A stretch of 64,000 nucleotides of DNA from Lachnoclostridium sp. An118 (GTDB taxonomy: Bacteria; Bacillota; Clostridia; Lachnospirales; Lachnospiraceae). Numbering within the stretch: position 1 is the stretch's first letter; every line of letters begins with the position of its first letter. The notes beneath the pieces are model-generated. The model made no database searches. It was not told the DNA's origin and saw nothing but the letters and a program-made list of their open reading frames with translations. The stretch covers positions 1 to 64,000 of the forward strand of contig NZ_NFLQ01000011.1 in assembly GCF_002160985.1 (NCBI RefSeq). Reading direction: 5' to 3'. This document shows positions 1-64,000 of the stretch, piece by piece. The position numbers were made by a program, and so were the translations under genes.

Positions 1-1
1 A

Positions 2-241
2 GGGTATCTGAAAGGGAAAAGTACACTAATGATATTCGAGCGGCATGCCAATTTGAAATATAAATATGGGAACCGACATTTCTGGTGCAGAGGATACTAC
101 GTAGATACGGTAGGGAAAAATGCGAAGAAAATAGAGGAATATATAGCCAATCAGCTACAGGAAGATCTGGAATATGATCAAATGACACTGAAAGAGTATA
201 TAGACCCGTTCACGGGTGAGCCAGTAAAGCAAAACAGATAA
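2..241 (+). mobile_element. tnpA: IS200-type Y1 transposase TnpA, C-terminal part (5' end off window)
   Basis: This reading frame is open from base 2, so the gene begins outside the window; 79 residues are visible. The text matches the C-terminal half of IS200/IS605-family TnpA: a GYLKGKS start, then FERHANLKYKYGNRHFW, GYYVDTVG and IEEYIANQ. In this family the Tyr of the last helix (EEYIANQ) is the nucleophile that joins to single-stranded DNA ends; the HUH metal site would lie in the missing part. No TnpB reading frame follows, which fits an IS200-type element carrying tnpA alone. Whether the element is intact cannot be judged here. Confidence 0.9.
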
Positions 242-244
242 GAA

Positions 245-370
245 GAGCCCTTTAGGGCTCAAGTAAGAAAATGATGTTGCGATTGGCGAACCAAATCGAT
301 GAGTCTTTAGACTCCAGTGCCGGTAAAAGACCCTTATAGGGTCAAAGCAAGCCACCGGCTAAGCCGGTGG
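245..370 (+). repeat. Hairpin-rich right end of the IS200 element
   Basis: Four perfect inverted repeats follow the transposase stop: 245-260 (GAGCCC/GGGCTC), 301-314 (GAGTCT/AGACTC), 329-343 (GACCC/GGGTC) and 352-370 (CCACCGGCT/AGCCGGTGG with a one-base loop). IS200/IS605 elements are recognised as single-stranded hairpins near each end, and the last hairpin just before TCTTGACT looks like the right-end recognition hairpin. The first may also terminate tnpA. The element seems to end within about 10-15 bases of the stop codon of the next gene (385). Confidence 0.65.
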
Positions 371-382
371 TCTTGACTATTT

Positions 383-994
383 CTATTCCTTTTTCTTATA
401 CTTCTGAAATACCTTTTCAAACAGCACCAGCGTACAGTACACTACCACGGTCGGGCCGAAGAGGATAACCAGCAGCCGGGTGGCCAGGAACCGTAAGAAC
501 AGGAAAGCGGCGATGCCGTAGAACACAGCGGCGATCAGTGTCACCGGCGCATACATAAAGGCGAAGATAAATGAATTGAAAACGATTTCTGACAGCTTTC
601 CGGAAAAATTGACCATCACAGGGTAGACCCACATGAGCACCAGGGCCATCGTCAGGAAGGCAATCCCTGCCATGATCATCAGTACGTTTTTGTAGGGCAT
701 GGAGCCCAGCTCCAGCATGTAGCAGGCCATGCCAAAGGCGGTCCCAAGCACGGCGGAGCAGATCCAGATCACGGTCCCCTTCTTCCAGTAAAGCCGGAGT
801 CCTTCTTTGAAATTTCCTCCAATATGGATATCTCCTCTCATGAGACAGGCGGCGCAGTGGTGCTGAGCGGCTGTGGCGGCTCCGATCGTCACAAGGGGAA
901 TGCAGCACGCAAGCCAAAGCAGATTCAGCAGGGTGAGCCGGCTTAGAATTGTGGCAGTTCTCATGAAACCACCGTCATATTCAAAAAATTTCAT
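383..994 (-). CDS. YesL/DUF624 family membrane protein
   Basis: The protein has 203 residues, starting MKFFEYDGGF, with about five hydrophobic segments. The N-terminus (small polar head, then LTLLNLLWLACCIPLVTIGA) and the middle W..YP motif are characteristic of the YesL/DUF624 family, which is commonly encoded beside family-1 sugar-binding ABC transporters in Firmicutes. The ATG at 994 is preferred over an upstream ATG because AGGAGGA lies 6 bases before it. Its exact role is unknown; proximity suggests it is accessory to the divergent importer. It is transcribed away from that operon, and the IS200 right end lies immediately downstream. Confidence 0.85.
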   Translation of the reverse strand: MKFFEYDGGFMRTATILSRLTLLNLLWLACCIPLVTIGAATAAQHHCAACLMRGDIHIGGNFKEGLRLYWKKGTVIWICSAVLGTAFGMACYMLELGSMPYKNVLMIMAGIAFLTMALVLMWVYPVMVNFSGKLSEIVFNSFIFAFMYAPVTLIAAVFYGIAAFLFLRFLATRLLVILFGPTVVVYCTLVLFEKVFQKYKKKE

Positions 995-1022
995 TTTTTG
1001 TCCTCCTGCAGATGATAAATTA

Positions 1023-1051
1023 ATCATACACTAAAAGAATGGCGGCCGCAA
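1023..1051 (-). promoter_or_regulatory. Putative promoter for the YesL-family gene
   Basis: Read on the minus strand, TTGCGG (1046-1051) is followed after 17 bases by TATGAT (1023-1028), about 30 bases before the ATG. The -10 is good and the -35 has four of six consensus bases. Confidence 0.45.
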
Positions 1052-1059
1052 GATGAGAA

Positions 1060-1089
1060 TTTTTTGTTAAATAAAAAATTAACAAAAAA
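1060..1089. repeat. AT-rich inverted repeat in the divergent promoter region
   Basis: TTTTTTGTTAA (1060-1070) and TTAACAAAAAA (1079-1089) are perfect complements separated by 8 bases. The repeat lies between the two divergent promoters and could be a regulator site; no family can be assigned. The rest of the gap (995-1301) holds both promoters and a TTACA-type operator, and no gene. Confidence 0.4.
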
Positions 1090-1144
1090 ATGAACAAAAA
1101 AATATTATTTTTATGCAAAAAGACAATAAAATTTTTGTGAATTT

Positions 1145-1156
1145 TTACAAATGTAA
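1145..1156. promoter_or_regulatory. TTACA-NN-TGTAA operator upstream of the importer operon
   Basis: The 12-mer TTACAAATGTAA is identical to one at 9942-9953 in front of the SorC-type regulator gene, where a second perfect palindrome also occurs. Here it ends 6 bases upstream of the -35 box, a position that suits activation more than simple blocking. Assignment to the regulator at 9987 is inference from the shared sequence. Confidence 0.65.
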
Positions 1157-1162
1157 CAATGC

Positions 1163-1192
1163 TTGACAAAAGTATAGGCTCGGATGTACAAT
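1163..1192 (+). promoter_or_regulatory. Promoter of the importer/dehydrogenase operon
   Basis: TTGACA (1163-1168) is a perfect -35, followed after 18 bases by TACAAT (1187-1192). It lies about 110 bases before the start codon of the binding-protein gene. Confidence 0.7.
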
Positions 1193-1301
1193 GGATTTAA
1201 GAAATTTGCATAGAATATTCCGAAAGCTTCTGGCAGGTAAACGGAAGTCTGAATATTTTGTGCGGAGAGGGAAAATTATTGAAAAAGGGAGGCAAGAAAG
1301 A

Positions 1302-2735
1302 ATGAAGAAAAGACTTATCAGTGCTCTTCTGTGTACAGCTATGGTAGCGTCCATGCTGGCCGGATGCGGCGGAGAAACAGTCAGCAGCGGTGGCGGCTCG
1401 GACGAAGAGGAATACGAGGCTGGCAGTGCAGAGGATTTTGACTGGAAGAACTATGATGGAACAACCATCAATGTTATGTTCAATGAGCATAACTATTCCA
1501 AGGCGGTAATCGAGAAGATCCCCGAGTTCGAGGAGCTGACAGGTATAACGGTTGAATATTCATCCACACCTGAGTCAAACTACTTCGACAAGCTGAACAC
1601 ATCACTGAGCAGCCGTTCCGGTACGCCCGATGTATATATGACCGGCGCTTATCAGGTTTGGGAGTACGCTCCTGCCGGATACATGGAGCCGCTGGATAAC
1701 TACATCAACGACCCGGCCAAGACAGATCCGGATTACAACTTTGATGACTTTATCCCGGCCGTTGTTGACGGACTGAAATGGGATACGGTTCCCGGACATA
1801 AAGTAGGCGAGGGCTCACAGTGGGCACTTCCCATGGGCTGGGAGCTGAACTGTCTGGCTTACAACAAGAACGTGTTTGCAGAGAAGGGACTTGAGGTTCC
1901 AACAACTACAGATGAGCTGCTTGAGACAGCCACTGCCCTGAATGAGTTCGCAGGCTCCGGCTCCTACGGTATTGCTGTACGCGGTACCCGTGAGTGGGCC
2001 ACCATCCATCCCGGATATATGTCCCTGTTCTCAACATGGGGCGCTCAGGACTTTGCGATCGAGGATGGCAAGCTTGTATGTCAGCTCGATTCTGAGGAAG
2101 CCATTGCGATGACAGATTACTGGGTAAATCTGATCAAGGCGGCAGGTCCTCCGCAGTGGACAAACTACACATGGTACGAGGCCAGCGCTGACCTCGGAGC
2201 AGGCAAAGCAGCTATGCTGTTTGACGCTACAAGTGCAGGCTACTTCCAGAACTTTGAAGGCGCATCTCAGGAGTCCGGAAATATTGCATGGTCTACCATT
2301 CCTCTTCCGGAAGGAAAATCTGAGGAAGATATGAAGGCAAACATCTGGATCTGGTCACTGGCTATGAATGCAGACTCCAAGAATAAGGATGCTGCATGGT
2401 ACTTCATCCAGTACTTCACAAGCCCCGAGTATATGCTCTGGTCCGGAACAGAGGGAGCCAGCCCGGATACTCCGCGTACATCTGTAATGGAAAGCGACGA
2501 GTACAAAGCTGTTGTCGGTTCTGCGGACAACTATCTGGAGTCCATCGCGGCTCTGACAGAAAATGCTTCTATCCAGTTTACACCTCAGCCGTACTTCTTC
2601 GAGTGTACAACTACATGGGCTGAGACACTTCAGGACCTTGTGACGAGCGATACCTACTCGTCCACTGAGGAGGCTATGAAGGCTTTGAAGGAGGAGCTGG
2701 ACAGCATTGTATCTGATCTGGAGATATCAGAATAA
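1302..2735 (+). CDS. Carbohydrate ABC transporter substrate-binding lipoprotein (family 1)
   Basis: The 477-residue product begins with a lipoprotein signal (MKKRLISALL...) ending in the lipobox LAGC, with Cys22 the predicted lipidated residue. The mature protein shows the extracellular solute-binding family 1 layout, including TINVMFNEHNYSKAV near the start and GKAAMLFDATSAG in the middle. It should capture substrate outside the membrane for the permeases at 2917 and 3902. The start at 1302 has GGGAGG 8 bases upstream; an upstream in-frame ATG at 1191 would bury the signal peptide and is rejected. The linked dehydrogenase and kinase suggest a polyol or ketose ligand, but the ligand cannot be read from the sequence. 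Confidence 0.93.
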   Translation: MKKRLISALLCTAMVASMLAGCGGETVSSGGGSDEEEYEAGSAEDFDWKNYDGTTINVMFNEHNYSKAVIEKIPEFEELTGITVEYSSTPESNYFDKLNTSLSSRSGTPDVYMTGAYQVWEYAPAGYMEPLDNYINDPAKTDPDYNFDDFIPAVVDGLKWDTVPGHKVGEGSQWALPMGWELNCLAYNKNVFAEKGLEVPTTTDELLETATALNEFAGSGSYGIAVRGTREWATIHPGYMSLFSTWGAQDFAIEDGKLVCQLDSEEAIAMTDYWVNLIKAAGPPQWTNYTWYEASADLGAGKAAMLFDATSAGYFQNFEGASQESGNIAWSTIPLPEGKSEEDMKANIWIWSLAMNADSKNKDAAWYFIQYFTSPEYMLWSGTEGASPDTPRTSVMESDEYKAVVGSADNYLESIAALTENASIQFTPQPYFFECTTTWAETLQDLVTSDTYSSTEEAMKALKEELDSIVSDLEISE

Positions 2736-2818
2736 CAAAAATCATACATTGCCCTGAACGGTACACATCACAGAATAATCTGTATGAGTCGATATATTCT
2801 TATTGAAAAGGGTTAGAG

Positions 2819-2854
2819 TCAAGGAGGGGTTACCTGACCCTCCTTGATTTTTTT
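2819..2854 (+). terminator. Intra-operon terminator/attenuator after the binding-protein gene
   Basis: TCAAGGAGGG (2819-2828) pairs perfectly with CCCTCCTTGA (2838-2847) around a 9-base loop and is followed by a T-run to 2854. It sits between the binding protein and the permeases, so it probably keeps lipoprotein transcript levels above those of the membrane components. Confidence 0.8.
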
Positions 2855-2916
2855 GATAATAGATGTGTTTGTGAAGAGGCAGTGGCTGATCGTAATATAT
2901 GAATGGAGGAACCAGG

Positions 2917-3852
2917 ATGAAAGAGCAGAAAAAAAACAGCGCCGCGGTAAGTGAGCTGAATGTGCTCCCGTTTAAGACAAGGATGCTTCCGTATATGATC
3001 GTGGCGCCTGCGCTGATCATTACGATCGGTATCATGATACCGTTCATAATGGCTATATATTATTCATTGACAAACTATTCGTTCAGACTGCCTACATACA
3101 GCTTTGTCGGCCTGAAGAACTGGATCGAAATCCTGTCATCCACGGATTTCTGGAAGGCTGTGTGGGTTACTCTGAGGTACGCATTTTTCAGCACGGTGAT
3201 CGAGATGGGACTTGGAATGGGCATTGCGATCCTGCTGAACAATCTGAACAACAAATTTTCCAAGATCATGCGTGTTGCGCTGATCTTCCCGCTTATGGTT
3301 GCGCCTGTTACGGCTACTATTGTGTGGCAGCTGATGCTGAACAACTCTGTGGGTATTCTGGAGAAATTCCTGAATATCTTCGGCGTGTATAATTTCCCGT
3401 GGGCGGCCAGCCCGTCGACGGCTATGCTGACAGCGGTCATGATCGATGTCTGGGTGAACACATCCTTCTGTATGCTGCTTGTGCTGGCTGGACTGCAGTC
3501 TCTTCCCAAGTCACCCTTTGAGTCTGCAAAGATTGATGGAGGAAGCGTGCTGTTCAACTTCTGGAACCTGACGCTTCCGATGCTGAAACCCAGCCTTTAC
3601 ATCGCTCTCCTGTTCCGCTTGATGGCGGCTCTGCAGGAATATGCGATCATCTTCGCTCTGACAAAGGGAGGCCCGGGCGACACCCTGATGAACCTGTCGC
3701 TGACCGCCTACCAGAACGGCTTCCAGTTCCAGAAATTCGGATATGCGCTTCCGTACATTCTGGTGCTGTGGGTATTTATCAACATTGTGGCAAAACAGAT
3801 CGTAAAGAGACAGCGTGCGGCTCAGAAGCAGGCGGCAGGTCTGGAGGAATAG
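2917..3852 (+). CDS. Sugar ABC transporter permease (MalF/UgpA type)
   Basis: This 311-residue protein has about six membrane spans, starting with LPYMIVAPALIITIGIMIPF. The cytoplasmic EAA loop that docks on the ATPase is visible as PFESAKIDGGSVLFNFWNLT. It forms the channel with the partner permease at 3902. The ATG at 2917 is chosen because GGAGG lies 8-9 bases before it; an ATG at 2899 overlaps that site. Family 1-type importers normally carry exactly such a permease pair. Confidence 0.93.
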   Translation: MKEQKKNSAAVSELNVLPFKTRMLPYMIVAPALIITIGIMIPFIMAIYYSLTNYSFRLPTYSFVGLKNWIEILSSTDFWKAVWVTLRYAFFSTVIEMGLGMGIAILLNNLNNKFSKIMRVALIFPLMVAPVTATIVWQLMLNNSVGILEKFLNIFGVYNFPWAASPSTAMLTAVMIDVWVNTSFCMLLVLAGLQSLPKSPFESAKIDGGSVLFNFWNLTLPMLKPSLYIALLFRLMAALQEYAIIFALTKGGPGDTLMNLSLTAYQNGFQFQKFGYALPYILVLWVFINIVAKQIVKRQRAAQKQAAGLEE

Positions 3853-3901
3853 CGCGGTGTGCTCTAAACGGTAAATTTCAGATACAGAAAGGATGTTAAG
3901 C

Positions 3902-4726
3902 ATGAATACAGCTTCAAAGAGACTTGGACGTATCGTCCAGAACGGACTGTTGATCATATATGCGATGTTTGCTCTGTTCCCGCTGATCTGGATGCTGATC
4001 CTGTCCATTAAATCGGACGCTGAGATGTACACAACTACATTTATATTCAGCCCGACACTGGACAACTATAAGGCAGTACTGCTTGAGTCGGATTACCTGC
4101 AGTACATGCTGGACAGCCTGATCGTGGCAGGCGGCGCTGTTATCGTTTCAGTTGTAGCCGGTGTCCCGGCAGCCTATGCGCTGGCCAGATATAATTTTAA
4201 GAAGAAGGAAGACATTGCGTTCCAGATCCTCTCGTTCAAATTTGCACCTGAGATCCTGGTAGTGCTTCCGCTGTTCATGATCTACCAGATGCTGGGGATC
4301 TATGACAGCTATTTTGGACTGATCTGGGTATACCAGCTCATTTCCATGCCGCTGCTGATCTGGGTTGTGCGGGGATACTTTGAGGATATCTCTGTGGAGA
4401 TCGAGTATGCGGCACAGGTGGACGGCTACAGCTGGTATCAGATCTTCTTTAAAAACCTTATTCCGCTCATCAAGCCGGGACTCGTGTCCGCGGCGCTGCT
4501 GGCCTTCATCTTCGCATGGAACTGCTTCACATTCCCGCTGATGCTGGGTGGAACAAATGTACAGCCGATCACTGTTGCTATTACAAAGTTCCTTGGAACA
4601 GACAGTGCCCATTACGGACAGCTTGCGGTTGCGGCAACGATTTCGGCTCTGCCGGCGATTATATTCGCCCTCTGTATACAGAAACATCTTGTACGCGGCC
4701 TGAGCTTCGGTGCAGTCAAGGGATAG
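3902..4726 (+). CDS. Sugar ABC transporter permease (MalG/UgpE type)
   Basis: The 274-residue product has six predicted spans and the MalG-type sequence ALFPLIWMLILSIKSD near the start. Its EAA loop reads IEYAAQVDGYSWYQIFFKN. It is the second half of the channel encoded with 2917-3852. The ATG at 3902 is preferred over 3893 because GAAAGGA then stands at a normal distance. It is followed 10 bases later by the first ATPase gene. Confidence 0.93.
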   Translation: MNTASKRLGRIVQNGLLIIYAMFALFPLIWMLILSIKSDAEMYTTTFIFSPTLDNYKAVLLESDYLQYMLDSLIVAGGAVIVSVVAGVPAAYALARYNFKKKEDIAFQILSFKFAPEILVVLPLFMIYQMLGIYDSYFGLIWVYQLISMPLLIWVVRGYFEDISVEIEYAAQVDGYSWYQIFFKNLIPLIKPGLVSAALLAFIFAWNCFTFPLMLGGTNVQPITVAITKFLGTDSAHYGQLAVAATISALPAIIFALCIQKHLVRGLSFGAVKG

Positions 4727-4736
4727 GAGTGAGAAT

Positions 4737-5894
4737 ATGGCAAGAATACAATTGGAAAATGTTACGAAACGGTTTGGGAAAGTGACCGCCCTGGACGGGG
4801 TTTCACTGGATATTAAAGATAAAGAATTCTTTGTATTATTCGGGCCCGCCGGTGCAGGGAAGACGACGATCCTCAACTGTATTGCGGGGATCCAGCTTCC
4901 CGAGGAGGGTGTGGTAAAATTTGACGGTGAAGTTGTGAACCTGGTGGACGCGGCTCACAGGGATACGGCCATGGTCTTCGAGAACTACGCTCTGTATCCG
5001 CAGATGACGGTCTACGACAATATGGCGTCTCCATTGAGGAGCAAGCTCTACAAAAAGGACGAGGAGTTCATCAAGAAGAAAGTGCATGAGGTGGCGGAGA
5101 TGATGAAGATGGAGAATCTTCTGGAGCGTCTCCCCAGCCAGCTGTCCAACGGACAGAAGCAGCGCGTGGCCATGGGCCGTGCCCTTGTGCGTTCTCCCAG
5201 GGTGTATCTGATGGATGAGCCTCTGGCCCATCTGGACGCAAAGCTTCGGAACTCCATGCGTACTGAGCTGAAGTCTATACAGGCCAACTTTGGTACCACC
5301 AGTATCTATGTGACGCATGACTTTATGGAAGCGATGTCTCTTGGGGACAGGATCGCTATCGTTAATAAAGGAAAGATCGTGCAGATCGGCACGAGCGATG
5401 AGATTTACTACATGCCGTGCAACGAGTTTGTTGCTCAGCTTATGGGAGATCCCGAGATCAATATTGTGGGCGGCAGGCTGGAGAAGACGGGAGCCGGCTA
5501 TGCGTTCTCGTTAAATGACGTGGAGGGAAGAACCTATCAGCTCCCGGAGGACAAGGATCTGTTTGCGGCTCTGGATGAGGCGGGGCTTACGGACGTGGAG
5601 CTTGGGATCAGACCGCAGAATGTGAAATATTCGTTCGATCCTGTTGAAGATTATACGAAATGTACTGTTTACAGCTATGAGAGTATCGGAAACAAATCTG
5701 TTATTGTCGCGGAGATCGGGAATCTGCAGCTGCGCATGATCGCGCCCAACGGACTGGCAGTAAAGATCGACCAGGATATCTACGTGAAGCTGGAGCTGGA
5801 TCACGCCATCTTCTTTAACATGGAGACAAAGGAATATGTGAGCAGATACAATGAAGCGGCAGTGAAGGCTCTCGCGGCGGAACAGGAGGGATAA
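4737..5894 (+). CDS. ABC transporter ATPase, first of a pair (UgpC/MsmK-like)
   Basis: The 385-residue protein has Walker A GPAGAGKTT (36-44), signature LSNGQKQRVAMGRAL, Walker B VYLMDEPL and a C-terminal regulatory domain of the MalK/UgpC kind. The usual Gln of the Q-loop is replaced by Glu (MVFENYALYP, Glu82), and the A-loop/P-loop region is slightly unusual (PAGAG rather than PSGCG). It is followed after 4 bases by a second, different ATPase, which suggests a heterodimeric motor. Paired ATPases are known for glycerol-type polyol importers (GlpST). The ATG at 4737 has TAGGAG ahead of it. Confidence 0.9.
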   Translation: MARIQLENVTKRFGKVTALDGVSLDIKDKEFFVLFGPAGAGKTTILNCIAGIQLPEEGVVKFDGEVVNLVDAAHRDTAMVFENYALYPQMTVYDNMASPLRSKLYKKDEEFIKKKVHEVAEMMKMENLLERLPSQLSNGQKQRVAMGRALVRSPRVYLMDEPLAHLDAKLRNSMRTELKSIQANFGTTSIYVTHDFMEAMSLGDRIAIVNKGKIVQIGTSDEIYYMPCNEFVAQLMGDPEINIVGGRLEKTGAGYAFSLNDVEGRTYQLPEDKDLFAALDEAGLTDVELGIRPQNVKYSFDPVEDYTKCTVYSYESIGNKSVIVAEIGNLQLRMIAPNGLAVKIDQDIYVKLELDHAIFFNMETKEYVSRYNEAAVKALAAEQEG

Positions 5895-5898
5895 GTAA

Positions 5899-7020
5899 AT
5901 GGCAGGATTAACCATAAAACATCTTTACAAGCGTTATGACAATAGCGGCAAGAAGAAAAAAGGCGCCAAACTGAATGATTACGCTGTACAGGATCTGAAT
6001 CTTGAATGCGGGCAGGGAGAGTTTATTGCACTGCTCGGACCTTCCGGATGTGGCAAGACGACTACTCTGCGCATGACTGCAGGGCTGGAGACGATCACAA
6101 AGGGTGAGATCTATATCGGTGATACACTGGTAAACGACCTGCACCCGAAGGACAGGCATATCGGCCTGGCCTTTGAGGACTACGCTATGTATCCGCCTCT
6201 CACTGTGTATGACAATATTGCTTTTAATCTGAAGGCAAAGGGTGTTGACAAGGCGGAGATCGACAAGAGAGTGCGGGAGATCGCGCCTCTGATGCAGTGC
6301 GACGATCTGCTGGATAAGATGCCTGTGAAGCTTTCGGGTGGACAGAAGCAGCGTGTCAATATTGCCCGCGCTATTATCCGTCGCCCTGAGCTGCTCCTGA
6401 TGGATGAACCTCTGTCCCATCTGGACGGCAAAGCGCGTCAGGCTATGCGTACAGAGATCAAGCGCCTGATCAACGATATTAAATGTACAACTGTATATGT
6501 AACACATGATCAGCTGGAGGCTATGTCTCTGGCGGATAAGATCGCCATCATCAATTTTGGCGTTCTGCAGCAGTTTGGAACTCCGGCGGAGGTGTATGAT
6601 GATCCGGTCAATGAATTCGTGGCTTCCTTCATCGGCGAGCCGCCCATGAACATTCTGGAGACAACGATCATTGGCGACGGGGATCACTTCCTCTTTACCT
6701 TTGAGGGCAGTGATCTTCAGATCAAGGTTCCGGAGCGCTACAACAATGTAGTCAGCAACGGGTTTAAGTGTAAGATGGGCGTTCGCCCAATGGATGTGCT
6801 TGTGGGCGGCCCTGACTCTCACGGCATGCCGGAGAAGGTGGATACCTTTGAGAACCTGGGAGATGAGAGAAGGATCGGTATCCGGGTAGGAAACACGCTT
6901 ATGATGCTGATCACGGACGATGAGACAAGATATAAAGCGGGCGATATTATCAAGCTGGAGGTTCGGGGTGAGAAGACCCATCTGTTTGATATTGAGACAG
7001 GAAACCGTATCCGCGAGTAG
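5899..7020 (+). CDS. ABC transporter ATPase, second of a pair (UgpC/MsmK-like)
   Basis: This 373-residue ATPase has Walker A GPSGCGKTT (47-55), signature LSGGQKQRVNIARAI and Walker B LLLMDEPL, followed by a MalK-type C-terminal domain. As in its neighbour, the Q-loop Gln is Glu (LAFEDYAMYP, Glu93). The two ATPases are clearly different proteins, so they are likely to work together with the permeases at 2917 and 3902. The linker after the first strand (NSGKKKKGAKLND) is a short lysine-rich insertion. Confidence 0.9.
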   Translation: MAGLTIKHLYKRYDNSGKKKKGAKLNDYAVQDLNLECGQGEFIALLGPSGCGKTTTLRMTAGLETITKGEIYIGDTLVNDLHPKDRHIGLAFEDYAMYPPLTVYDNIAFNLKAKGVDKAEIDKRVREIAPLMQCDDLLDKMPVKLSGGQKQRVNIARAIIRRPELLLMDEPLSHLDGKARQAMRTEIKRLINDIKCTTVYVTHDQLEAMSLADKIAIINFGVLQQFGTPAEVYDDPVNEFVASFIGEPPMNILETTIIGDGDHFLFTFEGSDLQIKVPERYNNVVSNGFKCKMGVRPMDVLVGGPDSHGMPEKVDTFENLGDERRIGIRVGNTLMMLITDDETRYKAGDIIKLEVRGEKTHLFDIETGNRIRE

Positions 7021-7060
7021 GCGGTAAAGTATATAAAAATCAAGTAGGAGGGATAGAACT

Positions 7061-8167
7061 ATGAGCAACTTACCAGAAAAAATGAAAGCGATCGTTGCGT
7101 ACGCGCCTGGTGACTACCGGTTTGAGATGGTAGACACTCCCAGGGCCGGAGAGGGAGAGATGATCCTGAAGGTAGAAGCGTGCGGTATCTGCGCCGGCGA
7201 TACAAAGGCGTTTGCAGGTGCGGCCAGCTTCTGGGGCTTTGACGGACAGCCCAAGTATATCAAGGAGCCCATGATCCCGGGCCATGAGTTTGTTGGAAAG
7301 GTAGTGGAGATCGGACCCAATGTGAAGGGTGGATGGAAGCTGGGCGACAGGATCTGTCCGGAGCAGATCGTTCCCTGCGGAGAGTGTATGTTCTGTAAGA
7401 CAGGGCGCTACTGGATGTGCGAGAAGCATGACCTCTACGGCTTCCAGAACAATGTAAACGGCGGAATGGCTGAGTATGTCAGAGTCACCAAGGAGTCTGT
7501 GCCCTACTGTCACCTTGTTCCGGATGACCTGCCTATTGAGCGAGCCGCTCTGATCGAGCCCTATGGGTGCTCCTTCCACTGTGTGCGCCGCGCGCAGGTT
7601 GCCAACACGGACGTTGTGGTACAGTCCGGTGTGGGCACACTGGGACTTGGCATGGTAGGTGCTCTGAAGCAGGCAAATCCGAAGCTCCTTGTAGTGCTGG
7701 ATATGAATGATGCCCGCCTGGAGAAGGCAAAGGAATTCTGGGGCGACGGGGACAATATCCTGACCATGAACCCGGGTAAAGAGGATGTAGTGGCAAAGAT
7801 CAAAGAGCTGACAGGCGGCTATGGCTGTGATATTTACATAGAGGCCAGCGGACATCCCTCCAGCGTTCAGCAGGGACTGGACTGCATCCGCAAGATGGGA
7901 AGATTTGTGGAGTTCTCTGTATTTGGCGCTCCGGTGACGGTTGACTGGAGTATCATCTCTGACAGAAAGGAGCTGGATCTTCTCGGCGTACATCTGAGTC
8001 CGTACTGCTTTGACACTGTGATCGACTGGATCGGAAACGGCAAGCTTCCGACAGACGGTGTTGTGACTCACAAATTCCCGCTTGAGAAGTGGGAGGAGGG
8101 ATTCCACATTGCGAAGACAGGAGAGAACGGCGCGCTGAAGGTTGTTTTAGTGCCGGACATGGAGTAG
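7061..8167 (+). CDS. Zinc-dependent polyol dehydrogenase, erythritol/L-threitol dehydrogenase-like (MDR family)
   Basis: The 368-residue protein has the catalytic zinc set Cys44 (CGICAGD) and GHE (75-76), the structural-zinc cysteines CGECMFCKTGRYWMC (Cys106, 109, 112, 120) and a nucleotide-binding GVGTLGLG. Whole-protein features (FWG near residue 57, SEQIVPC-like EQIVPCGEC, DLYGF, TVDWSIISD..ELD) recall EltD, which oxidises erythritol and L-threitol to L-erythrulose in Mycobacterium smegmatis. The predicted step here is oxidation of an imported polyol to a ketose for the DhaK/DhaL kinase that follows. The similarity was recalled, not computed, so the exact substrate remains open. Confidence 0.85.
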   Translation: MSNLPEKMKAIVAYAPGDYRFEMVDTPRAGEGEMILKVEACGICAGDTKAFAGAASFWGFDGQPKYIKEPMIPGHEFVGKVVEIGPNVKGGWKLGDRICPEQIVPCGECMFCKTGRYWMCEKHDLYGFQNNVNGGMAEYVRVTKESVPYCHLVPDDLPIERAALIEPYGCSFHCVRRAQVANTDVVVQSGVGTLGLGMVGALKQANPKLLVVLDMNDARLEKAKEFWGDGDNILTMNPGKEDVVAKIKELTGGYGCDIYIEASGHPSSVQQGLDCIRKMGRFVEFSVFGAPVTVDWSIISDRKELDLLGVHLSPYCFDTVIDWIGNGKLPTDGVVTHKFPLEKWEEGFHIAKTGENGALKVVLVPDME

Positions 8168-8190
8168 TCCAGTAAGGAGGAGAAAAATAT

Positions 8191-9186
8191 ATGCAGCGTA
8201 TAATGAATAACCCGGACAATATTGTTGACGAGATGCTGAAGGGTTTTCTGAAGGCACATTCTGATATTGTTGAAGCGACAGATAACGGCCGTGTTGTAAA
8301 GGCGAAGGATATACCTGAGGGAAAGGTAGGAGTTGTCACAGGAGGCGGCTCCGGACACAAGCCGGCCTTTATCGGATATGTGGGAAAAAATATGTGCGAT
8401 GCAGCTGCAGTGGGGGAGATATGCTCCTCCCCCACCGCCGCAGCTTTTCTGGACGCCTGCAAGGTGGCGGACCAGGGCAAGGGAGTTGCGTGTCTGTACG
8501 GTAATTATTCAGGGGATAACATGAACGTGAAGATGGCGGTGAAGATGGCTAAAAAGGCCGGGATCACTGTCAAGACCGTGGTTGCCAATGACGATGTGGC
8601 ATCAGCTCCCAAGGATCAGAGAGAGAAGCGCCGCGGCGTGGCCGGCGAGGTCCTGATGTGGAAGGTGGGCGGCGCCAAAGCGGCCCAGGGCGGAGACCTC
8701 GATGAGGTGATCGCGGCTGCCCAGAAAGCTATTGACAATACCAGATCTGTGGGTATTGGCCTGACACCCTGCACGCTGCCGGCAGTGGGACATCCGAACT
8801 TTGAGATCAAAGATGGAACCATGGAGGTGGGGATCGGACATCACGGAGAGCCCGGGATCGAAGTGTGCGAGCTTGAGACGGCTGACAAGATGGCTAAGAG
8901 GATGGTGGACATTGTAGTGCCGGATTATCCTTTTGTAGAGGGGGATGAGGTAGTAGTCCTCGTGTCCGGGCTTGGTGCTACGCCTGTCATGGAGCTTTAT
9001 GTTCTCTATGATGAGATCGACAGGCTTCTTCAGGAGAAGGGCATTAAGACACACAAGGCATATGTGGGAAATTATTTCACATCTCTGGAAATGATGGGAG
9101 CAACGCTCACCATTATGAAACTGGATGATGAGCTGAAGGAGCTGATCGATATGCCGGCATATTCTATGGGGCTGAAGCAGGTATAG
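8191..9186 (+). CDS. dhaK: Dihydroxyacetone-kinase-family subunit DhaK (likely ketose kinase)
   Basis: At 331 residues this is a full-length DhaK. It carries the substrate loop GGGSGH (51-56) and GIGHHGEPG, in which His218 is the residue that forms the covalent hemiaminal with the ketone substrate. Partner DhaL follows after 14 bases, but no DhaM phosphotransferase subunit is nearby. In tetritol pathways of Mycobacterium, DhaK-type kinases phosphorylate D- or L-erythrulose; with the EltD-like dehydrogenase upstream, an erythrulose-type ketose is a likely substrate. Dihydroxyacetone itself cannot be excluded. Confidence 0.9.
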   Translation: MQRIMNNPDNIVDEMLKGFLKAHSDIVEATDNGRVVKAKDIPEGKVGVVTGGGSGHKPAFIGYVGKNMCDAAAVGEICSSPTAAAFLDACKVADQGKGVACLYGNYSGDNMNVKMAVKMAKKAGITVKTVVANDDVASAPKDQREKRRGVAGEVLMWKVGGAKAAQGGDLDEVIAAAQKAIDNTRSVGIGLTPCTLPAVGHPNFEIKDGTMEVGIGHHGEPGIEVCELETADKMAKRMVDIVVPDYPFVEGDEVVVLVSGLGATPVMELYVLYDEIDRLLQEKGIKTHKAYVGNYFTSLEMMGATLTIMKLDDELKELIDMPAYSMGLKQV

Positions 9187-9200
9187 GAGGCAGAAGTTAT

Positions 9201-9839
9201 ATGGGTACATTAAAAAATGAAGCAGGAAAACCGGTTCTGATGCGCATGGTGAAGGGAATACAGGACAACAAGGCGTATCTGGGAGAGGTGGACGGCCTGA
9301 TCGGCGACGGCGACCACGGTATGAATATGAATAAAGGCTTTACTGTATTTGAGGACAGGTTTAAGGATGAGGATATATCCTTTACCGAGGGGCTGGATGA
9401 GCTTGGCATGATCCTTCTGAATGAGATTGGCGGGTCCATGGGGCCTATTTATGGCACGATATTCATGGATATGGCCGAAGCGGGAGAGGATCTGGACGAG
9501 ATATCGGCGGCGGATTTTGCGGAAATGCTGGAAGCAGGCCTGAACGGCCTTTATGGCATTGTGGATGCCAGAGTGGGAGACAAGACTCTGGTGGATACTC
9601 TGTCGCCTGCAGTGGACGTCATGAAAAAGGCGGGAGAGACCGGACAGGACTTTAAGGAGGCCCTGGCAGAGATGAAGGCGGCTGCGGAAGCGGGCCGGGA
9701 TTCTACAAAGGATATGGTGGCCAAGTATGGGCGCTCCAGCCGGCTTGGTGAGCGCTCCAGAGGAGTGCTCGATGCGGGGGCTACTTCCTGCTGTATCATT
9801 CTGACCGCCATGGCGGACGGGATCATGGAACTGTTGTAA
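9201..9839 (+). CDS. dhaL: Dihydroxyacetone-kinase-family subunit DhaL
   Basis: This 212-residue helical-barrel subunit binds the nucleotide through Mg2+-coordinating aspartates, visible as DGLIGDGDHG (Asp31, 36, 38). The GGSMGPIYG and SSRLGERSRGVLDAGA motifs are also typical. It acts with the DhaK at 8191. It is the last gene of the first operon: a strong terminator lies at 9851-9880. Because DhaM is absent nearby, the phosphoryl donor (ATP or a PTS protein encoded elsewhere) cannot be decided. Confidence 0.9.
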   Translation: MGTLKNEAGKPVLMRMVKGIQDNKAYLGEVDGLIGDGDHGMNMNKGFTVFEDRFKDEDISFTEGLDELGMILLNEIGGSMGPIYGTIFMDMAEAGEDLDEISAADFAEMLEAGLNGLYGIVDARVGDKTLVDTLSPAVDVMKKAGETGQDFKEALAEMKAAAEAGRDSTKDMVAKYGRSSRLGERSRGVLDAGATSCCIILTAMADGIMELL

Positions 9840-9850
9840 GGACAGGGAGG

Positions 9851-9880
9851 AGGAGACGGCGTATGTCCGTCTCCTTTTTT
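9851..9880 (+). terminator. Rho-independent terminator after dhaL
   Basis: AGGAGACGG (9851-9859) and CCGTCTCCT (9867-9875) form a perfect 9-bp stem with a 7-base loop, followed by TTTTTT. Confidence 0.9.
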
Positions 9881-9909
9881 GTTTTCTGAGAATTTTGTGT
9901 GAAAAGTAA

Positions 9910-9937
9910 TTGACAAAAAGGGATAAGATGCTATACT
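9910..9937 (+). promoter_or_regulatory. Promoter of the regulator operon
   Basis: A perfect -35 TTGACA (9910-9915) is followed after 16 bases by TATACT (9932-9937). Two operator-like palindromes lie directly downstream, between the -10 box and the ribosome binding site. Confidence 0.75.
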
Positions 9938-9941
9938 GAAA

Positions 9942-9972
9942 TTACAAATGTAAATTTTTGTTACAATTGTAA
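9942..9972. promoter_or_regulatory. Two tandem operators of the SorC-type regulator
   Basis: TTACAAATGTAA (9942-9953) repeats exactly the site at 1145-1156, and TTACAATTGTAA (9961-9972) is a perfect palindrome 19 bases further on. Both lie downstream of the -10 box, so binding there should repress the regulator's own transcription. Confidence 0.7.
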
Positions 9973-9986
9973 TTTGGAGGACACCT

Positions 9987-10928
9987 ATGAGAGAAGATGT
10001 ATATATAAAGATCGCGTACTGGTATCACACACTGGGGATGACGCAGGATGAGATTGCCAAGAGACTTTCCTTTACGCGTCAGAAGGTGAACCAGATCATC
10101 AATTCTCTTGTGGACCTGGGGATTGTCAATATAAGTATTCAGGGATACGAGAGAGATAACATAGAGCTGGAATGCCAGCTGGAAGACAGATTTGGCCTGA
10201 AGCAGGCTGTCATCGCCACGGATTACGGAGAGAGGGATACGGTTCTCTACAAGGTTGCAAACGTGGCTGCTCAGTATCTCAACGATACCATCCGCCAGGG
10301 AGATGTCATCGGCGTTTCCTGGGGGCGGACCCTGTCTGAGGTGGTCAATCAGATGGTGTACCACAAGAGGAGCGACTGCCGGGTGGTGCAGCTCATGGGC
10401 GCCCAGAACATTGAGCAGAAGGTGGAGAAGTCGGATGAGATTGCCCGTAACCTTGCCAACAAGCTGGACTGTCCAAGCAATATGCTGTATGCGCCGGTGG
10501 TGGTGGAGCATGAGATGACAAAGCAGATGCTGATGAAGGAGCGGAGCATACGGGCGTCCTTTGAGCTGATGCGGAAATGCAATGTGGCAGTCATCGGCGT
10601 AGGTGAGCTGACGGAGCGGTCCACCATGTGCACGAGAGGCCATATCACGAAGGAGGACATCGGGGTGCTCAGGGCAGCCGGATTTGTGGGAGATATCGCT
10701 ATGAATCCTATAAGGGCGGACGGCTCCTGGGACAGCTGCCCGCTGACGGACCGGCTTCTCAACGCCAGCATGGAGGTCCTGAAGAATATAAACAACGTGA
10801 TCCTGGTGGCCTGCGGGGATTCAAAGATAGATGCGATCCATGCAGCCATGCAGACAGGATGCATCGATATTTTGATCACGGATGAGACGACAGCCAGAAA
10901 GGTTCTATACAAAAATACAGAAGAATAA
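9987..10928 (+). CDS. SorC/EryD-family sugar-responsive transcriptional regulator
   Basis: The 313-residue protein has an N-terminal helix-turn-helix (YHTLGMTQDEIAKRLSFTRQ followed by KVNQIINSLVDLGIVNI) and a C-terminal SorC-type sugar-phosphate-binding domain that includes GVSWGRTLSEVV. EryD, the erythritol-operon regulator of Brucella, belongs to this family. GGAGG stands 6 bases before the ATG. The gene is preceded by two TTACA-NN-TGTAA palindromes and is followed within 20 bases by the first FGGY kinase gene, so it probably controls both this operon and the importer operon in response to a phosphorylated intermediate. Confidence 0.88.
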   Translation: MREDVYIKIAYWYHTLGMTQDEIAKRLSFTRQKVNQIINSLVDLGIVNISIQGYERDNIELECQLEDRFGLKQAVIATDYGERDTVLYKVANVAAQYLNDTIRQGDVIGVSWGRTLSEVVNQMVYHKRSDCRVVQLMGAQNIEQKVEKSDEIARNLANKLDCPSNMLYAPVVVEHEMTKQMLMKERSIRASFELMRKCNVAVIGVGELTERSTMCTRGHITKEDIGVLRAAGFVGDIAMNPIRADGSWDSCPLTDRLLNASMEVLKNINNVILVACGDSKIDAIHAAMQTGCIDILITDETTARKVLYKNTEE

Positions 10929-10948
10929 AAAGATTGGAGGGAGTCTGT

Positions 10949-12481
10949 ATGGATTATATTCTGGGAATTGACGCCGGCACGTCCAATGTAAAGGCGGTTC
11001 TCTTTGACGAGGGCGGCAGAGAGGTCCGGGTGGCCAGCCGGGAGGCCGAGACGGTCAACAATGGCGGCAACTGGGAGGAGCAGGATATGCTTCTCGTCTG
11101 GGAGAAGGTAAAGGACTGTGTGAAGGAGCTGACAGCCTCCGGGGCGGCGGATGTCAGCCGGATCCGGGGGATCGGCGTGACTGGCCAGGGAGAGGGCTGC
11201 TGGCTTATCGATGAGGAAGGCCGCCCGGTGCAGAACGCTATTTTATGGTGCGATGGCCGGGCTGTCTCGGAGGTGAGAAAGATCACCCGGGATCACCCCG
11301 AGGTGGGACAGCTCTATCACACGACCACAGGCACGCCGCCGCTCCTCGGCAATCAGATGGTGCTGCTGCGCTGGATGAAGACCAACCGGAAGGAGGTCCT
11401 GGACCGGGCCAGCAAGCTGCTGTTCTGCAAGGACTGGATCCGCTATAAGATGACCGGACTCATCGGCACGGAGATCACCGACAGTTTTACATCCCTGATG
11501 GATGCCCAGACAGGAAAGATCGCGGATGAGCTGATGAAGGCCATGGATATCTACGAGTACCGGAGTTATCTGCCGGACCCGGTGAGCTCTGACACGGTGG
11601 TGGGGACGATCACGAAGGAGTTCGCACAGGAGACGGGGCTGCCGGAGGGGATTCCCGTGATCGCAGGGGCGTTGGACACATCGGCCACGGCTGTGGGCCT
11701 TGGGGCGATCCACGAGAAGGACGCCTGCGTGATCCTGGGAACTACCTGCGCCAGCGAGATCGTCATGCGGAAGGAGGACTGCCGCTTCGGGGCAGAGAAT
11801 TCCCGCTATGAAAAGCATCCCATCGAGGAACTGTACGTGGAGCTGCAGCCCACCCTGAACGGGACTCCCAACATTGACTGGATGCTGGAAAATATCGCGA
11901 AGACAAAGGATTTTGACGAGATCGACAGGATCGTGGACAGCGTGCCCGTGGGATGCGGAGGAGTGGTCTATCACCCCTACATCAGCGTGGCGGGAGAGAG
12001 GGCGCCCTTCTATCACCCCTACGCCAGAGCCAGCTTCTTTGGCATCAGTCAGGTGACTACGAGGAACCAGCTCATCCGGGCCGTGTACGAGGGCATCAGC
12101 CTCTCCATACGGGACTGCCTTCAGAACATAGACAAGGACGCCAATATCCACCTGGCAGGGGGCGGCGCCAAGAGCCCGGTCTGGGCTCAGATGATCGCGG
12201 ACGTCATGGGGAAAAAGGTGATGATCCCGGAGGGCAAGGAGCTGGGAGCCAAGGGCGTGGCCATCATCGCGGGTGTGAAGCTTGGCATTTACAGCTCCTA
12301 TGAGGAGGCGGTGAAAAAGGCCTGCAACTTCCGCCGGACATATGAGCCAAACCTGCAGAGGACAAAGAAGTACGATCTGCTATATGAGCTGTTCCGCCAG
12401 GTGCGGGTGCACAACCAGCAGATCTGGGATTACCGTCATCAGATGAACAAGAAAATTCAGGCCATCAGTGAGGAGGAATAA
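10949..12481 (+). CDS. FGGY-family carbohydrate kinase, EryA/LyxK-like
   Basis: The 510-residue kinase starts MDYILGIDAGTSNVKAVLF, the FGGY ATP-binding phosphate-1 motif, and has GAGGGAKSPVW-type text (HLAGGGAKSPVWAQM) in the C-terminal half. GVTGQGEGCWL, LLFCKDWIRYKMTG and YHPYISVAGERAPF resemble erythritol kinase EryA and L-xylulose kinases rather than glycerol or xylulose kinases. It may give the pathway a second entry point by phosphorylating a polyol or ketose directly. The ATG at 10949 is chosen because GGAGGG lies upstream of it and downstream of an alternative TTG. The substrate is not determined. Confidence 0.88.
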   Translation: MDYILGIDAGTSNVKAVLFDEGGREVRVASREAETVNNGGNWEEQDMLLVWEKVKDCVKELTASGAADVSRIRGIGVTGQGEGCWLIDEEGRPVQNAILWCDGRAVSEVRKITRDHPEVGQLYHTTTGTPPLLGNQMVLLRWMKTNRKEVLDRASKLLFCKDWIRYKMTGLIGTEITDSFTSLMDAQTGKIADELMKAMDIYEYRSYLPDPVSSDTVVGTITKEFAQETGLPEGIPVIAGALDTSATAVGLGAIHEKDACVILGTTCASEIVMRKEDCRFGAENSRYEKHPIEELYVELQPTLNGTPNIDWMLENIAKTKDFDEIDRIVDSVPVGCGGVVYHPYISVAGERAPFYHPYARASFFGISQVTTRNQLIRAVYEGISLSIRDCLQNIDKDANIHLAGGGAKSPVWAQMIADVMGKKVMIPEGKELGAKGVAIIAGVKLGIYSSYEEAVKKACNFRRTYEPNLQRTKKYDLLYELFRQVRVHNQQIWDYRHQMNKKIQAISEEE

Positions 12482-12483
12482 GA

Positions 12484-13521
12484 ATGAAGATATTTTTTAC
12501 TGCCGAGTACAATGAAGAGGAGCTGAAGCCCTTATACGAGATGGGCGAGGTGGTGAAGGACGGATGGGCGCTTGGACTTCCCAAAATGGAGGAGGACGAG
12601 CTGGCCGAGAAGACAAAGGACGCGGATATCATCATCACAAGCTACGACGATATCACGAGAAAGGTCATTGAGGGAGCGCCGAACCTGAAGCTGATCGCCT
12701 GCACCAGAGCCACGCCGGTGAACGTGGACATGGCGGCGGCAAAGGAGAGGGGGATCCCTGTTCTCTACACCCCGGGCAGGAACTCCGACTCCACCGCCGA
12801 GATGACCATCGGTCTCATGCTCTCCATCGCCAGGAAGATCCCCATGGCCTACAAGGCCCTCAAGGAGGGGAAATATACCGGGAACCCGGACGCCCACAAG
12901 GAGACGAAGGCAGGTCTGAAGGCGGATGTGATCTGGGATATGAAGATGGACGCCCCCTACATGGTGTTCAAGGGGACGCAGCTCAAGGGCAAGAGCCTGG
13001 GGATCCTTGGCTATGGAAGTATCGGGAAGCGTGTGGGGCGGATCGCCAGGGCCTTTGGGATGCAGCTCCTCATCTACGATCCCTACCAGGGCGAGGTGGA
13101 CATCGAGGAGATCGGCATACGCAAGGTCAACACACTGGCGGAGCTGATGAGAGAGTCGGATTTTGTGACCTGCCACATGAAGGTGACACCGGAGACGACA
13201 GGGATCGTCAGCCGGGAGATGATCTCTCTTATGAAGCCCACTGCATACTTTATCAACGCGTCCAGAGGGGCGATCCTGGACGAGCAGGCGCTTATCGACG
13301 CACTGCGGGAGAAGAGGATCGCGGGAGCAGCCTTTGACGTGTATGCGAGCGAGCCTATTGCCAGCAATCATCCCTACGTAACGGAGCTGGACAATGTGGT
13401 GATCACGCCCCACATCGCCGGGGCCACGGACGATGTGCTTGTGAACCATACAAAACAGATCGTGGCGGATATCAGGAGATTTTTAAATGGAGAGCATCTG
13501 CTGTATCAGTACAGATATTAA
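12484..13521 (+). CDS. D-isomer-specific 2-hydroxyacid dehydrogenase family protein (1)
   Basis: The 345-residue protein has the family's catalytic Arg (NASRGAILDE), Glu (ASEPIA) and His (TPHIAG) and the NAD fold GILGYGSIGKRVG with an acidic residue ending strand 2 (YDPY). It should reduce a 2-keto acid or oxidise a D-2-hydroxy acid. A stretch before the Rossmann fold, about residues 125-170 (including MKMDAPYMVFKGTQLKG), is longer than in glycerate dehydrogenases. The gene follows the kinase by 2 bases. A paralogue of the same type lies at 14241 with an aldolase between them, so the pair may act on related intermediates. Function is inferred only at family level. Confidence 0.85.
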   Translation: MKIFFTAEYNEEELKPLYEMGEVVKDGWALGLPKMEEDELAEKTKDADIIITSYDDITRKVIEGAPNLKLIACTRATPVNVDMAAAKERGIPVLYTPGRNSDSTAEMTIGLMLSIARKIPMAYKALKEGKYTGNPDAHKETKAGLKADVIWDMKMDAPYMVFKGTQLKGKSLGILGYGSIGKRVGRIARAFGMQLLIYDPYQGEVDIEEIGIRKVNTLAELMRESDFVTCHMKVTPETTGIVSREMISLMKPTAYFINASRGAILDEQALIDALREKRIAGAAFDVYASEPIASNHPYVTELDNVVITPHIAGATDDVLVNHTKQIVADIRRFLNGEHLLYQYRY

Positions 13522-13573
13522 TGCAGATACCAATACAGATAAAAGCTGTCAAGCAGGAAAAGGAGGAAACAAG

Positions 13574-14227
13574 ATGAACAGAGACAAAGTGAAGGTGGCA
13601 CAGATCGAGGTATGTGAGACTGCAAAGAAGATGTCCAGCAGCGGGCTGGTGGCAGGCACATGGGGCAATATCTCCGCCCGCGTGGACGATGAGTACATGG
13701 TGATCACTCCCTCCGGCATGGACTACGACCGGCTCTTCCCGGAGGACATGGTCCTTGTCAACATGAAGACCTTCGAGTACGAGGGAAAGCTGAAGCCCTC
13801 TGTGGAGGTGCCGGTGCATGCGGCGGTCTATCTTGACAGGGAGACGGTAAACGGCATCGTACATACTCATTCCACCTATGCCCTGACTATGGCCACGGCC
13901 AGAAAGCCGATTCCCCCGATCTGTGATGACCAGGTGCAGATCCTGGGCGGGGATGTCCGCCTGGCGGACTACACCATGCCCGGTTCCAAGGAGATGGCCG
14001 CATCTGTTGTGGAGGCGCTGAAGGACAGAGGCGGAGCGCTGATCGCCAACCACGGCGCCATCACGGTGGGACGGACTTTGCCGGAGGCATTTACAGCGTC
14101 CCAGGTGCTTGAGAAGACGGCCCTGATCTATATCAATACCCAGAGCATCGGCGGGCCGGTGGAGATTTCCCGGGCTGACGTGGAATTTTTCCATGATTTC
14201 TTTATGACAAAATACGGGCAGAAATAG
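13574..14227 (+). CDS. Class II aldolase/adducin family protein
   Basis: This 217-residue protein has the zinc ligands HTHSTYA and a later NHG (IANHGAITVG), and the phosphate-binding SGLVAGTWGNISAR and TPSGMDYD loops of the L-fuculose-phosphate aldolase/L-ribulose-phosphate epimerase family. It could cleave or epimerise a phosphorylated sugar. The ATG at 13574 follows AGGAGGAAAC; an upstream frame that overlaps the preceding gene is not used. Its position between two 2-hydroxyacid dehydrogenases suggests a sugar-acid or ketose-phosphate step, not resolved here. Confidence 0.88.
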   Translation: MNRDKVKVAQIEVCETAKKMSSSGLVAGTWGNISARVDDEYMVITPSGMDYDRLFPEDMVLVNMKTFEYEGKLKPSVEVPVHAAVYLDRETVNGIVHTHSTYALTMATARKPIPPICDDQVQILGGDVRLADYTMPGSKEMAASVVEALKDRGGALIANHGAITVGRTLPEAFTASQVLEKTALIYINTQSIGGPVEISRADVEFFHDFFMTKYGQK

Positions 14228-14240
14228 GAGGCTGTGGAAG

Positions 14241-15293
14241 ATGAAAACACTGATCACTGCCAGGTTTGACAGGAATTATACAGATCTGCTGGAGACGATC
14301 ACGACAGATTACGAGTTCGCAGGGTACGGAGTGACAGGCGAAAAGATGCCTGTTCCCCAGATGAAGGAGAAGATCAAAGGGGTAGAGCTGCTGATCTCCG
14401 AGTTTGAGGACATTAACAGGGAGGTCATCGAGGCGGCGGACTGCCTGAAGATCATTGTGTGCTGCAGGAACGAGGCCTTTGCCAGTGTGGACATTGAAGC
14501 GGCGACAGAGAAGAGGATCCCTGTTCTGCGGGCCGGAGGAAGGAACGCCATCGCGGTGGCGGAGCACACCATCGCCCTGCTCATGTGCGTGTCCAAAAAT
14601 ATCAGCCTTACGGACCATCTCCTGAAGTATACAGACCAGCTCACCAATGTCCAGTACAACGACAATGAGGGGAAGCGGGCGGAGACCATGTCCGAGTGGT
14701 CTATGGATCCCACGGCTCCCTTTGCCCTCTATGGAGGGGGGCCGGAGATGTACGGAAAGACCTTCGGGCAGATCGGCTTTGGCATGATCGGACGGGAAGT
14801 GGCAAAGCGGGCCCGGGGGCTGGATATGGAGCTCCTTGTCTATGATCCCTACGTGTCCCAGGAGCAGATGGACTATCTGGGGGCGAAAAAGACGGATCTG
14901 GATACCCTCATGAAGACGGCGGATTTCATTAGCATCAACTGCAATGTGGTGCCGGAGACAGTGGGGCTGATCAGCCGGGAGAAAATCGCACTCATGAAGC
15001 CCACGGCGTATCTTGTGAATACAGCCAGGGCAAAGATCCTGGACTATGACGCCCTCTACGACGCACTGGCGGAGAAGAGGATAGCGGGGGCCGGGCTGGA
15101 TGTGTATCCGGTGGAGCCGATCCCTGCAGGAAATAAATTCCTTTCCCTTAGAAATGTGGTCCTGACGCCTCACCTGGCCGGATCGGCGAGAGATATCGTG
15201 GGACACCAGACCAATATTGTGCTGACAGACGTGAAGAAGATACTGGCAGGCGAGAAGCCAAGATTTATCTGTAATCCGGAGGTCCTCGCCTGA
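14241..15293 (+). CDS. D-isomer-specific 2-hydroxyacid dehydrogenase family protein (2)
   Basis: The 350-residue protein is a diverged paralogue of 12484-13521. It has the NAD fold FGQIGFGMIGREV with YDPY, the catalytic Arg in NTARAKILDYD, Glu in PVEPIP and His in TPHLAGS. It also has an extended segment before the Rossmann fold (about residues 133-172, including NDNEGKRAETMSEWSMD). All three catalytic residues are kept, so both copies should be active, presumably on different substrates. It is separated from the aldolase by 13 bases and from the next kinase by 18. Confidence 0.83.
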   Translation: MKTLITARFDRNYTDLLETITTDYEFAGYGVTGEKMPVPQMKEKIKGVELLISEFEDINREVIEAADCLKIIVCCRNEAFASVDIEAATEKRIPVLRAGGRNAIAVAEHTIALLMCVSKNISLTDHLLKYTDQLTNVQYNDNEGKRAETMSEWSMDPTAPFALYGGGPEMYGKTFGQIGFGMIGREVAKRARGLDMELLVYDPYVSQEQMDYLGAKKTDLDTLMKTADFISINCNVVPETVGLISREKIALMKPTAYLVNTARAKILDYDALYDALAEKRIAGAGLDVYPVEPIPAGNKFLSLRNVVLTPHLAGSARDIVGHQTNIVLTDVKKILAGEKPRFICNPEVLA

Positions 15294-15311
15294 AGGATGG
15301 AGGGATAGAAG

Positions 15312-16817
15312 TTGAGTTATTCCATTGGAATTGACATTGGTACCACCACGGTGAAGTGCATCCTCTTCGGTGAGAAGGCAAAGGTGGTGGCTGAGGCCGG
15401 GAAGGAGTACGGGACGCTCCTCCCGGAGCCCTCCTGGGCGCAGCAGAACCCGGATGACTGGTGGAGAGCTGTGGTGGAATGCATCCGCGTGATCCTGGCC
15501 AAAAGCTGGGTGAATGCGGAGGACATCAGAGTTATCTCCGTCAGCAGCCAGGCCCCTGCTGTCCTGCCTGTCACGAAGGAGGGAAAGCCCCTCCACGACG
15601 CTCTCATCTGGATGGACAGGAGAAGCGTGGAGGAGTACGAGATCATAAAAGAGACGGTGGGGGCAAGGCGAGTGTTCGAGATCACGGGAAACCGTCTGGA
15701 CACGTATTTTACTCTCACGGAGCTGATGTGGTTTATCAGAAATCACCCGGAGATCATGGAGAAATGCTTCAAGGTGCTCCAGGTAAACGGGTATGTCAAT
15801 TATAAGCTGACAGGAGAGTTTACCATCGATGACACCCACGCCTCCCTCACCCAGCTCTATGATGTCCACAGGGACTGCTGGAGCCGGGAGCTTCTGGACG
15901 CCATAGGGGCAGATGTGGATCTGATGCCGCAGGTGTACGACTGCATGGCCCCTATCGGTCACGTGTCTGCGGAGGCGGCGGAGCTGACTGGTCTTTCCAC
16001 CGGTACGGTTGTCCTTGCTGGAGCTGTGGACGCGACGGCGGCGGGGCTTGAGATGGGGGTATACTCCGGCGGCCGGGTGGCGGAGATGACGGGGACCAGC
16101 TCTGTGGTGCTTATAGGCTTTGATGAGCTTGTCACCGGGGAGGAGCTCTCCTATCTGAAGGGGCGGGCAAAAAACAGTACCCTTTTGTACGGCGCCATGA
16201 ACTCTGCCGGGGGCTCTCTGCGTTGGTTCAGAGATGCTCTCTACGGCGGGGAGACCATGAAGAAGGACGCCTACCCCCGGATGAACCGGGAGGTGGAGGA
16301 GAGGGCAAAGAGACCCTCCAGGATCATTTTCCTCCCCTATATGGCGGGGGAGAGAGCCCCTATATGGGATCCGGATGCCCGTGGTACATTTATCGGACTG
16401 AACCTGAATACCAGCAGGGCGGAGCTGATCCGGGCAATTATGGAGGGAGCCTGCTTTGCGCTGCAGGATAACCTGGACCAGGCGGCCAAAATGGGGCTGC
16501 CCATCAAGGATATCATCTGCTGCGGCGGATGCAGCAGGAGCGATATATGGCTGAAGATCAAGGCCTCTGTGATCGGGAAGGAGATCAAGCTGCCGGAGGT
16601 CAATCTGGGGGCTCCCGCCGGTCTGGCCTACATGAACGCGGCCTACATGGGCGAGTACAGCACCCCGGAGGAGGCGTCGGATGCCAATCTCCGTATCAAA
16701 AAGGTGGTGGAGCCTGTGCGGGAGTGGATTCCCATGTACAGAGAGCTGTATCAGGTCTATCTGGAATCCTATCAGTCTTTGAAGCGGCAGTTTAAAAACC
16801 TTGCCAGGATCCGTTGA
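15312..16817 (+). CDS. FGGY-family carbohydrate kinase, XylB/GntK-like
   Basis: The 501-residue kinase opens SYSIGIDIGTTTVKCILF and carries the family signatures ISVSSQAPAVLPV, MAGERAPIWDPDARG and CCGGCSRSDIW. It is only distantly like the first FGGY kinase (10949) and is nearer to xylulose/gluconate-type kinases. The start is a TTG with GGAGGG 7 bases before it; no ATG alternative fits. Two kinases of the same fold in one operon argue for two substrates or two branches. The substrate is unknown. Confidence 0.87.
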   Translation: MSYSIGIDIGTTTVKCILFGEKAKVVAEAGKEYGTLLPEPSWAQQNPDDWWRAVVECIRVILAKSWVNAEDIRVISVSSQAPAVLPVTKEGKPLHDALIWMDRRSVEEYEIIKETVGARRVFEITGNRLDTYFTLTELMWFIRNHPEIMEKCFKVLQVNGYVNYKLTGEFTIDDTHASLTQLYDVHRDCWSRELLDAIGADVDLMPQVYDCMAPIGHVSAEAAELTGLSTGTVVLAGAVDATAAGLEMGVYSGGRVAEMTGTSSVVLIGFDELVTGEELSYLKGRAKNSTLLYGAMNSAGGSLRWFRDALYGGETMKKDAYPRMNREVEERAKRPSRIIFLPYMAGERAPIWDPDARGTFIGLNLNTSRAELIRAIMEGACFALQDNLDQAAKMGLPIKDIICCGGCSRSDIWLKIKASVIGKEIKLPEVNLGAPAGLAYMNAAYMGEYSTPEEASDANLRIKKVVEPVREWIPMYRELYQVYLESYQSLKRQFKNLARIR

Positions 16818-16846
16818 GGATCAACTACTTTTAATGGAGAAGAAAA

Positions 16847-17488
16847 ATGGACAGACAAGGCATAGAACTCTTGATTTTTGACATGGACGGCGTGGTGCTG
16901 GACAGCGAGCCGCTCCATGAAAACGCCAGGCAGTGGATGTTCCGGGAGCTGGCGATCAGCCCTGATGACAGGCTGCCGGACCCTGTGGGCAAGTCCTCCA
17001 GCGGCTTCTGGAGAAGGGTGCTGGAGGTATATCATATGGAGGGAGATCCGTATGAGCTGGAAAAACGGCAGTACAGCCTGGTGGCGCGGCAGATAGAGGA
17101 AAATCACCTGCAGCCGTCAGACGGCTTTTTGGATGTCGTAAAGAGAGCGAAGGAGCGTGGGATAAGGATAGGACTTGCGTCCTCCTCCACCCGTGTGCTG
17201 GTGGATGACGCTCTGCGCCTGCTTGACGTGGACCGGTATTTTGACATCACCGTCTCGGGAGATGAGGTAGCCCACAAGAAGCCGGAGCCGGATGTGTATC
17301 TGAAGGTGCTGGAGCTTGCGGGAGGAGAGCCTGGCAGGTCAGCGGCAGTGGAGGACTCGGAGGCGGGCGTCAGGGCGGCGCGGCGGGCCGGGATATTCTG
17401 CTACGGCTACGTGAACGAGACGTCAGGCGGACAGGATGTGTCCGGGGCGGACAAGGTGATCCGGCATCTGGGGGAGATCGAGGTCTGA
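16847..17488 (+). CDS. HAD-superfamily phosphatase/phosphomutase (beta-PGM-like)
   Basis: The 213-residue protein has all HAD motifs: DMDGVVLDSEP (nucleophile Asp12, acid Asp14), SSST (motif II), KKPEPDVY (motif III Lys) and EDSEAG (motif IV). The helical cap after motif I fits the beta-phosphoglucomutase/sugar-phosphatase subfamily. As the last gene of the operon it could remove phosphate from a toxic or overflow sugar phosphate, or act as a mutase. Its specificity cannot be read from sequence. Confidence 0.85.
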   Translation: MDRQGIELLIFDMDGVVLDSEPLHENARQWMFRELAISPDDRLPDPVGKSSSGFWRRVLEVYHMEGDPYELEKRQYSLVARQIEENHLQPSDGFLDVVKRAKERGIRIGLASSSTRVLVDDALRLLDVDRYFDITVSGDEVAHKKPEPDVYLKVLELAGGEPGRSAAVEDSEAGVRAARRAGIFCYGYVNETSGGQDVSGADKVIRHLGEIEV

Positions 17489-17489
17489 A

Positions 17490-17501
17490 TTACAGCTGTG
17501 A
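17490..17501. promoter_or_regulatory. Weaker TTACA-NN-TGTGA operator-like site before the isomerase genes
   Basis: TTACAGCTGTGA differs from the TTACA-NN-TGTAA pattern at one arm base. It lies 15 bases upstream of the rpiB promoter -35, an arrangement like that at the importer promoter. Confidence 0.4.
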
Positions 17502-17516
17502 AACAAGGATCCCATC

Positions 17517-17545
17517 TTGCTATTCCTGTCGGCAGACTTTATAAT
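17517..17545 (+). promoter_or_regulatory. Promoter of the two isomerase genes
   Basis: TTGCTA (17517-17522) and a perfect TATAAT (17540-17545) are separated by 17 bases, 36 bases before the start codon at 17582. Confidence 0.65.
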
Positions 17546-17581
17546 GAAGAGAGATAAAATTAGCAAAGGCAGGAGTATGAA

Positions 17582-18028
17582 ATGAAGATTGGAATAGGAA
17601 ACGATCATTCAGCAGTTGAAATGAAGCGGGAAGTCATGAAATTTCTGCAGGATCTGGGATATGAGGTGGTCAATTACGGCACAGATTCTACAGAGAGCTG
17701 CAACTACCCCGTGTACGGGGAAAAGGTGGCCCGCGCTGTGGTGGCCAAGGAGGTAGATCTGGGAATAGTGATCTGCGGTACAGGCGTGGGGATTTCCCTT
17801 GCCGCTAATAAAGTGAAGGGGATACGCGCCGTGGTCTGCAGTGAGCCGTATTCCGCCCGTCTTTCCAGGCAGCACAACAACACCAACATCCTGGCATTTG
17901 GAGCCCGGGTTGTGGGGATTGAGCTTGCAAAGATGATCATAGAGGAGTGGCTCAATGCGGAATTTGAGGGGGGAAGGCATCAGGAGAGAGTCAATATGAT
18001 CATGGATATTGAAAACAGAGAAAAATAG
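17582..18028 (+). CDS. RpiB/LacAB-family sugar-phosphate isomerase (1)
   Basis: At 148 residues this is a standard RpiB-family isomerase, with the N-terminal GNDHS (Asp8, His9), the catalytic-loop Cys65 in CGTGVGISLAANK and the phosphate-binding residues near YSARLSRQHNNTNIL. Members interconvert aldose and ketose phosphates. In erythritol pathways (EryI, DerI) an RpiB homologue turns erythrulose 4-phosphate into erythrose 4-phosphate, the step expected here. The gene has its own promoter and precedes a second, different RpiB homologue. Confidence 0.9.
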   Translation: MKIGIGNDHSAVEMKREVMKFLQDLGYEVVNYGTDSTESCNYPVYGEKVARAVVAKEVDLGIVICGTGVGISLAANKVKGIRAVVCSEPYSARLSRQHNNTNILAFGARVVGIELAKMIIEEWLNAEFEGGRHQERVNMIMDIENREK

Positions 18029-18117
18029 TCGAAACGAAAGTAAGCGAAAGTAGACAAAAGAAGAACGAAATGATAAAATAAAAGAAACGAAAATAAAAAT
18101 GATAGGAGGAAAGACAA
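18029..18117 (+). promoter_or_regulatory. Purine-rich spacer with repeated CGAAA before the second isomerase gene
   Basis: The 89 bases between the two isomerase genes consist almost wholly of A and G, with GAAA occurring at least six times (four or more as CGAAA). There is no possible hairpin or T-run, so the two genes should be cotranscribed. The spacer ends in ATAGGAGGAAAG, the ribosome binding site for 18118. Confidence 0.5.
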
Positions 18118-18558
18118 ATGAAAATTGCAATTGGCTGTGATCCCAATGCGCAGGATGCAAAGGTGGCGCTGATCAAGTACATTGAGGCGAAGGGCTACGG
18201 TGAGGTGACGGACTTTGGAAGCGAAGATCCTATTTACGGACATACTGCATTTGCAGTTGCAGAGGCGGTAGCTGCAAAGAAGTATGACAGAGGCATCCTG
18301 CTGTGCGGAACAGGAATCGGTGTCTCCATTGCGGCTAACAAGGTAAAGGGAGCCTATGCGGCACTTATTTCAGACGTATACTCAGCGCAGAGAGCGCGTC
18401 TGAGCAATGATGCCAACATTGCATGTATGGGAGCGTTTACAACAGGAAACAAAGTGAGAGAGCTTCTTGTGGATGCCTTTCTGGGCAATGAATTTGAACC
18501 TGGCTGCGCTTCACAGCCCAAGGTTGATGCCTATGTAAAATACGACCAGGAGAGATAA
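18118..18558 (+). CDS. RpiB/LacAB-family sugar-phosphate isomerase (2), with altered active-site motif
   Basis: The 146-residue protein shares the RpiB fold and Cys63 in CGTGIGVSIAANK, and ends in a similar C-terminal helix. The N-terminal DH pair found in its neighbour is replaced by Asp-Pro (CDPNAQ, Asp8-Pro9), so the conserved His that helps open the sugar ring is missing. This suggests a linear (four-carbon) substrate or an epimerase-like role, as for LerI in L-erythrulose pathways; that is inference. AGGAGG precedes the ATG after a purine-rich 89-base leader. Confidence 0.87.
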   Translation: MKIAIGCDPNAQDAKVALIKYIEAKGYGEVTDFGSEDPIYGHTAFAVAEAVAAKKYDRGILLCGTGIGVSIAANKVKGAYAALISDVYSAQRARLSNDANIACMGAFTTGNKVRELLVDAFLGNEFEPGCASQPKVDAYVKYDQER

Positions 18559-18593
18559 GACAGGAGCGGGAAAGGCTGTAAAACGGTGCAAAG

Positions 18594-18632
18594 AAAAAAG
18601 CGATGCGGGTTCGTCCGGCATCGCTTTTTTTT
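18594..18632. terminator. Bidirectional terminator between convergent genes
   Basis: GCGATGC (18600-18606) pairs with GCATCGC (18618-18624), flanked by an A-run on the left and an 8-base T-run on the right. It serves the isomerase operon and the minus-strand gene at 18645-19493. Confidence 0.9.
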
Positions 18633-18644
18633 GTCCTGCTCGCA

Positions 18645-19493
18645 TTAAAGCCCGGCCAGGTGCAGGACCACCCCCGCGATCACCCCGCAGGCGTACAGAA
18701 GGCCGGTGAATTTGACACACTCCAGTTTGTCCGGATCGACCTTAAAAAGGACGATCAGTCCAACGCCTGCATTGGTGCACAGGCCGGCGATGACGGAGGC
18801 GAAGGAGAGGGCACCGCCAAGATAGAGCTCTGTGAGCAGCACGGAGGCGGCGCAGTTGGGGATGAACCCGAGGAGGGCCGCCAGGAAGGGCTGCAGGATA
18901 CTCCCGCTTAAAAGGAAGGTGGAGACAGACTCAAGCCCTGCGCCTTCGATCACGGCGTTCAGGATGAGGGTGCAGATGAAAATGTAGCCGAAGAGCCGGA
19001 CTGTGTGGTTCAGAGCCGGACGCAGGATGCCGTGATGGTCATGGCAGCCGCAGTGATGGCAGAGATCCTCGATCTCCTTTTTGGTGGAGATGAACCTTGC
19101 GAAGAACAGGTCGGCCAGGTATCCGGCCAGGATGGCTATGACAGCCTTGGCCACAAGGAGGGCGGCAATCTCGGCGCCGTTTCCGGGGTGGCCGATGAGG
19201 ATCAGCACTGCCTCGTCGGAGGTGGCCAGAAAGACAGCCAGAAGCGTGCCCACAGAGATCACCCCTCCGGCGTACAGGTTGGCGGCCATGACAGAGAAGC
19301 CGCACTGTGGGATGCAGCCAAAGAGCGCACCTACCACGGGTCCCGCCTTCTCAAGCTTCGTCAGAGTCCTGCGGATCCAGGCGCTGGAATAGTGCTCCAG
19401 TCCCTCCAGGAGCAGGAAGGCGGCAAAAAGGAAGGGGAGCATGCGCACGCTGTCTTCTGCTGTATGAGATAAAATGTGTTCCAGAAATTCCAT
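18645..19493 (-). CDS. ArsP_2-type putative heavy-metal/manganese exporter
   Basis: The 282-residue protein has about eight to ten hydrophobic segments in two similar halves, each with a GxIPNC/GCIPQCG motif (ALFGCIPQCGFSVMAANL and ALLGFIPNCAASVLLTEL). This duplicated signature fits the ArsP_2 (PF11449) family, annotated as putative manganese or heavy-metal transporters. A central cytoplasmic loop LCHHCGCHDHHG could bind metal. A Fur-like box sits just upstream and metal GTPases and a ZIP transporter lie next to it, supporting a role in metal homeostasis. The ion is not known. Confidence 0.8.
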   Translation of the reverse strand: MEFLEHILSHTAEDSVRMLPFLFAAFLLLEGLEHYSSAWIRRTLTKLEKAGPVVGALFGCIPQCGFSVMAANLYAGGVISVGTLLAVFLATSDEAVLILIGHPGNGAEIAALLVAKAVIAILAGYLADLFFARFISTKKEIEDLCHHCGCHDHHGILRPALNHTVRLFGYIFICTLILNAVIEGAGLESVSTFLLSGSILQPFLAALLGFIPNCAASVLLTELYLGGALSFASVIAGLCTNAGVGLIVLFKVDPDKLECVKFTGLLYACGVIAGVVLHLAGL

Positions 19494-19520
19494 GTCCAGA
19501 TCTTCTTTCTTTGTGCAAAA

Positions 19521-19535
19521 TGAAAACGATTATCA
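19521..19535. promoter_or_regulatory. Fur-family-like operator upstream of the ArsP_2 exporter
   Basis: TGAAAACGATTATCA matches the 7-1-7 pattern TGATAAT-N-ATTATCA at 13 of 15 positions (the right half perfectly). It lies 28 bases upstream of the ATG at 19493. A Fur, Zur or PerR-type protein is likely; a catabolite-repression site is a less good fit. Confidence 0.5.
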
Positions 19536-19579
19536 TGTTATCTTGAAAATAGTACCAATTTCCGGGCGGAATGTCAAGT

Positions 19580-19607
19580 AAAAGGAGCCCTGCCGCGGCA
19601 GAGCTCC
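19580..19607 (-). terminator. Terminator of the rubredoxin gene
   Basis: GGAGC-C-CTGCC (19584-19594) pairs with GGCAG-A-GCTCC (19597-19607) with one mismatch. On the minus strand it is followed by TTTT. Confidence 0.7.
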
Positions 19608-19657
19608 CCGATCAAAATGTCCAGGCCGTTTCCGGGCCGGGCTGTGTGCGGAGAAAA

Positions 19658-19819
19658 TTATTCCTCCACAGCAAACATATCCTTGCCTACTCCGCAGATG
19701 GGGCAAACCCAGTCCTCCGGGAGATCCTCAAACGCTGTGCCCGGTGCGATGCCGTTGTCTGGATCGCCGATCTCCGGGTCATACACATAGCCACAGGGCT
19801 CACATACATATTTCTGCAT
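19658..19819 (-). CDS. Rubredoxin
   Basis: This 53-residue protein reads [18 protein letters not shown] at the start, with [18 protein letters not shown] and ICGVGKDMF later. The two CxxCG/CxxCG pairs (Cys6, Cys9, Cys39, Cys42) bind the single iron of rubredoxin. It is a small cytoplasmic electron carrier, in anaerobes usually feeding oxygen- or peroxide-reducing enzymes such as rubrerythrin or flavodiiron proteins. AGGAGG lies before the ATG, and a good promoter and terminator flank it, so it is a one-gene unit. Confidence 0.96.
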
Positions 19820-19871
19820 ATTTTTTTCCTCCTGATATAGTAGTTGTAATGTCTGTTGCGATTACAAGGCT

Positions 19872-19900
19872 ATTATAAGAGGTGCGGAGTGTTTATGCAA
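19872..19900 (-). promoter_or_regulatory. Promoter of the rubredoxin gene
   Basis: On the minus strand TTGCAT (19895-19900) and a perfect TATAAT (19872-19877) are 17 bases apart. Confidence 0.75.
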
Positions 19901-20016
19901 GGCATAGGAGAAAGATTATCCTGACTCCTTGAAATTTGTCCCGGGCTGTGACAAAATAGTTCTGGATATGCACAGATATCCTGAAAAATCGATCAGACAG
20001 AACAGGAGTGGATAAA

Positions 20017-21126
20017 ATGACAAAGATAGATATTATCTCCGGCTTTCTGGGAGCCGGCAAGACAACGCTCATCCAGAAGCTTCTCAGGGAGGCGTTTAAG
20101 GGCGAACAGGTGGTCCTCATTGAAAATGAGTTCGGCGAGATCGGCATTGACAGCGGCTTTCTCAGGGAGGCGGGCGTAGAGATACGGGAGATGAATTCCG
20201 GATGCATCTGCTGCTCCCTCGTGGGAGATTTTGGCGCTTCCTTAAAGGAAGTCATTGAGACCTATCACCCGGACCGTATCCTCATCGAGCCGTCCGGCGT
20301 GGGCAAGCTCTCTGATGTGAAGCGGGCCGTGGAGAATGTGAAGACAGACGCGGATGTGGTGCTGAACAGTGCCACTACAGTGGTGGATGTAAAGAAGTGC
20401 AAAATGTATCTGAAGAATTTCGGCGAATTCTACAAGAACCAGGTGGAGTCAGCGGGTGCCATTATCCTGAGCCGCACGGACATCGCGGACGAGGACAAGG
20501 TGGAGCAGGCTGTGGCCCAGATACGGGCCCTCAACCCGGACGCCCCCATCATCACCACCCCGGAGGGGCAGATCGACGGAGCCAAGCTCTTTGAGATCAT
20601 GGAGAAGCACGCTCCCTCCCTTGAGGAGGAGCTGATGGAGGAGGCGAGGTGTGACGTGTGCGGCGGCCACCACGGGCCCGGCGAGGAGCATCACCATCAC
20701 GACCATGACGGATGCGGCGGGGAGCATCATCATCACGACCATGATGAGCATGGCTACGAGCACCATCATCACGACCATGACGGGTGCGGCCACGACCACC
20801 ATCATGACCATGAGCATCACGGCCACCACCATCACCATGCGGACGAGGTGTTTGGAAGCTGGGGGATGGAGACGGTGAAAAAGTACAACGCCCGGGATCT
20901 GAAGGTGCGCCTGGATGCCCTTGGGGACGCGGACACATACGGCATGGTGCTCCGCGCCAAGGGAATGGTGGAAGGCGACAAGGGAACGTGGATCTACTTT
21001 GACATGGTGCCCGGCGAGGTGGAGCTCCGGGAGGGGCAGCCGGATTATACGGGACGCATCTGCGTGATCGGCTCCAGGCTGAAAGAGAGCGCCCTGAAGG
21101 ACCTTTTTGCGGGCGCGTCAGAATAG
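20017..21126 (+). CDS. COG0523 (CobW/YciC-type) metal GTPase with His-rich tail
   Basis: The 369-residue GTPase has Walker A GFLGAGKTT (9-17), the metal-binding GCICC (Cys63, 65, 66) and a SRTD guanine-specificity-like motif, followed by a CobW C-terminal domain. Between the two domains (about residues 218-275) is an insertion with about 30 histidines and DGCG units, including three 12-residue repeats of the type EHHHHDHDGCGG (224-259). Such proteins deliver or store zinc, cobalt or nickel. The ATG at 20017, with AGGAG 8 bases before it, is preferred to a GTG three codons upstream. It heads an operon with a second GTPase and a ZIP transporter. Confidence 0.92.
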   Translation: MTKIDIISGFLGAGKTTLIQKLLREAFKGEQVVLIENEFGEIGIDSGFLREAGVEIREMNSGCICCSLVGDFGASLKEVIETYHPDRILIEPSGVGKLSDVKRAVENVKTDADVVLNSATTVVDVKKCKMYLKNFGEFYKNQVESAGAIILSRTDIADEDKVEQAVAQIRALNPDAPIITTPEGQIDGAKLFEIMEKHAPSLEEELMEEARCDVCGGHHGPGEEHHHHDHDGCGGEHHHHDHDEHGYEHHHHDHDGCGHDHHHDHEHHGHHHHHADEVFGSWGMETVKKYNARDLKVRLDALGDADTYGMVLRAKGMVEGDKGTWIYFDMVPGEVELREGQPDYTGRICVIGSRLKESALKDLFAGASE

Positions 21127-21147
21127 AAAGGGCGGTGACAGAAGCTT

Positions 21148-22107
21148 ATGCAGATGGTAGACAATGCCAGAGTGGTGGTGTACCTCATGGCGGGCTTCCT
21201 GGAGAGCGGGAAGACCAGCTTCCTTCGGTACACCCTGGGGCAGGAATATTTTGAGATTGACGGGAACACCCTGCTGATCCTCTGCGAGGAGGGAGAGGAG
21301 GAGTACGGTGAGGAGCTGCTGAAGCGGACTAACACAACGCTCCTCACTGTGGACGACCCGGAGGAGCTGACGCTGGAGTGGCTCCGGGAGGCGGACCGGA
21401 AATATCATCCGGAGAGGGTCATCATCGAGTGCAACGGCATGTATCCGGTGAGCCGGATCGAGGCTATGGACGTGCCCCCGGGATGGGGGCTTGTGCAGAA
21501 GCTGGTGACAGTGGACGCTTCCACCTTCGGGACTTATATTGCCAACATGAAGCCTCTTTTTATGGATATGGTGAGAAACGCGGAGCTGGTCATGTTCAAC
21601 CGGTGCACAAAGGATATGCCTCTCGCCTCCTACCGGCGGAATGTGAAGGTGGTCAACCAGAGCGCCCAGAACATTTTCGAGGGGGAGGACGGGGAGATCG
21701 ACAACATCTTTGAGGACACCATGCCCTATGACCTGGACGCCCCTGTGGTGCAGATCGATGACATGGACTACGGCATCTGGTATGTGGACATGATGGACCA
21801 CCCGGAGAGATACCTGAAAAAGACTGTGGAATATAAGGCGAAGGTGCTGAAACCGAGAGGGTTTGCGGCGAAGGAGTTCGTGGCGGGCCGGATGGCAATG
21901 ACCTGCTGCGCCGATGACACTACCTTCCTGGGCTATATATGCCGAAGCCCCTACGCCCCCAAGCTGACACCCGGACAGTGGGTGAAGGTCCGGGGCACCG
22001 TGGGCTATGAATTTACCCGCGCCTACGGGCGGAAGGGCCCGGTGATCCGGGCGGAGTATGTGGAGGAGGCGAAGGCTCCTCAGGACGAGATGGTCTATTT
22101 TAACTAG
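21148..22107 (+). CDS. COG0523-like GTPase joined to a YcgQ/DUF1980-like C-terminal domain
   Basis: The 319-residue product has Walker A GFLESGKTS (16-24) and IIECNGMYPV as in CobW GTPases, but it lacks the CxCC metal motif: CEEGEEEYGEELL stands at the corresponding place. The last 80-90 residues (AGRMAMTCCADDTTFLGYIC, then PGQWVKVRGT and PVIRAEYVEEAKAPQDEMVY) resemble the C-terminal domain of YcgQ/TIGR03943 proteins, which accompany YcgR permeases. The combination suggests a metal-related cofactor or delivery role with the preceding GTPase (21 bases away). The domain reading is recalled, not searched. Confidence 0.8.
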   Translation: MQMVDNARVVVYLMAGFLESGKTSFLRYTLGQEYFEIDGNTLLILCEEGEEEYGEELLKRTNTTLLTVDDPEELTLEWLREADRKYHPERVIIECNGMYPVSRIEAMDVPPGWGLVQKLVTVDASTFGTYIANMKPLFMDMVRNAELVMFNRCTKDMPLASYRRNVKVVNQSAQNIFEGEDGEIDNIFEDTMPYDLDAPVVQIDDMDYGIWYVDMMDHPERYLKKTVEYKAKVLKPRGFAAKEFVAGRMAMTCCADDTTFLGYICRSPYAPKLTPGQWVKVRGTVGYEFTRAYGRKGPVIRAEYVEEAKAPQDEMVYFN

Positions 22108-22127
22108 GGGGACATGAGGAGGACTGT

Positions 22128-22913
22128 ATGAGCAATGTAATGATCGGTATCCTGATACCATTTTTCGGGACCACGCTGGGAGCGGCCTGTGTCTTCCTGA
22201 TGCGCGGGGAGACCATGCCGCCACTGGTCCAGAAGCTGCTGCTGGGGTTTGCCTCGGGCGTCATGGTGGCGGCGTCGGTCTGGTCCCTTCTCATCCCGGC
22301 CATGGATATGTCGGCGGATATGGGAAGGCTGGCCTTTATCCCTGCCGCCGCGGGCGTGGCGGTGGGCATGCTCTTTCTGCTCCTGCTGGATAAGAGGGTG
22401 CCTCACCAGCACATGGACCACAGGGAGCCGGAGGGGCCAAAGAGCAGCTGGCGCCGCTCTACCATGCTGGTCATGGCAGTGACCCTCCACAATATCCCGG
22501 AGGGAATGGCGGTGGGAGTGGTGTTTGCCGGGCTTCTGGCGGACAACGCCCAGATTTCTCTCATGGGGGCCTTTGCGCTCTCCATCGGCATCGCCATCCA
22601 GAATTTTCCCGAGGGGGCCATTATCTCCATGCCCCTGAGAAGTGAGGGCGGGGCAGGCAGAGGCAGAGCCTTTCTGTACGGCACTCTGTCCGGCGTCGTG
22701 GAGCCGGCAGCGGCTCTTGTCACCATCCTGCTCTCGGAGCTCCTTACCCCGGTGCTTCCCCTTCTCCTGGCCTTTGCGGCGGGAGCCATGCTGTACGTGG
22801 TGGTGGAGGAGCTCATCCCGGAGGCAAATGAGGGAGAGCACAGCAACATCGGCACGATGGGGTTTGCGGTGGGATTTATCCTCATGATGATCCTGGACGT
22901 GGCCCTGGGCTGA
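22128..22913 (+). CDS. ZIP-family divalent metal transporter (ZupT-like)
   Basis: The 261-residue membrane protein has eight predicted spans and the ZIP metal-site motifs HNIPEG in TM4 and QNFPEG in TM5, with a His-containing cytoplasmic loop (PHQHMDH). ZIP proteins import zinc, manganese or iron. It is encoded 20 bases after the two COG0523 GTPases, suggesting coupled uptake and intracellular allocation of the same metal. Specificity cannot be told from these motifs alone. Confidence 0.9.
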   Translation: MSNVMIGILIPFFGTTLGAACVFLMRGETMPPLVQKLLLGFASGVMVAASVWSLLIPAMDMSADMGRLAFIPAAAGVAVGMLFLLLLDKRVPHQHMDHREPEGPKSSWRRSTMLVMAVTLHNIPEGMAVGVVFAGLLADNAQISLMGAFALSIGIAIQNFPEGAIISMPLRSEGGAGRGRAFLYGTLSGVVEPAAALVTILLSELLTPVLPLLLAFAAGAMLYVVVEELIPEANEGEHSNIGTMGFAVGFILMMILDVALG

Positions 22914-22971
22914 TGCGGGAACGGAACGCGGCAACGAGTGAAAAGACAAGCAGCAAAGGAGGAACAAGGAC

Positions 22972-23493
22972 ATGAAAGAGACACTGAAGGACTTAAAGGA
23001 GAGAAGGAGCGTCCGGGCCTATAAGGCGGAGCAGATCAAAGACGAGGAGCTTGAGCAGGTCCTGGAGGCCGGGCTGTGGGCGCCCAGCGGCATGGGACAG
23101 CAGCCGGTTGTCTTTGTGGCTGTGCAGGACCCGGAGACGAGAGAGCAGCTCCGGAAAATGAACGCCTCCATCATGGGCGATCCGGATATGGACCCCTTCT
23201 ATGGAGCGCCAACCATCGTGGTGGTGCTGGCGGACACAGGGCGTCCCACCTATGTGGAGGACGGAAGCCTGGCCATGGGCAACCTGATGAACGCGGCCCA
23301 GGCGGTGGGACTTGGCTCCTGCTGGATCCACAGGGCAAAGGAAGAGTTTGAGAGCGAGGAGGGCAAAAAGCTCCTCGAAAAATGGGGGCTTGGAGAGAAC
23401 TATGCCGGCGTCGGACACTGCGCGCTGGGCTATGCGGACGGGGAGAAGCCGGCCGCCAAAGAGCGCAGGGAGGGCCGCATCATCCGGGTCTGA
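22972..23493 (+). CDS. Nitroreductase-family flavoprotein
   Basis: This 173-residue protein begins with the FMN-phosphate contact RRSVRAYK and continues with WAPSGMGQQPVVFV and GLGSCWIHR, standard for small FMN-dependent nitroreductases, which usually act as dimers using NAD(P)H. The natural substrate is unknown. It follows the ZIP gene by 58 bases and is closed by a strong hairpin. Confidence 0.9.
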   Translation: MKETLKDLKERRSVRAYKAEQIKDEELEQVLEAGLWAPSGMGQQPVVFVAVQDPETREQLRKMNASIMGDPDMDPFYGAPTIVVVLADTGRPTYVEDGSLAMGNLMNAAQAVGLGSCWIHRAKEEFESEEGKKLLEKWGLGENYAGVGHCALGYADGEKPAAKERREGRIIRV

Positions 23494-23507
23494 GCTGCCT
23501 GAGAAAA

Positions 23508-23561
23508 ACAGCACCGGGGCGGGGGCATCCAGCAGGAGGAGGGCTCCCGCCCCGGTGCTGT
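23508..23561 (+). terminator. Strong hairpin, likely terminator after the nitroreductase gene
   Basis: A perfect 16-bp stem, ACAGCACCGGGGCGGG (23508-23523) with CCCGCCCCGGTGCTGT (23546-23561), encloses a 22-base loop. The following T-run is short. Confidence 0.7.
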
Positions 23562-23608
23562 TCTGCGCGGCCGGGCAGGCTGGCAGAGTCGGAGCAGGGG
23601 ACGCAGGC

Positions 23609-23663
23609 TTAAGAGAATTTTTAGAGAACCTTTATAGAAATCTTAAGGGGAGAGGTATATAAT
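23609..23663 (+). promoter_or_regulatory. Direct-repeat regulatory region and promoter of the P-type ATPase gene
   Basis: Three similar units spaced by 11 bases, TTAAGAGAA (23609), TTTAGAGAA (23620) and TTTATAGAA (23631), are followed by CTTAAG. The third overlaps a -35 (TAGAAA, 23635-23640) placed 17 bases before a perfect TATAAT (23658-23663). This head-to-tail layout is typical of OmpR-type response regulators that activate transcription. Confidence 0.55.
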
Positions 23664-23693
23664 AGGATAGATATAGAGGAGACGTAAATATAC

Positions 23694-26159
23694 ATGAAGA
23701 AAAGACAGAGAAATGTTAAGAAAAGAGTAGAGGAACAGAGTGAGAGAAGGAGCAGACGGATCCCCACGACCCGCTACGACCCGGACCCGGAAGCCGGGCT
23801 TACCTCCCAGCAGGTGCAGGAGCACCGGATGCACGGGTGGACCAATATCGCGGTAGACCCGCCGGCAAAGACCACGAAGGAAATCGTACATGAAAATGTG
23901 TTTACCTACTTCAACCTGATCTTTATCGTGCTGGGCGTGCTGCTCTGCCTGGTGGGGTCCTTCCGCAACCTGACCTTCCTCCCGGTGGTCATCATCAACA
24001 CCCTGATCGGTATCGTGCAGGAGGTGCGCTCCAAGAATGTGCTGGAGAAGATGAGCATGCTGAACGCGCCCCACGCCAGAGTGGTCAGAGACGGGAAGGT
24101 GAGAAAAGTAAATTCTGAGGAGCTGGTGATGGACGATATCGTCATCTTCAGCGCCGGGAACCAGATATGTGCGGATGCGGTGGTGTCCGCGGGGGAAATC
24201 CAGGTCAATGAATCGCTGCTGACAGGTGAGTCCGACGAGATCACAAAGAGGCGGGGGGACAAGCTCATGTCCGGAAGCTTTGTGGTGTCCGGGGAATGCA
24301 GGGCCCGGCTGGACAAGGTGGGTGAGGACTCCTACATCTCCCGGCTGACTATGGAGGCCAAGGCCATGGACGACCAGGAGCAGTCGGAGATGATCCGCTC
24401 TCTGGACAAGCTTGTGAAGTGGGTGGGCATTATCATCATCCCCATCGGCCTCATTCTCTTTTCCCAGAGCTTTTTCTTTAACCATGAGGGATTTTCGCAG
24501 AGCGTCACCTCCATGGTGGCGGCGGTCATCGGCATGATCCCCGAGGGACTGTACCTTCTGGCCAGCGTGGCCCTGGCGGTGAGCGCCATGCGCCTGGCAA
24601 GCCAGAAAGTGCTGCTCCACGACATGAAGAGCATCGAGACACTGGCCAGAGTCAATGTGCTCTGCGTGGACAAGACCGGGACTATCACAGAAAATACGAT
24701 GACGGTAAACCGGGTGGAGCCCACACTGGATTACCGGGAGAAGAGCGAGGAGTATCCTCCTCTGGAGAAAATGCTGGGCGATTTCGCGGCGGCCATGAGC
24801 GAGGACAATATCACTATGGCGGCTTTGAAGGAATATTTCCAGGAGAACACGGGAAAGCGGCCGGTAAGCATTACCTCCTTCTCCTCGGCGGTGAAATACA
24901 GCAGCGTTACCTACAAGGACGGCGCCTACGTGCTGGGAGCGCCGGAGATGGTCCTGCGGGATGACTACGTGCTCTATGAGGCGGAGATCGGACAGTTTAC
25001 AAGGAAAGGCTACCGAGTCCTCGTGTTTGGCCAATATGCGGGGAAGATAGACGGGAAGCCTCTCACGGAGAAGGTCACGCCCCTGGGCTATGTGATGCTC
25101 TCCAACCCCATCCGGCAGAACGCGCCGGAGACCTTTGCCTACTTTGCGGAGCAGGGCGTGGACATCAAGGTCATCTCCGGGGACAACCCGGTGACTGTGT
25201 CCGAGGTGGCATCCCGGGCCGGCATTGCGGGAGCGGAGAACTACGTGGACGCAGGCACGCTGAAGACAGACCAGGATGTGGCGGCGGCTATGAAAAAGTA
25301 CACGGTCTTCGGCCGCGTGACGCCAAACCAGAAGCGCCAGTTTGTAAATGTGCTGAAGGAGCAGGGAAACACGGTGGCCATGACAGGGGACGGAGTCAAC
25401 GATATCCTGGCCCTGAAGGATGCGGATTGCAGCATTGCCATGGCATCGGGCAGCGAGGCGGCCTCCCAGGCTGCGCAGGTGGTGCTGTTGGAGTCAGATT
25501 TTTCCTGTATGCCCTCCGTGGTAATGGAGGGGCGCCGGGTAGTCAACAACATCCAGAGGTCGGCCAGCCTGTTCCTCGTGAAGAATATATTTTCCCTCCT
25601 CCTGTCCGTGTTCTCGGCGGTGTTCATGATCACCTATCCGCTGGAGCCATCCCAGATCTCACTGATCAGCATGTTTACTATCGGCGTGCCCGCCTTCTTT
25701 CTGGCTCTTGAGCCGAACAAGAACCGGATACAGGGGCATTTTCTTCCCAATGTGTTCCTGAAGGCGCTGCCCGGGGGACTGACCGATCTGCTGATCGTTG
25801 GGGCGCTGGTCATCTTCGGACAGACCTTTGAGGTGGGACAGTCAGATATTGCCACGGCGGCAACCATCCTACTGGCCATCGTGGGTTTTATGGTGCTCTG
25901 GAAGATCAGCCAGCCCATGAACCCCATCCGCATCACCGTGCTGGCAGGATGCGGCGTTGCCCTTGTGCTCTCCAGTATCTACCTGGGGGATCTGTTTGCC
26001 ATCACGGCCATGTCCACCAAGTGCATCATGCTCTTCGTCGTATTTTCCATAGCGGCGGAGCCGGTGTTCCGCTACCTCAGCTTTGTGGTGGAGGCCCTTG
26101 GAAAATTCGGGAAACGGCTCCTCCTGTGGCATGAGAAAAATAAGGGGAAGACGGCGTAG
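23694..26159 (+). CDS. P-type cation-transporting ATPase (CtpE/Exp7-like)
   Basis: The 821-residue pump has LLTGESDEI (actuator), the phosphorylation site VDKTGTIT, the hinge TGDGVND and the metal-site segment MIPEGLYLLASVALA in TM4. The short cytoplasmic headpiece and the absence of an N-terminal metal-binding domain set it apart from copper or zinc ATPases; it resembles CtpE/Exp7 proteins, linked to calcium transport. A conserved basic start (KKRQRNVKKRVEEQSERRSR) precedes the first span. It has its own repeat-flanked promoter and ends at a bidirectional terminator. Confidence 0.9.
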   Translation: MKKRQRNVKKRVEEQSERRSRRIPTTRYDPDPEAGLTSQQVQEHRMHGWTNIAVDPPAKTTKEIVHENVFTYFNLIFIVLGVLLCLVGSFRNLTFLPVVIINTLIGIVQEVRSKNVLEKMSMLNAPHARVVRDGKVRKVNSEELVMDDIVIFSAGNQICADAVVSAGEIQVNESLLTGESDEITKRRGDKLMSGSFVVSGECRARLDKVGEDSYISRLTMEAKAMDDQEQSEMIRSLDKLVKWVGIIIIPIGLILFSQSFFFNHEGFSQSVTSMVAAVIGMIPEGLYLLASVALAVSAMRLASQKVLLHDMKSIETLARVNVLCVDKTGTITENTMTVNRVEPTLDYREKSEEYPPLEKMLGDFAAAMSEDNITMAALKEYFQENTGKRPVSITSFSSAVKYSSVTYKDGAYVLGAPEMVLRDDYVLYEAEIGQFTRKGYRVLVFGQYAGKIDGKPLTEKVTPLGYVMLSNPIRQNAPETFAYFAEQGVDIKVISGDNPVTVSEVASRAGIAGAENYVDAGTLKTDQDVAAAMKKYTVFGRVTPNQKRQFVNVLKEQGNTVAMTGDGVNDILALKDADCSIAMASGSEAASQAAQVVLLESDFSCMPSVVMEGRRVVNNIQRSASLFLVKNIFSLLLSVFSAVFMITYPLEPSQISLISMFTIGVPAFFLALEPNKNRIQGHFLPNVFLKALPGGLTDLLIVGALVIFGQTFEVGQSDIATAATILLAIVGFMVLWKISQPMNPIRITVLAGCGVALVLSSIYLGDLFAITAMSTKCIMLFVVFSIAAEPVFRYLSFVVEALGKFGKRLLLWHEKNKGKTA

Positions 26160-26173
26160 GATACACAAAGATA

Positions 26174-26207
26174 AAAAAAGAGTTCCATTTGAGGAACTCT
26201 TTTTTGG
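26174..26207. terminator. Bidirectional terminator between the P-type ATPase and HAD genes
   Basis: AGAGTTCC (26179-26186) pairs with GGAACTCT (26193-26200) around ATTTGA, with an A-run before and a T-run after. Confidence 0.9.
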
Positions 26208-26223
26208 TGGACAGGATAGCGCC

Positions 26224-27039
26224 CTATCTCATGAATTTGTTGATCACATGCAGGACCCCGTTCTCGTCGTTGGATTTCGTGATGTAGTCCGCGCTGTCCA
26301 GCACAGGGGGCTGTGCGTTTGCCATGGCCACTCCCAGTCCAGCGGTCTCTATCATGGTGATGTCATTGTACCCGTCCCCGCAGCAGATCATCTGCTCTGT
26401 GGAGAGGCCGATGCTGCCGAGCAGCTTTACGAGGGCGTGGGCCTTGTCCACGCCCCTTGGCATGATCTCCAGGAAGAAGGGGTCTGAACAGTAGATGTTC
26501 AGGTAGGAGCGGAAATGAGCGGTCATGGCATCCTTCATCCGGCTGATGACCTCCGGCTCCCCGGTGGCCAGGAGCTTGTTGACCTCATGCGGGATATCTG
26601 CCGTGAAATCCCGGCTCTCAAGGACGGGCATGTGGTTGATCCTGGATTCCAGCAGGGTATAGCGGTTGGGCTGTATCCCGGAGATGATGTGGTCGTCTGT
26701 GTAGGTGAGGATGTCCGCCCCCTCCCGGGAAAAGGACGAGGCCAGCCGAAAGGCGGGCAGAGCGGCGTCCCGGGGAAGGAGCCGGTTGTACATGATCTGC
26801 CTGCTGCGGCAGTCCGTGATGCGCGCCCCGTTAAAAGAAAGGATATAGCTCCCGTAGTCGGACAGGCGGAGCTGCTCGGCCAGGGGAAGCACGCCTTTTG
26901 TGGGGCGTCCGCTTGCCAGTACCACCTTTTTCCCCATTTCCTGTATGTCGATCAGCGCCTCCTTAGTCTCCGGCGTGACCTCCTTTTTTGAGTTTGTCAG
27001 TGTGCCGTCCAGATCGAGGACGAGAACCTGATAATCCAT
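26224..27039 (-). CDS. Cof-type HAD hydrolase
   Basis: The 271-residue protein has DLDGTLTNSKKEV (nucleophile Asp9, Asp11), ASGRP, and the C-terminal GDGYNDITMI with a C2-type cap between, the layout of Cof/YidA sugar-phosphate or pyridoxal-phosphate phosphatases. It is the last gene of a minus-strand operon after murF. The substrate is unknown. Confidence 0.9.
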   Translation of the reverse strand: MDYQVLVLDLDGTLTNSKKEVTPETKEALIDIQEMGKKVVLASGRPTKGVLPLAEQLRLSDYGSYILSFNGARITDCRSRQIMYNRLLPRDAALPAFRLASSFSREGADILTYTDDHIISGIQPNRYTLLESRINHMPVLESRDFTADIPHEVNKLLATGEPEVISRMKDAMTAHFRSYLNIYCSDPFFLEIMPRGVDKAHALVKLLGSIGLSTEQMICCGDGYNDITMIETAGLGVAMANAQPPVLDSADYITKSNDENGVLHVINKFMR

Positions 27040-27068
27040 GGCCTGTTTGTTCTCCTTTGTGAAATCAC

Positions 27069-28439
27069 CTACAGCTCCTGCAGTGCCTGCACGATCCCGC
27101 TGAAGCCGAGACTGTTGGATGCTTTTACAAGGACATTGTCCCCCTCGTGTATCAGCTCTCCCAGGTGAGGGATCAGCTCATCTCGTGTGGCGAACCAGTG
27201 GGTCTCTATGTGTGAGCCCGCATCCCCGATGCCCCGGATGATCTCCCGGGCCAGTTCGTCCACAGCGATCACCATGTCTGTTCCGGAGGCGGCAAGGTAA
27301 GCGCCGACCTCATAGTGGAGTTCCTTCTCGTTATTTCCCAGCTCGCCCATCTTCCCCAGGATGGCCACTTTGCGCCCGATGCCCAGGTCCAGCACGTCGA
27401 TGGCGGCCTTCATGGAAACCGGATTGGCGTTGTAGCAGTCGTCCAGGATGATGATCCGGCCGGTCTGGATGATATTGTTCCTGCCGGCCATGAAGGGGAG
27501 TTTTTCAATGCCCTCCCTGATCTGTTCGCTGGTAAGGCCCAGCACATAGCCCACTGCCGCCCCTGCAAGGGCGTTGGACACCATGTGTGAGCCGGGGGTG
27601 GGAACCAGGCAGGCGAACTCTCCTTCCGGCGTGTGGATGACGCAGGAGGAGCCCTTCAGGCCCCGGGACTGTATGTCTGTGGCGTACACACCACAGTCCG
27701 GCGATGTGCCGTAAAAGAGGGGAGTCACGCCTTTCACAGGCCCTATGGAGGAGAGGAGAGGATCGTCCCCGTTGAGGACGATGGAGCCGCCCGGTTTCAT
27801 GTCCTGGAACATCTGGGTCTTCTCCTGCATGATGCCCTCCCGGGTCTTGAGGAATTCCAGGTGGGCCACACCGATGTTTGTGAGCACGCACACATCGGGC
27901 TGGGCCACGGTGGAGAGCTTTCGCATTTCACCGAAGTGGTTGATGCCCATCTCCAGGACGGACACCTCATGCTCCTCCTGCAGGTCAAAGACAGTTAAGG
28001 GGAGTCCGGACTCGCTGTTTAAGTTTCCCTGGGTCTTGTGGACATGGTACTTCTGAGACAGGACGGAGGCAATCATCTCCTTTGTGCTCGTCTTTCCCAC
28101 GCTACCCGAGATGCCCACTACCTTTATGTCAAAGGAGTCCCGGTACAGCTTTGCAATGTCCAGAAGGGCCTGGGCGGTTGACTCCACCTGGATATAGGGG
28201 AAGGAGGTCTCTCCGAGGTCCTGCTCGGACACAGCGCACAGGGCACCCTTCTCCATGACAGAGGGGATGAAGGAGTGGCCGTCCACCCGCTCGCCTTTGA
28301 TGGCCACGAACACATCGTCCCGGCCGGCCCTGCGGCTGTCGATGACAACGTGGGCAGCTTCTCTGCCGAGAAGGCTGTCGCTGCCGTGATAGGTGCCGCG
28401 GCAGGCCTTTGTCATATTTTCTATCGTGAGATTTTTCAT
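27069..28439 (-). CDS. murF: UDP-N-acetylmuramoyl-tripeptide--D-alanyl-D-alanine ligase MurF
   Basis: The 456-residue ligase attaches the D-Ala-D-Ala dipeptide to the UDP-MurNAc-tripeptide in the cytoplasm. The ATP site GISGSVGKTSTKEM, the NIGVAHLEFL segment and ILDDCYNANPVSMKAAIDVL are standard Mur-ligase signatures, the last being specific for MurF. It stands 9 bases downstream of ddl, which makes its dipeptide substrate. Confidence 0.95.
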   Translation of the reverse strand: MKNLTIENMTKACRGTYHGSDSLLGREAAHVVIDSRRAGRDDVFVAIKGERVDGHSFIPSVMEKGALCAVSEQDLGETSFPYIQVESTAQALLDIAKLYRDSFDIKVVGISGSVGKTSTKEMIASVLSQKYHVHKTQGNLNSESGLPLTVFDLQEEHEVSVLEMGINHFGEMRKLSTVAQPDVCVLTNIGVAHLEFLKTREGIMQEKTQMFQDMKPGGSIVLNGDDPLLSSIGPVKGVTPLFYGTSPDCGVYATDIQSRGLKGSSCVIHTPEGEFACLVPTPGSHMVSNALAGAAVGYVLGLTSEQIREGIEKLPFMAGRNNIIQTGRIIILDDCYNANPVSMKAAIDVLDLGIGRKVAILGKMGELGNNEKELHYEVGAYLAASGTDMVIAVDELAREIIRGIGDAGSHIETHWFATRDELIPHLGELIHEGDNVLVKASNSLGFSGIVQALQEL

Positions 28440-28448
28440 GTTCTTCTC

Positions 28449-29510
28449 CTATCTGTATCTGGCGTCCAGCGATTTCTCAATGATGCGCTCGCAGAATTCA
28501 CCGTACTCATATCCTGCCGCCTTTGCCGCCTTGGGCAGCAGGCTGGCGCTGGTCATGCCGGGGAGGGAGTTGACCTCCAGGCAGTAGAACTGTCCCGTGT
28601 GAGCATCCACGATGAAATCCGCCCTGCAGTACACATTCAGGCGCAGAGCCTGAGCGGCAAGCACGCCTGTCTTCTGGATCGCCTCTGTGGTCTCCTGGTC
28701 CACGGAGGTGGCGGGGCAGATTTCAGAAGCGCCTCCGCTCTGGTACTTGTGCACATAGTCGAACACGCCTCCGTCGGGAATGATCTCCACCAGAGGGAGG
28801 GCCTGGCCGTCAAAGATGCCGCAGGCGTACTCCCGCCCGTCGATGAAGGGCTCAATGACCACTTCGTCCTCCTTCTCAAAAGAAAGGCGCATGGCCTCCC
28901 GGAATTCCTCCTCTGTGTGCACAAAATGGACGCCAATGCTGGAGCCTCCCGAGCATGGCTTCACCACAAGGGGGAGCGGGATCTGAAGGGACTCGAGCGA
29001 GATGTCCTTGTTTTTTCTGGAAATATGTGTGCCGTAGGGAGTGGGGACTCCCGCGGAGTGAAAGAGATCCTTTGTCACGCCCTTATCCATGGAAAGGGCG
29101 CAGCCCAGAGAGTCTGGCCCTGTGTAGCGTATTCCCAGTGTGTCAAAGGCAGCCTGCAGCTTGCCGTTCTCGCCCAGTCCCCCGTGGAGGGCCAGGAAGG
29201 TGATGTCAGCCAGACTGCACAGCTCCAGCACGTTGGGGCCCAGGTAGCTGGGGGAATCCCCGGGGCGGGATGCCCAGAGGGCGTCAAGGTCCGGCTCGGA
29301 TGTCTGGATACCCGTGGCGATCTCAAGGCCGCCTCCCGGGAGAGTGAACACATCCACCAGGTTTTCGGGGGCCTTCTCAAGACCAAGGAAAGCGTCCAGA
29401 AGATAGGCGTTGTGTCCCCTCTCCCGGAGCGCCCGGCAGATACTGCCTCCGGAGCTCAGGGATACATCCCGCTCGTTGCTGTAGCCGCCTGCCAGTACAA
29501 TAATATTCAT
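28449..29510 (-). CDS. ddl: D-alanine--D-alanine ligase
   Basis: The 353-residue ATP-grasp enzyme starts with GGYSNERDVSLSSG, the Ddl signature, and has PCSGGSSIGV, YACGIF and LEVNSLPGMT for ATP/metal binding. It condenses two D-Ala for peptidoglycan. The Tyr-containing FDYVHKY region fits a D-Ala rather than a D-lactate ligase, although this is a weak argument. murF follows at once in the same operon. Confidence 0.93.
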   Translation of the reverse strand: MNIIVLAGGYSNERDVSLSSGGSICRALRERGHNAYLLDAFLGLEKAPENLVDVFTLPGGGLEIATGIQTSEPDLDALWASRPGDSPSYLGPNVLELCSLADITFLALHGGLGENGKLQAAFDTLGIRYTGPDSLGCALSMDKGVTKDLFHSAGVPTPYGTHISRKNKDISLESLQIPLPLVVKPCSGGSSIGVHFVHTEEEFREAMRLSFEKEDEVVIEPFIDGREYACGIFDGQALPLVEIIPDGGVFDYVHKYQSGGASEICPATSVDQETTEAIQKTGVLAAQALRLNVYCRADFIVDAHTGQFYCLEVNSLPGMTSASLLPKAAKAAGYEYGEFCERIIEKSLDARYR

Positions 29511-29541
29511 AGAAATAAATCCTCCTTAAAAATAAAACCTG

Positions 29542-30993
29542 TTAATCCATATCCATCTGATCCAGCAGGGATTTCTTCACCTCGTAGAGGCTGTCAGACA
29601 GGTCCACGTAGACCTGATGGGGGTAGAAGAGACGCTTTGTCTCCTCCCACAGGGTCTTTTTTTCCTGCCTGCAGTATTCCGCTATCTCCATGACAGAGGG
29701 TGACTGGTACACGCACTCTCCATTCCGGAAAATGGGTACAAGGATCTCCCGCATGGTGTAGGAGCCGCCCGGCAGCTTTGTCTTCTTCCACGTGTCGATG
29801 GGGTCAAATATGAGCAGGTCCTTCTCGGTGTCGTAGGTCTCATCCGCAAAGCAGATGAGGTCCGCTCTGACCTTTCCCGTGGGCTTGTCGTAGATGCGGA
29901 AGACAGTCTTGTTCCCCGGGTTCGTGATCTTCTCCGTATTCTCGGAAATCTTGATCTTGGGCACAAACTGTCCCGACTCATCCTGGATGGCCGCCAGCTT
30001 GTAGACGCCGCCGAAGGATGGGCAGTCCTTTGAGGTGATCAGGTTGGTGCCCACACCCCAGGAGGTGATAGCCGCCTGCTGCATCTTCAGGTCGTGGAGC
30101 AGGTACTCATCCAGATCGTTTGACGCGGAGATCACCGCGTCTGTAAAGCCCGCCTCGTCCAGCATGGTCCTGGCCTTCTTGGACAGGTAGGCCAGATCGC
30201 CGCTGTCCAGGCGGATACCGTACTTTTTCATGGAAACCCCTGCGGCCCGCATCTCACTGAAGACGCGGATGGCGTTGGGAACTCCGGATTTCAGTGTGTC
30301 GTAGGTGTCCACAAGGAGGATGCAGTTGTCCGGGTAGAGCTGGGCGTAGGCCTTGAAGGCGGTGTACTCATCCGGAAAGCTCATGATCCAGCTGTGGGCG
30401 TGAGTGCCGAGAACAGGCACGTCAAAGCGCTGGCCGGCCAGCACGTTGGAGGTGCCGATACAGCCGCCGATGATGGCGGCCCGGGCGCCGTAGAGCCCTG
30501 CGTCAGGGCCCTGGGCCCGGCGCAGGCCGAACTCCATGATACCGTCGCCGCCCGCCGCAAACACGACCCGGGAGGCCTTTGTGGCGATGAGGCACTGGTG
30601 GTTGATGATGTTGAGGATGGCAGTCTCCACAAGCTGGGCCTCCATGATGGGCGCGATCACTTTAAGGATGGGCTCCTTGGGGAAGATGACCGTCCCCTCG
30701 GGGATGGCGTAGATATCTCCCGTAAAGTGGAAGCCGCTCAAATAGTGGAGGAAATCCTCGCTGAACATGCCAAGGCTGCGCAGATAGTCCACATCCTCGT
30801 ATGTGAAATTCAGATTTTTTACGTACTCAATGACCTGGTCCAGGCCCGCGCAGATGGAGTAGCCTCCGTTGTTGGGGTTCTGGCGGAAGAACACATCGAA
30901 GATGACGGTCTCGTTCTGCCCTTTTTCGTAATATCCCTGCATCATGGTGAGCTCGTAGAAGTCCGTCAGCAGGGTTAGATCGTGTCTGCTCAT
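29542..30993 (-). CDS. pncB: Nicotinate phosphoribosyltransferase
   Basis: The 483-residue protein starts MSRHDLTLLTDFYELTMMQG, a hallmark of this family, and has GTHAHSWIMSF with the phosphorylated His region and GIRLDSGDL for PRPP binding. It makes nicotinate mononucleotide for NAD salvage. The ATG at 30993 is preferred because the family N-terminus begins there, although its ribosome binding site (AAGAGA) is weak; an ATG nine codons upstream has no better site. Confidence 0.95.
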   Translation of the reverse strand: MSRHDLTLLTDFYELTMMQGYYEKGQNETVIFDVFFRQNPNNGGYSICAGLDQVIEYVKNLNFTYEDVDYLRSLGMFSEDFLHYLSGFHFTGDIYAIPEGTVIFPKEPILKVIAPIMEAQLVETAILNIINHQCLIATKASRVVFAAGGDGIMEFGLRRAQGPDAGLYGARAAIIGGCIGTSNVLAGQRFDVPVLGTHAHSWIMSFPDEYTAFKAYAQLYPDNCILLVDTYDTLKSGVPNAIRVFSEMRAAGVSMKKYGIRLDSGDLAYLSKKARTMLDEAGFTDAVISASNDLDEYLLHDLKMQQAAITSWGVGTNLITSKDCPSFGGVYKLAAIQDESGQFVPKIKISENTEKITNPGNKTVFRIYDKPTGKVRADLICFADETYDTEKDLLIFDPIDTWKKTKLPGGSYTMREILVPIFRNGECVYQSPSVMEIAEYCRQEKKTLWEETKRLFYPHQVYVDLSDSLYEVKKSLLDQMDMD

Positions 30994-31043
30994 TGTTCTC
31001 TTTTTTAAACTCCTTTGCATTTGTATCTGAAAAAGTTATTCCA

Positions 31044-31072
31044 ATTATAGCACCCTGGGCATAAAAAGTAAA
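31044..31072 (-). promoter_or_regulatory. Promoter of the pncB-ddl-murF-cof operon
   Basis: On the minus strand TTTACT (31067-31072) and TATAAT (31044-31049) are 17 bases apart, about 50 bases before the start codon. Confidence 0.6.
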
Positions 31073-31085
31073 AACAAAGTAAAAA

Positions 31086-31820
31086 TTAAACGAGGGACTG
31101 GTTTTTTATGATGGTCTCCTGAATGATATTCTGGCAGTAGTCCCCCAGATGCCGCCGCGTCTGTTTATCGAGCTGGTCCGGGTAGATGGGCTTCCCGTAC
31201 TCCAGTACCACGTGGGTCTTTCTCACGAACGGCAGATGTCCCTCAAAGATGGCCTGGGTGTTGTTCATGGACATGGGGATGATGGCACAGCCGGTCTTCT
31301 CCGCGATCTTCAGGGCTCCGTCCCGGAAGGGGAGCATGGACAGCTCCTCCCCCTTGTTCCTGGTGCCCTCAGGAAAAATGCAGATGGAGATGCCGCTCTT
31401 TACATAGTCTATGGCCTGAAGGATGGTCTTGAGCCCCTCTCTGGGAGTGCTGCGGTCCAGGAACAGGCAGTACAGATTTTTCATCCAGTCCCGCAGCAGA
31501 GGATAGCGGAGCATCTCCTTCTTCGCCACATATCCGGTCAGCCGTCTGCACCTGGAGTAGGTCAGGAGGATGTCAAAATAGCTCCTGTGGTTTCCTATAT
31601 AAAGGACCGGTTCGTCGGGCACGTTCTCCTCCCCGATGACGGTCACCCTCACTCCCGCGATCTTCAGCATCAGGCGGAAGGTCCACTGCACCATCCGCAG
31701 GCAGGAGTAGTCCTTTGCTTTCCGGTCCGCCAGACCTACAAAGTGTTCCACGATGAGGACCGGCATGCCGACTATGAGATAAACAAAAAGTACGATCACG
31801 ATGGCGATAAATCTTAACAT
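31086..31820 (-). CDS. plsC: 1-acyl-sn-glycerol-3-phosphate acyltransferase (PlsC family)
   Basis: This 244-residue enzyme begins with a hydrophobic segment (MLRFIAIVIVLFVYLIVG) and has the acyltransferase motifs NHRSYFD (HX4D) and FPEGTRNKG. It makes phosphatidic acid at the inner face of the membrane. The Met at 31820 is chosen because it starts directly with the membrane anchor; the open frame continues 38 codons upstream without a supported start. Confidence 0.9.
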   Translation of the reverse strand: MLRFIAIVIVLFVYLIVGMPVLIVEHFVGLADRKAKDYSCLRMVQWTFRLMLKIAGVRVTVIGEENVPDEPVLYIGNHRSYFDILLTYSRCRRLTGYVAKKEMLRYPLLRDWMKNLYCLFLDRSTPREGLKTILQAIDYVKSGISICIFPEGTRNKGEELSMLPFRDGALKIAEKTGCAIIPMSMNNTQAIFEGHLPFVRKTHVVLEYGKPIYPDQLDKQTRRHLGDYCQNIIQETIIKNQSLV

Positions 31821-31945
31821 ATTCCAGAAGCCTTTCTTTATATATTCTTTCTTTTGTATATACCATAAGCATCTTACCATAAAACTGTCATTTTTCAAAG
31901 GGGTGGCGTGTATGATAATAGAGAGAATATCCATGTGGTGAATAT

Positions 31946-32356
31946 ATGAAGGGACGGAGGATACTGTGCATGCTCACCGCAGCCGCCCTTCTGTCCTCCG
32001 GGTGCAGCGCCCGGCGGGCAGACAGGGAGAAGACAGGAGAGCTGGAGTACGAGACGGTGGATGGCCCGGAGCTGCCGGAGACCCTGAGACAGAAGATAGA
32101 GAAGGAAAAGGATGAGCCCTTTCTTCTGGCGTACGGGGACGGCGGGAGGCTGTACATAGCTCTGGGATACGGGGAGCAGGAGAGCGGCGGCTACAGTGTC
32201 CGGATAGAGGAGGCGTATGAGACGGAGGATGCGGTCTGCATCCGGACCTGCCTGACAGGTCCGGATGAGGGGGAGGAGGTGCTGCGGGAGGCAGACTATC
32301 CCTGGGCGGCGTTGGAGGCGGACTATACGGAAAAAAGAATTCTGTGGGAGATGTAA
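31946..32356 (+). CDS. PrcB-like lipoprotein
   Basis: The 136-residue product has a lipoprotein signal with lipobox LSSGC (Cys20). The mature part contains LYIALGYGEQESGGYSVRIE, resembling the C-terminal domain of PrcB, which in Treponema stabilises a surface protease; the family is common as a stand-alone lipoprotein in Clostridia. A role in envelope proteolysis is only a guess. It ends 11 bases before the sipL start. Confidence 0.75.
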   Translation: MKGRRILCMLTAAALLSSGCSARRADREKTGELEYETVDGPELPETLRQKIEKEKDEPFLLAYGDGGRLYIALGYGEQESGGYSVRIEEAYETEDAVCIRTCLTGPDEGEEVLREADYPWAALEADYTEKRILWEM

Positions 32357-32367
32357 GGAGGAGCAAA

Positions 32368-33927
32368 ATGGAGCAGATAAGAAAGACGGTCCGGGCGGGC
32401 CGGATCGGGTCCGGTGTGACGGACCAGTTTTATGTAGATGAGGATATCAACATACCGGAGGCCAAGTACGATGCCTCCCGGGTGGTGTACAGCAGCGGAA
32501 GAGTCCATGTGGAGGAGATACGTCCGGCGGAGCATTACGCAAGAGTGACAGGGAAGCTGTCCTACCAGATCCTCTACGAGACGGAGGAGGGTGCGGGCCG
32601 GCTTTCCTCCCTGGCGGGCAGGCTGCCCTTTGAGGAGATGGTCTATATGGAGGAGGAGCCCCTGGCCCAGCTCTTTGCCAGGGGAGCCGCGGCGGAGGTG
32701 AGCGCGGCCCTGATCAATTCCCGGAAGCTGAACCTGAAGGCTTCGGTGGAGCTGGAAATCGGGTCCGAGGGTGCATCTGAGGAGCAGCTCACGACAGATA
32801 TGGAGGATGAGTACCCGCTCTACAAAAAGTACTCGGAAAAGGAAATCCTGGAACTGTGCACCGTGCAGAAGGATGTGTACCGTGTCAAGGAGGAGATACA
32901 TCTGCCGGCAGCCAGGGAAAATATCGGCGCCCTCCTCCTGGGAGAGACTGCCCTTCGCAGGCTGGATACCAGGCTGGAGGAGGGAGGACTCCTGCTGCGG
33001 GGAGAGCTGCAGGTCTTCTGTCTCTATGAGTCCCAGAATATGAAGACTGAGTGGGTGGAGCAGACCGTGCCTTTTGAGGGCCGGCTGTCCTGCGACGGGG
33101 CCGGGGAGGAAATGTACCACTGCGTGTATGCTTCTCTGGGGGAGGACAGCATTGAGGCCAGGCTGGATGAGGACGGCGAGGTCCGTGTCATCGGGGTGGA
33201 GGCGTCCCTGGAGGTGCGCTGCACGGTCTACCGGGAGGAAAAGCTCCGGCTACTGGAGGATCTGTATGCGCCTGGAAGAAGACTGACACCTGTGCGGGAG
33301 GAGGCGGTGCTGGAGAGCCTTGTCATGCAGAACCATTCCAAGTGCAGGCTTACAGAGCGGCTGAGCCTGCCGGAAATCCGGGAGGGGACTCTTCAGATCT
33401 GCCACAGCAGCGGTTTCCTTCAGATGGAGCCGGCCCGGATCAAGGACGGGGAAATCCAGGCGGAGGGAGTGCTGAACGTCTCCTTCCTCTATGTGCGTGC
33501 GGACGATGAACAGCCCTTCGGCATCTGGCAGGGCATGGTGCCCTTCTCCCACTCCATTGAGTGCGGCGGTGCGTCAGACGCTATGCGCTGTGACATAGAG
33601 GGAAGCCTGGAGCAGCTCTCTGTCAGCCTGCTGGGAAGCGGGGAGGCGGAGGTGAAGGCGGGACTGTCCTTCCAGGTGTTCCTGCGAAGACCGGAGGCTG
33701 TGGAGAATATCCTGGATGTGAGTGAGCAGCCGGCAGACCCGAAGGAGCTGGAAAACGCTCCCGGCATCGTGGGATATATTGTGAAGGAGCATGATACGCT
33801 GTGGGATATCGCCCGCAGATACAATACGACGGAGGAGAGCATCAGGGAGGACAACGGCATGAAGGACGGGATGCCGCGGCCGGGAGAGAGGTTATTGATT
33901 TTTAAGGCAAACATGGGTATACTGTAA
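32368..33927 (+). CDS. sipL: SipL-type spore coat morphogenetic protein (DUF3794 plus LysM)
   Basis: The 519-residue protein has repeated DUF3794-type beta domains and a C-terminal LysM domain (about residues 470-515: YIVKEHDTLWDIARRYNTT with PGERLLIF). In Clostridioides difficile SipL has this architecture, sits on the forespore surface and anchors the coat through SpoIVA; it is functionally like SpoVID. It is expected to be made in the mother cell. AGGAGG is 8 bases before the ATG at 32368. Confidence 0.88.
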   Translation: MEQIRKTVRAGRIGSGVTDQFYVDEDINIPEAKYDASRVVYSSGRVHVEEIRPAEHYARVTGKLSYQILYETEEGAGRLSSLAGRLPFEEMVYMEEEPLAQLFARGAAAEVSAALINSRKLNLKASVELEIGSEGASEEQLTTDMEDEYPLYKKYSEKEILELCTVQKDVYRVKEEIHLPAARENIGALLLGETALRRLDTRLEEGGLLLRGELQVFCLYESQNMKTEWVEQTVPFEGRLSCDGAGEEMYHCVYASLGEDSIEARLDEDGEVRVIGVEASLEVRCTVYREEKLRLLEDLYAPGRRLTPVREEAVLESLVMQNHSKCRLTERLSLPEIREGTLQICHSSGFLQMEPARIKDGEIQAEGVLNVSFLYVRADDEQPFGIWQGMVPFSHSIECGGASDAMRCDIEGSLEQLSVSLLGSGEAEVKAGLSFQVFLRRPEAVENILDVSEQPADPKELENAPGIVGYIVKEHDTLWDIARRYNTTEESIREDNGMKDGMPRPGERLLIFKANMGIL

Positions 33928-33959
33928 GTACACTGTATACAAGATACAAGGAGAGTACA

Positions 33960-34835
33960 ATGGATAAACTGGAGTTGAAGGCACTGGGGAAGATCAATCT
34001 GGGACTTGACATCCTGGGCCGGAGGGAAAACGGCTACCACGATGTCAGGATGGTCATGCAGACGGTCTATCTCTACGACCGTGTGATCCTGGAAAAGACG
34101 AGGGAGCCGGGCATCGAGATTTCCACAAACCTGCCCTACCTCCCGGTCAATGAGAACAATATTGCCTACAAGGCGGCGGAGCTTTTGCAGCGCGAGTTCG
34201 GGATCCGGGAGGGTATCCGCATCAGCCTGGAGAAGCACATCCCGGTGGCAGCGGGAATGGCGGGGGGAAGCTCCAACGCGGCGGCAGTGCTTTTCGGCAT
34301 GAACCGGATGTTTGACCTGGGGCTTTCCGAGGAGGGCCTGAAGGAGAGAGGCGTGACGCTGGGAGCGGATGTGCCCTACTGTATCATGAGGGGGACTGTC
34401 CTGGCGGAGGGGATCGGAGAGATACTGACGCCTCTTCCTCCGCTGCCCAAATGCTATGTGCTGATCGCCAAGCCGCCCCTTTCTGCGTCCACAAAGACCG
34501 TGTATGAGAAGATAGACAGGGAGGGCATCAAGGGCCATCCGGACATTGACGGAATCCTTGCTGGACTTAGAGAGGGAGACCTGGACCAGGTGGCAGGCAG
34601 CATGGGGAATGTGCTGGAGCAGGTCATGCTGGAGGAGCACCCGGTACTGCAGAGGATCAAGGACGTGATGGTCGGCTCCGGAGCGCTGAACGCCATGATG
34701 AGCGGAAGCGGCCCCACTGTGTTCGGGATCTTCACCTCCCGGGGCAGAGCCAGGGCTGCGGCGGCCAGGCTGAAGAGACAGACGCCTGTGAAGCAGGCAT
34801 ATGTCACAAACGTACACAATGTCAGGAGGAAATAA
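33960..34835 (+). CDS. ispE: 4-(cytidine 5'-diphospho)-2-C-methyl-D-erythritol kinase
   Basis: The 291-residue GHMP kinase of the MEP isoprenoid pathway starts LKALGKINLGLDILGRRENG and has the ATP loop PVAAGMAGGSSNAAAVLF and the C-terminal MMSGSGPTVFGIF. All family landmarks are present. The stop codon directly abuts the ATG of the GntR gene at 34836, so the two are translationally coupled. Confidence 0.96.
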   Translation: MDKLELKALGKINLGLDILGRRENGYHDVRMVMQTVYLYDRVILEKTREPGIEISTNLPYLPVNENNIAYKAAELLQREFGIREGIRISLEKHIPVAAGMAGGSSNAAAVLFGMNRMFDLGLSEEGLKERGVTLGADVPYCIMRGTVLAEGIGEILTPLPPLPKCYVLIAKPPLSASTKTVYEKIDREGIKGHPDIDGILAGLREGDLDQVAGSMGNVLEQVMLEEHPVLQRIKDVMVGSGALNAMMSGSGPTVFGIFTSRGRARAAAARLKRQTPVKQAYVTNVHNVRRK

Positions 34836-35513
34836 ATGAAGGAACCGAATTTTGAAGTCAGTATGAATGAGTACCTGCCCCTCCGGGATGTGGTATTCAA
34901 CACACTGCGCCAGGCTATCCTGAGAGGGGAACTCAAGCCCGGGGAGAGGCTCATGGAAATACAGCTGGCCAACAAGCTGGGGGTCAGCAGGACCCCCATC
35001 CGGGAGGCCATCCGGAAGCTGGAGCTGGAGGGGCTCGTGCTGATGATCCCCAGAAAGGGAGCTGAGGTGGCCGAGATCACGGAGAAGAGCCTGCGGGACG
35101 TGCTGGAGGTGCGCCGGGCTTTGGAGGAGCTGGCCGTAGAGCTGGTGTGCGAGAAGATCACAGAGGAGCAGATACAGGACCTCAAAGACGCGGCGGAGGA
35201 GTTTAAGGAATCGCTGGAGAGCGGGGATATCACCCGCATTGCGGAGGCGGATGTGAAATTCCACGATGTCATCTACATGGCTACGGACAACCAGAAGCTG
35301 ATCCAGCTCCTCAACAATCTGAGAGAGCAGATGTACCGGTACAGAGTGGAATATCTGAAGCGCTCGGATTTCCATCAGCAGCTCATTGACGAGCACGAGG
35401 AGATCATCGAGACTATTGAGAGCGGACAGAAGGACCGGGCCGTGCAGGTCGTGTGCCAGCATGTGGATAATCAGGTGGAGGCCGTGATGGATACGATCCG
35501 GATGAAAAAGTAA
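34836..35513 (+). CDS. GntR/FadR-family transcriptional regulator
   Basis: The 225-residue regulator has a winged helix (ILRGELKPGERLMEIQLANK, then VSRTPIREAIRKLELEGL) and an all-helical FCD ligand domain with the metal-binding His set (KFHDVIYMA, DEHEEIIE, QHVDNQV). FadR-type FCD proteins sense carboxylates or sugar acids. It starts immediately after ispE, an arrangement I recall from other Clostridia; its targets are unknown. Confidence 0.9.
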   Translation: MKEPNFEVSMNEYLPLRDVVFNTLRQAILRGELKPGERLMEIQLANKLGVSRTPIREAIRKLELEGLVLMIPRKGAEVAEITEKSLRDVLEVRRALEELAVELVCEKITEEQIQDLKDAAEEFKESLESGDITRIAEADVKFHDVIYMATDNQKLIQLLNNLREQMYRYRVEYLKRSDFHQQLIDEHEEIIETIESGQKDRAVQVVCQHVDNQVEAVMDTIRMKK

Positions 35514-35529
35514 AAACTGCGGCAGCTTT

Positions 35530-35592
35530 GCATAAAGACCTGAAAAACTGTGAAGACTCCTGATAGATCCCCCGGGAGGGGACGGTCAGGAG
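35530..35592 (+). promoter_or_regulatory. Possible sigma-F promoter and SD-covering hairpin upstream of spoIIR
   Basis: GCATA (35530-35534) and GTGAAGACTC (35550-35559), 15 bases apart, fit the sigma-F pattern GYWTA / GGNRANANTW with two mismatches. CTCCTGA (35557-35563) can pair with TCAGGAG (35586-35592), which would cover the AGGAGG ribosome binding site of spoIIR. Both are pattern-based suggestions. Confidence 0.35.
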
Positions 35593-35601
35593 GTACATAG
35601 T

Positions 35602-36252
35602 ATGAGAAGAAATATCGGTAAGAGAAAGAAGGAAGCCATCTGTCTTGGCATTGCCCTCCTGTGCGGGGCGCTGCTGACGGGGCTCCTTCTTGTGCAGAGA
35701 GGGATGCTGGTGGAGGCCCGGGCCAGGAGGGCCGGCCAGGAGCTGAGCCGGGAGGTGCTCCGCTTCCATGTGCTGGCTGACAGTGACAGCCGGCAGGACC
35801 AGCAGAGGAAGATGGAGGTAAAGGAGGCTGTCCTTGCTTACATGGGCGAGGCTATGCCGCAGGATGCGGACCTGGAGGAGACCTGCTCCTGGGTGCGGGA
35901 GCATCTGGAGGCTTTGGAGCAGACCGCGGGGGAGACGCTCCGGGAAGCGGGCTGCAGTGACCCGGTCAGGGCAGAGCTCGTGCGGGACTATTTTCCGGAG
36001 AAGACCTACGGGGATGTCACATTTCCGGAGGGAGAGTACACGGCCCTTCGCATCTGTATCGGAGAAGGGCAGGGACATAACTGGTGGTGCTGTCTCTACC
36101 CATCCCTTTGCTTTACAGACGCGGTGACCGCCCGCGTGCCCGAGGAGGAGAAGGAGCAGATGGGCCGGGTCCTGGGGGAGGACGAATACGAGATGATCAC
36201 AGCGTACTCGGATTTTAAGCTCAGATGGTTCTTCTTCGGGGGCAGGGATTAG
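35602..36252 (+). CDS. spoIIR: Stage II sporulation protein R
   Basis: The 216-residue protein has a membrane-crossing N-terminus (AICLGIALLCGALLTGLLLV) and the SpoIIR domain with LRFHVLADSDSRQDQQ, EGEYTALRI and GHNWWCCLYPSLCF. SpoIIR is made in the forespore under sigma-F and is secreted to trigger SpoIIGA-dependent processing of pro-sigma-E. The conserved features are all present. Confidence 0.93.
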   Translation: MRRNIGKRKKEAICLGIALLCGALLTGLLLVQRGMLVEARARRAGQELSREVLRFHVLADSDSRQDQQRKMEVKEAVLAYMGEAMPQDADLEETCSWVREHLEALEQTAGETLREAGCSDPVRAELVRDYFPEKTYGDVTFPEGEYTALRICIGEGQGHNWWCCLYPSLCFTDAVTARVPEEEKEQMGRVLGEDEYEMITAYSDFKLRWFFFGGRD

Positions 36253-36292
36253 CGCGGCAGTGGAGAGAGAGCATACTTGAGAGGAAAAGGAC

Positions 36293-37480
36293 ATGACAGA
36301 ATTTTTGATCAGACATTTCGTAAAGGACTATGAGCACACAGAGGAGGTGTCCGTCCGCACCCGGTATGGAACGCTGGCGTCGGTGGTGGGCATCTTCTGC
36401 AATGTGCTGCTCTTTGCGGCCAAGGCTGTGATCGGCCTCCTGATGCACAGTATATCCATGACGGCGGACGCATTCAACAATCTGTCCGACGCGGCCTCCT
36501 CGGTCATCGGCCTGATCGGGGTGAAGATGGCGGGAAAGCCGGCGGACAGGGAGCATCCCTTCGGACACGGAAGGATGGAGTACATAACGGCCCTTGTGGT
36601 CTCCTTCCTTGTCATCGAGGTGGGCTTTACCTTTTTCAAGGACGCCATAGGCCGGATACGGGAGCCCCAGCCCATGGAGTTCAGCGTGGTTTCGGTGCTG
36701 ATCCTGCTGTTGTCGGTCTGTGTCAAGCTGTGGATGAGCTTTTTCAACAGGAGGCTGGGAAAACGCATCGACTCCAAGGTCATGCTGGCCACGGCGGCGG
36801 ACGCCATCGGGGATGTCATCACGACGGCGGCCACGGTGTTTTCCCTTCTGTTTTTCTATTTTACAGGCTGGAACATTGACGGCTTTATCGGGCTGTGCGT
36901 GTCCCTGGTAGTCATGTGGGCCGGGATAGGCATTGTCCGGGATACGCTGAAGCCCCTCCTGGGGGAAGCCATCGACCCGGCGGATTACAAGAAGATATCC
37001 GGCTTCGTGGAGAGCTACGACGGTATCGTGGGGAGCCACGACCTGATCGTACATAACTATGGCCCGGGCAGGAACATGGCTTCCATCCACGCCGAGGTGC
37101 CCAACGATGTGGACATCGAGAGCTCCCACGAGATCATTGACCGGATCGAGAGGGACGCGGTGGGACAGCTGGGTGTCTTCCTTGTCATCCACATGGATCC
37201 GGTGGAGACAAAGGATGAAGAGATCCTGGCCGTGAAGAGGCAGGTCCAGGAGACAGTGAGCGGCATTGACCCCGAGGTCTCCATCCACGACCTGCGCGTG
37301 GTGGAGGGAAGGGAGAGGATCAATGTGATCTTCGACATGGTGGTCCCCTACCGCTACACGGAGGAAGAAGAAAAAGAACTGGCAAAAACGGTGCGAAAAA
37401 AGCTCCGGCAGGTGGACCACAGATACCAGTGCGTGATCACCACGGAGAAGAGCTACATAGCACAGGGAGAGGAAGAGTAA
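36293..37480 (+). CDS. Cation diffusion facilitator (CDF) metal exporter
   Basis: The 395-residue transporter has six spans with metal-site motifs MTADAFNNLSDAASS and HPFGHGRMEY, and a cytoplasmic dimerisation domain (VSIHDLRVVEGRERINVIFD). An N-terminal extension of about 30 residues precedes the first span. CDF proteins export Zn, Mn, Fe or Co in exchange for protons; the DN..SD TM2 and HD-lacking TM5 (DAIGD) cannot decide the ion. Its stop is one base from the start of the thioesterase gene. Confidence 0.9.
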   Translation: MTEFLIRHFVKDYEHTEEVSVRTRYGTLASVVGIFCNVLLFAAKAVIGLLMHSISMTADAFNNLSDAASSVIGLIGVKMAGKPADREHPFGHGRMEYITALVVSFLVIEVGFTFFKDAIGRIREPQPMEFSVVSVLILLLSVCVKLWMSFFNRRLGKRIDSKVMLATAADAIGDVITTAATVFSLLFFYFTGWNIDGFIGLCVSLVVMWAGIGIVRDTLKPLLGEAIDPADYKKISGFVESYDGIVGSHDLIVHNYGPGRNMASIHAEVPNDVDIESSHEIIDRIERDAVGQLGVFLVIHMDPVETKDEEILAVKRQVQETVSGIDPEVSIHDLRVVEGRERINVIFDMVVPYRYTEEEEKELAKTVRKKLRQVDHRYQCVITTEKSYIAQGEEE

Positions 37481-37481
37481 T

Positions 37482-38198
37482 ATGTACGCATTTGACAGCA
37501 GGGTGAGGTTCAGCGAGGCGGACCATCACGAAACCATCACCCTTCCGGGGATCATCAACTATTTTCAGGATTGCAGCATTTTTCATTCGGAGGATATCGG
37601 TCTTGGGATCGACTACCTGAAGGAGAGGAAGAGGGCCTGGGTGCTGACCTCCTGGCAGATCGTCGTGGACCGGTATCCAAGGATAGGGGAGCGCATCAGG
37701 GTAGCCACCTGGGCCACCGAGTTCAACGGCCTTTACGGCCACAGGAATTTCTGCATGTGGGATGAGAGGGGGGAGCGGGCGGCCTGCGCCAACTCCATCT
37801 GGGCCTTCATGGACCTGGAGCGGGGGCGCCCGGCAAAGCCCCTGCCTGAGGACATAGAAAAGTACGGCACGGAGCCGCCTCTGGAGATGGAGTACGCATC
37901 GAGAAAGATACGCCTTCCCCGGGACCAGGAGGCGGGAAGGCCGTTCCCGGTGCGCAAATATCACATTGACACCAACGAGCATGTCAACAACTGCCAGTAT
38001 GTGCAGATGGCCCTGGAGGCACTCAGGGAAGAGATGCCTGTGAGAAAGGTAAGGGTAGAGTACAAGAAGTCTGCCGTGCTGGGGGACATGATCTGTCCCA
38101 GGACGGCAAGGGAAGAAGAAAGGACAGTTGTGGAGCTGTGCAATGCGGAGGGAAAACCGTACGCAGTTGTGGAACTGACAGGAGAGAAGAGATGTTAG
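37482..38198 (+). CDS. Acyl-ACP thioesterase
   Basis: The 238-residue protein has two hot-dog domains as in FatA/FatB-like bacterial acyl-ACP thioesterases. HHETITLPGIINYFQDCSIF marks the first, and DTNEHVNNCQYVQMALEA carries the catalytic Asn-His pair region of the second. It would release free fatty acids from acyl carrier protein. Its final codons overlap the start of cvfB (ATGTTAG). Confidence 0.88.
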   Translation: MYAFDSRVRFSEADHHETITLPGIINYFQDCSIFHSEDIGLGIDYLKERKRAWVLTSWQIVVDRYPRIGERIRVATWATEFNGLYGHRNFCMWDERGERAACANSIWAFMDLERGRPAKPLPEDIEKYGTEPPLEMEYASRKIRLPRDQEAGRPFPVRKYHIDTNEHVNNCQYVQMALEALREEMPVRKVRVEYKKSAVLGDMICPRTAREEERTVVELCNAEGKPYAVVELTGEKRC

Positions 38199-39022
38199 AA
38201 CAGGGATTAGGAAAAAGACAGACGCTGACCGTGGTGAAGCAGACAGAGTTCGGCGTGTATCTGGGGACAGAGGAAGAGAGGGTGCTGCTTCCGAGAAAGC
38301 AGGTGCCGCCAGATGCGCGGGTGGGGGACGAGATAGAGGTCTTCCTCTACCGGGACTCCCGGGACCGGCTGATCGCCACCACCAATGAGCCCAAAATACA
38401 GCTCGGTGAGGTGAAGCTGCTGACCGTCAAGGATACCGCTCCCATCGGGGCCTTCCTGGACTGGGGGCTGGAGAAGGATCTCTTCCTCCCCTTTAAGCAG
38501 CAGACCACAAGGGTGAAGAAGGGAGACGAATGCCTGGTCAGCCTCTACGTGGATAAGAGCGGGAGGCTGTGCGCCACCATGAAGGTGTACGACAAGCTGG
38601 AGAAAAAGTCCCCCTACAAAAAGGATGACAGGGTCACCGGCATCATCTACGAGAGGAGCATGAACTTCGGCCTTTTCGTGGCTGTGGACGACCGGTACTG
38701 CGCGCTGATCCCCAAGAGGGAGGCCGCGGGCGGATATAAGGTGGGAGACCGGATAGAGGCCCGGGTGACAGATGTGAAGCCCGACGGCAAGCTGGACTTA
38801 AGCCTGCGGGAGAAGGCCTTTATCCAGATGGACAGGGATGCGGAGGCTGTCATGGAGAAGCTTATGGCAAACGGAGGGGAGCTGCCCTTCACGGACAAGG
38901 CGGACCCGGAGCTGATCCGGGCGGAGTTCGGCTTTGGAAAGAACGCTTTTAAGCGCGCGGTGGGACGTCTTCTCAAAGAGGGGAAGATCGAGATCCGGGA
39001 AAAAAGCATTGCAATCCGGTAA
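38192..39022 (+). CDS. cvfB: S1-domain RNA-binding protein (CvfB family)
   Basis: The 276-residue protein has repeated S1-like folds (GEVKLLTVKDTAPIGAFLDW; RVTGIIYERSMNFGLFVAVD) and a C-terminal winged helix (FGFGKNAFKRAVGRLLKEGK), the CvfB/YitL layout. In Staphylococcus CvfB binds RNA and affects virulence regulators. The ATG at 38192 with GGAGAG before it overlaps the preceding stop codon, so the two genes are coupled. Confidence 0.88.
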   Translation: MLEQGLGKRQTLTVVKQTEFGVYLGTEEERVLLPRKQVPPDARVGDEIEVFLYRDSRDRLIATTNEPKIQLGEVKLLTVKDTAPIGAFLDWGLEKDLFLPFKQQTTRVKKGDECLVSLYVDKSGRLCATMKVYDKLEKKSPYKKDDRVTGIIYERSMNFGLFVAVDDRYCALIPKREAAGGYKVGDRIEARVTDVKPDGKLDLSLREKAFIQMDRDAEAVMEKLMANGGELPFTDKADPELIRAEFGFGKNAFKRAVGRLLKEGKIEIREKSIAIR

Positions 39023-39036
39023 AATGTGATTATAAT
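39009..39036 (+). promoter_or_regulatory. Promoter for the small gene at 39096
   Basis: TTGCAA (39009-39014) and a perfect TATAAT (39031-39036) are 16 bases apart; the -35 overlaps the end of cvfB. Confidence 0.6.
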
Positions 39037-39095
39037 GAGAGGTAGATGGGGGAAACCTCATCTCTGAGCAAATTTGCAGAAAGGAATGTAGAACT

Positions 39096-39329
39096 ATGAA
39101 AGTACAGAACATTACAGATATCGACAAGTTTTTCAAGGTTATTGATGACTGCAAGGGAAAAGTGGAGCTGGTGACCGGCGAGGGAGACAGACTGAACCTG
39201 AAGTCCAAGCTGTCCCAGTACGTGTCCATGGCCAACATCTTCTCAGGCGGCGAGATCCCGGAGCTGGAGATCATCGCATACGAGAAAGAGGACATTGACA
39301 GACTGCTCAGCTTCATGATCAACGGGTAA
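39096..39329 (+). CDS. Small conserved protein of unknown function
   Basis: A 77-residue acidic protein, MKVQNITDIDKFFKVIDDCK at the start, with LNLKSKLSQYVSMANIF in the middle. I recall similar proteins from Lachnospiraceae, sometimes labelled polyA polymerase without basis. It has its own promoter, a fair ribosome binding site (AAAGGAATG) and a terminator, so it is probably expressed on its own. No domain or function can be assigned. Confidence 0.8.
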   Translation: MKVQNITDIDKFFKVIDDCKGKVELVTGEGDRLNLKSKLSQYVSMANIFSGGEIPELEIIAYEKEDIDRLLSFMING

Positions 39330-39374
39330 TCGGGAACGAAAAGCGACAGCCGTTTAAAAATGTGGAATTCTTGC

Positions 39375-39435
39375 GCCTCCCTTTCAAACGTAGTACAATA
39401 CTTCCAAGTACCACGTCTGGAAGGGAGGCTTTTTT
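39375..39435 (+). terminator. Extended terminator between the small gene and dnaE
   Basis: GCCTCCCTT (39375-39383) pairs with AAGGGAGGC (39421-39429), followed by TTTTTT. Inside, ACGTAGTAC and GTACCACGT pair with one mismatch, giving a two-part stem. Confidence 0.8.
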
Positions 39436-39532
39436 GCGGAGCGGCCCTTTGCGGAAGGGATATATGGTCAAAATGCTCCGGACGCGGAGCGGGAGCAATA
39501 GATATACAGTAATTACAGAAAGCAGGGAAAAT

Positions 39533-42500
39533 ATGAGTTTTGCACATCTGCACGTCCACACAGAGTACAGTCTGCTGGACGGGTCCAATAAAATAAAAGA
39601 ATGTATCTCCCGGGTGAAGGAGCTGGGCATGGACAGCGTGGCCATCACCGACCACGGCGTCATGTACGGCGTCATTGACTTCTACAGGGCGGCAAAGGCC
39701 GCGGGGATCAAGCCGGTGCTCGGGTGCGAGGTGTACGTGGCTCCGGGCTCCCGGTTTGACAAGGAGGCCAGGGGAAACAGCGAGAGCCGGTACTACCACC
39801 TTGTGCTGCTGGCAGAGAACGATACAGGATACCACAATCTGATGAAGCTGGTCTCCCGGGGATTTACGGAGGGCTACTACTACAAGCCACGGGTGGACAT
39901 GGAGCTCCTGGAGGAATTCCACGAGGGGATCATAGCCCTCAGCGCCTGCCTGGCGGGAGAAGTGGCGAGAAATATCGGCCAGGGCCTCTACGAGGAGGCA
40001 AAGGAAGCGGCCCTGCGCTATGAGAAGATCTTCGGGAAGGGAAACTTCTTCCTGGAGCTCCAGGACCACGGCATGTCCCAGCAGCAGATGGTGAACCAGG
40101 CCCTGGTGCGGATGAGCCGGGAGACAGGCATCGAGCTGGTGGCCACCAACGACGTCCACTACACTTACGAGGACGACGTGAAGCCCCACGACATCCTCCT
40201 CTGCCTCCAGACAGGGAAAAAGCTGGCGGACGAGGACCGGATGCGCTACGAGGGAGGACAGTACTATATCAAATCAGAAGAGGAGATGCGGGAGCTCTTC
40301 CCCTACGCCCCGGAGGCTCTGGAGAACACCCAGAAGATCGCGGACAGGTGCAATGTGGAGATCGAGTTCGGCGTGACCAAGCTGCCCAAGTACGATGTGC
40401 CTGAGGGCTACACCTCCTGGGAATATTTAAATGAACTCTGCCACAAGGGGCTGGAGGAGCGGTACAGCCCTGTCACCGAGGAGCTGAAGGAGCGGCTGAA
40501 GTACGAGCTGTCCGTCATCCACGACATGGGCTACGTGGACTATTTCCTCATTGTGTGGGACTTTATCAAATACGCCAGGGACAACGGTATCATGGTGGGA
40601 CCCGGGCGGGGCTCCGCCGCCGGCAGCATTGTGGCCTACTGCCTGGGCATCACCAGCATTGACCCCATCCGGTACCAGCTCCTCTTTGAGCGGTTCCTCA
40701 ACCCGGAGCGTGTGTCCATGCCGGATATTGACGTGGACTTCTGCTTTGAGAGGAGGCAGGAAGTCATCGACTATGTGGTGCGCAAGTACGGCTCTGACCG
40801 GGTGGTGCAGATCGTCACCTTCGGTACCCTGGCAGCCAGGGGCGTCCTGCGGGACGTGGGGAGGGTCATGGACCTGCCCTACGCCTTTGTGGACACTATC
40901 GCAAAGATGGTCCCCACAGAGCTGAACATCACCCTGGACAAGGCACTGGCCATGAACCCGGAGTTGAAAAAACTGTACCAGGAAGATGACCAGGTGCGGG
41001 AGCTCATTGACATGTCCAAGAGGCTGGAGGGACTGCCCAGGCACACCTCCATGCACGCCGCCGGCGTGGTCATCAGCCAGAAGGCGGTGGACGAGTACGT
41101 GCCGCTCTCCCTCGGGTCTGACGGCTCTGTGACCACCCAGTTCACCATGACTACCCTGGAGGAACTGGGGCTTCTGAAGATGGATTTCCTGGGTCTTCGG
41201 ACCCTGACTGTGATCCAGAACGCGGTGGAGCTGGCCCGCAGGAGCACGGGGAAGGAAATCGACATACACAGCATTGATTATAATGACAAAGCGGTGCTGG
41301 ATTCCATCGGGACCGGAAAGACGGACGGCGTCTTCCAGCTTGAGAGTTCCGGGATGAAGAGCTTCATGAAGGAGCTGAAGCCTCAGAGCCTGGAGGACAT
41401 CATTGCCGGGATCTCCCTGTACCGCCCGGGCCCTATGGACTTTATCCCCCAGTACATCAAGGGGAAAAACAACCCGGAGCTCATCACCTACGACTGCCCT
41501 CAGCTGGAGCCCATCCTGGCTCCCACATACGGGTGCATCGTCTACCAGGAGCAGGTCATGCAGATCGTCCGGGACCTGGCCGGCTACACGCTGGGGCGCA
41601 GCGACCTTCTGCGCCGCGCCATGTCCAAGAAAAAGGGCGATGTGATGCAGAGGGAGCGGCAGAATTTTGTCTACGGCAACCCGGAGGAGGGCGTGCCGGG
41701 CTGCGTGAACAACGGCATAGACGAGAAGACGGCCAACAAGATCTACGACGAGATGATCGATTTTGCAAAATATGCTTTTAATAAGTCCCACGCAGCGGCC
41801 TACGCGGTAGTGTCCTATCAGACGGCTTATCTGAAATACTACTATCCGGTGGAATTTATGGCGGCCCTCATGACATCCGTGATAGAAAATCCATCGAAGG
41901 TGGCAGAATATATTTACAGCTGCCGTCAGATGGGGATTGCCATCCTGCCTCCCGACATCAACAAGGGAGAGGGAAATTTCTCCGTGGACGGAGGCGATAT
42001 CCGGTACGGCCTGGCAGCCATCAAGAGCATCGGGAAGCCGGTGATCCACTCCATTATCGAGGAGAGAGGACAAAACGGACTCTTCCGCAGCCTGAAGGAT
42101 TTCATCGAGAGGATGTCCGGAAAGGATGTGAACAGGCGCACCATCGAGAACTTTATCAAGGCGGGAGCCTTTGACGGCCTGGGCGGCACGAGAAGGCAGT
42201 TCATGGCCATCTACGTGCAGATCCTGGACCAGGTGAACCAGGAGAAAAAATACTCTATGACCGGACAGATGTCCCTCTTTGACCTTGTGGATGAGGAGCA
42301 GAAAAAGGAATTTGACATTCCCCTGCCGGATGTGGGAGAGTATGACAAGGAGACGAAGCTGGCCTTTGAAAAAGAGGTCATCGGTGTGTATCTGACCGGC
42401 CATCCCCTGGAGGACTACGAGGAGAAGTGGAAGAAAAATATCACAAGGACCACCCTCGACTTCCAGATCGACGACGAGACCGGGCGGTCCAAGGTGCGGG

Positions 42501-43009
42501 ACGGCATCAAGGAGACGGTGGGCGGGATGATCACGGCGAAGACCATCAAGCACACGAAGAACAACAAGATGATGGCTTTTCTGACACTGGAAGACCTGGC
42601 CGGCACGGTGGAGATCGTGGTGTTTCCCAGAGACTACGAGAAATACCAGCGGATGCTGGGGCAGGACGACAAGGTGTTTATCCGGGGCAGGGTCTCGGAG
42701 GAGGACGACGCTCCCAGCAAGCTGATCTGTGAGAGTGTGGTGCCCTTTGAGCAGACAAGGAAGGAGCTGTGGATCCAGTACGAGGACAAGGCCGCCTATC
42801 TGGCGGATGAGGAGCACCTCTTTGACATGCTCAGGGCCTCCGACGGGGATGACTCTGTCGTCATCTACTGCCGTGCGGAGAAGGCGGTGAAGAGGCTTCC
42901 GGCCGGGAAAAATATTTATATTGAACCGGGAATACTGAGCAGATTGACGAATTATTTCGGAGAAAGTTGTGTAAAAGTTGTAGAAAAATCCATTGAAAGC
43001 ATAAGGTAG
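39533..43009 (+). CDS. dnaE: DNA polymerase III alpha subunit (DnaE)
   Basis: The 1158-residue replicative polymerase starts with a PHP domain (FAHLHVHTEYSLLDG), has GPGRGSAAGSIVAY and the catalytic-palm aspartates in MPDIDVDF, and ends with an OB-fold domain that includes KTIKHTKNNKMMAFLTLEDL. The length and order fit DnaE1/DnaE rather than PolC. The ATG at 39533 directly precedes the PHP motif; the longer frame to 39362 runs through the terminator and is rejected. Confidence 0.96.
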   Translation: MSFAHLHVHTEYSLLDGSNKIKECISRVKELGMDSVAITDHGVMYGVIDFYRAAKAAGIKPVLGCEVYVAPGSRFDKEARGNSESRYYHLVLLAENDTGYHNLMKLVSRGFTEGYYYKPRVDMELLEEFHEGIIALSACLAGEVARNIGQGLYEEAKEAALRYEKIFGKGNFFLELQDHGMSQQQMVNQALVRMSRETGIELVATNDVHYTYEDDVKPHDILLCLQTGKKLADEDRMRYEGGQYYIKSEEEMRELFPYAPEALENTQKIADRCNVEIEFGVTKLPKYDVPEGYTSWEYLNELCHKGLEERYSPVTEELKERLKYELSVIHDMGYVDYFLIVWDFIKYARDNGIMVGPGRGSAAGSIVAYCLGITSIDPIRYQLLFERFLNPERVSMPDIDVDFCFERRQEVIDYVVRKYGSDRVVQIVTFGTLAARGVLRDVGRVMDLPYAFVDTIAKMVPTELNITLDKALAMNPELKKLYQEDDQVRELIDMSKRLEGLPRHTSMHAAGVVISQKAVDEYVPLSLGSDGSVTTQFTMTTLEELGLLKMDFLGLRTLTVIQNAVELARRSTGKEIDIHSIDYNDKAVLDSIGTGKTDGVFQLESSGMKSFMKELKPQSLEDIIAGISLYRPGPMDFIPQYIKGKNNPELITYDCPQLEPILAPTYGCIVYQEQVMQIVRDLAGYTLGRSDLLRRAMSKKKGDVMQRERQNFVYGNPEEGVPGCVNNGIDEKTANKIYDEMIDFAKYAFNKSHAAAYAVVSYQTAYLKYYYPVEFMAALMTSVIENPSKVAEYIYSCRQMGIAILPPDINKGEGNFSVDGGDIRYGLAAIKSIGKPVIHSIIEERGQNGLFRSLKDFIERMSGKDVNRRTIENFIKAGAFDGLGGTRRQFMAIYVQILDQVNQEKKYSMTGQMSLFDLVDEEQKKEFDIPLPDVGEYDKETKLAFEKEVIGVYLTGHPLEDYEEKWKKNITRTTLDFQIDDETGRSKVRDGIKETVGGMITAKTIKHTKNNKMMAFLTLEDLAGTVEIVVFPRDYEKYQRMLGQDDKVFIRGRVSEEDDAPSKLICESVVPFEQTRKELWIQYEDKAAYLADEEHLFDMLRASDGDDSVVIYCRAEKAVKRLPAGKNIYIEPGILSRLTNYFGESCVKVVEKSIESIR

Positions 43010-43079
43010 ATAATGTAGAATGTAGGAGAATAAGGGAAAGATACCAGACTATGAATACATGACAAATGGAGGAAAAATC

Positions 43080-44060
43080 ATGGCAGAGAATAAGGTGATT
43101 CGCACGATCGGAGTTCTGACAAGCGGCGGTGACGCGCCGGGAATGAACGCTGCTATCCGTGCGGTGGTGAGGACAGCATTAGGGAAAGGCATTAAGGTAA
43201 GAGGTATCCGCAAAGGATATCAGGGACTTCTGGATGAAGAAATCATTGACCTGACTGCAAGAGATGTATCCGACACGATCCAGAGAGGAGGTACCATTCT
43301 GCAGACAGCCCGCTGTGAGGAGATGCGTACAGAGGAGGGCCAGCAGAAGGCGGCAGCGATCTGTAAAAAATATGGCATTGACGGACTGGTAGTCATCGGA
43401 GGAGACGGCTCCTTTGCGGGTGCGCAGAAGCTGGCAAACCTGGGAGTAAATACCGTGGGAATTCCGGGTACCATCGATCTGGACATTGCCTGTACAGAAT
43501 ATACAATTGGATTTGACACGGCTGTAAACACAGCTATGGAGGCTATTGACAAGGTAAGAGACACTTCCACATCCCATGAGAGATGTTCCATCATCGAGGT
43601 TATGGGAAGAGATGCCGGCTGGCTGGCTCTGTGGTGCGGTATTGCCAACGGTGCGGAGAGGATACTCCTTCCGGAGGAGCACGATTATGACGAGGCCGCC
43701 ATCATCGAGGACATCCAGGAGTGCAGAAAGCGCGGGAAGAAGAACTATATCATCATCAATGCAGAGGGGATCGGAGGCTCTATCGAGCTGGCCAAGAGGA
43801 TCGAGGCAGCCACAGGCATGGAGACAAGAGCCACGATCCTGGGCCACATGCAGCGCGGCGGAAGTCCCACATGCAAGGACCGCGTGTACGCATCCATCAT
43901 GGGAGCAAAGGCAGTGGACCTTCTTCTTGAAGGCAAGAGCAACCGGGTAGTCGGATACCGCCACGGCGAGTATGTGGACTTTGATATCAACGAGGCGCTG
44001 AACATGCAGAAAGAGATTCCTGCTTATCAGTATGAGATCGCAAGAGAGCTGGCACTGTAA
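43080..44060 (+). CDS. pfkA: ATP-dependent 6-phosphofructokinase
   Basis: The 326-residue enzyme begins TIGVLTSGGDAPGMNAAIRA and has GGDGSFAGAQKL (ATP-type glycine loop), GIPGTIDLDI with the catalytic Asp, and MGRDAGWLAL. It phosphorylates fructose 6-phosphate in glycolysis. The Met at 43080 has GGAGGA 7 bases before it. The gene follows dnaE, a linkage I recall from other Clostridia. Confidence 0.96.
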   Translation: MAENKVIRTIGVLTSGGDAPGMNAAIRAVVRTALGKGIKVRGIRKGYQGLLDEEIIDLTARDVSDTIQRGGTILQTARCEEMRTEEGQQKAAAICKKYGIDGLVVIGGDGSFAGAQKLANLGVNTVGIPGTIDLDIACTEYTIGFDTAVNTAMEAIDKVRDTSTSHERCSIIEVMGRDAGWLALWCGIANGAERILLPEEHDYDEAAIIEDIQECRKRGKKNYIIINAEGIGGSIELAKRIEAATGMETRATILGHMQRGGSPTCKDRVYASIMGAKAVDLLLEGKSNRVVGYRHGEYVDFDINEALNMQKEIPAYQYEIARELAL

Positions 44061-44537
44061 ATGACAAAGGACGTATTGATCAGCATTTCCGGGCTCCACT
44101 TTGGAGCGGGGGAGGATAATGCGGAGGGCGAGCCGGTGGAGATCATCACTCCGGCCGCCTACTATCTGAAAAATGACAGGCACTACGTACTCTACGACGA
44201 GGTTGTGGAGGGCGTGCCCGGCACGGTCAAAAATACGATCAAGATCATTGGCGACAGCCTGTTTGAGGTGCGCAAGAGCGGCATTGCCAACGCGCGGATG
44301 GTATTCGAGAAGGGCAGGATGAACATGACTGCCTATCAGACACCCTACGGGGAGATGATGGTGGGGATCCATACAAGAGATATCACTACCGAGGTGGCGG
44401 AGGAAAGCATCCATGTGCATATCAGCTATGCCCTGGATATCAACAGCGAGCCTCTGTCGGACTGCGAGATAGACGTGAGCATCCGGCCGGTGCACGGCGC
44501 CGTGCAGGAACGGCTGTCACAGATTTCAGAGAGCTGA
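44061..44537 (+). CDS. DUF1934 (YwiB-like) protein
   Basis: This 158-residue protein starts with KDVLISISGLHF and contains YYLKNDRHYVLYDEVVEG, features of the DUF1934 calycin-like beta-barrel family. The function is not known. The ATG directly follows the pfkA stop codon, so translation is coupled; a strong terminator follows. Confidence 0.82.
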   Translation: MTKDVLISISGLHFGAGEDNAEGEPVEIITPAAYYLKNDRHYVLYDEVVEGVPGTVKNTIKIIGDSLFEVRKSGIANARMVFEKGRMNMTAYQTPYGEMMVGIHTRDITTEVAEESIHVHISYALDINSEPLSDCEIDVSIRPVHGAVQERLSQISES

Positions 44538-44567
44538 GAAAAGTGCGGATGGTAAAAGGATCAAAAC

Positions 44568-44600
44568 AAAAGCTCCAGGCTTTCAGCCTGGAGCTTTGCT
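44568..44600. terminator. Strong terminator between convergent genes
   Basis: AAAGCTCCAGGCT (44569-44581) pairs perfectly with AGCCTGGAGCTTT (44585-44597) around a 3-base loop, with A-runs before and T-rich sequence after. Confidence 0.9.
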
Positions 44601-44626
44601 TTTCCTTATACCTGGTACAATACGTA

Positions 44627-45070
44627 TTATATTTTGTCCCGAAGCCTGGCGAGGAAGCCCTTCTTCTTCTGGGGCACCTCCAGAGGGCCGCGCAGGCCTC
44701 TCACCGCTGTGATATAGATGCCGCTCACAGTTGCCTTGACTTCCTTCTTCACAGGGATAAGAGGAAACACCTTTGAGTCGCACATCAGCGTCATGATCTT
44801 CGGACCTACCTTTGCCTTCACAACCGGAACCTTGGACCGGCGCAGATACTTGGGTGTGTTTTCCAGCACAATGGAAGGAAAGCCTGCGTCCTTCAGGCGC
44901 ATGGTGCGCTTGTCAATGATGAGCATGGTAACTGTCTGTGCCGCGGCGTCCAGCTGCTCCTGCTGCGCAGCCTGCCTTTTCTCAGCTCTTTTGCCGAGGA
45001 AGTACAGCACGATACACGCAATGATCAGAACGACCAGGATTATTGTCAAAACAATCGTTAATGTAGTCAC
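44627..45070 (-). CDS. Membrane-anchored protein of unknown function
   Basis: The 147-residue protein has one N-terminal membrane span (LTIVLTIILVVLIIACIVLYFL), a basic, Gln-rich stretch, then a conserved-looking globular part with MLIIDKRTMRLKDAGFP and KVGPKIMTLMCDSKVFPLIP. A C-terminal basic tail follows. I recall similar proteins in Clostridia but no assigned role. It has its own promoter and shares a terminator with the DUF1934 gene. Confidence 0.8.
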   Translation of the reverse strand: MTTLTIVLTIILVVLIIACIVLYFLGKRAEKRQAAQQEQLDAAAQTVTMLIIDKRTMRLKDAGFPSIVLENTPKYLRRSKVPVVKAKVGPKIMTLMCDSKVFPLIPVKKEVKATVSGIYITAVRGLRGPLEVPQKKKGFLARLRDKI

Positions 45071-45107
45071 GGGGAAACCTCCTCACTATGTAATAATCGC
45101 ACAGTAT

Positions 45108-45136
45108 ATTTTAACATTGTTTAGGGGCTTGCGCAA
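45108..45136 (-). promoter_or_regulatory. Promoter of the 147-residue membrane protein gene
   Basis: On the minus strand TTGCGC (45131-45136) and TAAAAT (45108-45113) are 17 bases apart, about 37 bases before the ATG. Confidence 0.5.
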
Positions 45137-45295
45137 TGTTTTTCTTGAAGGGATTTGGTTTTTTGGATGAAATGGCAGTGAAAAAATATAAAGCTACTTT
45201 TCTTCAAAAGAGGGATGTGCTATACTGATACGAGTACCCGGCAAAGAAGAATAGCAGGGTGACAAGAAATCCAAAAGAGTCAAGAGGTGTAGATA

Positions 45296-46351
45296 ATGAA
45301 GAGAAAAGCAGCGCTTTTACTGGCCGGCATGCTGGTCTGCTCCGCCGCACTGGCAGGCTGCTCCGGCGGTAACCAGGCGTCTAATGACTATGTGACGGTC
45401 GGCGGTTACAAAGGAATAGAAGTGGACAAGGTAGAGGACCAGGAGGAAGTGACAGACGAGGACATCGACAATTACATTGCTTCCGTTCAGCAGCAGAACG
45501 CACAGGAGGTGACAGACCGCCCTGTCCAGGAGGGAGACATTGCCAATATCGACTTTGTTGGAAAGATGGACGGACAGGAGTTTGACGGCGGTTCCGGACA
45601 GGGGTATGATCTGACTATCGGTTCCGGGCAGTTTATCGACGGCTTCGAGGACAGTGTCATCGGCCATAGTGTGGGCGAGACCTTTGACTGGAACGGCCAG
45701 TTTCCGGACCCCTACACAGGAAATCCCGATTATTCCGGCAAGCCGGTGACATTTACCATCACAGTCAACTCTATCAGCACCCTCCCGGAGGTGAACGATG
45801 ATTTTGTAAAGACTGTGTCAGAAGAGTCAAGTACAGTGGACGAGTACAGGGAGGAGGTCAAGAAGACCCTGGAGGAGTCCGCTGAGGAAAATTATAGCTA
45901 CAGCCTGCAGGCAGAAGCCTGGGATGCAGTCCTTGAGAAGGCGGAGGTAGAGAAGTACCCCGAGGACGAGGTGAATGCGATCAAGGATCAGCTCATCCAG
46001 CAGTATAAGGATGCGGCAGAATCCTACGGCATGACCTATGAGGACTTTATCACAAGCCAGATGAACACGGATGTGTCCAGCTTTGAGAAGCAGGCTGAGG
46101 AGGCTGCGCAGCAGTCCATCAAGCAGAAGTATGTTGCCCGTGCTATCGCAGATGAAGAGGACCTGACGCCTACGGACGAGGAGTATGAGGAGCATTTCCA
46201 GGATCTGGCAGAGTCCTACGGCTTTGAGGATGTGGATGCGCTTAAGCAGGCGGCCTCCGAGGACGATCTGAAGGACATGGTGCTCCAGCAGGTCGTGCAG
46301 GAGTGGCTGGCAGACAACTGCATACAGGTAGTCAATGACTCGGCGGAGTAG
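45296..46351 (+). CDS. Trigger-factor-like FKBP peptidyl-prolyl isomerase lipoprotein
   Basis: The 351-residue product has a lipoprotein signal with lipobox LAGCS (Cys22). An FKBP-type domain follows (about residues 75-165; GDIANIDFVGKMDGQEFDGG, IGSGQFIDGFEDSVIGH) and a long helical C-terminal part like that of trigger factor. The N-terminal ribosome-binding domain of trigger factor is shortened and replaced by the lipid anchor. It is likely a surface chaperone/PPIase for secreted proteins, comparable in role to PrsA. Confidence 0.88.
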   Translation: MKRKAALLLAGMLVCSAALAGCSGGNQASNDYVTVGGYKGIEVDKVEDQEEVTDEDIDNYIASVQQQNAQEVTDRPVQEGDIANIDFVGKMDGQEFDGGSGQGYDLTIGSGQFIDGFEDSVIGHSVGETFDWNGQFPDPYTGNPDYSGKPVTFTITVNSISTLPEVNDDFVKTVSEESSTVDEYREEVKKTLEESAEENYSYSLQAEAWDAVLEKAEVEKYPEDEVNAIKDQLIQQYKDAAESYGMTYEDFITSQMNTDVSSFEKQAEEAAQQSIKQKYVARAIADEEDLTPTDEEYEEHFQDLAESYGFEDVDALKQAASEDDLKDMVLQQVVQEWLADNCIQVVNDSAE

Positions 46352-46370
46352 GAGGCAAAACGTATAGGGA

Positions 46371-46399
46371 GGCAGCGCTGTGAGGGCGCTGCCTTTTTT
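46371..46399 (+). terminator. Terminator after the PPIase lipoprotein gene
   Basis: GGCAGCGC (46371-46378) pairs with GCGCTGCC (46386-46393) around a 7-base loop, then TTTTTT. Confidence 0.9.
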
Positions 46400-46507
46400 A
46401 TGTCCGAAGCGGAGGCGTGTTTCTGTATGATGGTGTTTTTATTGGACAGCTTGCCATTTATTCTGATTACAAGAACAAGATCCACAAAAAGGAGAGGAGG
46501 AATCAGA

Positions 46508-47146
46508 ATGAATGTAATTGTCAGTATGATATCGGTGGAAGGGAAAAAGGTGTATCACCGGCCGGACTGTGTGTATGTGAAGCGGATGAAGCCCCAGAAC
46601 CGGATGAGCCTTTCCCGAAAGCAGGCGGTGGAACAGGGATGCCGCTGCTGCCGCTGCTGCGGCGGCCTGCGGGGAGAGATGAGGGAGACTGCTCAGATCC
46701 TGGCATGGCAGAGGGATTACCGGGTGTCTCTGGATTATGTGAAAAAGACAGACACTCTGTATGTGCGGACACGCATTGGCTGCTGGAAAATTTTTTGTCA
46801 GAGGGACGGAGCCTTGTATCTACTCTTCCACAGAAATACCTACAGTAATTCTATGCCGCTTGAGCAGGCTATCCAGGGAGATTACCATCGGCAGGGAGAT
46901 GTAAAGCCTGCGGAATCTCTTTTGAAGCTGATCCGGTATATTGCGGATCATGACAAGGCGATACTGATCATCAGGGATGATTACCGGAAACTGCCCCAGT
47001 CCACAAAACGGCAGAAGAAATATTACCGGCAGGCAGAGCGGAGAGTGAAAAGATTGGAACAAAGGCAGTCCCGGCAGCGGATGGAAGATCTGTTTCGGGA
47101 GATTGAGGAGAAGGATCCGGAGATGCGAAGGCTGGCATTTTGTTAA
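46508..47146 (+). CDS. Hypothetical protein with Ada-like cysteine cluster
   Basis: The 212-residue protein begins with KVYHRPDCVYVKRMK, followed by SRKQAVEQGCRCCRCCGG. The order H-x-x-x-C ... G-x-x-x-C-x-x-C resembles the Ada-type metal-binding zinc ribbon (FHxPxC...EAxxxGYRPCxxC). The remainder is helical and basic (KRQKKYYRQAERRVKRLEQR). Metal binding is therefore plausible; function is unknown. The ATG at 46508 has AGGAGG 7 bases before it; the frame upstream overlaps a terminator. Confidence 0.7.
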   Translation: MNVIVSMISVEGKKVYHRPDCVYVKRMKPQNRMSLSRKQAVEQGCRCCRCCGGLRGEMRETAQILAWQRDYRVSLDYVKKTDTLYVRTRIGCWKIFCQRDGALYLLFHRNTYSNSMPLEQAIQGDYHRQGDVKPAESLLKLIRYIADHDKAILIIRDDYRKLPQSTKRQKKYYRQAERRVKRLEQRQSRQRMEDLFREIEEKDPEMRRLAFC

Positions 47147-47414
47147 TGACGCAGGGATTACGAAAAGAATGTCTGCAAAGTGAAGAAGGGGAAGACGGAT
47201 ATTGGGGAGAGTTAGCATTGACTCGGGTAAAATAGGAAGTGTGATTTCAAAGAGTGATAAAATAGTGGGGGCGGATGTGGTAAAGTCTTTTTTACTTGCG
47301 TTGATAGATGAGTATAAAGATGGAAAAGCCCTGTGGATTTAAATCCTCGGATTTGGTTTGACTAACTGGAAGCAATGTATAAGAATTCCCGGTATCCAGA
47401 GCATGATGGAAAAT
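47147..47414. other. Gene-poor stretch before the antiporter leader
   Basis: No convincing gene is seen. A 29-codon frame (47146-47235) starts on the overlap TAATG of the preceding stop codon and has no ribosome binding site of its own, so it is doubtful. A second open stretch ending at about 47341 (IVGADVVKSFLLALIDEYKD) lacks a start site and may be a gene remnant. Confidence 0.4.
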
Positions 47415-47560
47415 CTCCCGCCCCATAGTTGATTTCACATGTCTGTAGAGTTATAATCCAACTACCGATGTTCATGGCTGGCGGGAGCTGGGGACTGAAG
47501 CCGTGCGCATGTGTGCGGCGGCACTGGCGTGGCATCCTGGTTTTGCCAATAGAGGCGGAT
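47415..47560 (+). promoter_or_regulatory. Structured 5' leader of the antiporter gene (possible riboswitch)
   Basis: CTCCCGCC (47415-47422) pairs perfectly with GGCGGGAG (47480-47487), and inside it TAGTTG (47426-47431) pairs with CAACTA (47459-47464). Downstream, the GC-rich GCCGTGCGCA / TGTGTGCGGC can form another stem. Nested helices ahead of an ion-transporter gene suggest a cis-regulatory RNA, but I cannot match it to a known class. Confidence 0.35.
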
Positions 47561-47587
47561 TTTTTGTCCATTGCGGAGGTAGCAATC

Positions 47588-49024
47588 GTGAAACAAAAGA
47601 TAATTTTACCAGGCATTCTTTTGGGCCTTCTTCTCTTCTGCCCGCTCTGCGTGCAGGCGGCGGATACTGCCCGGGAGTCGGCGGTCCCTATATGGCTCTG
47701 CATTCCATTTGCCGGACTGCTCCTGTGCATTGCCGTCATGCCCCTTATTAAGGGAGAGTGGTGGGAGACACACCAGCCCCATGCGGTGATCTTCTGGATC
47801 CTGGCTATGGTCATCCCCTTTGCAGTCTGCTACGGGGCGGGTCGGGCAGTGGAAACGGTGCTGGAGTGTGCCGTGAATGATTACCTGACTTTTATTATCC
47901 TTCTGTTCGGCCTGTTCTGCGTGTCGGGCAATATTACCATGGAGGGGGATTTTGCGGGATCCCCGCGGGTCAATGTGGGGCTTCTTGTCCTTGGCACGCT
48001 CCTTTCCAGCTGTATCGGCACCACCGGAGCCAGCATGCTCATGGTGCGCCCGGTGCTGAAAATGAATTCATGGAGAAAGCGGAAGGCGCACCTTATGGTC
48101 TTCTTTATCTTTCTTGTCTCCAATATGGGCGGCATCCTTACGCCGATCGGAGATCCGCCGCTGCTCATGGGCTTCATGAGGGACGTTCCTTTCTTCTGGA
48201 GTCTCCGTCTGTTCCCTGTCCTTATTTTTAATATGGTCCTCCTTCTGTTTATCTTTTACCATGTGGATAAGAGAATGTACCGCAAGGATATTTCCGAGGG
48301 GCGCAAGCCGGATATCAGCAGGCCGGGGACACAGTTTTGTATTGACGGCCTCCACAATCTGCTCTTCCTTGCGATGATCGTAGGCGCCGTCATCTTAAGC
48401 GGCGTGCTGCCGGGGCTTCCTGTCTTCCAGGACAGTGCGGGGAATGTGCTCGGCCTGCAGATTTTCGGCGGCGTTACGCTGAGTTACCCATCCCTGATCG
48501 AGATTGTGATCATTCTCGCGGCGGCCTTTCTCTCCTTTAGGACAACGCCAAAAGATGTCCGGACGAGGAACCACTTTACCTGGGGAGCGATCCAGGAGGT
48601 GGCGGTGCTTTTTATCGGCATCTTCATTACCATGCAGCCGGCTCTGATGCTGCTGCGGCAGGTGGGCCCGGATCTCGGCCTAAATCAGCCCTGGCAGCTC
48701 TTCTGGGCCACCGGCGCCCTGTCGAGCTTCCTGGATAACACGCCCACGTACCTTGTCTTCCTCACAACCGCGGGCACGCTGGGCTTCACAAGCGGGATCG
48801 GGACCAGTCTCGGCACGATCCCGGCGTCCTTTCTGTCGGCGATCTCCTGCGGCGCTGTGTTCATGGGGGCCAATACCTACATAGGAAACGCACCGAACTT
48901 TATGGTGAAATCCATCTCGGATGAAAACGGCGTCAATATGCCTTCGTTCTTCGGATACATGCTGTGGTCCGTCGGGATTTTGGTCCCGGTCTTTCTTGTG
49001 GACACATTGATTTTCTTCTTATAA
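47588..49024 (+). CDS. Sodium:proton antiporter-like transporter (CitMHS/NhaD-type)
   Basis: The 478-residue protein starts with a signal-like segment (KQKIILPGILLGLLLFCPLC), then has about a dozen spans. GTTGASMLMVRPVLK, NMGGILTPIGDPPLLMGFM and SSFLDNTPTYLVFL are characteristic of the CitMHS_2/NhaD-like group of ion transporters, and the paired GTTGAS/DNTPT motifs line the ion site. A GTG start at 47588 is chosen because GGAGGT lies 7 bases before it. The ion is not proven. A cytidylate-kinase-like gene follows after 12 bases. Confidence 0.85.
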   Translation: MKQKIILPGILLGLLLFCPLCVQAADTARESAVPIWLCIPFAGLLLCIAVMPLIKGEWWETHQPHAVIFWILAMVIPFAVCYGAGRAVETVLECAVNDYLTFIILLFGLFCVSGNITMEGDFAGSPRVNVGLLVLGTLLSSCIGTTGASMLMVRPVLKMNSWRKRKAHLMVFFIFLVSNMGGILTPIGDPPLLMGFMRDVPFFWSLRLFPVLIFNMVLLLFIFYHVDKRMYRKDISEGRKPDISRPGTQFCIDGLHNLLFLAMIVGAVILSGVLPGLPVFQDSAGNVLGLQIFGGVTLSYPSLIEIVIILAAAFLSFRTTPKDVRTRNHFTWGAIQEVAVLFIGIFITMQPALMLLRQVGPDLGLNQPWQLFWATGALSSFLDNTPTYLVFLTTAGTLGFTSGIGTSLGTIPASFLSAISCGAVFMGANTYIGNAPNFMVKSISDENGVNMPSFFGYMLWSVGILVPVFLVDTLIFFL

Positions 49025-49036
49025 GGGGGGACAGAT

Positions 49037-50050
49037 ATGCAGGAAAACAGAGAAAAATGTATGGAACTTGCCAACCGCGTTTATGATCTGGACGGAGAAG
49101 TCTACAGCTGCGTCGGGTCTTCCCTTGGAAGGACTTTTACCGGAAACAGGGAGAGCACAGTGCAGAACCTGTGCGGCCTGATGCTGACCAGACCGGGGGG
49201 ACACCTCTTGAGGAGCGAGCTGGCTCTGATCAGCAATATGGCAAGAACCATCAAAGATAAAGAAAAACGGGCACAGATGATGGCGGAATACGATGCGCTT
49301 CTGAAAGAGATCGAGGCGCTCCCGGACAGCTTCGGGAAGGTAGACATTGTAGATCTCTCCCGCGTGGAGTTAAATCTCACCGCCCGGAAAAAGCTGTCGG
49401 AAAAAGATCCCCTGGTGATCTGCATCAGCCGCACGCAGGGGAGCGCCGGCAACGACATCGGATTTGAGCTGGCGGATGACCTGCATATTAACTATTATGA
49501 TGTGGAAATCTTCAATCAGGTCTTAAACCGGATGGAGGTGGAAAAAGGATCAGTCGGAGATGCGGAGACAGAGCATTTTGAGGAGTTTGACAAATACCGC
49601 AAAAGCAGATTTAATCTGAAAAAATGGCTGCATGAGTTTAACCGCTATCACGGACTTTCCAAACAGGACGCCGTATTTTTCAATATGAGCGATCTGATCT
49701 GCGATCTGGCCAGGACAGAGGACTGCGTGATCATGGGGCGCTGTGCGGATTCCATTCTCACTAACAACCATATCCCTCATCTCAGCATTTTTATCAGCGC
49801 GCCGTTTCCGCTGCGGGTTCAGAGAATCATGGCCTCCAAAAATATGGATCTGCGCCATGCGAGCCGCTTCCTGAAGCAGATGGACCGGCAGCATCAGAAA
49901 TATTATGATTTCTACACATACGGCCGGTGGGGACATCCGGAAAACTATGATCTGTGCATCAACAGCGCCAATTACGGGATCAGGGAAACCATTGATCTGA
50001 TTGAGCGTCTGATTGACACCCCCGGGAAGACGGGGAATGAGGGCGCATGA
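49037..50050 (+). CDS. Cytidylate-kinase-like protein
   Basis: The 337-residue protein has an N-terminal helical extension of about 120 residues and then a nucleoside-kinase-like domain with VICISRTQGSAGNDIGFELA and DCVIMGRCADSILT. The family (PF13189) lacks the classical GK(S/T) of true cytidylate kinase, as here. In Clostridia such genes often sit beside transporters, as this one beside the antiporter, hinting at regulation of transport; that is a guess. Confidence 0.82.
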   Translation: MQENREKCMELANRVYDLDGEVYSCVGSSLGRTFTGNRESTVQNLCGLMLTRPGGHLLRSELALISNMARTIKDKEKRAQMMAEYDALLKEIEALPDSFGKVDIVDLSRVELNLTARKKLSEKDPLVICISRTQGSAGNDIGFELADDLHINYYDVEIFNQVLNRMEVEKGSVGDAETEHFEEFDKYRKSRFNLKKWLHEFNRYHGLSKQDAVFFNMSDLICDLARTEDCVIMGRCADSILTNNHIPHLSIFISAPFPLRVQRIMASKNMDLRHASRFLKQMDRQHQKYYDFYTYGRWGHPENYDLCINSANYGIRETIDLIERLIDTPGKTGNEGA

Positions 50051-50261
50051 TTCTAACGGAAATGTTATTTGTTAGACAATCATTCTTAATTTCCCGTCCT
50101 GCATCTGCCAGACTTAGCGACAAGACAAAGACGCCTGACGGCGAGACGGGCGACAAAGCAGTTTGGAGGTATGTGGGACTGCAATAATGGCGGGATTTAC
50201 CCAGATTTAACAATCTCCCACCTTTTTACTTGTTATAATAAGAGCGAACGGGAGGGGTATT

Positions 50262-50783
50262 ATGCGTGGAGATGGCAGCAGATTTATAAGAGAACATCCG
50301 GTGATCCTGATCCTGCTGATCGCGGTGCCTGTGTGCCTGGCGGCAGGACTGGCCACAGGCATCTCTGGGCTCCTGGGCGGGAAAGAGGGGCTTCCCGGGT
50401 ATATTTCCAGCTGGGTCTGGAGACTGGCAGTATCCCTTGGGATCCTGGCCACAGTGCTGTACATGGTCATCCGGGGCATAAATGCAGGCAGACGTAAGGG
50501 AGCGAGCGCAGTCCGCACCGCTCTCATGGCTCTGGGAGTGGCGGTATGCCTGCTTCTGGTGATCTGGCTGCTCCAGGCGCCTATACGGGACATTCCTTAT
50601 CTGATGGCGCCGGAAGACACCTATGTGCGTCAGTCCAGCTATGATGTGAGCTCCGGCGAAAGCCCGGGCTGCTACTGTGTGGAGGGCATCAGCGCAGAGG
50701 GAGAAGGGGTGGGATTTTGTGAGCCAGGAAGAGGCCAATACGATGGTCGCCTCTGTGTTCGCATCCGGGGAGAGCCGCTTTGA
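50262..50783 (+). pseudogene. Frameshifted membrane protein of unknown function, 5' part
   Basis: This 173-codon frame encodes two membrane spans (VILILLIAVPVCLAAGLATG and a second around residues 52-70, plus a third near residue 90) and an outer segment starting PIRDIPYLMAPEDTYVRQSS. Its last 25 codons lose protein-like character, while the +1 frame (50677-51156) takes over with a well-formed soluble domain. The switch point is at GAAGGGGTGGG (50704-50713). I read both as one gene of about 298 residues with a one-base slip. The upstream ribosome binding site is GGGAGGGG. Confidence 0.65.
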
Positions 50784-51156
50784 GGATCATCCCCTGATCC
50801 ACCTTGTCAACAAAAGAGGACAGAGTATCACGGTATTTGTGCGCAATACGACAGAGCACGATGCCCCTGTGCAGGACTGCATGGCTGATGTCATTTCCTT
50901 GAGCAACGACAATCTGGAATATGAGGGGATAGATGTGTTCCTGCCGGGAGAACTGATCCTGTCCTGGTCCGGAAGAGAAAAGATGGCAGAGCAATATGGG
51001 GAACCAGATGAGACAAACAAGATGGGAGACCATCAGACAGAATATACCTATCATCTTTTTGGGGAAGAGTACGGACACAGGATACGGCTGGGCTACGGCC
51101 CCAACAATCTCCTGCACTCCATCTGGATAGAAAACTGGATAGAGACAGATCAGTGA
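50677..51156 (+). pseudogene. Frameshifted membrane protein of unknown function, 3' part
   Basis: The frame encodes the C-terminal extracytoplasmic domain of the gene beginning at 50262: GWDFVSQEEANTMVASVFAS, then LSWSGREKMAEQYGEPDE and IRLGYGPNNLLHSIWIENW. The first in-frame ATG has no ribosome binding site, which supports a frameshift over a separate gene. No family is recognised. Confidence 0.6.
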
Positions 51157-51214
51157 AAGCTGGGACAGGACCTGTAACGGGACAGATTTTGAAAGGAAAG
51201 CATGACTTTTTGTT

Positions 51215-51255
51215 CCCCTGCATACATTGTAAAAAGAATGTATGCAGGGGTTTTT
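51215..51255 (+). promoter_or_regulatory. Terminator-like hairpin directly before the spoIIID start codon
   Basis: CCCCTGCATACATT (51215-51228) pairs perfectly with AATGTATGCAGGGG (51237-51250), then TTTTT, and the ATG follows at 51256. The AGGGG in the 3' arm is the only ribosome-binding-site candidate, so the hairpin could both stop transcription and hide translation start. Confidence 0.7.
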
Positions 51256-51387
51256 ATGAAGGAGTATATTGAGGAGAGGGCAGTGGAGATCGCATGCTAT
51301 ATCATTGAACATAAGGCGACCGTAAGGCAGACGGCAAAAAGATTCGGGGTAAGTAAATCTACCATACATATGGAAGTGATAATATAG
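51256..51387 (+). pseudogene. spoIIID: Truncated spoIIID, N-terminal half only
   Basis: The first 40 or so residues, including MKEYIEERAVEIACYIIEHK and TVRQTAKRFGVSKSTIH, match the start of SpoIIID, the sigma-E-dependent mother-cell DNA-binding protein of about 80-90 residues. After the helix-turn-helix the frame stops (HMEVII), so the conserved second half is missing. The peptide would lack the C-terminal basic DNA-contact region. An intact copy must exist elsewhere if the strain sporulates normally. Confidence 0.85.
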
Positions 51388-51422
51388 AGCGATTTGTGTG
51401 GATGGTGAGATAAAGAAATAAT

Positions 51423-51447
51423 GCCGGTCAGCAGACCGGCTGTTTTT
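51423..51447 (+). terminator. Terminator downstream of the spoIIID remnant
   Basis: GCCGGTC (51423-51429) pairs with GACCGGC (51434-51440), followed by TGTTTTT. Confidence 0.8.
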
Positions 51448-51576
51448 GCGAAAAGAAAACTTGCTAAATCAGAGATAATATTAAATAATAGAAATTAGAA
51501 ACGGCCAGACTTTATGGCAGGAGAAATTGTGACTGAATAATAGATGATTGGAAATCAAAAGGAAAGGAAAAGAACG

Positions 51577-51927
51577 ATGTCTGAATGGAAGAATGTTACT
51601 GATACATTTTCAGAGGAGGAAAGACATTATAACGGTAAATATCTGGAAATTGATGAAGTGTATGATGATGTGGTTGAAGTCAGTGTGTTTTCAGCGTTGG
51701 ATGAGCCATATGAAATATATTTCACTTATGATATATTTTTTGGAATTGTATATGCTGAAAAAGAAAATGTTTATGAAATCAGGGACGAGATGAAGCGAGA
51801 GCTTCAGACAGAATACGAAAAGCATAAACAAGTAACAGATGAGTTTATAAATAAGTTTTCCGAAAAATATGGTGTATGTATGCCGGGAGATATTTTCTCT
51901 AATTTTGATATTTCAACATTTTTTTAA
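51577..51927 (+). CDS. Hypothetical acidic protein
   Basis: The 116-residue acidic protein starts [20 protein letters not shown] and contains [20 protein letters not shown], then a long helix. No family is recognised. The Met at 51577 is chosen over one eleven codons earlier because GGAAAAG lies just before it. The gene is AT-rich compared with the region left of 50 kb and stands at the start of the accessory segment; acidic stand-alone proteins of this size are often immunity or antitoxin-like, but nothing here proves it. Confidence 0.6.
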
Positions 51928-51988
51928 TGGAGAGTCTGAGAGTTGGAGCAGAGGGGCAGTGAATGAAATAAATGGAGGAATTTTAAGA

Positions 51989-53953
51989 ATGATCACAACG
52001 GAAGAAGCTGAAAGAATAGATGGGGAATTTACGAATGCTTTTGAAATGGAAACTGTAAGTTGCAGACAGGCCGCTGAGAAAATGTATGACGCGTGGCAGG
52101 ATCTGTATTCTATAATGGAGCGGGAAAATAATTATTCGGATAAACTGGGGAGCGATATCCTGGACTGGCAGATCGGAAACTGGGCGAATGACGTTACTAT
52201 GGCGCTTCATAATGCCGGATTATATAAAAAGTGCATTGAAGTAAACAGGCAGATACTTAAAATTTCATGGGGGAATGGCGGAGAGTTGTTTCATGAAAAT
52301 GCCAGACGCGATATTGCCGATGAATACAGTGGCAGCGGCAACATACAGAAGTGTTATCAGCTGTATGAAGAATATTTGAATGCTGATCCCCTGTGGGGAT
52401 GGGGATGGATCGGGTATTTCCGGCAGTTAAATGACCATGATGATACCAAATATGAGCAGGTTCTAAACGAACTGTATGAGAAAGTAAGATCAGGTGTGGA
52501 GTTCCGTGATAAGGAGGATCTGTATCGGGAACTTGGTGATGAATATAATACGCTGGGTAATCAGGAGCGGGCAGATTTCTTTTATGGTCTGGAAGATAAC
52601 GAGAAAGCGATAAGACAGAAAAATATGTTTGCGAATACAGTTTCTACGAGTGAAACAGAGAAAGCAATCGAAAAGATTACACACAGAAGTCAGAATTTTC
52701 CCAAAGAGGCATTCCAGGTGTTAACAGAGAATGAAGAAGAGGCGAAACCGTATCTGAGAGAATCATTGGAAAAAGCGATACGAGAAAAAACGGATCTGGA
52801 CAGTGACTATCAGCTGCATTTTTATGCATTGTTTCTGCTGGGGCAGTTTCAGGACAAAGAAGCATTTCCCAAAATTACAGAACTTGTATCCCTCCCGCCG
52901 GAGGTTGTGAGCTATCTGATCGGAGATGCTGTTACATCAGGATTGTCGGATATCCTGTACAATACATACGATGGGGATCTGAATCGGTTAAAACAGATGA
53001 TTGCGGATATAAAAATCGATGAGTATGTCCGGGCGGATGTGCTGGATGTAATGGGACAGTTATATCTGGATGGAGAAATCCCGGAAACAGACTGGAAAAG
53101 TTTCCTTTTACAGAAAATTCACGGGGCACAGGGATATGACCACATTTATAACAGAATAGCAGATCTGATCTGCAGATGTCATTTTGTCGATATGCTTCCG
53201 GAGATCCGTTATATGCTTGACCATGATCTGATGGATGAGGGATATCTGGGAAAATATGATTCGTGTGTGGATCTTATGTTTGATTACGGCGAGGAAGAAG
53301 AAACGTTTTGTGCGAAATCAATGGATGCTGCTGAATGCCTTAAGTCATGGGCGATGTTTGCAGACAGCAGTACGAAAAATCCGGATATGAGTGAGAAAGA
53401 CCTGGAAAAAATGTTCAGGGCAATGGAAAGAGCCGTGAATCCTCTGATCCGAAAAAAGAAGATCGGGAGAAATGATCCCTGTCCCTGCGGAAGTGGGAAG
53501 AAGTACAAATTCTGTTGTATGAATAAGCCAAAAGAGCCTCTTGATGAGATTGAAACGCCTGAAGAACGGCGCAGATGGCTGGAGCGGTATCCGGCTGTGG
53601 GCGACGAGCGGAAACATGGAAGGGTCTATCTGAATGATTATTATGACAGAGAAAGCATCGAAACAGATAAAATCCTGTATCTTGGTTTGATGCACCGCCC
53701 GGGGCCGATCTGGAACCGGGATGAGCAAAAAGAAAACCGCCGTACAAAAGAATATCTCTATCTGGCATTTCAGAGGACAGTTGAAATGGCGAACAGGGAA
53801 AGAGTGACATCACTGGCAGAGTTTGATAAAAAGCACAGTATCCATTACCGGTGTGAAGAGTGGATCGGCAGACTTCTAGAACTGTTGAAAGATGCCGGCG
53901 ATCAGGCGATGTATAAAGAAGTTGATAACTGGACAAAAACGATGAAGAAGTAA
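51989..53953 (+). CDS. Large soluble protein with helical repeats and SEC-C zinc motif
   Basis: The 654-residue protein has TPR/HEAT-like helices in its first 450 residues (for example [20 protein letters not shown] and [20 protein letters not shown]). A SEC-C zinc-binding motif follows, [19 protein letters not shown] (about residues 492-510), with a final helical part. SEC-C motifs occur at the end of SecA and in many unrelated proteins that bind proteins or nucleic acids. GGAGGA precedes the ATG at 51989; the open frame continues upstream into the previous gene but has no start signal there. Function is unknown. Confidence 0.75.
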
Positions 53954-53967
53954 GGCGGTGGAAAGAG

Positions 53968-54681
53968 ATGTATCTTCAATGTACAAAAAAGATGCTCGAT
54001 AAAATGGATATACAAAGAATCGAAATGCTTCCGGCGGGTGACTGTAATGACGGGGCAGGCGGATTCTATTCATGGCATGTAAATTATATTACGGTCAATC
54101 GGCGGAAAGCAATCGTGTGTATGAATAATCTGACAAGGTACCCGCTCGTCCTGTACCGGCCAAAAGCAAAGGATATCACGCATCTGGAAGAACGGATTAA
54201 GGAAGGAATCCGGGCAGCGTTCCGGGAAGAAGGGGTGCCGGAGATCGTTACGGAGGAATATCTGCGAAATTGCGGCAATGTGATATACTCTAAAACGGCG
54301 GGGAGAAGTCTTGTGGCGAATCTGAACAAGACGTGCGAGACAGTGGGGTACTATATTGAACTCATGGATGAAGAGTCTGTGATACAGAGAAGGATCAGCC
54401 TGGCGCTCGGACGCTATATTGTAAAGTTTGGAGAGGAGTATGACTATCCTTCGGAGAGATTATTCCGGGGGCTTTGCCTGATGAAAGGAATGCCGGAAGA
54501 GAACTGGGAACAGATACTTCAGATCGAGAATTATCAGTTGAAAATTAAACTTATGCTTGCCGGGTATGATATCTGGCGCCGTATTCTGATTCCGTCCAGA
54601 TGCACATTCAAACAGCTTCACCGGGTTATACAGGAAACTTTCGGCTGTTTGATTATCATCTCCATGAGTTTACTGTACTAG
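53968..54681 (+). pseudogene. Frameshifted DUF6933/pRiA4b ORF-3-like gene, 5' part
   Basis: The first part (MYLQCTKKMLDKM, then RKAIVCMNNLTRYPLVLYRP) looks like a DUF6933-type domain, and LKIKLMLAGYDIWRRILIPS begins a plasmid pRiA4b ORF-3-like domain. The frame then turns into LIIISMSLLY and stops, while the next frame (54600-55130) continues the domain as LFDYHLHEF. The expected family text is near QETFGWLDYHLHEF, so one base seems to be lost at about 54643-54648. The two frames together would make a protein of roughly 380 residues. Confidence 0.7.
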
Positions 54682-55130
54682 ACGAAACGTATATTCCGGA
54701 AGAGCATACCCCATTATATGCATGGCCGATAAAAATCAGGATTGTCGATGGAGAAGACCCGGAAGCGGAAGAGTATCTGGAACCGGATCAGTATGAAGTG
54801 AAATACGATAACCGGACAAGTCTGAGAGAAATTTTCAGTGATATGGAACGATGTCTCTATACATATGATTTTGGAGACAACTGGGAACATGAGATTCTGC
54901 TGGAAAAAGTGATAAAGGACAGCCATAACCGTTTTCCGGTCCTGCTGGAACGTGAAGGAGAAAGACCGCCGGAAGATGTAGGGGGACCGACTGGATTCAA
55001 GGAGTATCTACGTGTCATTTCTGATCCTGAATCTCCGGAATATGAGTCCATGGCTGCATGGTCGGAAATAACAAAAGCAAAAAAGAGAACCGTAGAGGAG
55101 ATCAACCGAAGTCTGCGGTATTATCACTGA
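54600..55130 (+). pseudogene. Frameshifted DUF6933/pRiA4b ORF-3-like gene, 3' part
   Basis: This frame continues the pRiA4b ORF-3-like domain (LFDYHLHEFTVLDETYIPEE; YTYDFGDNWEHEILLEK; GERPPEDVGGPTGFKEYL). Those motifs are typical of the family. The in-frame ATG at 54600 lies inside the domain and has no ribosome binding site, so this is taken as the second half of the gene at 53968. The role of the family is unknown. Confidence 0.7.
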
Positions 55131-55192
55131 GACGAGGATAGAGATCACGGAAAAATCTTGAAAAATAGATGTATGAGGAAAAGGAGAATAAC

Positions 55193-55702
55193 ATGATCGC
55201 ACCGAGGAAGATAAAATTTGAAGCGAAGAAAAAAAGAGATGAAAATTATGAATTTCGCATTTTCTTAAAAGGGAATGCAGATGATAAGGAACTGGATGAG
55301 CAGTTCCACAGACTGCATAGAGAGCTCTTTGCCGGATATGACTGCAGCCGATGCAGAAACTGCTGCAAGATGTATCGCGGGAGTATTCCGGAAGAAGATC
55401 TTGCACGGGATGCAGAGCATATGAGGCTTACAAATGAGCAGTTTATTGAAAGATATCTGGGAAAAAAGGATGGAGAAAACAGATACCAGACAAAAAACAT
55501 TCCTTGTGATTTCCTCGGTGAGGATGGAAACTGCCGATTGGGCGACTGCAGGCCGGAAAGCTGTAAGAAATATCCATATACGGATCAGCCGGACAGATGG
55601 GCGAGCCTTTACAGTGTGCTGGATGTGATCGAAGTTTGTCCGGTTGCATTCGAAATCTACGAGAGACTGAAAAAAGAATATGGGTGGAGATACAGGAGAT
55701 GA
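55193..55702 (+). CDS. YkgJ-family cysteine-cluster protein
   Basis: The 169-residue protein has CSRCRNCCKMYRG, then NIPCDFLGEDGNCRLGDCRP and ESCKKYPY. The CxxCxxCC cluster and the spaced later cysteines are typical of the YkgJ/Fe-S-zinc-cluster family, thought to bind a metal. AAGGAG lies before the ATG at 55193. Its biological role is unknown. Confidence 0.82.
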   Translation: MIAPRKIKFEAKKKRDENYEFRIFLKGNADDKELDEQFHRLHRELFAGYDCSRCRNCCKMYRGSIPEEDLARDAEHMRLTNEQFIERYLGKKDGENRYQTKNIPCDFLGEDGNCRLGDCRPESCKKYPYTDQPDRWASLYSVLDVIEVCPVAFEIYERLKKEYGWRYRR

Positions 55703-55769
55703 CCTTTCCTCGCAAGGAAAGAATGAGATAATCTTTTTATAAATACAACAAAGGTGTTGAAGGATAATC

Positions 55770-56870
55770 ATGTATGCAAAACAGCCTAAAAAACTTTTGA
55801 TCTTGAATATCCTGGATATTCTGCGTAAATATACTGACGAAGATCATCGTTTGAGTCAGAAGGAAATAGCGGATATTCTGAAAAATGAATACGACATGAA
55901 AGCAGATCGGAAAGCAATCCGCCGGAATCTGCTGAATCTGATGGACTGCGGCTATAATATCGAATACAGTGAGACAATCAGAAATGTACCGGTGAGAGAT
56001 AAACAGACCGGCGAAGTCCTCAGAGACAGCAAGACGGGCAAACCGATCATGGAGGAAAATGAACTATGGTCGGATTTTTACCTGAAAAGAGAATTTACAG
56101 ATGGAGAACTGAGGCTGCTCATTGACGGACTTCTTTTTTCAAAACATATTCCTTACAGTCAGTGTAAAGAGCTGGTAGAAAAACTTGAGGGCCTTTCCAA
56201 TATTTATTTCAAATCCAGAGTCAGATATATCGCCACGCTTCCGGAAGACAAAACGGATAATAAACAGCTTTTTTATAATATTGATGTACTGGATGAGGCA
56301 ATCAATAAGAACCGCAAAGTATCCTTTGAATATGTGGAATACCTGACAGATAAGAAACTTCATTCAAAAAAGAGGGAAGATGGAAGTGTCAGAGAATATA
56401 TGATTACACCTTATCAGATGGTGGCAAAGGAAGGAAAATATTATCTGATCTGTAACTATGACAAATATGATGATGTCTCCAATTATCGGATCGACCGCAT
56501 ACGGAACATAAAAATCCTGGATGAAAAGGGAAAACCTTTCCGGGAATTAAAGTGGTCCGGTCATCAGAATCTGGATCTGGCAGAATACATGAAGGAGCAT
56601 GTATATATGTATTCCAGTGAGAATGTTCATGTAAAATTTCGGATTGTAAAGCCCATGATCACGGATGTGATCGATATGTTTGGAAAAGATGTGGTATTCT
56701 CGGATGAAGATGAGACTCATGTGACGGTCACGACAAAGACAAATGAGCGGGCGATGGAGCAGTTTGCAAAGAACTTTGCGCCGGATGTAGAAGTGCTGAA
56801 GCCGGAGAGCATGAGAGAAAAATTGAGAGAAGAGCTGGAAAGGGCAGTGGAAGTGTATAGAAATATATAA
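55770..56870 (+). CDS. WYL-domain transcriptional regulator
   Basis: The 366-residue protein has an N-terminal winged helix-turn-helix (SQKEIADILKNEYDMKADRK) and a WYL domain (RKVSFEYVEY ... YYLICNYDKYDDVSNYRIDR) with a C-terminal WCX-like part. Such regulators sense nucleotide or nucleic-acid ligands and are common near defence and stress genes. Its targets cannot be told from this window. Confidence 0.85.
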   Translation: MYAKQPKKLLILNILDILRKYTDEDHRLSQKEIADILKNEYDMKADRKAIRRNLLNLMDCGYNIEYSETIRNVPVRDKQTGEVLRDSKTGKPIMEENELWSDFYLKREFTDGELRLLIDGLLFSKHIPYSQCKELVEKLEGLSNIYFKSRVRYIATLPEDKTDNKQLFYNIDVLDEAINKNRKVSFEYVEYLTDKKLHSKKREDGSVREYMITPYQMVAKEGKYYLICNYDKYDDVSNYRIDRIRNIKILDEKGKPFRELKWSGHQNLDLAEYMKEHVYMYSSENVHVKFRIVKPMITDVIDMFGKDVVFSDEDETHVTVTTKTNERAMEQFAKNFAPDVEVLKPESMREKLREELERAVEVYRNI

Positions 56871-57015
56871 TATATATCAGACAAGAAAAAAACGAAGATT
56901 ATCAAATTAATAAATTAGAGAATACACTGCAAAATAAATTGCATATTGTAAAAAATATTATGGATTCATAATATGAAATCTCTTTACCCCAAATTTGGTA
57001 GGAATATTCTCTTGT

Positions 57016-57053
57016 AAGTCCGCAATCAGTTTTCAGGCTGATTGCGGACTTTT
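57016..57053. terminator. Bidirectional terminator
   Basis: AAGTCCGCAATCAG (57016-57029) pairs perfectly with CTGATTGCGGACTT (57038-57051) around an 8-base loop, with T's after. Confidence 0.85.
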
Positions 57054-57055
57054 CT

Positions 57056-58132
57056 CTATTCTTCGTCATTTTCCATTAGATCAATAAATTCTTCAAGACT
57101 CATTCCTTCTGGAACTTTTGCAACTTCAACGGAAAGAAAAGGACCATTTTTTCCGGTATCTGCTTCATCATCTTCGGGCTCAGCAGGAGGAAGCAAAAGG
57201 TCATGGTAGTCATTGATGAATTTTGTAAAAGTCAACGGATCCAAGGCTGCATGGTTTCTTTTTAAGAATTTGCTTATCAGAGGAAAAATCCGATATGACT
57301 CAGACAGAGCATCCGTCGGATAATACTCGCAGTCTAATAGACGTGGATAAAGAGCCGCTATTGTGTCCGGTTTATCATCACACAGAAAATATCCACATGC
57401 ATCGTGAGATTCTGTCTCTGCGAGAACAAAGACTCCACCACAGAACATCCCTTCTGGCATATTTGGATTGTAAAGAACATCTCCGGAGTGAAAAGGCAAG
57501 GAAAAATTTTTCTTCATAGAAATAGAAGTTGGATTTGGGCGATAAAGCACACCGGTATACAAAGCCCATTGGTCTTTATCCATATTAACAGCATACATGG
57601 AACCTGGACGCACATCCACAAATGCAAGTCTGTAATCCGGGAGAAATCTGGCAGCCATCAGAAAATCCCCGTTGGAGTTCTCTTTATAAATCGTGATATG
57701 AATGATAACTCCTTCATTTTTTGGAATTATCTGCAAGGCCGATTCCAGGGTAGGAAAACCTTCCCGGATGCTGCGGTATTCCCGCCAGAAACGCTCCCCT
57801 TTTGGAAGAATATGGTATTCTGCATAATAAACGTCAGGCTCATCTGTTTGATAAAATGCACCGATCAGCTCTTCCTGCTGTACGATATACGCTCGCAGGA
57901 AAGTATGTGTGCTGTCTCTGTACTTTTCTTTTAGTCCCATTGTTCGGCTGCCGGTCGGACAGTCGGGAAGAGTTTCTATGATCTCCCGCCATGCAGTACA
58001 TTTTTCCTCTAAACTGATTGTTTCACACTGCCAGGTAAGCCAGGCGGCTTCCAGAGCGGTTGGCTGATATCGGATTTGTTGTAAATGATTACGGACAGTA
58101 TCGGAATTGACAAATTTTAAAAAATCTATCAT
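57056..58132 (-). CDS. Hypothetical protein, paralogue of the N-terminus of 58294-58917
   Basis: The 358-residue protein is not recognised. Its first 60 residues (FLKFVNSDTVRNHLQQIRY, ALEAAWLTWQCETISLEEK, WREIIETLPDCP) align by eye with those of the divergent gene at 58294 (FIQSKSVQEHLEKINY, LEMAYIIWQCPDATLAERF, WQEIIDTMPDTP). The middle contains IIHITIYKENSNGDFLMAAR, and the C-terminus is acidic (PPAEPEDDEAD). The two genes thus form an inverted paralogous pair. AAAGGGG precedes the ATG. Confidence 0.7.
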   Translation of the reverse strand: MIDFLKFVNSDTVRNHLQQIRYQPTALEAAWLTWQCETISLEEKCTAWREIIETLPDCPTGSRTMGLKEKYRDSTHTFLRAYIVQQEELIGAFYQTDEPDVYYAEYHILPKGERFWREYRSIREGFPTLESALQIIPKNEGVIIHITIYKENSNGDFLMAARFLPDYRLAFVDVRPGSMYAVNMDKDQWALYTGVLYRPNPTSISMKKNFSLPFHSGDVLYNPNMPEGMFCGGVFVLAETESHDACGYFLCDDKPDTIAALYPRLLDCEYYPTDALSESYRIFPLISKFLKRNHAALDPLTFTKFINDYHDLLLPPAEPEDDEADTGKNGPFLSVEVAKVPEGMSLEEFIDLMENDEE

Positions 58133-58293
58133 GTATGTTTCCCCTTTCTACTTTAGAATTCCTTTTTACATGGATTACGATACTATCCACAGTGGGTCTT
58201 TTTTGGTCCATCATCCTTGCTATACTTGCCTCAACAAGAAAAAGCAAAGGTAAGTTACCGGGAATTAATAAAACATGAGAGAGGTCATTGCTT

Positions 58294-58989
58294 ATGAATA
58301 TTTATCGTTTTATCCAATCAAAATCCGTTCAGGAACATCTGGAAAAGATCAATTATATATTTTCTTCATTAGAGATGGCATATATCATCTGGCAGTGTCC
58401 GGATGCGACTTTGGCTGAAAGATTTGACGCCTGGCAGGAGATCATCGATACCATGCCAGACACTCCACTTCCTGACAGCATGGAACTGAAAGAAATGGAA
58501 GGTGTTCATGAATTTTTGAGACAATATGTGAAACTGCAGCAAGAGTTCCTTGATGAATTCAATGGGGAAGAGGACGGGGTATATTTTTATAGATATATCG
58601 TCAGAGAACTACCAAATAAGTCGTGGCCTTGGGAGTATATCACAATAGAAAATTTTGATCATGCTTTTCTGATCGATCCATCAAAATATGAAAGCTCTAT
58701 GGTCTCCTTGATTATGGAGATGGTCAATCAAATTTTAATAGAAGTCTTTTCAGCTGTGGCACAATGGGAAACAGAAAAGCGGGCGAAGAGACAGAGAGAG
58801 GGCATCGAAGCCATGAAGAAGCGGGGAGAATGGGAACGGTATGGAAGGCCCCGTAAATTGGAAAAAGAAGCCTTTTTGCAACTCTACGAAAAATATAAGG
58901 ATACACCCGGCTGGTAAGCATCTGTCTGTGAGGAGGCTCATATATCGCTGGCTACATTAAAAAGATATATGAGGGAATACGTGCCATAA
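58294..58989 (+). pseudogene. Chimera: paralogue N-terminus fused to serine-recombinase remnant
   Basis: Codons 1 to about 115 encode the same N-terminal domain as the protein at 57056-58132. From FLIDPSKYESSMVSLIMEMV onwards the text is that of the C-terminal part of a small serine recombinase (VAQWETEKRAKRQREGIEAM, then ERYGRPRKLEK). The frame stops at TAA 58915-58917, but reading on in the same frame gives SVCEEAHISLATLKRYMREY, the expected recombinase helix-turn-helix tail, to 58989. The catalytic Ser domain is absent. This looks like a recombination product followed by a nonsense change. The reading frame ending at 58917 (207 codons) may still be expressed. Confidence 0.6.
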
Positions 58990-59070
58990 TTAATATTGAT
59001 ACTACTGTGTCGTTGGTGTGTAATAATGTAAAAATAAAAATTAGAATTTTATGGATTATATGTAAAATTG

Positions 59071-59099
59071 TTGAAAAATATAATGGAAAGATATATGAT
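59071..59099 (+). promoter_or_regulatory. Promoter of the double-glycine peptide gene
   Basis: TTGAAA (59071-59076) and TATGAT (59094-59099) are 17 bases apart, 38 bases before the peptide's ATG. The surrounding sequence (about 59010-59100) is very AT-rich. Confidence 0.5.
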
Positions 59100-59137
59100 T
59101 ATAGTAACAATAATCCATGTAAAAGGCGGTGCCGATT

Positions 59138-59278
59138 ATGAGAAAACTGTCTAAAAAAGAAGCAAAAAACGTAACGGGCGGAAAGAAGTATCAGTGTAGA
59201 TATTGCAGCTTTTCCACAGACAGTCGTGATGTAATGACTATGCATTATAAGGGGCTGCATAACGTTACCTGGCCGTAA
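59138..59278 (+). CDS. Short double-glycine-leader peptide with C2H2 zinc-finger-like core
   Basis: The 46-residue peptide has a leader MRKLSKKEAKNVTGG ending in the Gly-Gly that C39 proteases cleave after (LSKKE..NVTGG is close to the bacteriocin leader pattern). The predicted 31-residue mature part is basic and contains C-x2-C-x12-H-x4-H (Cys20, Cys23, His36, His41), the spacing of a eukaryotic-type C2H2 zinc finger, with Tyr18 before the first Cys as usual and Phe25/Val32 inside. A weak AGGCGGTG ribosome binding site lies about 9 bases upstream. An attenuator, an ABC exporter and a C39 gene follow. No known bacteriocin family is recognised. Confidence 0.7.
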   Translation: MRKLSKKEAKNVTGGKKYQCRYCSFSTDSRDVMTMHYKGLHNVTWP

Positions 59279-59290
59279 CTTGAGAACTGA

Positions 59291-59320
59291 AGAACCATGG
59301 CCCTTAGCCATGGTTCTTTT
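59291..59320 (+). terminator. Attenuator between the peptide and its exporter genes
   Basis: AGAACCATGGC (59291-59301) pairs perfectly with GCCATGGTTCT (59307-59317) around a 5-base loop, followed by TTTT. Such attenuators commonly raise peptide over transporter expression in bacteriocin-type operons. Confidence 0.8.
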
Positions 59321-59334
59321 GCGTAGGGGGAAAT

Positions 59335-61911
59335 ATGAATATCATTTATAAACTGACATGGCAGTATATGAAAAAAAACCGGAAACGCACAAAGGCGACG
59401 ATTTTGGGAATTATCTGTACCTTGGCCGTCCTGAGCGCCATCTATCTTTTCTCCCAGACCCTGTTAGATGTGATTAGAAGCAATATTATAGAAGAGCAGG
59501 GCGGCTATCATGCTATTTTCCATGAACTGGATCAAGAGCAATATCTAAAGTTAAGCCAGGACAAAAAGATCAAGCATGTTCAATTGGAGAACTGCAGTAG
59601 CCATGATGGGAAAAGTGCTTTGTGCGCCAGAGTGGAACTGAAGAAGGTGAACTGGCTTATTTTTTCGACTACACAGAAGATAGCAGAACAGCTTGGAATG
59701 CGACAGCTTCCGGAAAATGAAAGGACAGAATTGCCATACCGGGTGTCCGGGAAATACGATGTTACATATCATATGGAGCTTTTGCAATATTATGGCATTA
59801 ACCAGGTGGGGAAATTTGGCGTGGGGGTATTAATCAATTTAATTCTCTTTCTCGTAATGCTTATGGGAAGCGTTTTAATTTATAATGCCTATGCCATCTC
59901 GACATTTGAAAAACTAAAGTATTTGGGAACGCTTGGCAGTATTGGGGCCACCGACTTCCAAAAGGCAAGCGTGGTCTATTGTGAAGGCATCCTGGAGGGG
60001 ATAGCAGGCATACCTGTAGGGATTAGTGCAGGGGTGCTGCTGGTAAAAGGCATCATCCTTGCTCTTCGGAAGCTTTTCTTTTATGAAGATACGCTCCTAG
60101 TGACCGTGACGGTAAAGGAGATACTCCTGCTTGTTCTTCTCGGATTTATCATGATCTTTTTCGCCTGTCTGTTTCCGGCGTGGAAAGCTGTCCAGGCGTC
60201 AGGATTAGACCTGGCTGTGCGCCCTTATACCATAGGGATAAAAATCCGCCAGAGGACGAATTTACTCGGAAAACACCGTATATTGGGGACGGTAGGGATG
60301 CTGGCGGCAAAAAACATCTGGATACGCCGGAAAAATTATATATCCAATGGAATACTGATTACCCTTAGCTTTTGTGTGATCCTGGATGGGGCGGCTGCCA
60401 TGCGGGGGATCAACGGGGACTACTACCCAAGGGATGACCGGAGGCGTGAGAAATTACAGCTATGGGCAGAATTATATACAATGGATCAGGATAAGATTGA
60501 AAAATTCTATCAGGATGTAAAAGATCTCCCGGAAGTCACTTCCGTTTCACTGGAACGAAATCTGGATTGGGGCGGGATATTATTACAGCCCGGACAGATC
60601 CAAAAAGACTTGCAGGAATTTGAGATATCGGGTGTAACTGGCTTTGGTGGGCTTTCACGGGAAGAAGAACTGTCACAGATTAAGGGTGTGAAGGATATGC
60701 ACTCAGGAAAATGGATAGAGGGATATTATCTGCGTACGGTGATTGTTGGGTTAGATGACAATACGTTCCAGAATTATGTGGAAGCGGCGGGCTGTCAGAT
60801 CCCGCGTCAGACGGGAGGGGCTTACTCCGTGCTGGTAGAAGATTATGAAGAGGTCCTGACTCCCCAGGGCGTGGATCAGCGGAGCATCCTGGATTTGCGT
60901 CCGGGAGATAGCTTATCCTTTTATTACAGCAGATATGGGGATATGGAAGCCTATACGATAGGAAAATGGTATAGCGAACTTGATGAAATAAGACAGGGAA
61001 ATTTTACGGTAATAGGGACCACGCAGGCCCCCCCGCCGTATCCTTATTTCTCTGGTATGCAAGATAATATAGATGGCTATCAGGAAAGAACGCTGGGTAT
61101 TTGTCACATTTATATGTCTATGAGTGATTTTAAAAAGCTGCTGAAGGACCCTGCTTATCATGAGACTTATGGAGAACATCCAACGGATACGTATGCTTCT
61201 AATTATGAAAGCAAAAGCATTGCAACTTATGTAAAATTCGAAATAAAAGGGTCGAGAAAAAACGATGAGAGCGGCTTATTAAGCCAACTACTGTACGGAG
61301 CAGAGTCATCTTCTCAAATGGAAAAGGAGAAGCGGATAGGAGAAAAAATCAAAAAAATTGCCGAGGATGTAGGGCTTACGCAGGGAGAAGCGGCGGATTA
61401 TAATTACATGCTTGCGGACGGAAGGGTATTGCCGGAAAATGACACCTTTGTTTTTAACAGCCGGCTGCTTTGGCAGAGGAACCAGTACTTCCATTCGGAA
61501 AAATTCTTCCAGCTGATCCTGGGATATGGGCTGGTATTGTTGATCACAATACTGTCTTTAACCAATATTTTCCAGAATATTTCTACATCTATGAGGATGC
61601 GAAGGAAGGAGTTTTCGGCTTATCAGTCCATAGGAATGTCTCCGGCTTCTTTAAGAAATATGCTGCTTTTCGAGGCCGCCATATATGGGGTGAGCGGTTG
61701 CCTAGCAGGCATACCACTAAGCTTTCTTCTCCTGTATCAGGTATACCTTAGTTTTAAAGTAAATTATGCGCTCCGCTGGGAAATGCCGTGGGATATGGTT
61801 CCTGTACAGATCGTGTTTGCAATCCTAATCATTGTCGTACCTGTTGTTTGTGCCATGTCCCAGCTGAAAAATTTAAATATTATAGACTCCATCCGGGATG
61901 AAAATATGTAA
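59335..61911 (+). CDS. FtsX-like ABC transporter permease
   Basis: The 858-residue protein has two FtsX halves: an N-terminal span (residues 22-45), a membrane cluster around residues 160-290 with YNAYAISTFEKLKYLGTLGS, a second anchoring span near 340, a large extracellular domain, and a last three-span cluster with MRRKEFSAYQSIGMSP. This is the MacB/BceB-like layout used for peptide export or antimicrobial-peptide resistance. It is encoded 14 bases after the attenuator and overlaps no gene until the ATPase 13 bases later. Confidence 0.85.
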   Translation: MNIIYKLTWQYMKKNRKRTKATILGIICTLAVLSAIYLFSQTLLDVIRSNIIEEQGGYHAIFHELDQEQYLKLSQDKKIKHVQLENCSSHDGKSALCARVELKKVNWLIFSTTQKIAEQLGMRQLPENERTELPYRVSGKYDVTYHMELLQYYGINQVGKFGVGVLINLILFLVMLMGSVLIYNAYAISTFEKLKYLGTLGSIGATDFQKASVVYCEGILEGIAGIPVGISAGVLLVKGIILALRKLFFYEDTLLVTVTVKEILLLVLLGFIMIFFACLFPAWKAVQASGLDLAVRPYTIGIKIRQRTNLLGKHRILGTVGMLAAKNIWIRRKNYISNGILITLSFCVILDGAAAMRGINGDYYPRDDRRREKLQLWAELYTMDQDKIEKFYQDVKDLPEVTSVSLERNLDWGGILLQPGQIQKDLQEFEISGVTGFGGLSREEELSQIKGVKDMHSGKWIEGYYLRTVIVGLDDNTFQNYVEAAGCQIPRQTGGAYSVLVEDYEEVLTPQGVDQRSILDLRPGDSLSFYYSRYGDMEAYTIGKWYSELDEIRQGNFTVIGTTQAPPPYPYFSGMQDNIDGYQERTLGICHIYMSMSDFKKLLKDPAYHETYGEHPTDTYASNYESKSIATYVKFEIKGSRKNDESGLLSQLLYGAESSSQMEKEKRIGEKIKKIAEDVGLTQGEAADYNYMLADGRVLPENDTFVFNSRLLWQRNQYFHSEKFFQLILGYGLVLLITILSLTNIFQNISTSMRMRRKEFSAYQSIGMSPASLRNMLLFEAAIYGVSGCLAGIPLSFLLLYQVYLSFKVNYALRWEMPWDMVPVQIVFAILIIVVPVVCAMSQLKNLNIIDSIRDENM

Positions 61912-61924
61912 GGGGGCAGATAAG

Positions 61925-62602
61925 ATGGAAGTGTTAAGGACAGAAGAGCTGACAAAAGAATATGGCTTTGGAGAAAATAAAGTCATCGCATTAGACCATG
62001 TATCCTTTTCCGTGGAAAAGGGAGAATTTGTTACGATCCTGGGCCCATCCGGATCCGGGAAGTCCACGCTGCTCCATCTGGTCGGCGGCGTGGACAGACC
62101 GACACACGGGCAGGTCTTTATAGGCGGGCAATCCATTTACAAAATGAAAAACCGGGATCTGACCGTATTCCGCAGACGGGAGATTGGACAGATTTATCAA
62201 TTTTATAATCTCATTCCCGTGCTGGATGTAAAAGAAAACATCAGCCTTCCCGTGCTTTTGGATCATAAGAAGGTGGATCAGGAGGAGCTCCAGAAGCTGT
62301 TGGAGATACTTGGACTGGAAAAGAGGGCCGACCATCTGCCAAACGAACTGTCGGGAGGCCAGCAGCAGAGGGTGGCGATCGGGCGGGCGCTGATCAGCCA
62401 GCCCCAGTTGATTCTGGCTGACGAACCTACTGGAAATCTGGACCAGAAAAACAGTTTGGAAATTATCAATCTTTTTAAAGAATTAAACGAGGTCTACAAA
62501 CAAACTATTTTGCTGATCACCCATGACGAGAAGATTGCCGGAAACAGCAGCCGGACTATTCGAATTGAAGACGGGAAGATCATAGAAGATATAAGGCGGT
62601 GA
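61925..62602 (+). CDS. ABC transporter ATPase (MacB/LolD type) for the FtsX permease
   Basis: The 225-residue ATPase has Walker [11 protein letters not shown]-loop QFYNLIP, signature [15 protein letters not shown] and Walker [18 protein letters not shown] is typical of the LolD/MacB/BceA class that partners FtsX-like permeases. The ATG at 61925 with GGGGGCAG before it is used, as codons upstream belong to the permease end. It is followed 4 bases later by the C39 gene, so the set is translationally linked. Confidence 0.92.
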
Positions 62603-62606
62603 GAAA

Positions 62607-63185
62607 ATGCGGTTTCGTGGAGTCTATCAACATGATACAAGGGATTGTGGAGTCGCATGCCTAGCGACAATTTGCAATTTTTATGGACTAAACGTTCCAT
62701 TATCTTATATTCGAGAGTTAGAAAAGGTGAATATGAACGGATCTAGTATCTACGGAATTTGTAAAGCTGCCGAGATACTTGGAATGGCTGCGGACGCTTA
62801 TCAAGGAGAAATCGAAGAGTTACTTTCTAACGTAAACGAGACAAAGGAAATAGCAGTTCCATTTATAGTGCACACCATAAAAGATGATCTTTATCATTTT
62901 ATGGTCGTAAAAAAGATAAGCACAAAATCAGTATGGCTTTTTGATCCAGATGAAGGAAACATAAAAATAAAATTAGACACATTTGCAAAAATCTGGACAG
63001 GATATTTTATTGCTTTTCAATTGACGCCCCTTTTTAAAAAAGAAAACTTAAAAAAGGGAGCTTATCAAAATTATTTCTTATTTTTTATAAAAATACAGAA
63101 AAGAATTTTTTACTATTTTGGGAACTTCTTTGTTAATTGCGGGAATTACAATAGTAAGTACCCTCATTTTCCAACATATTATTGA
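62607..63185 (+). CDS. C39 peptidase domain of a peptide exporter, cut short by a frameshift
   Basis: The first 150 residues are a complete C39 leader peptidase: HDTRDCGVACLATICNFYG (Cys14), YHFMVVKKI (His97) and FDPDEG (Asp113) form the catalytic triad. In the family, C39 is the N-terminal domain of PCAT exporters that cleave after Gly-Gly and then transport the product. Here the membrane part (after about residue 155) slips into another frame near the T-tract at 63106-63111, so the predicted product ends at 63185 with junk. The peptidase domain itself may still be functional, though no stop follows it directly. Confidence 0.8.
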   Translation: MRFRGVYQHDTRDCGVACLATICNFYGLNVPLSYIRELEKVNMNGSSIYGICKAAEILGMAADAYQGEIEELLSNVNETKEIAVPFIVHTIKDDLYHFMVVKKISTKSVWLFDPDEGNIKIKLDTFAKIWTGYFIAFQLTPLFKKENLKKGAYQNYFLFFIKIQKRIFYYFGNFFVNCGNYNSKYPHFPTYY

Positions 63186-63270
63186 CCATTTTATGATGCA
63201 CCCGAATTATGAATTCATGAGGGAAGTGAATACTATTTTCGCTATCATAATAGGTCTTTATATCTTAAGG
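63112..63270 (+). pseudogene. Remnant of the C39 exporter's membrane domain, cut at the Mob junction
   Basis: In the +1 frame, GTSLLIAGITIVSTLIFQHI and IFAIIIGLYILRF look like the first two membrane spans of a peptidase-containing ABC transporter. This continues the product of 62607 after a one-base frame change. At about 63270 the similarity ends and mobilisation-gene sequence (minus strand) begins, so most of the transporter, including its ATPase domain, is missing. Confidence 0.7.
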
Positions 63271-63609
63271 TTCTTCTCTGAGTGTGAACAATTCCGCGAT
63301 GCAGTGACGGATTTCATCTTCCATAGCCAGCGAACGTTCCCCGCCCGTATTGAAGTACCGTGCGATCTGATTCAGGTTCACGCCGATCTTTCCATATGCC
63401 CCCAACAAGCTTCGCAGTTCTTCCATATCGGCAACCACTTCTACCCGATGCACGATCTCCTTGTCCACCAGAAGTTTCCGCAGGCATTCGGATCTGGACA
63501 CTCCCAGGATCTCTGCTTTCCTGTCCAGAAGTTCCAGTTCAATATCCGACAGCCGGACTCCGACAAAATGCGGATGGTTCAGTTCCCGTTCCATTCTCTT
63601 TTTTCTCAT
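63265..63609 (-). CDS. MobC-like plasmid mobilisation protein, C-terminus truncated
   Basis: The 114-residue product starts MRKKRMERELNHPHFVGVRL, and SLLGAYGKIGVNLNQIARYF plus LAMEDEIRHCIAELF match MobC relaxosome proteins. The end (TLREEP, stop at 63265-63267) lies within or next to the truncated exporter gene, so the MobC tail has probably been replaced by the junction. AAGGAGGAG precedes the ATG. The stop codon of an upstream minus-strand frame (GTG at 63794) overlaps this ATG as ATGA. MobC genes accompany relaxases on plasmids and integrative elements. Confidence 0.8.
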   Translation of the reverse strand: MRKKRMERELNHPHFVGVRLSDIELELLDRKAEILGVSRSECLRKLLVDKEIVHRVEVVADMEELRSLLGAYGKIGVNLNQIARYFNTGGERSLAMEDEIRHCIAELFTLREEP

Positions 63610-64000
63610 GGCTTCTCCTCCTTTCTTTCTGTTACTTCAGCAACACCACAAATAGGAGAACCGGCAGCCCTGCCGGAATCTTCCTTTTGTGCTGCGTCCC
63701 ACTTTCCAGTGGACGCCAATATCTGCCAGATCGGCAGATCATCGAGGGTATGGGGAGGCGAAATCCCAAGCAAGAGCCCTACACAGGAAAACACAATAGT
63801 GTATTACGGGGTGGATCTTGCCCTAGGAAAAAACACTTCCCTCTACTTCTCAAAAAGGCGTAAGGTACTTTTACAAGGGAAAATCAAAAATTAATTTTTC
63901 TGAAAAGTTAAAGCACCAACCTTCTGGTGAGCGTGAAAATCTTCTAAAATAAAAACCCTCTCACTTAACCCAACGGACAGAGAGGGAAATACAATGGTCT
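63610..64000. other. Right edge: no certain gene
   Basis: On the minus strand a frame of about 62 codons (63606-63794, GTG start) runs into mobC with an ATGA overlap, a sign of coupling, but its sequence is not protein-like and matches nothing I recognise. At 63956-63986, CCCTCTC and GAGAGGG can pair. A GAGGG site and ATG at 63994 may start a plus-strand gene that leaves the window. Confidence 0.3.

Follow-up and report, generated by a model that had tools for sequence, protein, structure and literature searches.

A double-glycine-leader peptide with a zinc-finger-like core, linked to a C39-ABC exporter gene, in Lachnoclostridium sp. An118

The window analyzed here, a stretch of 64,000 nucleotides from Lachnoclostridium sp. 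An118 (contig NZ_NFLQ01000011.1), contains a 46-codon ORF (59138-59278, + strand; translation MRKLSKKEAKNVTGGKKYQCRYCSFSTDSRDVMTMHYKGLHNVTWP) that, judged from its sequence and that of its relatives, is a genuine and conserved precursor of the exported type, its core resembling a zinc finger. With somewhat better than even confidence, we read its product as an unmodified, metal-folded, C2H2-like miniprotein exported by a C39-ABC transporter (PCAT), and probably as a bacteriocin against which an FtsX/LolD pair protects the producer. Translation bore out the original prediction of a 46-residue gene with a Gly-Gly leader and a 31-residue core: the precursor divides into a 15-residue leader with GG at positions 14-15 (MRKLSKKEAKNVTGG) and the core KKYQCRYCSFSTDSRDVMTMHYKGLHNVTWP. 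The ligand spacing of the core, C20-x2-C23-x12-H36-x4-H41, is the classical C2H2 spacing that had been claimed for it. Among 400,000 shuffles of the core's letters, exactly this spacing arose at a frequency of 4e-5 and any classical C2H2 spacing at 4.2e-4. A Tyr lies at -2 from the first Cys and a Phe at +2 from the second, which we take to be the shifted-aromatic arrangement of ZFY-type fingers. The C39 leader consensus quoted in PMC6363468 is L(-12), E(-8), L(-7), GG(-2,-1); the leader agrees with it at L4 (-12), E8 (-8) and G14-G15 and has A9 rather than Leu at -7, so that two of the three recognition positions before the GG (Leu -12 and Glu -8) are present. Coordinates of the locus are given in Table 1.

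Table 1. Features of the peptide locus in the window.
Feature	Position	Strand	Evidence
Block homologous to L008:7893-12138, 97.2% identity	59041..63272	+	blastn, window vs L008
Candidate sigma-70 promoter, TTGAAA-17-TATGAT	59071..59099	+	consensus scan
Shine-Dalgarno-like AAGGCGGTG	59123..59131	+	sequence
Double-glycine leader MRKLSKKEAKNVTGG, 15 residues	59138..59182	+	translation; fits C39 leader consensus (PMC6363468)
31-residue core C-x2-C-x12-H-x4-H plus stop	59183..59278	+	translation, Pfam, PDB profile, alignment
13-bp hairpin, attenuator-like, between peptide and FtsX	59289..59319	+	RNA fold prediction, z -4.07
858-aa permease of the FtsX family with two FtsX domain matches	59335..61911	+	Pfam FtsX 5.1e-23
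LolD/MacB-type ATPase, frame open from 61898	61925..62602	+	NCBIfam LolD 5.5e-72, under cut-off
Front part of PCAT with intact C39 domain; reading frame lost directly behind it	62607..63185	+	Peptidase_C39 6.6e-37; alignment with L008 712-aa PCAT
PCAT membrane-domain remnant, other frame, abrupt end	63118..63272	+	ABC_membrane E=0.0012, under cut-off
MobC/NikA-like mobilization gene abutting broken end	63265..63609	-	NikA-like 5.7e-11, MobC 6.4e-6

A pattern scan of 84,980 species (one genome each), which detects close relatives only, returned 77 candidate stretches, and the only true relative among them was a locus of Eubacterium sp. ER2 (L008). Its peptide is 80% identical to that of the window over 46 residues, with the GG and all four ligands kept, and it carries the same FtsX and LolD genes plus an intact 712-aa PCAT. 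The peptide is present in two of the 11 genomes of the window's genus, the window's own included; as one genome of this genus and L008's genome have it at identical contig coordinates, Eubacterium sp. ER2 is most likely a congener of the window's organism. The block shared with L008 begins just upstream of the candidate promoter and takes in the promoter region, peptide, hairpin, FtsX, LolD and the front of PCAT. Identity varies along it: the peptide is at about 85%, the beginning of FtsX at 89-90%, the remainder of FtsX together with LolD at 98-100% (LolD without a single difference) and PCAT at 90-97%, a pattern that suggests recombination. For the peptide pair, dN/dS was 0.38 (NG86) or 0.74 (YN00) from 18 differences, which would mean at most weak constraint. 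The L008 locus adjoins genes for a MobL relaxase, ParA and ParB and a piece of a resolvase gene, and such a resolvase piece also lies upstream of the window's peptide copy; from these neighbors, the cassette probably travels. In the window it forms the back part of a chimeric ORF (58288-58917), where Pfam detects part of a serine resolvase (E=1.5e-4); this piece also precedes the L008 peptide. The front of the ORF is similar, by eye, to the beginning of the gene at 57056-58132 (-).

The C39 domain of the L008 PCAT was used to query 397 genomes of the family, giving a match in 39 of them and 51 matches listed. We then screened 53 loci for ORFs with GG leaders (49 of the 50 regions outside the window's genome, together with L008 and three plasmid loci). 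In one of these, L104 (genome G276, from another genus), the ORF before PCAT reads MRKMTETAMRETNGG followed by the 39-residue core GGLWKCNICSHYSGNKYLIKLHCKRYHGVSTCYRWVEIY, again with C-x2-C-x12-H-x4-H. This peptide is 28% identical to that of the window and has the GG and the four Cys/His ligands at the same spacing; residues M1, K3, G14, G15, C20, C23, S24, H36, K38, H41 and W45 are invariant in the window, L008 and L104. When the letters of the L104 peptide were shuffled, the exact spacing arose at a frequency of 6.7e-4; with about 50 peptides examined, and leaving the Pfam match aside, the chance of finding it amounts to a few percent. The L104 PCAT is 34.5% identical to that of L008, and the locus, consisting of PCAT and two peptides, lies between CTP synthase and S18/SSB genes, with no detectable FtsX permease. 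Homologues are found beside the kinds of exporter that the original prediction had pointed to, L008 beside FtsX, LolD and PCAT and L104 beside a different PCAT, and neither relative has lost any of the Cys/His ligands.

In all, three C2H2 members were found, the window and L008 being close relatives, and each fits the classical pattern C-x2-4-C-x12-H-x3-5-H. No further real member was found in the 397 family genomes, 392 genomes of the order or 51 relatives of G276, nor any C2H2 peptide in plasmids, phages or viral contigs, by searches that are weak for so short a peptide. Among the 51 genomes around G276, it is the sole carrier of an L104-type peptide, and the short flanks inspected at the PCAT loci of two of its genus-mates (G716, G717) hold no comparable peptide. 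Peptide matches in G137, G353 and G276:C56 and 14 order-level matches were rejected on inspection, as were four weak matches among the G276 relatives in which the ligands were absent; the stray matches were HNH endonucleases, frames lying within other proteins, frames interrupted by stops, or short frames that lacked a start.

The likeness of the core to a zinc finger was also seen in profile searches. The best Pfam match of the window peptide is zf-H2C2_5 (E=3.3e-4, 20.6 bits, cut-off 27), and C2H2 families likewise matched the peptides of L008 (best E=6.3e-5, 23.2 bits, cut-off 27) and L104 (E=4.5e-4, 20.4 bits, cut-off 29), all three scores lying below the curated cut-offs. Among 49 GG peptides scanned, a set that does not include the window peptide (scanned separately against Pfam), only those of L008 and L104 matched C2H2 families at E<=0.01. 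With a profile built from the peptides of the window and L008, 13 PDB sequences were found at E<=0.1, all of them zinc-finger proteins (best 5.7e-4). In a six-frame scan of 299 family genomes with PF13909, matches at E<=0.1 occurred in 45 genomes, none above the cut-off; the window peptide ranked first and, among the matches listed, was alone in covering positions 1-25 of the 26 in the model. Thirteen loci of the other matches were inspected and rejected, a GG leader being found in none. NCBIfam searches gave a leader model as the best match of the window peptide (18 bits, cut-off 23.5) and no match at E<=0.01 for that of L008; models of the known class II families (Bacteriocin_IIc, lactobin/cerein, lactococcin) were not matched by the peptide.

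Structure prediction gave two different pictures. The precursor was modeled by AlphaFold from two sequences as a leader helix followed by strand-strand-helix, with a pLDDT of 71.2 for the best model and 51-61 for the remaining four. When this best model was searched with Foldseek, 49 of the 50 matches listed had zinc-finger titles (E 0.2-1.7), and re-scoring with VIA-align again gave zinc-finger titles, at Z <=3.6; among these was the H-x4-H finger 1paa, at 1.7 Å over 30 residues. The mature core alone, modeled from one sequence, was instead predicted to be all-beta (pLDDT 80.7 versus 71.2 for the precursor), and its fold search gave no meaningful match, with zinc-finger titles in 0 of the 50 matches listed. 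The beta-beta-alpha fold is thus present in the precursor model and absent from the mature-core model, each of which is based on one or two sequences only. The core is probably metal-folded, and zinc is the most likely metal.

The C39 leader peptidase of the original prediction is there as a domain but not as a standalone protease, since it forms the front part of a frameshifted PCAT. The standard parts for export had also been thought present; the window's genome lacks a complete system, its PCAT being broken and its only other C39 match being a weak one in a 310-residue frame. Homology to the intact L008 PCAT stops at 63272, and the rest of the gene did not turn up anywhere else in the assembly, where matches outside the window's pieces are at most 36% identical to the L008 PCAT. 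The peptide is thus linked to a whole C39-ABC exporter through L008, the window keeping the C39 domain and a remnant only. With PCAT broken, the window's copy of the system is probably decaying or defunct. The break at 63272 could possibly be an assembly join, but the frameshift just after the C39 domain argues for decay instead. The region after the break is probably an integrated mobilizable element, and a DNA search with the mobilization region gave no match in plasmids. In this region (63265-64000; L009:268-2641), the MobC/NikA-like gene is followed by genes that appear, by eye, to encode a membrane protein and a replication initiator.

Between the peptide and PCAT, both the window and L008 have the FtsX and LolD genes. 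A permease and a LolD-like ATPase accompany PCAT in locus L025 too, and in locus L111 a Cys/His peptide and its PCAT are flanked by two permeases (847 and 837 residues) and a LolD-like ATPase. The original prediction had proposed an FtsX/LolD-type exporter; the genes are supported by Pfam and NCBIfam, and the export role is doubtful, because PCAT is the usual exporter and L104 has a PCAT and no detectable FtsX, so that FtsX/LolD need not do the exporting. As PCAT is the constant part across loci, the pair is better read as self-protection of the producer, which is its most likely role. FtsX was not matched in plasmids, nor was FtsX or PCAT in viral contigs, and two FtsX relatives (G317, G085) were set aside as having no PCAT among the ORFs listed. 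In L025 (6892-12660, - strand), PCAT, FtsX and LolD are followed by a 167-residue lipoprotein-like protein with a CxxC and no Pfam match, and genes for a BlaI-like repressor and an M56-like protease (labels by eye) diverge; the only ORF with a ribosome-binding site before its PCAT, 21 codons long, was rejected for having no C/H core. The L111 locus (73-9416) also encodes a protein with a weak DUF6709 match.

Signals around the peptide gene were compared with those of L008. The consensus scan that gave the candidate promoter found three sites against 2.7 expected by chance, making it weak and no better than chance; in the same place, L008 has, by eye, TTGAAA-17-TACAAT. The ribosome-binding stretch of L008 is AAGGAGGTG, from which that of the window departs at one central base, so that the window's Shine-Dalgarno is probably the weaker. 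As for the attenuator proposed earlier, the hairpin stands as a predicted RNA fold and is kept in L008 (z -4.96), whereas a generic terminator scan found no terminator there. No Rfam family was found in 57500-64000.

These parts suggest how an intact locus might work. The C39 domain of PCAT would cleave the precursor after the GG, and the transporter would secrete the 31-residue core unmodified; none of the neighboring genes scanned in the window, L008 and L104 was recognized as encoding a tailoring enzyme (other ORFs were judged by eye), in keeping with the earlier remark that no cysteine-modifying enzyme is encoded nearby. The core would then fold as a C2H2 finger round one metal ion, likeliest zinc, bound by Cys20, Cys23, His36 and His41. 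The hairpin would end most transcripts after the peptide and let a few continue into FtsX, LolD and PCAT, yielding much peptide and little transporter. FtsX/LolD would guard the producer, whether by driving the peptide out or by shielding its target. If the pair is protective, the peptide would be a bacteriocin, and this we infer to be its most likely role.

The same locus could be read in other ways. The core might be a PCAT-exported class II peptide that holds no metal, its CxxC forming a disulfide or staying reduced and its His residues serving charge or membrane binding. We consider this unlikely. In its favor, models of plain class II bacteriocins are matched by many of the GG peptides found near related PCATs, and the predicted structure of the mature core is no finger. 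Against it, the window core has just two Cys, two residues apart, both His are equally conserved, and the full C2H2 spacing recurs in the distant L104 peptide beside a different PCAT. Less probable still is a secreted signal or metal-sensing pheromone that does not kill, with FtsX/LolD serving sensing or uptake. PCATs export quorum signals too, according to PMC6363468, and a related locus (L107) lies beside genes for AgrB, a GHKL kinase and, by eye, response regulators. However, neither a kinase nor a response regulator was recognized beside the window peptide or among the L008 neighbors scanned, and the nearest regulator-like gene in the window, encoding a WYL-domain protein, is 2.3 kb upstream.

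We regard as very improbable a cytoplasmic zinc-finger regulator unrelated to export, in which the GG would be coincidental. C2H2 fingers usually bind nucleic acid, but a lone finger of 31 residues is rarely enough to bind DNA. Ros/MucR does show that bacterial C2H2 fingers exist (PMC9779718), but the leader fits C39 recognition and precedes transporter genes, and all three peptides retain the GG. The export of a metal-folded, C2H2-like miniprotein remains our preferred reading.

Fingers of the classical C2H2 type are seen as mainly eukaryotic and intracellular. The eukaryotic fingers of ZFAT, ZHX1 and ZNF462, and the even-finger type of ZFY with its shifted aromatic, share with the window the spacing C-x2-C-x12-H-x4-H, the Tyr at -2 of the first Cys and an aromatic residue at +2 of the second, whereas the window peptide is bacterial, a single finger behind an export leader, and scores below the family cut-offs. 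The bacterial C2H2-type finger of Ros/MucR belongs to intracellular regulators (PMC9779718), unlike the 46-residue exported-type precursor of the window. With the double-glycine peptides of PCAT/AMS systems (class II bacteriocins and pheromones; PMC6363468), the window shares L(-12), E(-8) and GG(-2,-1) in the leader and a precursor gene before transporter genes, the C39-ABC exporter being intact in L008. It differs from them in its 15-residue leader, in the FtsX/LolD pair between peptide and PCAT, and in a core that is Cys/His-rich with C2H2 spacing where theirs is a hydrophobic, glycine-rich helix. LahT/LahA of Lachnospiraceae C6A11 (PMC6363468) likewise combines a C39-ABC exporter with diverse GG precursors in a Lachnospiraceae cluster, but with Nif11-type leaders in a lanthipeptide operon, in contrast to the lack of a tailoring enzyme among the neighbors scanned here. 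Among the papers listed by literature searches, none described such a peptide in its title or abstract opening, an absence that is weak because subscription papers were mostly out of reach; 'zinc' does not occur in the main text of PMC13289728. If bacteria do export lone fingers, the range of cargo of C39 exporters would be wider and the activity of a secreted peptide would be tied to metal supply. Such a bacteriocin-like class would be overlooked by family-based mining, having short genes, no tailoring enzyme and no family model matched above its cut-off. For a peptide of 31 residues, metal binding, fold and activity are directly accessible by synthesis.

Cys and His residues were counted more widely in 51 GG peptides from 32 loci, with L104 counted twice. 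The leader pattern and ribosome-site filter were of our own definition, and the count dropped leaders outside 14-26 residues, those with no exact GG (L115's among them) and cores shorter than 15 residues. Cores with at least 10% Cys+His made up 7 of the 17 with leaders of 14-15 residues versus 0 of the 34 with longer leaders (Fisher p 1.7e-4; Mann-Whitney p 6e-4), a contrast between related sequences with a threshold picked after the data were seen. In a PCAT tree that left out five short PCAT fragments among 49 rows, loci with a short-leader peptide next to PCAT clustered without forming one clade (4 changes versus 9.2 when shuffled, none of 500 shuffles going as low; the tree carries long-branch warnings). 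Taking short and long leaders together, 21 of 49 GG peptides match the lactobin/cerein model TIGR03949 and 10 match Bacteriocin_IIc. The plasmid PCAT relatives (L121-L123) were set aside, their peptides being ordinary and bacteriocin-like.

It is conceivable, at a little short of an even chance, that the C39-ABC exporters of Lachnospiraceae secrete an entire class of miniproteins that are unmodified and folded by metal, with a metal-dependent function in killing, signaling or metal competition. Under this tentative proposal, the C2H2 peptides of the window, L008 and L104 would represent one fold and those of L105 and L115 a second family, the cores of L103 and L111 would resemble, by eye, other small zinc folds, and some cores would start with X-X-His after cleavage, giving a copper/nickel-binding end.

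Several features of individual loci were noted in the course of this survey. The L107 locus (5699-8354, +), with its AgrB and kinase genes, pairs PCAT with a short-leader GG peptide that is poor in Cys and His, which suggests quorum control. The L103 peptide has a weak zinc-ribbon match (RNA polymerase subunit P; E=5.6e-4, with 19.4 bits where the cut-off is 103) that spans residues 5-25 and hence partly the leader. Before related PCATs, L105 (9436-9645, -) and L115 (7418-7618 and 7716-7934, +) encode a second Cys/His family of three peptides in two genomes, with the pattern Y-H-W-x-C ... H-x5-6-H ... C-x3-C; about one third of residues are identical, Y-H-W-x-C, S, Y, H, Y, H, C, C and K are kept, and the L115 leaders have no exact GG. 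A cut after residue 15 would give an N-terminal X-X-His, presumably the amino-terminal copper/nickel motif, in L104:9539-9733 (-) as AAH and in L105:9436-9645 (-) as GTH, and L115:7716-7934 (+) would begin with AAH if cut at the same place.
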